Of a DNA stretch of 22,535 bases, positions 1 through 22,535 are shown in pieces. Where the stretch lies: IMG/VR virus record IMGVR_UViG_3300048672_000066, positions 1 to 22,535 of that record; one strand, written 5' to 3'. Below the pieces are notes generated by a model. That model saw nothing but the letters and a program-made list of their open reading frames with translations. It was not told the DNA's origin and did not search any database. This stretch comes from a virus. The position numbers and the translations under genes are program-made. Numbering within the stretch: the stretch's first letter is position 1; every line of letters starts with the position of its first letter.

Positions 1-23
1 ATGCCTAAGTTCTGTGTTGCCAT
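1..23 (-). CDS. Partial 5' end of a further late gene
   Basis: An ATG on the minus strand at 23 opens a frame that reads MATQNLG before the window ends. It lies three bases after the stop of the preceding 77-residue gene. A purine-rich TAGGAT sits a few bases upstream and could serve as the ribosome-binding site. The tight spacing fits the continuing late operon. Too little is visible to say what the protein is. Confidence 0.5.
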
Positions 24-26
24 GAT

Positions 27-260
27 TTATCCTAAAAATGTCCACGCCGCACCCCTGCGGCAATACACGCCAGCGCCCGATCCCGGGTTCCAGACCGTCC
101 CGTCAGCCTTCACAATGGTTCCTTCACGAAACTTCTTTGGAGCCGCATAGAGGGTGTCCAAAGTGATAAACGGGTCTGCCGTTTCCATTGCTTGCGCGAT
201 CTTTGCCAGTTCCGCAGCGAGTTCTGGGTCTTTGACGTTGCCGGGGATGTATCGCGCCAT
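27..260 (-). CDS. Small late-operon protein, 77 aa, unknown function
   Basis: The start codon overlaps the stop of the upstream nozzle-like gene (TGATG), so translation is probably coupled. Residues 1-30 are charged and helical in appearance (repeated Ala/Glu, as in PELAAELAKIAQAMETADP). The second half is a short, Gly- and Trp-containing segment ending in AAWTFLG. There is no signal peptide or membrane segment. The position at the end of the tail block suggests a minor virion or assembly protein. I do not recognise the family, and the virion role is inferred from context only. Confidence 0.7.
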   Translation of the reverse strand: MARYIPGNVKDPELAAELAKIAQAMETADPFITLDTLYAAPKKFREGTIVKADGTVWNPGSGAGVYCRRGAAWTFLG

Positions 261-1786
261 CAGTACGCCCCTGCGTTCGTGTAATCCACCACAAACGATT
301 TCATGCGCAAAGCACCGTACCCCGAACCTGTGAACTTCACAGCTAGGTAACGCCCCGTAGCGAAAGAATCGACCTTGAACGATGTTCCGATGGTGTAGGA
401 CACAGGGGAACCGTAAACAGGGGCGCTATCTGGAATCATCGAAGCACCGACTTGGATGCTCACAACGTCGCCCGATACACCGTCGATCTTTGGAAGAATC
501 ACACGGGCAGTCTTGACGGAGTAGCTGTCGCCCATGTCCATACCTGTGCGCTCAAGTGTCCAGCTAATAGGGGTTCCTAAGTCTGTAGTACCCGTATCTT
601 GCAAAGTTAGTAAAGGAGTGCTGTGGCACATCACTAACCGAGCCTCTGCGGGGGAATATTCGTTTTCGTTCCATGTCGTAGCGTCACTAGCCCATGTATC
701 GGTATCACCCGACCAAGTAGAGGCAGAGCCGGATAGGTTTACTTGCCCGAAAGCGCCGTAAGTGACGTTGGTTAGGGAACGCACACCCCATACCTTTGTT
801 TCCCAATTCCAAACCATCGCTTTATTGCAGGTAGCGGAATCACCGTAGGGGAAGCACACCCAGACTTCGTTTTTCTGCGGATTGGCAGTGACGAAAGACC
901 GCTTGTAGTACGTGCTGGAAATGTTCTTAAAGATGTAATCGCGTACCGCACCATTAGCGATGCTTTGCACGCCTTGACCTGTGTTAAGAACTACGTCACC
1001 AGCAGACAAAACAACATGCCCCAATGGTGTTTGCACGCCACATCCCCGAGCCAGCATTCCAGAATCACCCGGCAGACGTTGGAAGCGGAAGATGTACGGA
1101 GCGCCAACATACGTCATTGCGTACATAGAGCGCTCTTTGTAGATCACATTCACGTCACCCAATGGCAGGCAGTCAACCAGAATATCGGGCGTTTCGGCTA
1201 GGTCTTGCTCTCCAGCGTCCAAAGCGGGGTTGGTTTCGTCCCACGATGTAGGGATAGCGCCAGGAACCGCAATGTCAGACCATTTGACCATGTGCGGGTA
1301 CTTTGTCGCACCCTTGGAGATGCCCAGAGCGACGATAAAGTTCTTAAACGGACGGATAGCCGTAGCTTTCCAAGTACCTGTCCAACCTGTCAGAGTTGCC
1401 AGCGTACCCGTACCGCCCCAGAACATTGGGTTATCGATGCCGTTATTCAGGACAAAGACGCCGTTAAGCGTTCCACCCGTCCATTTATCGTCTATAGCCC
1501 CTGTGGGCGCCGAACCTGTGATGTTGGTACGTGTAGTGCCATCATCAGCATAAACGGCTGTGAGGCCCGAATATATCCAGTAACGCGCTGTTGTCGTTGA
1601 GTAGGGAGCGATGAAGTACGGAGTAATCGATGGGGTAGTAAATACCGCCGCCGTACCCCGAAACCGCTCTGCGTAGCCGTTACGAAAACGCATATTTTCC
1701 GTAGCAGTCCAGACGCCCTGCCCCAGTTCCTCCGGGGTTAGGTCGCTGTTTAGACCTGTTCCGCAGTTATCGATCTTCTGGAGCAT
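260..1786 (-). CDS. Tail nozzle / DNA-stabilisation-like protein
   Basis: This 508-residue protein is rich in Gly, Thr, Trp and aromatic residues, with recurrent strand-turn patterns typical of a beta-propeller (for example the WNWETKVWGVRSL and TWSGDTDTWASDATTWNENEY segments). It has no signal peptide. Its length is close to that of podovirus nozzle proteins such as P22 gp10 (about 470 residues), which close the portal channel below the adaptor. Its place downstream of the adaptor and fibre genes supports that reading. The start overlaps the stop of the DUF4376 gene by one base. The class of virion protein is fairly likely. The specific nozzle assignment is inference and needs a structure prediction. 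Confidence 0.65.
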   Translation of the reverse strand: MLQKIDNCGTGLNSDLTPEELGQGVWTATENMRFRNGYAERFRGTAAVFTTPSITPYFIAPYSTTTARYWIYSGLTAVYADDGTTRTNITGSAPTGAIDDKWTGGTLNGVFVLNNGIDNPMFWGGTGTLATLTGWTGTWKATAIRPFKNFIVALGISKGATKYPHMVKWSDIAVPGAIPTSWDETNPALDAGEQDLAETPDILVDCLPLGDVNVIYKERSMYAMTYVGAPYIFRFQRLPGDSGMLARGCGVQTPLGHVVLSAGDVVLNTGQGVQSIANGAVRDYIFKNISSTYYKRSFVTANPQKNEVWVCFPYGDSATCNKAMVWNWETKVWGVRSLTNVTYGAFGQVNLSGSASTWSGDTDTWASDATTWNENEYSPAEARLVMCHSTPLLTLQDTGTTDLGTPISWTLERTGMDMGDSYSVKTARVILPKIDGVSGDVVSIQVGASMIPDSAPVYGSPVSYTIGTSFKVDSFATGRYLAVKFTGSGYGALRMKSFVVDYTNAGAY

Positions 1787-2199
1787 CAGATAACCCAGAT
1801 AGCAGCCTGAGCCTGACCAGCTAAAACAAGCGCCTCAGTAAGTTCCTCTTTCGTGGCTTGAATAGCTGTATTGTCAGCAAGCACCCAAGTAACACTAGGA
1901 GCCAAGCCAGTAGAAAGGGCAATGACAGCCCGTGCCATGCGGCCTTGAGAAACCTCATCGCCATCGAACGTGTTACCTGCTTGTGTTGTTACTTTGATTG
2001 CATCGACTTTGGCCTGACGCTCTGCCTTGAGTTCTTCGCGTGTCTTTGGTGCAGGAGGTGGAGCAACATACTCGCCAATCGTCGCGTCACCGATTACGCC
2101 GAACTGATACTCCACACCATCGCAAATCCAGCGGTCAGCGCCTTGCGTGATGGATGTGAATGGGCCGAACTGCCCCGCTGCTGTGATTAGGGCTTTCAT
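1786..2199 (-). CDS. DUF4376-like tail-associated protein
   Basis: The protein has 137 residues. The N-terminal part (about 1-45) contains an IWVCDG-like strand region (RWICDGVEYQFGVIG), followed by a Pro-rich linker VAPPPAPK. A charged helix (KTREELKAERQAKVDAIKV) leads into the C-terminal part (about 70-137) with the pattern FDGDEVSQGRMARAVIALS, then VTWVLADN and TKEELTEALVLAGQAQAAIW. This resembles the DUF4376 domain found in many small phage proteins encoded next to tail fibres. The start overlaps the fibre stop as ATGA. A role as fibre-associated or assembly factor is inferred from the neighbour. Confidence 0.75.
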   Translation of the reverse strand: MKALITAAGQFGPFTSITQGADRWICDGVEYQFGVIGDATIGEYVAPPPAPKTREELKAERQAKVDAIKVTTQAGNTFDGDEVSQGRMARAVIALSTGLAPSVTWVLADNTAIQATKEELTEALVLAGQAQAAIWVI

Positions 2200-4328
2200 G
2201 CTGCGGCCTCCACTCGGTTGATGATGTAGCCTGTGATTGAGTTGTTGTATGCAATAGCAAGAAACGACTCTGAGTTAGATGATCCAACGATTCCTATTGG
2301 TTGCTGGTATGTCGCCCCTTGACTCATGCAAGCAACTGCTTTGCCTATGGAAGCAGCGTTCCAACGCAAGTCAAAGCCGCCAGCGCCACCAGCAAGAGTT
2401 ACAGCCGATTGACCAGCAATTAAGCTGGATGGGTCTCTTACTCCGTATTTATCTGAAACGTATGGAGCAGGAAAAGCAATGCCGGTAGCACCATTCCAGC
2501 CAAATCCGCACTGCTGAACGGTGGACAAAACAGGGGAAGCACCAGAGCAATCAAAAGTGAATTGAGCATTTACGCCATTGGTGTTTGCGGTCTGCATTGC
2601 ACAACGGGCATTGTTTCCGCTTGCAAGCAATCCAGCAAAGCGAAAGATATTTCCGTTAACAGTTCCGTTTATCTCAGTACCAGCCGTTGCGGTTCCAGAA
2701 GAATCTGTAAGGACATTAGCTCGCCATGTCGTAGACGCACTATGCGAAATAAACAATGTCTTGCTTGCTGTTACGGCAACGTAATCGCTGTCAGTGCTAA
2801 GCGTACTTGGCGCAGTCCCCAAGCTCACACTACTAGCCGCCTCCACCGTACCCGTCAGCTTAAAGATAGTGGCAAAGTGCGTTCCGTCAATGTAGTGGCA
2901 TACGATGTTGCCGTTGCCGTTGAGGAAGGCGCGGAATGGTGCTGCTGTGGTTGTTACGCTTGCCAAAGTGCCGATGGTAAGCGTACTTCCAGACACCGTG
3001 TATGGCGAAACTCTTAGCGCAGAAGATTGTGTGTGGACACATCGAACCACACTGCCAGCCGAAAATAGGGCAATTGCTGTGTTGCCACCGTTGGCTGTCG
3101 TAAGCGCACTCTCAGCACCAATCGTTGGAACAGTTCCGCTTACTGTTATTGCCCTTATTGCACTGGTAGTCGTAGCCCTGCCATAGCTCACCACAAACGA
3201 CGAGCCTACTGCGATTAGTTGACCGTAAGCAGCCCAATTGCCGCCGAGTGTCGCGGTGCCTTTGGACCCCGTGTTGACAGTGATACCAGTTCCGCTAATA
3301 GTCAGCGTCACCGCTTCCATTGCTGTCGTGCTGTCATTGGAAACAACAAGCACTTGATTGGTTGTACTAAGTACACCGAGGAACCCACCAGAAGCCACAG
3401 ACGCACGAACCAACGTAGCACTACCCCATGTCTGCGAACTTGCGTCATACACAATCGCATAGCAATCAGTCCCGCCGAACAGGAAACAGGTGCGGTTTGC
3501 ATCCAGCGCAATGCGCCGAATCGTGCTTCCCATGTTTGCCAGCGTAGAGTTGACGTAAGAGGCTGTGATGCCTGTCTTCTCAAGACCGTAAGGAACCCAA
3601 ACGCCAGCAGCAGTACTGTTATCAGACAAGCCAACCATTGCACCAGTACGCGCACGAATCCAGCCTAGTTGTGTGCCTGTTGAATCCTTGACACCATAGT
3701 CATAGTCGCCAGCGTTGTAGGCGCTAACAATGTTGTCGGCTTTACTGAATGTCGTAGCTGCGTCAAACGTCAGATATTGACCGGGAGCAGACGGGGTGAC
3801 AGTGATTGCGGCTGCGCTTGATGCGGTAAACGTGTAGTTACCTGTAATAGCCTGACCACCTGTGCCGATGGTGGAGGACAAGACTTGCCAGTTTGTTGTG
3901 TCCAGGCTTGGGTCTGTCGTACCCGCTCCAGCGACCTTGCGGCGATAGGTTTGGAACGTAATCGGTGAATAGACCGTATTACCTACGGCATAGGTCGTGC
4001 CAGAAACCCATACAGGAGCTGCAGAGCCGGAGCCGATAGCAGCACTAACCAAACCTTGCACAAACGCTGTAGAGGCTGCGTTAAGCCCGTTGTCTGACAG
4101 TACCTGAGTAACTACCTTGAACGCTGTAGCGCCTGTAGTCGTGGAACCTACCAAGCCGTTGATTTCGGCTGCAATCGCCGTGACTGCTGTCGCGCCGAGG
4201 CTGGGGAATTGACCTTGCAGCACCGACTTAATCAGGCGCATGTGATCGTCGCCCTCGCTCTTGAGGTCACCCGCTGCTGGCAGGCTGGAATTTAGCTGAG
4301 AGATAAACGAAGCCGATTCAACTGTCAT
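2196..4328 (-). CDS. Tail fibre / receptor-binding protein
   Basis: The 710-residue protein begins with the N-terminal pattern seen on many phage fibres: FISQLNSSLPAAGDLKSEGDDHMRLIKS (residues 8-35), then FPSLGATAVTAIAAEINGL. This part usually attaches the fibre to the tail. Residues about 107-150 (VWVSGTTYAVGNTVYS through DTTNWQVL) look like a small carbohydrate-binding-type module of the W...Y..G..V...P...W..L kind. The remainder (about 200-680) is a long Ser/Thr/Gly/Ala beta-rich repeat region that could form a propeller or beta-helix, and the tail end INRVEAAA is short. The start overlaps the adaptor stop (ATGA). The fibre call is strong and receptor identity is unknown. Confidence 0.85.
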   Translation of the reverse strand: MTVESASFISQLNSSLPAAGDLKSEGDDHMRLIKSVLQGQFPSLGATAVTAIAAEINGLVGSTTTGATAFKVVTQVLSDNGLNAASTAFVQGLVSAAIGSGSAAPVWVSGTTYAVGNTVYSPITFQTYRRKVAGAGTTDPSLDTTNWQVLSSTIGTGGQAITGNYTFTASSAAAITVTPSAPGQYLTFDAATTFSKADNIVSAYNAGDYDYGVKDSTGTQLGWIRARTGAMVGLSDNSTAAGVWVPYGLEKTGITASYVNSTLANMGSTIRRIALDANRTCFLFGGTDCYAIVYDASSQTWGSATLVRASVASGGFLGVLSTTNQVLVVSNDSTTAMEAVTLTISGTGITVNTGSKGTATLGGNWAAYGQLIAVGSSFVVSYGRATTTSAIRAITVSGTVPTIGAESALTTANGGNTAIALFSAGSVVRCVHTQSSALRVSPYTVSGSTLTIGTLASVTTTAAPFRAFLNGNGNIVCHYIDGTHFATIFKLTGTVEAASSVSLGTAPSTLSTDSDYVAVTASKTLFISHSASTTWRANVLTDSSGTATAGTEINGTVNGNIFRFAGLLASGNNARCAMQTANTNGVNAQFTFDCSGASPVLSTVQQCGFGWNGATGIAFPAPYVSDKYGVRDPSSLIAGQSAVTLAGGAGGFDLRWNAASIGKAVACMSQGATYQQPIGIVGSSNSESFLAIAYNNSITGYIINRVEAAA

Positions 4329-4912
4329 GTTCGTACCTTGATTTGCATGGAGCCGTTAGCGGGTTGACCCTTGCGCTCTGATAGGCGTCTGACAGAATCA
4401 AGGAGCGGAGTGATGTACCCGTCCAGTTGTGCCACCTGCTCTGTGTCTCGGATGTGTTTTGCACACTCCCTAGCTGTTGCGTAGAGATACAAGTCCTCTG
4501 CGTTATCCAAGAGCCAGTTCGTGGTGTTGGAGTTGCTTAATGCGCTGATTTTCGGAATGTAGTAAAGGACATAGGCTTGTCCCGTTCCAGCGCCGTTAAT
4601 GCGGAGTTGGTTGTTTTCCAGGGCATACGATGTGGGCACGCTTGTGCTGGCGATTACCGATTCGCTCTTGTAGTCAAGTGCGTACTCAGCAGACCCGTAA
4701 TTGACCGTTACCTTGCTAACAGACTGAAAATCACTAGGCAGGGTTGCATATTCGCCCGTAGTGGTTCCCGCTACTGAAATAGCCAATGCCTTGACGTTTA
4801 GTTCGCGGAATAGAAACGCCTCTGCCCTGCGGATAAACGTTGGCATTAGCGTGCCTAGATCGTCGCGGTGGATGTAAGCCGCAACGTCTGCTTGCAATGT
4901 GGCGTATGTCAT
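4325..4912 (-). CDS. Head-tail adaptor protein
   Basis: This 195-residue protein opens with MTYATLQADVAAYIHRDDL and continues FIRRAEAFLFRELN, then EYATLPSDFQSVSKVTV. That pattern is common to podovirus/siphovirus adaptor proteins which bind the lower face of the portal ring. Helical N- and C-terminal parts flank a beta-rich middle (residues about 50-115), and the C-terminal helix (DAEDLYLYATARECAKHI and following) is also typical. The length is close to P22 gp4 (166 residues). It lies after capsid and before fibre and nozzle genes and overlaps both neighbours as ATGA, so it is likely co-translated with them. Confidence 0.8.
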   Translation of the reverse strand: MTYATLQADVAAYIHRDDLGTLMPTFIRRAEAFLFRELNVKALAISVAGTTTGEYATLPSDFQSVSKVTVNYGSAEYALDYKSESVIASTSVPTSYALENNQLRINGAGTGQAYVLYYIPKISALSNSNTTNWLLDNAEDLYLYATARECAKHIRDTEQVAQLDGYITPLLDSVRRLSERKGQPANGSMQIKVRT

Positions 4913-5217
4913 TTCAGGAACTTGTCAAAGGTGACTAGCTTTGGGTTATCGCGTAGCCAAGACAGAATTGCGTGCTTACGCTCCTCCGCGCCCTGATACG
5001 TTGTGTTGATGCGCTGCAATTCAGCCATCGGGATGACGCCAACAAAGTGCCCATCACCCCAACGATGACCAGCGGTTTCCGAGCGGAGCATGGATGCGTA
5101 TTCGATTAGCGGAGCGGCGTCATAGGTAAGGTTTGAGTGAATCTCATCACCTTCAATCTTGACCTCGCGCTTGATTCCGTACTCGTTCGCAGATTCAATA
5201 ATATGTAGATCGTCCAC
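4909..5217 (-). CDS. Small late protein, 102 aa, GTG start
   Basis: The frame starts with GTG at 5217, and GGGG lies about seven bases upstream as a possible ribosome-binding site. The product is acidic in its first half (VKIEGDEIHSNLTYD). Its C-terminal half contains GDGHFVGVIPMAELQRI and ends in AILSWLRDNPKLVTFDKFLK. That C-terminal pattern recurs in small proteins encoded between capsid and adaptor in other short-tailed phages, but their role is not known to me. The gene follows intergenic motif R1 and a leader with two alternative hairpins. It overlaps the adaptor start. Confidence 0.75.
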   Translation of the reverse strand: MDDLHIIESANEYGIKREVKIEGDEIHSNLTYDAAPLIEYASMLRSETAGHRWGDGHFVGVIPMAELQRINTTYQGAEERKHAILSWLRDNPKLVTFDKFLK

Positions 5218-5222
5218 AGCGT

Positions 5223-5258
5223 CCCCAAGACGTTAATGAAGATGGGGCTTCTCACCCC
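5223..5258 (-). promoter_or_regulatory. Alternative hairpins in the leader of the 102-aa gene
   Basis: On the minus strand, a CCCC block (5247-5244) can pair with GGGG (5226-5223), which is the likely ribosome-binding site, across a 17-base loop. The same CCCC can instead pair with an upstream GGGG (5258-5255) across a short loop (TGAGAAG). The two pairings exclude each other, which is the layout of an attenuator or translational switch. No run of T follows, so it is not an obvious terminator. Regulation is inferred. Confidence 0.35.
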
Positions 5259-5296
5259 AATCGGCGGTTTCTTGGTCGCTGCCGTTATCCCATTAT

Positions 5297-5316
5297 TGGA
5301 AAGTGGTAAAGGCTTA
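5297..5316 (-). repeat. Late intergenic motif, copy R1
   Basis: Minus-strand core CCTTTACCACTTTCCA (5312-5297), one base shorter than the other copies, preceded by TAAG. The TAA is the stop codon of the HNH endonuclease gene ending at 5314. It lies about 80 bases before the 102-aa gene. See the finding on the motif family for the promoter hypothesis. Confidence 0.75.
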
Positions 5317-5895
5317 GATATGCCTCCACGTTTTCCTAGCTCTGACTCGCTCTATGGCTGTATTTGAAACGCCATAAAGTTTTGCGAGTTCAGCAATGGA
5401 AAGGGTTGATTCCCTTATGTTGATAACACTTGCGTTATTCAACTTGCTTGCCCCGTGCGATTCGCCTTTAAGTCCGCTTGGAAGGTTTAGCTTCCTGCCC
5501 CTAGCGAATGCGTCTTTAATGTTCTGGCTTTGTGTACCAACCTCTAAGTGGTTAGGGTTAACGCATCTTGGGTTATCGCACTTGTGCATAACAACCATGC
5601 CATCAGGTATCTCGCCATGATGTATTTCATACGAGAGCCTGTGAGATAGCTTGTGTTTTGCACCTTTGCCACCCATGCCCAAAGAGCCATAGCCCTTACC
5701 AACTAAACGACCAGTCCACAGCCAGCAACCGTCGGTCTTCTCTATGTGCCTAAAGAACCGTTCTTCAATGGTTCCCCTTGCACGAGTACCAATGGGGAGA
5801 AGTCCAGCCCGACGCTGCTGCATGTAATGCGTAGAACACATGCCACGCGCATTTATCGGGTTGGAACATCCATCCACACAACAAACCTTTTCCAT
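5314..5895 (-). CDS. Free-standing HNH endonuclease (HNH_3 type) with C-terminal HTH
   Basis: The 193-residue protein starts with a Cys/His cluster (C5, C6, C10, C20, H23) that could bind zinc. The HNH_3 core runs from about W58 to N125: SHRLSYE (H85), VMHKCDNPRCVNPNHLEVG with H104, C106, C111, N113 and H116, and N125. Residues 148-190 (SIAELAKLYGVSNTAIERV, then KTW) form a helix-turn-helix of the kind that follows many such nucleases and reads the target site. It lies between capsid and the 102-aa gene, a classic place for a selfish homing endonuclease. It is flanked by motif copies R2 and R1, and its stop codon is part of R1. The GGGGG ribosome-binding site can be hidden in a hairpin. Confidence 0.9.
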   Translation of the reverse strand: MEKVCCVDGCSNPINARGMCSTHYMQQRRAGLLPIGTRARGTIEERFFRHIEKTDGCWLWTGRLVGKGYGSLGMGGKGAKHKLSHRLSYEIHHGEIPDGMVVMHKCDNPRCVNPNHLEVGTQSQNIKDAFARGRKLNLPSGLKGESHGASKLNNASVINIRESTLSIAELAKLYGVSNTAIERVRARKTWRHI

Positions 5896-5897
5896 AA

Positions 5898-5924
5898 TTC
5901 CCCCAAAAAGTTACTAATGGGGAA
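5898..5924 (-). promoter_or_regulatory. Hairpin over the HNH ribosome-binding site
   Basis: On the minus strand TTCCCC (5924-5919) is complementary to GGGGAA (5903-5898), with a 15-base loop. The GGGG arm is the probable ribosome-binding site of the HNH gene starting at 5895. Pairing would lower translation, as is known for some T4 homing endonuclease genes. The regulatory role here is inferred. Confidence 0.45.
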
Positions 5925-5928
5925 ATAG

Positions 5929-5952
5929 TAGAAAGTTGGTAAAGGTTTGTTA
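5929..5952 (-). repeat. Late intergenic motif, copy R2
   Basis: Minus-strand core CCTTTACCAACTTTCTA (5945-5929), identical to copy R3, followed by CTAT. The upstream TAA, separated from the core by four bases (CAAA), is the stop codon of the major capsid gene. It lies about 35 bases before the HNH gene. Confidence 0.8.
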
Positions 5953-6924
5953 CGGTACTAGGTTGGTGATCTTCGCCTGCGCTGTAGGAGCGCGAACTGC
6001 CAAGCAGCAGTCAGCAGTAATCAGCACCTTGTCACTGTCGCCTGTCTTGGCAAGGGGGGTTTCTTTGAAACCATCCAAGAAAGCCAAGTCGAGGTAATCA
6101 GTGTTCAGCACGTAGGCTGTATCGGCACCAGCCAGCAGGTAGTGAGGAACAACAGTAAGTCCTCCGAAGTCGCTGAGATATACCTCTGCACCGCCGACGA
6201 TAGTTGCTTGTGCGCTCTTGCCGCCCTTCACATCGATACGGTTCTGGGCAACAGAGGCGAAGCCGGAGAACGTAGCTTTGTGAGATGGGGAAACATACAA
6301 CGCCTCGGCGAACTGGCCCGAAGTGGTGAAGATGTTTTGGCAAGCGGTGTCCAACAGCGTCTTAGTGAAAGCACGGTTAGTTCCAGCAGTAATAGCGGCT
6401 GTGGGAGCGCCAGAAGTCCAGGCGGCAGTAGCACCAGCACCGTTGTGCAACGGGTTGGATACGCACTGCACACCCAAGCCACCGGATTGACCAGCAACGG
6501 AAGTGGTAGCGGCGATAGCTACTTGTGTTGGAGACAGCACCATTGCTTCAATGTTGCGCTTCAACTCAAGCATCTTCTTGGCCTTGAGGTAAGCCATCTC
6601 GGAGCCACGGCCCGCCTTCTTCACCAGATTAGCGCGGCGAGAAACGCCCACTGTGCCGTTGAAGATTTGCAGGTAGTTGCCCAGACGCTGAGTAGCGGTC
6701 TGTGCGTCCAATGTCACGTCGTCACCGTCAATCATTTTGTTGCTAGCCGAGGCTGAGCCCAAAACATCGGTTTGCCACTCGTGGAAATCAGTCGTAGCAG
6801 TAACGCGACCCATTGCCGAAGACAGAGGTGTTTCTGTCGGCGATGTGTTGAAGATTTTGTCAATCAGGTCTTCGCGGTTACCCTTTAGGGAAGCCTTCTG
6901 ATATAGATTGGTTGGAACAGTCAT
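5950..6924 (-). CDS. Major capsid protein, SU10/DUF5309 type
   Basis: This 324-residue protein has the look of the SU10-like HK97-fold capsid family: TNLYQKASLKGNREDLIDKI near the start, then TPLSSAMGRVTATTDFHEWQTD and AQTATQRLGNYLQIF, then VGVSRRANLVKKAGRGSEMAYLKAKKMLELKRNIEAMVL (the long spine-like helix, residues about 93-130), and a C-terminal VGGAEVYLSDFGGLTVVPHYLL region. There is no sign of a protease or delta domain. It follows the scaffold gene by 15 bases, with AGGAGT placed well as ribosome-binding site. It builds the head shell. The family call is strong. Confidence 0.9.
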   Translation of the reverse strand: MTVPTNLYQKASLKGNREDLIDKIFNTSPTETPLSSAMGRVTATTDFHEWQTDVLGSASASNKMIDGDDVTLDAQTATQRLGNYLQIFNGTVGVSRRANLVKKAGRGSEMAYLKAKKMLELKRNIEAMVLSPTQVAIAATTSVAGQSGGLGVQCVSNPLHNGAGATAAWTSGAPTAAITAGTNRAFTKTLLDTACQNIFTTSGQFAEALYVSPSHKATFSGFASVAQNRIDVKGGKSAQATIVGGAEVYLSDFGGLTVVPHYLLAGADTAYVLNTDYLDLAFLDGFKETPLAKTGDSDKVLITADCCLAVRAPTAQAKITNLVP

Positions 6925-6939
6925 TTAAGACTCCTTTGT

Positions 6940-7908
6940 TTACCGCAGTAGTGCGGCTAGATCGTTTAGTTTTGCCCGACCAGACCGGAACTTTTGTTCC
7001 ACAGCCTTGTCGATGCGCTCTTGTGCGGGTTGTCCTTGTCGCGTGGGCATTCGCGGTGCAGATTCGGCCTTTTTGGTTACCTCAGTCTTCTTAGACTGGA
7101 GTTCCCGATAAGCTGCGGCGTCTTTCATCATCAAAACCAGACGATGGTCATAAACATTGCCCAATTCCTGCTCTGAAAAGCCGTAGGTCTTATTTACCTT
7201 GCCGAAAATCTCAGCAAGTTTTGGCTTGTCAATCTTTTGCTGCTCAAGCACTTCCCATGTCTTCTGGTACTGCTTGGCAATCTCCGCTTGGCTTTGCTGC
7301 TGCCGTTGCGCCTCTGCTGCCTGCTTCTCGCCTTGAATCTGTTGGTCAAGTTGCGAAAGGTAAGCGCCGATTTGCCGCTGGCGTTGCTGCTCTGCCACCC
7401 ACGCAGCCGGGTCAGATTGCGCCAATTGCGCCATCTCTGCCTCCGACTTAATCCCAGCCATACCAACAACAGCCGCCCGAGTCACCTCAGCTTGTGTCAG
7501 ATACTGGCTACGGATTTCTTCGTGTTTTTGAGTGAGGAACTTCACCGCTTCCGACTCACGCTCAGCTAGGGCCTGGGTCTTCTTGGTGTAATCCTTTTGG
7601 CGCATCAAGGCTTTAGGGAGTTCTTCCGGGGTGAACTCAACCGTTTCCTCTGTGCCGTCCTCGTTTTTGACCTTGAAGGTCACTTTGGTTTCAGCGGGTG
7701 CAGTCTCTTCCTCTTCTGGTTCTTCACCGTCCGATTCGTCGCTGTCGCTGTTTGCTTCCTCTTCCGTGTCTCCGTCTTCGGAGGTGGATTCGTCGGCGGT
7801 TTCGGCTTGTTCCTCTTGCTCTGGTTCCTCTTCAGGAGTGTCAGAAAGAAACGCTGCCAAGTCTGGAAGTTCGCCTGATTCGGGTGCTGATTCAGCTTGT
7901 CCGGTCAT
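6940..7908 (-). CDS. Head scaffolding protein
   Basis: The protein has 322 residues. Residues 1-72 are extremely acidic (runs of Glu, Asp, Ser), followed by a short beta segment (KVTFKVKNEDGTEETVEFTP) and a long Gln/Glu/Lys/Ala helical region, about 95-240, likely coiled coil. The basic C-terminal end (KFRSGRAKLNDLAALLR) is typical of scaffold proteins that touch the capsid subunit. It lies directly before the capsid gene, as expected. AAAGGT precedes the ATG. Composition and position make the assignment fairly safe although scaffolds are poorly conserved in sequence. Confidence 0.85.
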   Translation of the reverse strand: MTGQAESAPESGELPDLAAFLSDTPEEEPEQEEQAETADESTSEDGDTEEEANSDSDESDGEEPEEEETAPAETKVTFKVKNEDGTEETVEFTPEELPKALMRQKDYTKKTQALAERESEAVKFLTQKHEEIRSQYLTQAEVTRAAVVGMAGIKSEAEMAQLAQSDPAAWVAEQQRQRQIGAYLSQLDQQIQGEKQAAEAQRQQQSQAEIAKQYQKTWEVLEQQKIDKPKLAEIFGKVNKTYGFSEQELGNVYDHRLVLMMKDAAAYRELQSKKTEVTKKAESAPRMPTRQGQPAQERIDKAVEQKFRSGRAKLNDLAALLR

Positions 7909-7922
7909 GGTGTACCTTTGTC

Positions 7923-7950
7923 AAAAACCCTCCCTATGGCACTAAGAGGG
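7923..7950 (-). terminator. Weak terminator or attenuator before the scaffold gene
   Basis: On the minus strand CCCTC (7950-7946) pairs with GAGGG (7932-7928) over a 13-base loop and is followed by TTTTT. It lies between the 100-aa gene and the scaffold gene. The stem is only five pairs, so read-through is expected. It could set the scaffold/capsid transcript level relative to the upstream gene. Confidence 0.35.
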
Positions 7951-7989
7951 CTTGCGGCGTCTCTCGACGGTCGCTAATAGGTTAAGTGC

Positions 7990-8292
7990 CTAACCGTTGG
8001 ATGCTCTGCGAAAGAAACGTCTTACCTGCGTTTCGTCCCGCTCATTGTCTAAATCAATCCTGCGCTGCGCCATCTTTCCGCTTTCCACCAAGCCTGAAAG
8101 GATTGATTCAAACTTGTCTGTCAGCTTGACCAGTTGCAACAGCAATAGCTGGCCCTCACGATCACGCACAGGGCAGTCTTTCCAGTTCTGGATAACCGCA
8201 TCCTTGAGCGTCTGCATCGCGGCCTTGTAAGCCTCGTTCTCAAGAACAGCAGTAGCCTCTTTGCCGCGCAATACGTCGAATTTATCGGTCAT
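7990..8292 (-). CDS. 100-aa protein at head of the scaffold/capsid block
   Basis: A mostly helical protein: EATAVLENEAYKAAMQTLKDAVIQNWKDCPV, then REGQLLLLQLVKLTDKFESIL, then a very basic tail VRRFFRRASNG. This layout (small helical protein with a DREGQ-like middle just before scaffold) is common in short-tailed phages, where it is annotated only as a conserved phage protein. I cannot name a function. No ribosome-binding site is visible: the ATG lies ten bases after the core of motif R3, so if R3 is a promoter the mRNA would be nearly leaderless. Confidence 0.75.
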   Translation of the reverse strand: MTDKFDVLRGKEATAVLENEAYKAAMQTLKDAVIQNWKDCPVRDREGQLLLLQLVKLTDKFESILSGLVESGKMAQRRIDLDNERDETQVRRFFRRASNG

Positions 8293-8302
8293 AGAGACAT
8301 AT

Positions 8303-8323
8303 TAGAAAGTTGGTAAAGGATTA
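8303..8323 (-). repeat. Late intergenic motif, copy R3
   Basis: Minus-strand core CCTTTACCAACTTTCTA (8319-8303) preceded by TAAT and followed by ATAT. This is the only late copy whose TAA is not the stop of a recognisable gene. It lies between a strong terminator (8384-8406) and the 100-aa gene start at 8292, so transcription of the scaffold/capsid block probably has to restart here. Confidence 0.8.
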
Positions 8324-8383
8324 CGACTTTGGCCCCTGTGCGTGGTTTAAGTCAGGGGGAATTTGGCACGACCACCGGGCATG

Positions 8384-8406
8384 AAAAAAACCCGCCGGAG
8401 CGGGTT
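8384..8406 (-). terminator. Rho-independent terminator after the GH5-like gene
   Basis: Minus strand: AACCCGC, loop TCCG, GCGGGTT, followed directly by more T residues (seven in a row on that strand counting the arm). It lies 20 bases after the stop of the glycosidase gene. The stem is GC-rich and the T tract good, so it should end the transcript that covers portal and the accessory virion genes. Confidence 0.85.
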
Positions 8407-8426
8407 GGGTTGTACTGTTGGGGTGG

Positions 8427-10553
8427 TTATTCGTTGACAACCGTGACGCCGCCGTTCGTCAGAGTCAGTGCGCTTGGGCTAAGGTCAAGAATGCCGCCAT
8501 TTGGAAATGCGCGGATATGCAGCATTGACTGGCGCAAAACATTGCCTTGCATGTGGGCTATCACATCGTCCGGCGTCACGCTCTGACAGATTGTTATGTC
8601 CTGCATCGAAATTGGAGCGCCCGACGTATCACCGAGAAACTTCATTGACGTTGCGACAGGGATAGCACCAAGAACGCCAGAAGCAGTTATTGACTTCCAA
8701 AACAATCCGTTCACATACGAAGTGATTGATGTATTCCCATTCAAGGCTTCATAGGCAACTGCAAAGTGATTCCACTCCCCAACAACTAAGTCAGGATTGG
8801 TGCCGTTTGTATTGCCTGCCCCACCAGCAGCGGCGCGAAATTCTGTATATGCACTTGTTGCCCCAGTTGAGTCACCAAGACTTACCAGCCCGTTGAAGTT
8901 CGATGCCCCTCTCGCGTTTATGAATACCTCAAACGCATTCAAAGACGCATTGATCTTTAGCCAGAATAGAACTGCATAGTTGGTTGCAGAGTGCGCTGCG
9001 GTTGATGTTGCGCTAAGTACGGATGATGCAACCCGGCCAGTGCCATTTGTCATTGCGGACGTTGGATGGAACTGGGCCTTTAACGACTTCAGGCCAACAG
9101 ATGGCTTTGCGGGCGCTGGCCTTGCTGCATTGCCTTCCGATGCAATATCGAGGAACGTCGTTGACCGGGTTCCTGATGCAGCAATATACCAAGTAGATTG
9201 ACCCGCCCCGGCAGCAAGGGTCGCATCCTGCACATTCCACCACATTGCGTAAGACGCATATTGGGATACGGCCTTTTGCAGTTTGCGCTTCTTTGCATAA
9301 CTTGCATCAGCTTCGTTTGCCGTAGAAACACCAAACTCACCTACGATTAGCGGCTTGCCCTGCGCCGAGGCCATTGCAGCAAATGCTCCCACGATGACAG
9401 ACATCCCTTCGTAGCCCAAGGTTGTCGCATTGGTATTTGGGAAGGTCGAATTTGTCGCTGTGTTATGTCCAGTGAAGTTAAACCCATCGCTGTAAAAGTG
9501 GAGCGTCCAAGCATCTAGTCCAGCAAACATCCGTCCATATATAGCAGACACGTTATCGGGAGTGGGTCTTGTCTTAATTACATTCGCCCCCATAGCCGAC
9601 AAGTCTGTCGTTATGATTTTTGATGGGTTGATTGCTCTTGCGGCATCAGCGAGATAGCTGAAATAGATACCCCATTGCGTACTCGTTGGCGCGGCTGCGC
9701 CAGTTTCATCGTAAACATACTCGTTGCCGATGGAATAAACACCGAAAGCGGGATGATCTTTGTAGCGACTAAAAAGCCACTGTGTCGCAGATTTTGCATA
9801 CACAGCCGTTTTGGTGTTTGTGGTCGTATATGCAGTGGTCAGCGTTTCGCCTTGTGCTATCGGAAGGATCGACTGCCCCCAGAAATCGCACACATGCAAC
9901 TTCAAACCGTTGGCAGCAGCAGCGTCGAAAGCGGCATCCAATGCAGCAATGTAGCTTGTGCGAATATTGGAGTCATTCATCGTCGCTGGCATCTGTGCAG
10001 TCGAATGAACAATCGTCAAATACTCTGCTGAACTAAAGCACGGCAGCGCTACGCGCACCATGTTTGCGCCTGTGGATTTGATATACGCAAGCTGGGCAGT
10101 TCTGTTGGCCGATGTGGCGGATATTGTACTGAGCAGGATTTCGTAGATCAGCGAGTAATAGTTGAACCCGATTGGCTTTGCGCCCAACGCAGACAACTTT
10201 GCGGCTGGCGAATACGTGATTGGCAAACTGCCTCCACTCGGCCCCACTAGCCCCGTGACGTTGCCAGAGGCGTCGAACGAATACTTGGCATTCTGGTCGT
10301 AAGCATTAACAGGAGTAACGCCCGTACTGTAGTCAATCGAGCTATCAGCATCAGCCGTAACCCGAACCACAGCACCAGAGGCGTAAGGCCCGAACGTAGC
10401 GCCTCCGCTAGAGTTAGTCGCAAGGACAGTCCCCGCAGACGTTCCGCGCGTCACCGTTGCTGAGTAAGTTCCCGTAATGCTGCTAATAGCGATAGATTCG
10501 CCCGCCAAAAGCGGAATATCCTTGATCTCGCCGTTTCTGATTGTGTTACTCAT
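8427..10553 (-). CDS. GH5-like glycosidase with LamG-like C-terminal domain, probable virion depolymerase
   Basis: The protein has 708 residues. Residues 1-115 form a beta-rich, Ser/Thr/Gly lead, perhaps for virion attachment. Residues about 125-445 resemble a TIM-barrel GH5-like (cellulase superfamily) catalytic domain: GFNYYS at 129, NMVRVAL with R167, GLKLHVCDFW (216-225), SIGNEY with N277 and acid/base E278, LHFYS with H352 and Y354, IVGEFGV with nucleophile E406, and MWWN with W438/W439. Residues about 520-665 look like a LamG/concanavalin-type beta sandwich (AVLFWLKI, then GEWNHFAVAY, then SYVNGLFW). There is no signal peptide. The protein would cut a surface polysaccharide at the cell exterior. 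The substrate cannot be read from sequence. GGGGATGGA precedes the ATG. A strong terminator follows. Confidence 0.8.
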   Translation of the reverse strand: MSNTIRNGEIKDIPLLAGESIAISSITGTYSATVTRGTSAGTVLATNSSGGATFGPYASGAVVRVTADADSSIDYSTGVTPVNAYDQNAKYSFDASGNVTGLVGPSGGSLPITYSPAAKLSALGAKPIGFNYYSLIYEILLSTISATSANRTAQLAYIKSTGANMVRVALPCFSSAEYLTIVHSTAQMPATMNDSNIRTSYIAALDAAFDAAAANGLKLHVCDFWGQSILPIAQGETLTTAYTTTNTKTAVYAKSATQWLFSRYKDHPAFGVYSIGNEYVYDETGAAAPTSTQWGIYFSYLADAARAINPSKIITTDLSAMGANVIKTRPTPDNVSAIYGRMFAGLDAWTLHFYSDGFNFTGHNTATNSTFPNTNATTLGYEGMSVIVGAFAAMASAQGKPLIVGEFGVSTANEADASYAKKRKLQKAVSQYASYAMWWNVQDATLAAGAGQSTWYIAASGTRSTTFLDIASEGNAARPAPAKPSVGLKSLKAQFHPTSAMTNGTGRVASSVLSATSTAAHSATNYAVLFWLKINASLNAFEVFINARGASNFNGLVSLGDSTGATSAYTEFRAAAGGAGNTNGTNPDLVVGEWNHFAVAYEALNGNTSITSYVNGLFWKSITASGVLGAIPVATSMKFLGDTSGAPISMQDITICQSVTPDDVIAHMQGNVLRQSMLHIRAFPNGGILDLSPSALTLTNGGVTVVNE

Positions 10554-10562
10554 TCCATCCCC

Positions 10563-11429
10563 TTAAGCTAGTAAAAGCATTTCAATATCTTCCTCGTCCT
10601 GCATCTGCTGTGCCAACAGAGACAGGGCCACTATCTGCATCCAATCCTGCTGCTGAATCAGCGCCGGAATGTCTGCGTTAATCGCATACCGTTGGGCCAA
10701 CTGTCCCAATAGGTCAATATCTACCGTTTCGTGCGCTACAGCCTCATAAACGCGCTTCTTAGCCCTTCTGCGCGCCTGTCTGCTTGTGTTCTGCGCCTTC
10801 TCTATCGCTTCCTGTGCTGCCTGTTCAGCCTCGATAAACGCATCAGCATCCTCTGCCCTGCTAAATACGTGAATCTTCTTTCCACGCTTTACATACCAAG
10901 GCTTAAGGTTGATTTCTGCGGAGTAACCCGCAACCTGTTCACCAGACCAAACCAGACTTGCACTGCTACCAGTGATCGCGTAGCTACCGGGGTTAGCGGT
11001 GAGGCTGTAAGCCGTTGCACCTGACGCCTTTGTCAGTACCGCGCTACCACCAGTAAGCGAGTAACTACCCGCTAGGGCCGTGATCTTCCTGCCAACCTTG
11101 AGATTGGCTGCACCACCTGTCAGGCTGTAAGTGCCTGCTAGAGCGGTTATCTTTCTGCCTACCTTGAGGCTTGCCGCTCCACCCGTTAGCGAGTAGCTGC
11201 CTGCGTTACCTGTCAGGCTGTAGGCAATCGCCCCGCCCGTCTTTGTCAGGACAGCAGAGCCGCCTGTTAGCGAGTAAGAGCCAGCTAGGGCAGACAGCGA
11301 GTAATTGACAGACCCACCAGCACCAACGCTGAGAATGTCAGACGAGAACCATCCTTCCGGTGGCGCGTCGTGCTGGAACCACCCATCCGGGTCGGCTGCT
11401 GAGTCAAAGAAGCCGACAACATCAGCCAC
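10563..11429 (-). CDS. Repeat-containing virion-associated protein, 288 aa, GTG start
   Basis: It starts with GTG, with GGAG six bases upstream. The N-terminal part carries a doubled PDGWF/PEGWF motif (residues 14-28). Residues 47-160 hold five copies of a G(S/T)Y(S/A)(L/I)TG motif, at G50, G77, G99, G121 and G148, separated by VLTK, SLKVGRKI or NLKVGRKI linkers. Half-copies YSLSALAG, YSLTGNAG and YSLTANPG lie between. Residues about 175-288 are different: a basic, then helical Ala/Gln-rich segment (ADAFIEAEQAAQEAIEKAQ) and an acidic LLA end. Such SYSLTG repeats are common in phage tail-associated proteins. The role is probably structural or adhesive. The exact function is unknown. Confidence 0.75.
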   Translation of the reverse strand: MADVVGFFDSAADPDGWFQHDAPPEGWFSSDILSVGAGGSVNYSLSALAGSYSLTGGSAVLTKTGGAIAYSLTGNAGSYSLTGGAASLKVGRKITALAGTYSLTGGAANLKVGRKITALAGSYSLTGGSAVLTKASGATAYSLTANPGSYAITGSSASLVWSGEQVAGYSAEINLKPWYVKRGKKIHVFSRAEDADAFIEAEQAAQEAIEKAQNTSRQARRRAKKRVYEAVAHETVDIDLLGQLAQRYAINADIPALIQQQDWMQIVALSLLAQQMQDEEDIEMLLLA

Positions 11430-11432
11430 GGG

Positions 11433-11609
11433 TTACTCCACGGGTGGTGTAAATGTCACCCCATCAAACGTCCAACCCAACGATTCCTCACCAACCTGCT
11501 CTTGCAGAATCCAATCCGGGTAACGCTCTTTGGTATTTTGTAGCTGATGCTCGTCAATGCTCACGCAAAGCTGAACAACACCATCACGGTCAATTCCAAT
11601 CAGAATCAT
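11433..11609 (-). CDS. 58-aa tail-associated protein
   Basis: A complete short frame from ATG at 11609 to TAA at 11433 reads MILIGIDRDGVVQLCVSI, continues through QNTKERYPDWILQEQ, and ends GWTFDGVTFTPPVE. It fits exactly between its neighbours: two bases after the stop of the 395-aa gene and three bases before the GTG of the repeat protein. The GWTFDG...PP end is typical of small proteins or domains linked to phage fibres. It lacks membrane or signal features. I infer a minor virion or assembly role. Confidence 0.75.
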   Translation of the reverse strand: MILIGIDRDGVVQLCVSIDEHQLQNTKERYPDWILQEQVGEESLGWTFDGVTFTPPVE

Positions 11610-11611
11610 GG

Positions 11612-12799
11612 CTATTTCTCCATGACTGTTAGTTCACCGTTGCAGAATGTCGCAGTAGTCGCGCTGGCAAGGTAGCAGTGCAGGATGCAAGAGCCGTTGT
11701 ATAGCTTGATTCCTGGGCTACCAATCACCTTTTGTGCCATGACGTTTGCGATGGTTGTGCCGATGTTGGCAATGTCGCGGCAGATCATGAAACTCACAGC
11801 ACCAGCAACAAGCGATGTGCCTAGTGCGATGCTTTCGATAGACTTCACGCCAGTATCACCAGCCGCAAGGTTGAACCATGTAATAGTGCCAATGACAGGG
11901 CTAATCGTGATCTGCGAACCAGCGATAGCGGTCAGCGTTGCGGTGCGCCCTGCTGTTCCTTGACTGTTTGTATAGCTGATTGTCGAATTAGCAATTGCCG
12001 CAGCGTTGGTATTGGCTGTGGTGGTCAGCATGGCAATCATGCAGCCTTCGCCGTTTGTCGCGCCATTCACATCACGCGCGGGAAGCGTCGGAGTTGTAAT
12101 CGCTTGCGCCGTGGTTGTTGTAACCACAATGCCAGAGTTCACCCACAGCACATCAAAGAATAGATGTGAGTGGTTAACGTTGGCCTGCATCTGAAGTTCT
12201 GTTAAGAAGTTGGTTCCGGTAGCAGCGTTGGCAATAGGAATGCAGCCAAAGTCGGCGCTATTTGTTCCATCCGTAACGCGACCATTGACGCCGGGAGTAC
12301 CGGGGTTCCACGCTCCGGGGAATCCTGCATCCTTTGATGTGCAGTACCAATAGCCCACCGTGTCGGCGGCTGTGCCTGATTTCATAAACGGAACAGTGCG
12401 CCCGGTGTATGCACCCAAGCCAGCAGGCGGATACTCAGCACCAGCAGCGTCACGGTGAACCCACGATCCATCCTCACGGTATGCCAAGTTCTCACCGGGA
12501 AGTAGATTGAACTGAATCAACTCAACGGTATTTGTTCCATCGAAGTGCTGCACAGCCACATTGCAGTTTGTGCCTGCGCTGTTGTTGGTGACGTACAAAC
12601 CCTTAAGGTTGCGTTGTGTTGACGCACCGGGGGATGTGACGATGTTGGTCGTTGTCGCTGTGGTGATCTTTGTGTTAAGCCGACCCGGTGTTACCGTAGT
12701 GCCAGACAGGTCAACGTAAGATGCGTGCACGTCGATGCTGTTCGCCGCCGCAGACGTAACCAGCTTGATCAGGTCGCTTGTGGATGTGAGCAGAATCAT
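11612..12799 (-). CDS. Phage structural protein, 395 aa
   Basis: It begins MILLTSTSDLIKLVTSAAANSIDVHASYVDL, then TTTNIVTSPGASTQRNLKGLYVTN and LLPGENLAYREDGSW. This N-terminal beta-sandwich-like pattern occurs in many phage virion proteins and usually forms a small decorating or base domain. The rest (residues about 130-395) is Thr/Ala/Gly rich and beta in character, with no catalytic motif that I can see. The gene sits in the accessory virion cassette between portal and the glycosidase. The protein is probably on the virion surface. Its specific function is unknown. Confidence 0.75.
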   Translation of the reverse strand: MILLTSTSDLIKLVTSAAANSIDVHASYVDLSGTTVTPGRLNTKITTATTTNIVTSPGASTQRNLKGLYVTNNSAGTNCNVAVQHFDGTNTVELIQFNLLPGENLAYREDGSWVHRDAAGAEYPPAGLGAYTGRTVPFMKSGTAADTVGYWYCTSKDAGFPGAWNPGTPGVNGRVTDGTNSADFGCIPIANAATGTNFLTELQMQANVNHSHLFFDVLWVNSGIVVTTTTAQAITTPTLPARDVNGATNGEGCMIAMLTTTANTNAAAIANSTISYTNSQGTAGRTATLTAIAGSQITISPVIGTITWFNLAAGDTGVKSIESIALGTSLVAGAVSFMICRDIANIGTTIANVMAQKVIGSPGIKLYNGSCILHCYLASATTATFCNGELTVMEK

Positions 12800-12802
12800 G
12801 GA

Positions 12803-13213
12803 TTAGCTCGCTGTAAACACGTTGCCGGAGAACGTGAAGGTGAAGGTGTCAGTGTTGGCAAGACTGATGCTTGAGCCGTAGTCCCACTGAGCAACCGGAG
12901 TGCCTGTGGTCGTGTCCCATAGAACGGCGTATTGGAATGGGCCAACAGCACCCGTAGCAGTCCACACAGCGGGGTTATTCAGCGTAAAGGTGTATGTACC
13001 AGCCGACTGCGTAGCACTCGCAACAGTGCAAGAATTACCGCCAGCGGTATAACCGTTGCCAGTAGCCAGATCATCCGTCCCGGCAACAAAACTTGTCTTA
13101 GCCACAGCGGACGCATTCGTAAGCGCGATCTTCCACGAGTCCGAGCCGACATTTATGTTCTCCAGCAGCGGTTCAATCGCTGCGGTACATTTGGTATAGG
13201 AAGCTGTTGGCAT
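12803..13213 (-). CDS. Small beta-rich virion protein, 136 aa
   Basis: The sequence pattern (DSWKIALTNASAVAKTSF, then LATGNGYTAGGNSC, then AVWTATGAVGPFQYAVLWD and AQWDYGSSISLANTDTFTFTFSGNVFTAS) is familiar from short phage virion proteins encoded close to portal or capsid genes. The whole product looks like one beta sandwich. A decoration or minor structural role is likely. It starts three bases after the portal stop codon, with GGGGTAA upstream of the ATG. Confidence 0.75.
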   Translation of the reverse strand: MPTASYTKCTAAIEPLLENINVGSDSWKIALTNASAVAKTSFVAGTDDLATGNGYTAGGNSCTVASATQSAGTYTFTLNNPAVWTATGAVGPFQYAVLWDTTTGTPVAQWDYGSSISLANTDTFTFTFSGNVFTAS

Positions 13214-13216
13214 AAA

Positions 13217-15505
13217 TTACCCCTGAACGTGTTGGATACCGAGCGCCTTGCCGTTGGCATCACGGATGATTTGTTTTGGTGCGCTCATTTGTGCAACCAC
13301 GGCTTGTAGACCTTGGAGGACTTGCAGCATGTCATCCTTGTGCTGGATAACGTCAGACGGTGGAGCGCCTCGAAGTTTCATCTCTTCGATGTAAACCTTG
13401 GTCTGTGCGTCAAATTCCGTCTTCCACTTGTCAAACTCAAGCTGCTGCTGTGCGAGTTGCGCGTCATATTGGGCCTTGAGCATTTCTCGCTCTGAGTCGC
13501 GCTGGTCGTTAGCCGCTTGCAGTTCAAGATTGGCCTGAATCTCTTTCATCTTCAGTTCAGCCTTGATCTGCTCAACTTCACGGGTCATCTGCGTTTCGGC
13601 TTGGAACTTCTGAATATCCGCTTGTGTTTCAGCTTGGAACTTCTGCGCGTCGCCTTGCTGCTTCATCTGCTCAATCTGCAAAGGCAAAGGCGGCTGTTGT
13701 GGCTGCGGAGGCAGGGTTGATGGGTCTTGGACGAAGTTTTGAACGTCCTTGAATCCTGCGTTTTCGATCTGTTTAGCAGCAGTTGCATACAGATGTTTCG
13801 GAGTAGTGATACCGAACTGCAAGCCAGCGGTTTGCATCTGCCAGATAGCCATTAACTGAGCCGCTTGCTGTGCCTTGTCGCCCGTACCAAGACCTACGTT
13901 CACGGTCATGTCGTATTGGTCGCGCCATGTGTTGGGGTCGTACTCAACGAACTTGTCCCGCAGACGGAAGCAGAGCTTTTCCATGCCGCCATCTGTCAAC
14001 ACCTTGAGGATGCCCATGAAAATAGGCTTCATCAGTGTCTCAGCGACGATACGGGCAATCAGTTCGATACGCTGCATTGCCGCCGATTGGTCGATCTGTC
14101 GGCCTGTGGCTGTGTTGTTCAGCGAATCAGGGTTCAAGCCCATCGACGTACGGGATACGCCTGTACGGTTCTCCCGCATACCCTGCACATATTCCAGCAT
14201 GGGCATGGAGGAACCAGCAGTAAAGGGGACGATGTTGTCGGTTACTGCGTTCGGGTCTCTTACCCGAACAATTCCACCAATACGACTATCCAGCAAATCA
14301 TCAAGATTAGCCAGAGGAGACCAATTAGCATCCGTTAGAACATTCTTGCGGGGGTTGTTGGTCAGCTTGAGGTTATCCAGCGTCTGGCGGAGCAGGTCTG
14401 TATGCAGTTTCTGTAAGTCAGACACGGCGTCAGCCATTGACATACCGTCCCAACGGTGTGTGTTCAGGATTGGGCTAGACGTAGCGATAGGAACGTGAGA
14501 GCAAACCTCACGCTTGAGAATCTTGTTTTGCAGGCGATGGACGCACAGACGTTCGGCGATGCCGTCACCGTCAGCATCAGCCAGGATGTACTCAATCCGC
14601 AGCCAACCCTCAGCCATCGAATCATCTTCGCTCTGGTCGCGATCGTGTCCAAGCGTGCCGGATTGCACATCAGTCTGGTTGACCTTGTTCAACCTGAATT
14701 GAGCATCTGCGGAGAAGTCGGAAACGTCAGAGCCGCGCAAGTCCTCTGCGGTTACGTCAAACCCCATCATCTGAAGGTCTGACAGCGTAACGTGCATTAA
14801 CCGTGCCACATACGGGCACTCTTGGAGCAGTGGGCTAGTCCAATCGCGCTCAACAAGCAGGTCTTCAGGCGAGAAAGCCTCCACCTTGACGATGGTCTTT
14901 TGCTCTGTTTTCTTAAGCCGCCCGGAGTAGCCCATTACAGGCTGACCCGTCATCAGGTCAATCTCGGGCTGTCCGGTCTGCGGGTCAATGACGGGCGCAG
15001 GGTTTGCTTCCTGAATCTCTGCGTCTTCCTCTTGCAGAAGCATTGCCAGCATCTCTTCACTGGCATTCTTGAACGGTACGCTAGAGACTGTTTCCTGCGT
15101 TTCCTTGCGCCACATCACGGCACAGTTACGCACCGTCAGCATGTCCTTTACAGCGGTGTATAGGACTAGGAAACCGTTGTTTTGCTTATGGAATACATAA
15201 TTTACCGCATCAGTCGCTTGCTCTGCAGACTCTACATCTGCCGCCGTCGCTGGTTCAAATTGAACAGCCTTGTCTGTCGATGTGAAGACCTTGAGGATGG
15301 CTGGCAACGTCCACTCAACTACGTCTTGAATGTCTGACGCAACAATCTGCGACCACCCATCATCTTCATTCCCATAGGGAAGTCTGTAATATTCCCTGAG
15401 TGCCATCTCGCGCTCAGTCGCAAGATTCCCATGGACATAGTGAGATGCCGAATCTTCCTTACGATTCAGAATCTCCAGCAATTCGTCGTCTGCCATCTTT
15501 GCCAC
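13217..15505 (-). CDS. Portal protein
   Basis: At 762 residues it matches the large P22-type portal class. Recognisable stretches are AVQFEPATAADVESAEQATDAVNYVFHKQN (80-110), FSPEDLLVERDWTS (211-224), DDSMAEGWLRIEYILADADGDGIAERL (294-320), PILNTHRWDGMSMADAV (345-361), LEYVQGMRENRTGVSR and GLNPDSLNNTATG (437-468). Residues 608-715 form a long Gln/Glu/Lys coiled-coil barrel region with a duplicated QKFQAETQ motif (621-639). The start is GTG at 15505, with GGGG about seven bases upstream. An ATG three codons later is the alternative. The portal is the DNA gate at the head vertex and the docking ring for terminase. Confidence 0.9.
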   Translation of the reverse strand: MAKMADDELLEILNRKEDSASHYVHGNLATEREMALREYYRLPYGNEDDGWSQIVASDIQDVVEWTLPAILKVFTSTDKAVQFEPATAADVESAEQATDAVNYVFHKQNNGFLVLYTAVKDMLTVRNCAVMWRKETQETVSSVPFKNASEEMLAMLLQEEDAEIQEANPAPVIDPQTGQPEIDLMTGQPVMGYSGRLKKTEQKTIVKVEAFSPEDLLVERDWTSPLLQECPYVARLMHVTLSDLQMMGFDVTAEDLRGSDVSDFSADAQFRLNKVNQTDVQSGTLGHDRDQSEDDSMAEGWLRIEYILADADGDGIAERLCVHRLQNKILKREVCSHVPIATSSPILNTHRWDGMSMADAVSDLQKLHTDLLRQTLDNLKLTNNPRKNVLTDANWSPLANLDDLLDSRIGGIVRVRDPNAVTDNIVPFTAGSSMPMLEYVQGMRENRTGVSRTSMGLNPDSLNNTATGRQIDQSAAMQRIELIARIVAETLMKPIFMGILKVLTDGGMEKLCFRLRDKFVEYDPNTWRDQYDMTVNVGLGTGDKAQQAAQLMAIWQMQTAGLQFGITTPKHLYATAAKQIENAGFKDVQNFVQDPSTLPPQPQQPPLPLQIEQMKQQGDAQKFQAETQADIQKFQAETQMTREVEQIKAELKMKEIQANLELQAANDQRDSEREMLKAQYDAQLAQQQLEFDKWKTEFDAQTKVYIEEMKLRGAPPSDVIQHKDDMLQVLQGLQAVVAQMSAPKQIIRDANGKALGIQHVQG

Positions 15506-15509
15506 GGCA

Positions 15510-15536
15510 ATACCCCAGTGTTTAATTACGGGGTAT
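15510..15536 (-). promoter_or_regulatory. Hairpin over the portal ribosome-binding site
   Basis: A perfect 7-bp inverted repeat, ATACCCC (15536-15530 on the minus strand) and GGGGTAT (15516-15510), with a 13-base loop. The GGGG arm is the likely ribosome-binding site of the portal gene. It follows motif R4 with the same spacing as the hairpin after R2. No T tract follows, so translational control or mRNA 5'-end protection is more likely than termination. Confidence 0.5.
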
Positions 15537-15538
15537 CG

Positions 15539-15559
15539 TAGAAATGTGGTAAAGGATTA
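15539..15559 (-). repeat. Late intergenic motif, copy R4
   Basis: Minus-strand core CCTTTACCACATTTCTA (15555-15539) preceded by TAAT and followed by CGAT. The TAA is the stop codon of the HNH gene ending at 15557. It lies about 33 bases before the portal start. Confidence 0.8.
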
Positions 15560-16006
15560 CAGAAGGAAGCCGCGCTCCCGCATAAAGTCAACAGGATGCT
15601 TTGCGTGCTTCTGGTTGTTGCACGAAGCCCTTAAAAGCTGGATATTGTCATCCGTGTTAGTTCCACCAAGAGCCAGCGGAACAATATGGTCTAAGTGGTA
15701 TTTGTCGCCCAACGGAAGGCCGCAACAAGCACATTTGCCTTGCTGGAGTGAAAACAACTTCTCCGGCAAGCCCTTTGATAACTTACCACCAACAGACCTT
15801 ACGCGCGCCCTTCTGTTTTGGTTCTTGACGCTTACAGCCTCTGGGTTATTTCTATACCAATTGGCGTTGTATTCTTTGCATTTGTCGGGGTTTGCTTTGT
15901 ATTTCTCAGCAGCGTCACCACAAGGCTTGCACTTCCCGCTTGGGTATCTGTTCGATTCGCCGCACTTCTTGCACGGTTTGCAAGGGGCTAAAATAGGCTC
16001 AGCCAT
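15557..16006 (-). CDS. Free-standing HNH endonuclease between terminase and portal
   Basis: I chose the ATG at 16006, which has AGGAGT four bases upstream, over an ATG at 16045 that lies inside an inverted repeat. The 149-residue product opens with a Cys-rich part (C9, C12, C15, C26, C29) that may bind zinc. The HNH core is KCACCG (C92, C95), YHLDHIVPLALGG (H104, D106, H107), DDNIQLL (N121) and SCNNQKHAK (C129, N130, K133). All expected residues are present, so the nuclease looks intact. The place between terL and portal suggests a mobile homing endonuclease, though HNH proteins next to terminase can also help packaging in cos phages. Its stop codon is part of motif R4. Confidence 0.88.
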   Translation of the reverse strand: MAEPILAPCKPCKKCGESNRYPSGKCKPCGDAAEKYKANPDKCKEYNANWYRNNPEAVSVKNQNRRARVRSVGGKLSKGLPEKLFSLQQGKCACCGLPLGDKYHLDHIVPLALGGTNTDDNIQLLRASCNNQKHAKHPVDFMRERGFLL

Positions 16007-16035
16007 GATGACTCCTGTAACGAGTTGTTTGGTTA

Positions 16036-16069
16036 GAGCCAACATTGGATTGCCGTCCTTTGTTGGCTC
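16036..16069 (-). promoter_or_regulatory. Inverted repeat in the leader of the HNH gene
   Basis: GAGCCAACA and TGTTGGCTC form a perfect 9-bp inverted repeat around a 16-base loop, between the terL stop and the HNH ribosome-binding site. An in-frame upstream ATG (16045) lies at the loop/arm border. There is no T tract on the minus strand, so termination is unlikely. RNA processing, mRNA protection or translational control of the nuclease are possible. Confidence 0.5.
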
Positions 16070-16086
16070 GACTATTTTAATGCTTT

Positions 16087-17361
16087 CTAGGCAACAAACC
16101 TAGAACGTCCGTACCTGATGGGCTTGACCGAGCCGTTATGGTTGGACAGCGAATCGGCAACGATGCAGGTATAGCGGAATGCGTCAGCACCGTGCGAATA
16201 CTCGTCGTGCAGCGCCGTTCCCGCTTCATTGGTCTGTTTGTTGATATGCCTGCGGTAGCGCTTCAAGCATTCCACTAGGCGCTTGGTCTTGTCTTTGTCG
16301 AAGTAAATCCGGCTAAACGTCATCCGAGCAGCCCTAATTCCCTCTTCTATGCCCATGTTTGGGGTCTGCTCCACGGTACAGCCCAGCGCTTCCATGATTT
16401 CCTGTGCTGACTTGCCTGTCTTAAAGTCTTTGGCAAACCCATCATGCGGCAGGTAATGAACACCCCAGTTCAGAGGCATGTTCTTGAGGGTCATCACGTA
16501 ATCGGCTAGGGTTCTATGGCTATCTTCGATGTAGTCCACAATCCGAAGCTCAGAGGCTGACCGTTGGACAAGGATGATGGACATGGAGTCATTCCAGCCC
16601 AAGTCCCATATTGCGTGCGTCTTCAGTAGCGGGTCATTAGGCACAGCCCTAATGCGCTCTTCACGCTCAGCTAGAGCTACTTCCTCAAAGTAGATAGCCC
16701 CTGTAACGGCTGGTAGGCACTCACCCTCCCAAACATTGCGGTATTCCTCGGGCTTCATTGTGGCTTCAGCGTGTTCGCGCTCTGCCTTTAGAACCTCGGG
16801 GAAATAAGGGTTATCCTGCCAGTTCATTAGCACGGACACGCAATCAGGCGGGGGATTGATTACAAAGAACTGATGGGTAGGGTCAGTCTCTAGCTCTGGG
16901 TTGTACGTTACCCATATCTCCGAGCCTTCCTTGCGGATTGTCGGAATCAGCGTTTTCCAAGACTTAGCGCTGATTGCTTGGGCTTCTTCGCACCAGACAA
17001 TATCCACACCCTCAAACGACTTGAGGCCCGTCGCGGTAATGTCTGACAGACCGGAGAAGAATATCTGTGAACCGTTGGGGCCGCGAATCTCAGTCTGTAG
17101 CACCTCGAAAGCGCTGGATAGGCCCATTGCCTCTATCTGGTCGCTCAGTAGCTGGTGAACCGATTGCTGAATGTTCTTCTGGATTTCGCGGGTACACAGT
17201 ACACGTAGCTGCTTTTGCATACACAGCAGCAGAAGCGCCCTAGCCACTGTCCAGGACTTGCCAGAACCACGCCCACCCCGCAGAACCTTGTAGCGCGATG
17301 GCTTGAATAGGAACTGTGTAGCCTTGGGAAACCTTACGTCGATCTTAGTCAAAGTGGACAT
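16087..17361 (-). CDS. terL: Terminase large subunit
   Basis: The protein has 424 residues, the usual length of the PBSX-like terminase family. The ATPase half shows Walker A GGRGSGKS (29-36), Walker B VDIVWCEEA (119-127, with E125/E126 as catalytic Glu) and coupling motif WVTYNPE (150-156). The nuclease half shows IWDLGWNDSM with D253, HDG with D307, and DEYSHGADAFRY with D386 and D393. All look intact. It packages DNA into the head by ATP hydrolysis and cuts the concatemer. The start lies inside the end of the small-subunit gene (17-base overlap), typical of translational coupling. Confidence 0.93.
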   Translation of the reverse strand: MSTLTKIDVRFPKATQFLFKPSRYKVLRGGRGSGKSWTVARALLLLCMQKQLRVLCTREIQKNIQQSVHQLLSDQIEAMGLSSAFEVLQTEIRGPNGSQIFFSGLSDITATGLKSFEGVDIVWCEEAQAISAKSWKTLIPTIRKEGSEIWVTYNPELETDPTHQFFVINPPPDCVSVLMNWQDNPYFPEVLKAEREHAEATMKPEEYRNVWEGECLPAVTGAIYFEEVALAEREERIRAVPNDPLLKTHAIWDLGWNDSMSIILVQRSASELRIVDYIEDSHRTLADYVMTLKNMPLNWGVHYLPHDGFAKDFKTGKSAQEIMEALGCTVEQTPNMGIEEGIRAARMTFSRIYFDKDKTKRLVECLKRYRRHINKQTNEAGTALHDEYSHGADAFRYTCIVADSLSNHNGSVKPIRYGRSRFVA

Positions 17362-17716
17362 TGAGCGAAAAGTTACCCGCTACCTCGTGCTTAGTCGGAG
17401 CGTTGAACCCCTGCATGGCGTTCAATTCCTTGATTGCAGACACTTTCTCATTAGCCCTAGCCTCTTCCATTGTCGCTATCTCAGAAAGCGCTCTGAGGCT
17501 GTCTATGCGCGTCCAAATGGCTGTTTCTGCTAGTGCGTTCTTAAGCGCAGCTACCCTCGGGCCAACCTCGGGGTGTCGCATAAGGTCGCTGGCCTCGTCG
17601 TAAACCGTCTGATCGCTTGAGTTTTCGCAGTCATACGCTGATCGGTATGCGTCTGCTTGTGTCATTCCACCCGCTACAGCTTGGGCGAATGCTTCTTGTT
17701 TGGCAGTTAATGCCAT
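17345..17716 (-). CDS. terS: Terminase small subunit
   Basis: A 123-residue protein whose first part is an HTH of the terminase_2 type: LTAKQEAFAQAVAGGMTQADAYRSAY (3-28), then YDEASDLMRHPEVGPRVAALK (39-59). A helical oligomerisation part follows (about 60-100). It recognises the packaging site on phage DNA and brings in TerL. AAGGA lies eight bases before the ATG. It overlaps terL. Confidence 0.9.
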   Translation of the reverse strand: MALTAKQEAFAQAVAGGMTQADAYRSAYDCENSSDQTVYDEASDLMRHPEVGPRVAALKNALAETAIWTRIDSLRALSEIATMEEARANEKVSAIKELNAMQGFNAPTKHEVAGNFSLNVHFD

Positions 17717-17753
17717 GTGCGAGTTCCTTCGTCAATAAGGATTGTTCGCCGAA

Positions 17754-17769
17754 AACGGGTTTCCCCGTT
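17754..17769 (-). terminator. Small hairpin with GAAA loop before terS
   Basis: Minus strand AACGGG, GAAA tetraloop, CCCGTT, followed by TTC. Six pairs with a stable GNRA-type loop, between the stop of a 20-residue mini-ORF and terS. The T tract is short, so it is at best a weak terminator. It may instead be an RNA stability element or part of a packaging site. Confidence 0.35.
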
Positions 17770-17772
17770 AGT

Positions 17773-17835
17773 TCAGCACTTCTTACCTTTTCCCGGTTTG
17801 CAGGGGTCTTTTTTTGCGGGTTTCTTTGTAGCCAT
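17773..17835 (-). CDS. Lys-rich 20-residue mini-ORF before terS
   Basis: ATG at 17835 to TGA at 17773 encodes MATKKPAKKD followed by PCKPGKGKKC. GGAG lies seven bases upstream of the ATG. Eight of twenty residues are Lys and there are two Cys. The composition suggests a nucleic-acid- or membrane-binding peptide, or simply a leader peptide that controls terS. It is too short for statistics. The good ribosome-binding site and unusual composition are the only support. Confidence 0.4.
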   Translation of the reverse strand: MATKKPAKKDPCKPGKGKKC

Positions 17836-17847
17836 GTCGTTCTCCAG

Positions 17848-17931
17848 TTAATGACAGCATTGGGACTTGACCACAACGGCTGCTGTTCTGCCCTTCTCAG
17901 CCTCCCCGCGAAGGCACGCTGATCTGCCCAT
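17848..17931 (-). CDS. 27-residue mini-ORF with strong ribosome-binding site
   Basis: ATG at 17931 is preceded by AGGAG at four to five bases, the best ribosome-binding site in this gap. The product reads MGRSACLRGEAEKGRTAAVV and ends VKSQCCH. Its stop (TAA at 17848) is directly followed by the GGAG that serves the next mini-ORF, so the two would be translated in sequence. The protein is basic with three Cys. No family is recognised, and it may be a chance frame. Confidence 0.35.
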   Translation of the reverse strand: MGRSACLRGEAEKGRTAAVVVKSQCCH

Positions 17932-18029
17932 GAAGCTCCTGGCGGTTTCAGGTTGCATTCAGTGCACGGGGTTGATGGCCTGTTGGGTATCTCGCCAAAT
18001 GTGTGCCATGCCCCGCACGATTCAAATAC

Positions 18030-18050
18030 TACAAAGCTGGTAAAGGATTA
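18030..18050 (-). repeat. Late intergenic motif, copy R5
   Basis: Minus-strand core CCTTTACCAGCTTTGTA (18046-18030) preceded by TAAT and followed by GTAT. The TAA is the stop codon of the winged-helix gene. This copy marks the border between early/regulatory and late (terminase) genes. Confidence 0.8.
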
Positions 18051-18326
18051 GCGGACGTTGAAAATGCTGTTCACCCCGCATAAGCACTTGGCTACTGGCC
18101 CCCTACCTTGGATGAAATACATATACCGCCCGTCCCTAAACTCTCCCCGCTCTATTACTCCTATGAATTTCAGATTCCAAACTGCTGATTGAACCTGACC
18201 TTGGTTTAGTCCTGTGGATTGCTTAATCTCAAATATTGTTTGGCTTCCGTTCTCTATTGCTTCCAGACACCGCTTCATTGTTGACATAGGTTTGATAAAA
18301 GTCGGTTGCTGGTTTTTACGAAGCAT
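18048..18326 (-). CDS. Winged-helix small regulator
   Basis: The protein has 92 residues. Positions 16-70 (MKRCLEAIENGSQTIFEIKQSTGLNQGQVQSAVWNLKFIGVIERGEFRDGRYMYF) read as a winged helix-turn-helix: helices, a recognition helix around NQGQVQSAVWNL, then the wing IERGEFRDGRYMYF. The C-terminal end has KCLCGVNSIFNVR. It lies last in the early operon, directly after the LuxR-type gene with no gap, and before the terminase block. I infer a DNA-binding role, perhaps in late gene control. GGGGG precedes the ATG. The stop codon is the TAA of motif R5. Confidence 0.7.
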   Translation of the reverse strand: MLRKNQQPTFIKPMSTMKRCLEAIENGSQTIFEIKQSTGLNQGQVQSAVWNLKFIGVIERGEFRDGRYMYFIQGRGPVAKCLCGVNSIFNVR

Positions 18327-18524
18327 TTATTCCCCCTTGTAGAGTTCTCGTGTCCACATTGCACATAGCTGATTGGTCGTCTTGGCCTCGTTGCGCTCCC
18401 TAGCTGTAGCAACATGCGATTCAATGGTTCTGACGCTGCGGCCTAGCTTGTCTGCAATCTGCTTGGCTAACAGGCCCTTGCATAGCTGATGGACTACGCG
18501 CTCTTCCATGTGGGTTAGCTTCAT
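18327..18524 (-). CDS. LuxR-type HTH protein, probable late regulator
   Basis: I take the ATG at 18524, which overlaps the stop of the previous gene as ATGA, rather than one 42 codons further upstream. The 65-residue product is almost only a GerE/LuxR HTH: LTHMEERVVHQLCKGLLAKQIADKLGRSVRTIESHVATAR (3-42), with the family's KQIA, LGRS and RTIESH signature. There is no receiver or ligand domain. The place at the end of the early operon, just before terminase, is where phages often encode the activator of late genes. That role is inference. Confidence 0.8.
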   Translation of the reverse strand: MKLTHMEERVVHQLCKGLLAKQIADKLGRSVRTIESHVATARERNEAKTTNQLCAMWTRELYKGE

Positions 18525-18778
18525 GCCAACAACCTCATAAGCGTTACGTCCAAAGCGTCCAATTCGTCCATCTTGCGAATCAACCATGCCCGCTTTTGCC
18601 CATGCCAGCCCATCACTGGCCCCCTGTGGCAGTCCACGCAAAGAGCGCAACAGGTGTACTGGTTGCCTTGCTTAATGTGGTGCGCTTCACTTGGGCCGGG
18701 TTCTTCACAGACCGAGCAGGGAAGCTCCTTGACCCGCGCAAGGTGCAGGCGCTCTTTCTTGTTTATCTGGTTATTCAT
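18521..18778 (-). CDS. Ref/HNH-like nuclease, 85 aa
   Basis: Cys/His ligands are laid out as C21-x2-C24, H33-H34 (EAHHIKQGNQ) and C43/C44, C47, C50-H51 (CALCVDCHRG), then GWHGQKRAW. This is the pattern of the short Ref-like/HNH proteins seen in early regions of many phages. The P1 Ref protein is a RecA-dependent nuclease of this general fold. The product here is at the short end of the family. It could cut DNA during recombination or replication. Overlaps with both neighbours as ATGA. Confidence 0.72.
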   Translation of the reverse strand: MNNQINKKERLHLARVKELPCSVCEEPGPSEAHHIKQGNQYTCCALCVDCHRGPVMGWHGQKRAWLIRKMDELDALDVTLMRLLA

Positions 18779-19098
18779 GCTGCCGCCCTATCAATGCTTC
18801 GGTTGTTTGCGCTGTCTGTGCGGTAAATCTCTACACGTAGCTTTGCCGCCTCTAGTTGCCAGCGGAGCGTTTCCTCCTGCTCCATAGCTACCTTGATACC
18901 GTCCTGTACTTGCTGATATTCGGGATTCGCGTATGCGTCAGCCTCTCGCATCACTGCCGACGATTCAGCACTGGCAAGCATCAGCAGGCTTTTCTTGGTC
19001 TTACGGAATTCCTCAAGGTACGCCCTGTCTGCCTTTGCTTTGGCATAGATAGGCGCGTTCTTGTAGATGAAGTCAACTGCGTCGTTTGCGTCACTCAT
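18775..19098 (-). CDS. Conserved early phage protein, 107 aa
   Basis: A helical, charged protein: DAVDFIYKNAPIYAKAKADRAYLEEFRKTKKSLLM, then ADAYANPEYQQVQDGIKVAMEQEETLRWQLEAAKLRVEIYRTD and SIDRAAA. This arrangement occurs in many Burkholderiales phage early operons, always next to small nucleases, but I know of no tested function. The two long helices may pair as a coiled coil. A single-strand-DNA or nuclease partner role is only a guess. It overlaps both neighbours. Confidence 0.75.
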   Translation of the reverse strand: MSDANDAVDFIYKNAPIYAKAKADRAYLEEFRKTKKSLLMLASAESSAVMREADAYANPEYQQVQDGIKVAMEQEETLRWQLEAAKLRVEIYRTDSANNRSIDRAAA

Positions 19099-19373
19099 GC
19101 CGATAGCACCCTGTAAGCCCTTAAAGCCGCCTCCACGCTGTCAACGAGCGCCACTGGCATACCTAGTGCCTCCTGCGCTTGTTTCGCGTTTAAACCCTTC
19201 CTGCCGTAAGCAGTTTTCGGGTTCTTGATTTCGTAATAAGCAGACTTTCCGTTAGCCGCCCAGACTTGCAGGTCATATGGCTGGTGTATGACCTTGACCA
19301 CAGCACCAGCAGCGCGGAGGGCTTGTACTATTTCGGCTTGGTTTTGGTCAACCCTGCGTGCGTAACGAGTCAC
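19095..19373 (-). CDS. PD-(D/E)XK (VRR-NUC-like) nuclease
   Basis: The protein has 92 residues. RRVDQNQAEIVQALRAAGA (6-24) with E14 matches the first helix of small VRR-NUC-like phage nucleases. PYDLQVW supplies D34, and YYEIKN supplies E48 and K50, giving the D-x13-E-x-K active site. The end AQEALGMPVALVDSVEAAL is also typical. Such proteins are thought to cut branched or single-stranded DNA in phage recombination and replication. The catalytic set looks intact. It overlaps the upstream gene stop as ATGA. Confidence 0.78.
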   Translation of the reverse strand: MTRYARRVDQNQAEIVQALRAAGAVVKVIHQPYDLQVWAANGKSAYYEIKNPKTAYGRKGLNAKQAQEALGMPVALVDSVEAALRAYRVLSA

Positions 19374-19594
19374 TCTTCCCCCCGCTTCCTGTCGATTGCC
19401 CGTTCAATGCTTGGCGTTGTCTCGTCAGCATTTCGTCCCGCAGCGCGTCGGGCAGCGTTGATAAAAGCCACGGGCAGCTTTCCGCTTGCTTTTTCGCCTC
19501 GTGCCACGCCGCTTCCTTTTGGTTCGCTTCGCAGAGCCGTATCAACATTTGCAAGCACCTGTGATGCAAGGTCTGATAGCTTGATTTCATTCAT
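19370..19594 (-). CDS. Small early protein, 74 aa
   Basis: ATG at 19594 has GGGGG upstream and overlaps the end of the 38-residue gene. The stop overlaps the nuclease start as ATGA, which favours this frame. The product (MNEIKLSDLASQVLANVDTA at the start, VAFINAARRAAGRNADE in the middle, RAIDRKRGEE at the end) is charged and without a known domain. A second open frame of 80 codons (19348-19590) covers the same DNA and also looks protein-like, so the frame choice is not fully secure. Confidence 0.6.
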   Translation of the reverse strand: MNEIKLSDLASQVLANVDTALRSEPKGSGVARGEKASGKLPVAFINAARRAAGRNADETTPSIERAIDRKRGEE

Positions 19595-19703
19595 TCAAGT
19601 CCCCCGTTGCCCGTAGAGCAGCGTTTACCAAGTGCGTCGGGATGTAGTAGCCCTCACCCCTGCGGATAGCGTTTAGGATTGAAATAGCTTCTGCGTAGCT
19701 CAT
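19587..19703 (-). CDS. 38-residue early protein
   Basis: ATG at 19703 overlaps the stop of the DUF6475-like gene as ATGA. The product reads MSYAEAISILNAIRRGEGYY and ends IPTHLVNAALRATGDLNE, then TGA at 19587. The pattern (short helix, RRGE turn, second helix ending ALRATGDL) resembles tiny proteins in early operons of related phages. It has no catalytic motif. It fills a gap that would otherwise hold no gene and is coupled at both ends. Confidence 0.65.
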   Translation of the reverse strand: MSYAEAISILNAIRRGEGYYIPTHLVNAALRATGDLNE

Positions 19704-20347
19704 GCGGCCTCCCGCTGCTGCATAGGAATTGACAGGACTTCGTGCGCCGCCTTAAAAGTGATTGCAGGTTTTCCGCTTCCACCGTTTTGCAAGACAAGAG
19801 CCGCCTTAATTGGGTCGCCAACCAAAGCAGGCTTAGGAACTGGCCTACCGAATCGGCGATATTCCTCGTCTGTTGATCTGTCGCCCATCAGTTGACGGGG
19901 ATACTCAAAATCTCCGCGCTCTGTATATGCTTTGTGGGCAAGGCAAAAACGATGCTGCAAGTAGCTCAGTTCTGCAGTATCGCCACGGCACATCTTTATC
20001 CAACCACCACAATCCACAATCGCCGCATGAATGGCAGGGTCGTCAAAACAGACATCCTGGTACGCTCCAACCGCAGACATTGCGCCAAGAACCTTGCCCC
20101 ATGCAATTGCTGCACGATCTGTGGTGGTTCCAGCCAAGACGCGAACAATGTCAGCAACCTTCGGGGCAAATACCCCGCGTTCTGCATCCATAGCGTGCTT
20201 GTTCAAAGCCTTGGCAACCTGCTCATAGCTAAAGTTCTGGCAGGCATCCCACCAAAGCGACAGCATGAATTCGCTGGCATCTTTTCCGTAGTACGCCATT
20301 ACGTCCGTCAGCAAGTCGCTGAATTTGAGTTTTTCAGAATCACGCAT
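19700..20347 (-). CDS. DUF6475-like early/replication protein
   Basis: The ATG at 20347 has AGGAGG six bases upstream and is preferred to a TTG two codons earlier. The 215-residue product shows LKFSDLLTDVMAYYGKDASEFMLSLWWDAC, then VAKALNKHAMDAERGVFAPKVADIVRVL, AIAWGKVLGAMSAVGAYQDVCFDDPAIHAAIVDCGGW, YLQHRFCLAHKAY and LVGDPIKAALVL. This order fits the DUF6475 family, found after DUF1376-type genes in phage replication regions. It may act as a helicase loader or initiator partner, by position only. Confidence 0.78.
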   Translation of the reverse strand: MRDSEKLKFSDLLTDVMAYYGKDASEFMLSLWWDACQNFSYEQVAKALNKHAMDAERGVFAPKVADIVRVLAGTTTDRAAIAWGKVLGAMSAVGAYQDVCFDDPAIHAAIVDCGGWIKMCRGDTAELSYLQHRFCLAHKAYTERGDFEYPRQLMGDRSTDEEYRRFGRPVPKPALVGDPIKAALVLQNGGSGKPAITFKAAHEVLSIPMQQREAA

Positions 20348-21062
20348 CAACAACCTCCTGATTTTTCGTTGCCCACGCCCGAGCCACGGAGCGATTCCGA
20401 GCCTCTAGCGCCTCTTGCTTGTTTTCCACACGCTTGCCGGGCTTGTCAGCCACCCAATCGGCTTTAAACCCCGTCCAGCCACGGGCGCAGCACTCTCGCA
20501 ATGCGTCCTCCAAAGGCCATCCAGCTTTGCCAGCTTCCGAGGCAATCCCGTCGATAGCGGTCTGCGTCAACTTGGCTTTTTTGTCTCTGCGAAGTTGGAC
20601 AAAATCAGTCCAGACCGAATCGGTAACGCCGTCAGGCGGCGCGATAGCGCTTGTATTCTTGGTTACTGGTTTATGGTTCTTGGTTCTTGGTTCTTGGTTG
20701 CTATTACGTTCTGCATTCGGTCGTATTACGTCCGTATTACGTTCGTTGTTCCACCGTTTTTCGATGGATGCCTTGGCCTTATTCGACTTGTCCCTGTAGG
20801 CTTGAATCTCCGTATCAGCACGGGTATTCGACCAACCAGCTTCCGTAAGTACAAAGAACTCACCCAGAACAATCTCTACAGCTTCCAATTCCTCGGGAGA
20901 CTTAGCACCAACCAAACGGGCGCAATCTTTGACAGCGGCTGGCAATGGCTTTTCGTCCAGGTAGTAGCGGCGCAGCAATCTCTGGAAAACTGCGTCCTCA
21001 ATCAGCGACAAATGCATGGTTGCCGCTGCGTAGTCCCCGATATGGAACTGAAAGTAGTTCAT
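20340..21062 (-). CDS. DUF1376 (YdaU-like) replication protein
   Basis: The protein has 240 residues. It starts MNYFQFHIGDYAAATMHLSL and continues EDAVFQRLLRRYYLDEKPLP, the hallmark of DUF1376, a winged-helix-like domain of phage replication initiators (residues 1-100). A variable, Asn/Lys/Thr-rich linker (about 105-140) is encoded in part by 7-bp tandem repeats. The C-terminal part (WTDFVQLRRDKKAKLTQTAIDGI, then GWPLEDALRECCARGWTGFKADWV) resembles the C-terminal domain that often follows. It likely starts phage DNA replication. TAATG coupling links it to the upstream 59-residue gene. Confidence 0.85.
   Translation of the reverse strand: MNYFQFHIGDYAAATMHLSLIEDAVFQRLLRRYYLDEKPLPAAVKDCARLVGAKSPEELEAVEIVLGEFFVLTEAGWSNTRADTEIQAYRDKSNKAKASIEKRWNNERNTDVIRPNAERNSNQEPRTKNHKPVTKNTSAIAPPDGVTDSVWTDFVQLRRDKKAKLTQTAIDGIASEAGKAGWPLEDALRECCARGWTGFKADWVADKPGKRVENKQEALEARNRSVARAWATKNQEVVDA
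20675..20699. repeat. 7-bp tandem repeat inside the DUF1376 gene
   Basis: Plus strand GGTTCTT occurs three times in perfect tandem (20675-20695), then a partial copy GGTTG. Related GGTTACT and GGTTTAT units lie just upstream. Seven bases is not a multiple of three, so each change in copy number would shift the frame in the linker between the two domains. Confidence 0.8.
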
Positions 21063-21241
21063 TACCGAGGCGCTCTCTCAGACTTGGTCGCCTGTTGGCT
21101 GTAACCAATGTTTGTTTCTTTGTTCACACGGGTAGCGTCTAGAAGCATCTGACGCTCTGTCTTGATGCGTCCCCACTTGTCGGCAACTTGGGAAGGCTGG
21201 CCCTTCCAGTGGAAGGCGTTTTGTGCTGGTGTTTTTTCCAT
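21062..21241 (-). CDS. 59-residue early protein
   Basis: ATG at 21241 to TAA at 21062, three bases after the stop of the Cro-like gene, with the stop overlapping the next start (TAATG). It reads MEKTPAQNAFHWKGQPSQVA, then DKWGRIKTERQMLLDATRVN and a Lys/Gln-rich end. It is basic and hydrophilic, with no recognised domain. The place between the Cro-like regulator and the replication gene matches where other phages keep small CII-like or accessory genes, but the protein is too short and unlike CII to call so. Confidence 0.65.
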   Translation of the reverse strand: MEKTPAQNAFHWKGQPSQVADKWGRIKTERQMLLDATRVNKETNIGYSQQATKSERAPR

Positions 21242-21244
21242 GTT

Positions 21245-21469
21245 TTAAATTGCAGCCTTGTTATTTGCATGTTTGCGACTAACCTTCTTAGTCCGGGGCA
21301 AGATGCTTTGATCTGCCCTAAGAACACCGTTGGAAAGGTGTTGGAGTTGAAGCTGCCTAAGTTGGGGAGGGTTGTCGCCCCACTTGGATACGGAACCTTG
21401 CGAAATGCCGATGGCGTCAGCCAGTAGCGTCTGCGTTCCGAAGAATTTGATTGCGTCAGATGTTTTCAT
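21245..21469 (-). CDS. Cro/YdaS-like HTH regulator
   Basis: The protein has 74 residues. MKTSDAIKFFGTQTLLADAIGISQGSVSKWGDNPP is a YdaS/Cro-type helix-turn-helix (residues 3-35, recognition helix around SQGSVSKW). A helical and then basic tail follows. It is the first gene of the leftward early operon and is divergent from the CI-like gene, as cro is from cI. It should bind the shared operator and favour lytic growth. The start lies only seven bases after a CATAAT -10 element, so the mRNA is probably leaderless or nearly so. Confidence 0.85.
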   Translation of the reverse strand: MKTSDAIKFFGTQTLLADAIGISQGSVSKWGDNPPQLRQLQLQHLSNGVLRADQSILPRTKKVSRKHANNKAAI

Positions 21470-21477
21470 TTGCCCCG

Positions 21478-21506
21478 ATTATGCGGTATTGCATACGGCA
21501 TTACAA
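21478..21506 (-). promoter_or_regulatory. Leftward early promoter
   Basis: On the minus strand, TTGTAA (21506-21501) and CATAAT (21483-21478) are separated by exactly 17 bases, a good sigma-70 arrangement (4/6 and 5/6 matches). Transcription would start near 21471-21470, right before the Cro-like ATG at 21469. The spacer is filled by the operator palindrome. Confidence 0.7.
21482..21500. promoter_or_regulatory. CI/Cro operator palindrome
   Basis: TGCGGTATTGCATACGGCA is a 19-bp near-palindrome, with half-sites TGCnGTAT and ATACnGCA matching at seven of nine positions. It lies between the -35 and -10 of the leftward promoter, so a bound dimer would exclude RNA polymerase. The repressor gene begins 40 bases to the right. 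Confidence 0.75.
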
Positions 21507-21539
21507 CTACCTGCAAAAAAATATTTTCAGAATGTCGTT

Positions 21540-21866
21540 ATGGAATCAATCGGACAAAGAATTAGGAGGCTCAGGCTGGAGCGCGGCTTAATCCGTCAGA
21601 AGCAGCTTGCCGATCTAATCGGAGTAAATCAGTCAACTATTTCGGCGATTGAGTCCAAGCCGGTGGCGTTGACAGCGGAGAACCTTTACAAGATTGCAAG
21701 GGCACTCCAGGTCACGCCTGATTTAATAATGACAGGGACGGAAATAGACGATATGGGGTCAATAGAACTTCAGCGTATATACGCATCGCTCACACTAGAG
21801 CAAAGAGATACGCTTGTACGTATGGCTAGGGCTTTAATGCCTCAAGCAAACGACAAGGCAGCGTAA
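21540..21866 (+). CDS. CI-like repressor, short form
   Basis: I take the ATG at 21540. The frame stays open further upstream, but that part lies over the operator and the Cro-like gene. The 108-residue product has an XRE helix-turn-helix at residues 5-62: IGQRIRRLRLERGLIRQKQLADLIGVNQSTISAIESKP, then LTAENLYKIARALQVTPDLIM. A short helical tail (ELQRIYASLTLEQRDTLVRMARALM) may form dimers. There is no S24 peptidase part, so induction cannot work by RecA-driven self-cleavage; an antirepressor or proteolysis is more likely. No clear ribosome-binding site is seen. Confidence 0.85.
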   Translation: MESIGQRIRRLRLERGLIRQKQLADLIGVNQSTISAIESKPVALTAENLYKIARALQVTPDLIMTGTEIDDMGSIELQRIYASLTLEQRDTLVRMARALMPQANDKAA

Positions 21867-21876
21867 CTACCCCCGC

Positions 21877-21896
21877 TAAAATTTACCAGTTTTCAA
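21877..21896 (+). repeat. Degenerate late-type motif on the plus strand, copy R6
   Basis: TAA followed by AATTTACCAGTTTTCAA, which shares TTTACCA, the TTTC block and the flanking TAA with the five late copies but differs at several positions. It points away from the late genes, toward the 77-residue gene. It may be chance similarity. Confidence 0.35.
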
Positions 21897-21979
21897 AGCT
21901 GGGGATTGCCCGAAATGCCGGGTAAATAGCTTTTCTTAATTGACTTAAAAACAACGATTAGTTTATTTTCGACTTATCG

Positions 21980-21995
21980 TATGCGTTAGCGCATA
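21980..21995. promoter_or_regulatory. Palindromic putative operator upstream of the rightward genes
   Basis: TATGCG, TTAG, CGCATA: perfect 6-bp arms around a 4-base centre, just upstream of a TACAAT -10-like element. The sequence differs from the CI/Cro operator at 21482, so it may serve another regulator. Confidence 0.5.
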
Positions 21996-22018
21996 TCTCA
22001 TATACAATCTCACTCATG

Positions 22019-22034
22019 CGCTGAATTAACAGCG
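22019..22034 (+). promoter_or_regulatory. Hairpin before a ribosome-binding site
   Basis: CGCTG, AATTAA, CAGCG form a perfect 5-bp stem ending two bases before the AAGGAG of the 22048 gene. It could tune mRNA stability or ribosome access. Confidence 0.4.
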
Positions 22035-22047
22035 TAAGGAGTGAAAG

Positions 22048-22281
22048 ATGACCAATCAGCAAATAGCAGACGCCTTCATCGCACAGATCAAGGCTGGCTA
22101 TATCCACCCTGAACACATGGCAGACGTGCTTTATGCGATGCACAACGCAATGGTTGACCGCTACGACGAAGTAGCACTGTGGATGCCTGTAAACCTCGAC
22201 CAGACCGCAGACCAGCTTGTAGAGGCTATCCGTATCAATGAGCGTCAGCTTCAAGACTATCCAGAAGAGGTGCAAGCATGA
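22048..22281 (+). CDS. 77-residue rightward early protein
   Basis: ATG at 22048 is preceded by AAGGAG at seven bases. The product is acidic and helical: NQQIADAFIAQIKAGYIHPEHMADVLYAMHNAMVDRYDE, then LDQTADQLVEAIRINERQLQDYPEE. I do not recognise a named family. Its stop overlaps the start of the pentapeptide-repeat gene as ATGA, so the two are co-translated. It is probably an accessory or host-interaction gene of the right arm. Confidence 0.7.
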   Translation: MTNQQIADAFIAQIKAGYIHPEHMADVLYAMHNAMVDRYDEVALWMPVNLDQTADQLVEAIRINERQLQDYPEEVQA

Positions 22282-22535
22282 TTCATCAAATCAAAAACCG
22301 ATACACAGGCGCTATCCTGTTTGAGTGCGATGTACCAGAGCAGCAAAGCGGCATGGCTACGCGGTACACGCTGGAGAAGGCTGTTCAAGCGCGTGCCAAC
22401 CTTGCGGATGCCTACCTTGCGGATGCCAACCTTGCGCGTGCCAACCTTGCGGATGCCAACCTTGCGGGTGCCAACCTTGCGGATGCCTACCTTGCGGATG
22501 CCAACCTTGCGCGTGCCAACCTTGCGGGTGCCTAC
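22278..22535 (+). CDS. Pentapeptide-repeat protein, cut by the window end
   Basis: The first 38 residues (MIHQIKNRYTGAILFECDVP, then EQQSGMATRYTLEKAVQA) match the lead seen on phage pentapeptide-repeat proteins: a short beta piece with FEC, followed by a helix. From residue 39 the frame is a pure A(N/Y)LxX repeat, with nine full units and part of a tenth visible. Such repeats fold into a right-handed quadrilateral beta-helix. Some chromosomal relatives mimic DNA and protect gyrase, but the function of phage forms is mostly unknown. The 3' end lies beyond the window, so total length is unknown. Confidence 0.85.
   Translation, partial: MIHQIKNRYTGAILFECDVPEQQSGMATRYTLEKAVQARANLADAYLADANLARANLADANLAGANLADAYLADANLARANLAGAY
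22392..22535. repeat. 15-bp tandem repeat array
   Basis: Units of the form nnTGCCnACCTTGCG follow each other without gaps for at least 144 bases. They differ almost only at the first codon (GAT, CGT or GGT) and the third codon (AAC or TAC). The array continues past the window. Confidence 0.95.

Follow-up and report, generated by a model that had tools for sequence, protein, structure and literature searches.

A repeated bipartite element and a co-occurring winged-helix gene as candidate parts of a late-promoter regulon in podovirus-like phages

The window – the whole 22.5-kb stretch of viral DNA analyzed here – carries its late genes on the minus strand, in the order terminase, HNH-2, portal, tail-like proteins, p100, scaffold, capsid, HNH-1, and then the adaptor and tail genes (Table 1). 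Immediately before this block is a gene for a 92-residue protein, which we call wH92. Its neighbor, on the side away from the late genes, is a LuxR/GerE-type helix-turn-helix gene (18327-18650, minus strand) that is absent from most relatives of this phage.

Table 1. Positions of the candidate promoters, the terminator and the principal genes within the window
Feature	Position	Strand	Remarks
wH92, 92-residue winged-helix protein, candidate late activator	18048..18326	minus	motif co-occurrence, AlphaFold, Foldseek, residue-50/box covariation
Candidate late promoter 1, CCTTTACC-agctttg-TAGTAT	18026..18046	minus	1 nt past winged-helix gene stop; upstream of TerS/TerL
Terminase small subunit (TerS) gene, downstream of promoter 1	17345..17716	minus	
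Terminase large subunit (TerL) gene, downstream of promoter 1	16087..17361	minus	
Candidate late promoter 2, CCTTTACC-acatttc-TACGAT	15535..15555	minus	1 nt past HNH-2 stop; upstream of portal; same gap in relatives
Portal gene, downstream of promoter 2	13217..15505	minus	phrog_1216
Intrinsic terminator AACCCGCTCCGGCGGGTT-TTTTT, just upstream of promoter 3	8389..8406	minus	
Candidate late promoter 3, CCTTTACC-aactttc-TAATAT	8299..8319	minus	hexamer exactly 6 nt before p100 ATG; upstream of p100/scaffold/capsid
p100, conserved 100-residue gene before scaffold	7990..8292	minus	ATG coincides with predicted +1
Scaffold protein gene, downstream of promoter 3	6940..7908	minus	phrog_3927
Major capsid protein gene, downstream of promoter 3	5950..6924	minus	phrog_1328
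Candidate late promoter 4, CCTTTACC-aactttc-TACTAT	5925..5945	minus	4 nt past capsid stop; upstream of HNH-1
Candidate late promoter 5, CCTTTACC-actttcc-AATAAT	5292..5312	minus	1 nt past HNH-1 stop; upstream of p102/adaptor genes

A repeated two-part element in the late region

The original prediction for this DNA described five minus-strand copies of a single conserved block of about 21 bp, all facing the late direction. Searching the window with CCTTTACCAACTTTCTA at up to three mismatches returned five matches, all on the minus strand, where 0.04 would be expected by chance. Four of these have zero to two mismatches and are copies from the predicted set (5929-5945, 8303-8319, 15539-15555 and 18030-18046); the remaining match, with three mismatches, falls inside an ORF (600-616). 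Once the element is understood as having two parts, the fifth predicted copy, at 5297-5312 (CCTTTACC-N7-AATAAT), falls into line with the rest, a reading that rules out a 1-nt deletion as the explanation for this copy. All five copies are thus real and late-facing. The motif is longer than the stretch first given for each copy, and its 21 bp are made up not of one block but of CCTTTACC, 7 nt, and a −10-like hexamer (TANNAT, or AATAAT at 5292). What had been seen as a short AT-rich tail belongs to this hexamer. Likewise, the statement that no sigma-70 promoter pair is present holds for the −35, for which a consensus scan at the window sites found no candidate, but it overlooked the −10-like hexamer just downstream.

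The TAA in front of the element is, as had been proposed, the in-frame stop of the preceding gene at four of the five copies (18030, 15539, 5929 and 5297). The copy at 8303 has an intrinsic terminator in front of it instead, which is what one would expect if a new transcription unit began at promoter 3. In corrected form, the genes behind the copies are TerS/TerL (18030), portal (15539), p100/scaffold/capsid (8303), HNH-1 (5929) and p102/adaptor (5297).

We observed two weaker resemblances to the element within genes. One, CCTTTACT-N7-GAAAAT, is a sixth match inside the adaptor ORF (4548-4568, minus strand), and a near-identical match is present in the adaptor gene of one relative (G013); it may reflect coding constraint or an internal promoter. 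The other, CCTTTACT-N7-CAAGAT (594-616, minus strand), is inside the ORF of a 508-residue virion protein and falls below the score threshold. In addition, HNH-1 (within 5314-5945) is flanked by two copies of the element, one past the capsid stop and one past its own stop, and is also found between two copies in the relatives G009 and G011. This endonuclease cassette seems to carry its own late-promoter copy.

Conservation of the element and its predicted start site

An exact 17-mer search of viral contigs recovered five contigs with a single match each, which is about the level of chance. Because relatives carry diverged versions of the element, they had to be reached through proteins. We gathered them by their capsid, portal and p100 proteins and read about 40 contigs, almost all of them metagenomic, whole or nearly so. 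A regular expression with a fixed 6-nt spacing failed to catch the window's own 7-nt spacing, and a literature search with the motif string found nothing.

The original prediction would have been refuted had the motif been missing from related phages that keep the neighboring genes, and the comparison gave the opposite result. In relatives whose capsids are 70-91% identical to that of the window, the corresponding gaps contain this bipartite element, in the form CTTTACCA-N5-GACAAT/GATAAT. The gaps shared across many relatives are those from TerL to portal and from capsid to p102, the one upstream of p100 and the one downstream of wH92. The commonest form is (C/G)CTTTACCA-N5-GACAAT, and subtypes include GTTCTACCA...GATAAT, CGTCTACCA...GACAAT and TCATTACCA...GAAAAT. 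TACC is separated from the hexamer by 6 nt in most genomes and by 7 nt in the group to which the window belongs. We scanned with a matrix trained on 35 p100-upstream sites only, at a score cut-off of 16. Across 25 motif-bearing genomes (670 kb) this returned 98 sites on the late strand – a count that includes the p100 training sites – versus none on the opposite strand. Across 17 genomes scored as motif-less (517 kb), there were one late-strand match and three on the other strand. Within genome collections the capsid has a single relative (L217, 85%). It comes from a 6.8-kb contig belonging to a Gallionellaceae MAG, a hint that the host may be a betaproteobacterium.

The hexamer has features of a sigma-70-type −10 element. 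At the p100 sites its second position (−11) is A and its sixth (−7) is T in all 35 sequences, and the predicted start is about 7 nt downstream. As a −10 it is nonetheless poor, its first position usually being G in relatives. No column of the −35 region exceeded 0.23 bits across 96 distinct sites; the sole bias near it is at the base adjoining the block (0.34 bits).

Sigma-70 polymerase starts transcription about 7 nt past the −10 element. In the 35 motif-bearing p100 sequences, the gap between hexamer and ATG is 6 nt in 28, 7 nt in five and 8 nt in two. Where no ATG lies at +7 to +9, the seventh base past the hexamer is A in 38 of 73 sites (p=3e-6); at the window's 18026 and 15535 sites it is C and T, respectively. 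An initiating G is not conserved at the predicted starts. Given the fixed p100-ATG gap and the A at the seventh base, we expect transcription to begin about 7 nt past the hexamer. This predicted start falls on the p100 AUG, so the p100 message probably begins at its AUG and is predicted to be leaderless. No Shine-Dalgarno sequence was found at p100 in the window, where most genes have one. p100, with a single weak relative among cultured phages (phage C72C1, 31%), would then be a conserved and apparently leaderless phage gene.

A winged-helix gene family that accompanies the element

We scored genomes as motif-bearing or motif-less by the element itself, mainly at p100 and blind to gene content, and clustered all ORFs of 22 large contigs (11 of each class) into families. 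wH92 was the only family present in all 11 motif-bearing contigs and in none of the 11 motif-less ones, the next best family showing a difference of 5. A profile search over whole contigs agreed with this co-occurrence; for locus searches one wH92 alignment (A1) proved too divergent, and a narrower one (A2) worked. A tree built from capsid, scaffold and portal shows four changes in motif state, each of them accompanied by a change in wH92. Since four independent changes cannot bring a sign test below p=0.125, we take this agreement as support, not proof. Of the mechanisms originally proposed, the favored one, in which the host polymerase works together with a phage-encoded activator at late promoters, is supported. 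The activator had been left unnamed, and our comparison points to the wH92 gene, not to the adjoining LuxR-type gene.

The wH92 gene is directly upstream of the terminase promoter, between the early/replication genes and the late genes; in one relative (G026) it follows the primase gene. The genes for lambda Q and P22 gp23 occupy a similar position, flanked by replication genes on one side and the late block on the other, and these regulators act directly downstream. Unlike Q, which acts on elongation at one late promoter, wH92 is accompanied by a box repeated at many promoters.

Single-sequence structure prediction for wH92 was poor, and alignment input gave a usable AlphaFold model (mean pLDDT 81) with the order of elements of a winged helix: helices at 16-25, 31-38 and 42-55, followed by strands at 58-62 and 68-72. 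The top PDB matches found by Foldseek were MarR-type and other winged helices, at a TM of about 0.6. The family also has a conserved C-terminal tail, CLxGVxSIFxV. The window protein has no Pfam or PHROG match above curated cut-offs, with scattered weak helix-turn-helix matches among 25 family members, and we found no convincing match to wH92 in cultured phages or genome contigs.

Residue 50, in the recognition helix, covaries with the box: it is W, Y, F or H alongside CTTTACC, K or R alongside TCTACC, and in one case A alongside CATTACC. Few independent lineages contribute to this pattern and residue 30 has a slightly higher covariation z, so we regard it as only suggestive of direct reading of the box by residue 50. 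The pairing suggests a specificity code that is able to evolve.

A proposed activation mechanism and its alternatives

On the strength of these sequence comparisons, we consider it likely that the copies constitute a late-promoter regulon at which wH92, acting at the box, activates the host RNA polymerase. The activator box CTTTACCA would lie at about −27 to −18, followed by a weak −10 at −12 to −7 (TANNAT in the window, GACAAT or GATAAT in relatives) and by a transcription start about 7 nt past the hexamer. The host RNA polymerase would provide the core, and the hexamer would most likely be read by sigma-70-type recognition without a usable −35. The recognition helix of wH92 would bind the box and recruit or stabilize polymerase, perhaps touching it through the C-terminal tail. 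Once made, wH92 would switch on the terminase promoter just downstream of its own gene, along with the promoters for portal, the p100-scaffold-capsid block, HNH-1 and the adaptor genes. A promoter set with a single candidate regulator would represent a complete late switch for this uncultured podovirus-like phage group, of which we found no description. Counting against the model, the hexamer is a poor −10, a box inside the usual −35/−10 spacer is unusual for an activator, and two of the five window sites have C or T at the seventh base. A bolder version, which we put forward tentatively and find somewhat doubtful, has wH92, a single 92-residue winged helix, acting as a minimal promoter-specificity factor. 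From within the normal −35/−10 spacer, 6-7 bp from the −10, it would provide the upstream half of promoter recognition, and the host polymerase would need no sigma region 4 contact at any of these late promoters.

The closest known scheme, though only a partial parallel, is that of phage T4. At its middle promoters a MotA box centered at −30/−31 replaces the −35, and the host RNA polymerase uses an excellent −10 (PMC6755090). The proposed role of wH92 is similar, in that a phage DNA-binding protein would read a box in place of the −35. The differences are that the box center here is near −22 or −23 from the predicted start, about 8 bp closer, and that the −10 is poor; contacts between protein and polymerase must therefore differ. 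Unlike MotA, a two-domain double-wing protein that acts with AsiA in sigma appropriation, wH92 is one plain canonical winged helix; nor does the motif have a second gene family tracking it, as would be expected of an AsiA-like partner. The box lies nearer the −10 than in the T4 middle promoters compared, and these phages may thus illustrate a further means by which a small phage protein can redirect the host RNA polymerase. Mor and C of Mu and Ogr of P2 are also phage activators that work with host polymerase, at middle or late promoters that lack a good −35, and their sites lie further upstream. Activation of host polymerase where the −35 is poor is thus a feature that the proposed mechanism shares with them, although we found no similarity between wH92 and these proteins. 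For Mor, promoter activation with host polymerase is described in PMC4287176.

Alternatively, wH92 could bind the same sites but repress the late genes, in a lysogen for instance, with the hexamer serving as an ordinary host −10. The box does overlap polymerase territory (−27 to −18), and MarR-like folds are often repressors. We consider this improbable: lacking a −35 or an extended −10, such promoters would be very weak and would need help, a repressor would not require a fixed distance between box and hexamer, and the gene occupies the place of lambda Q between early/replication and late genes.

Slightly less probable still is that a phage single-subunit RNA polymerase or a phage sigma factor reads the promoters, as in T7 or phiEco32, with wH92 a hitchhiker or an auxiliary. 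The conserved block is compact enough for this, at about 20 bp. The late elements of phiEco32 and 7-11 (tAATGTAtA or GTAAtg-16-aCTA) are read by a phage sigma (gp36 or gp47) with starts 6-9 nt away, and phiEco32-type phages, whose capsid and portal are related to those studied here, use it at a single-element promoter with a start 6-8 nt downstream (PMC8948821). The phages studied here likewise have conserved late elements with a nearby predicted start, but their promoter sequences are quite different, no such sigma gene family accompanies the motif and, indeed, no ORF family other than wH92 follows it. If a sigma with regions 2 and 4 were at work, its two elements should be about 16 bp apart, not 6 bp as here. 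Against a phage polymerase, the initiating G is not conserved and no RNA_pol domain was present among the large early ORFs tested in one 40-kb relative (G026); RNA_pol (PF00940) also gave no match in 14 relatives, in a search whose control was likewise silent.

That the LuxR/GerE-type protein is the activator is very unlikely and largely refuted: its GerE helix-turn-helix scores above the Pfam cut-off and its gene adjoins promoter 1, but it occurs in only 2 of 26 records searched, the window included, among which the motif is widespread. We give equally little credence to the repeats being HNH homing targets or boundaries, or signals for termination or mRNA processing. The two HNH genes do adjoin three of the five copies, yet relatives that lack HNH genes keep the element in the same gaps. 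The element has no stem-loop or T-run (the nearby terminator being separate), and its fixed ATG distance, like the A at the predicted +1, is characteristic of a promoter.

Two other features of the window lie outside its late block. A Cro/CI-type helix-turn-helix regulator gene (21540-21866, plus strand) is divergent from the late genes, and the phage may be temperate; an integrase-like gene is present in the relative G026. At 22340-22535 (plus strand), tandem repeats of cttgcggatgccaac would encode a pentapeptide-repeat protein that is cut by the window end.
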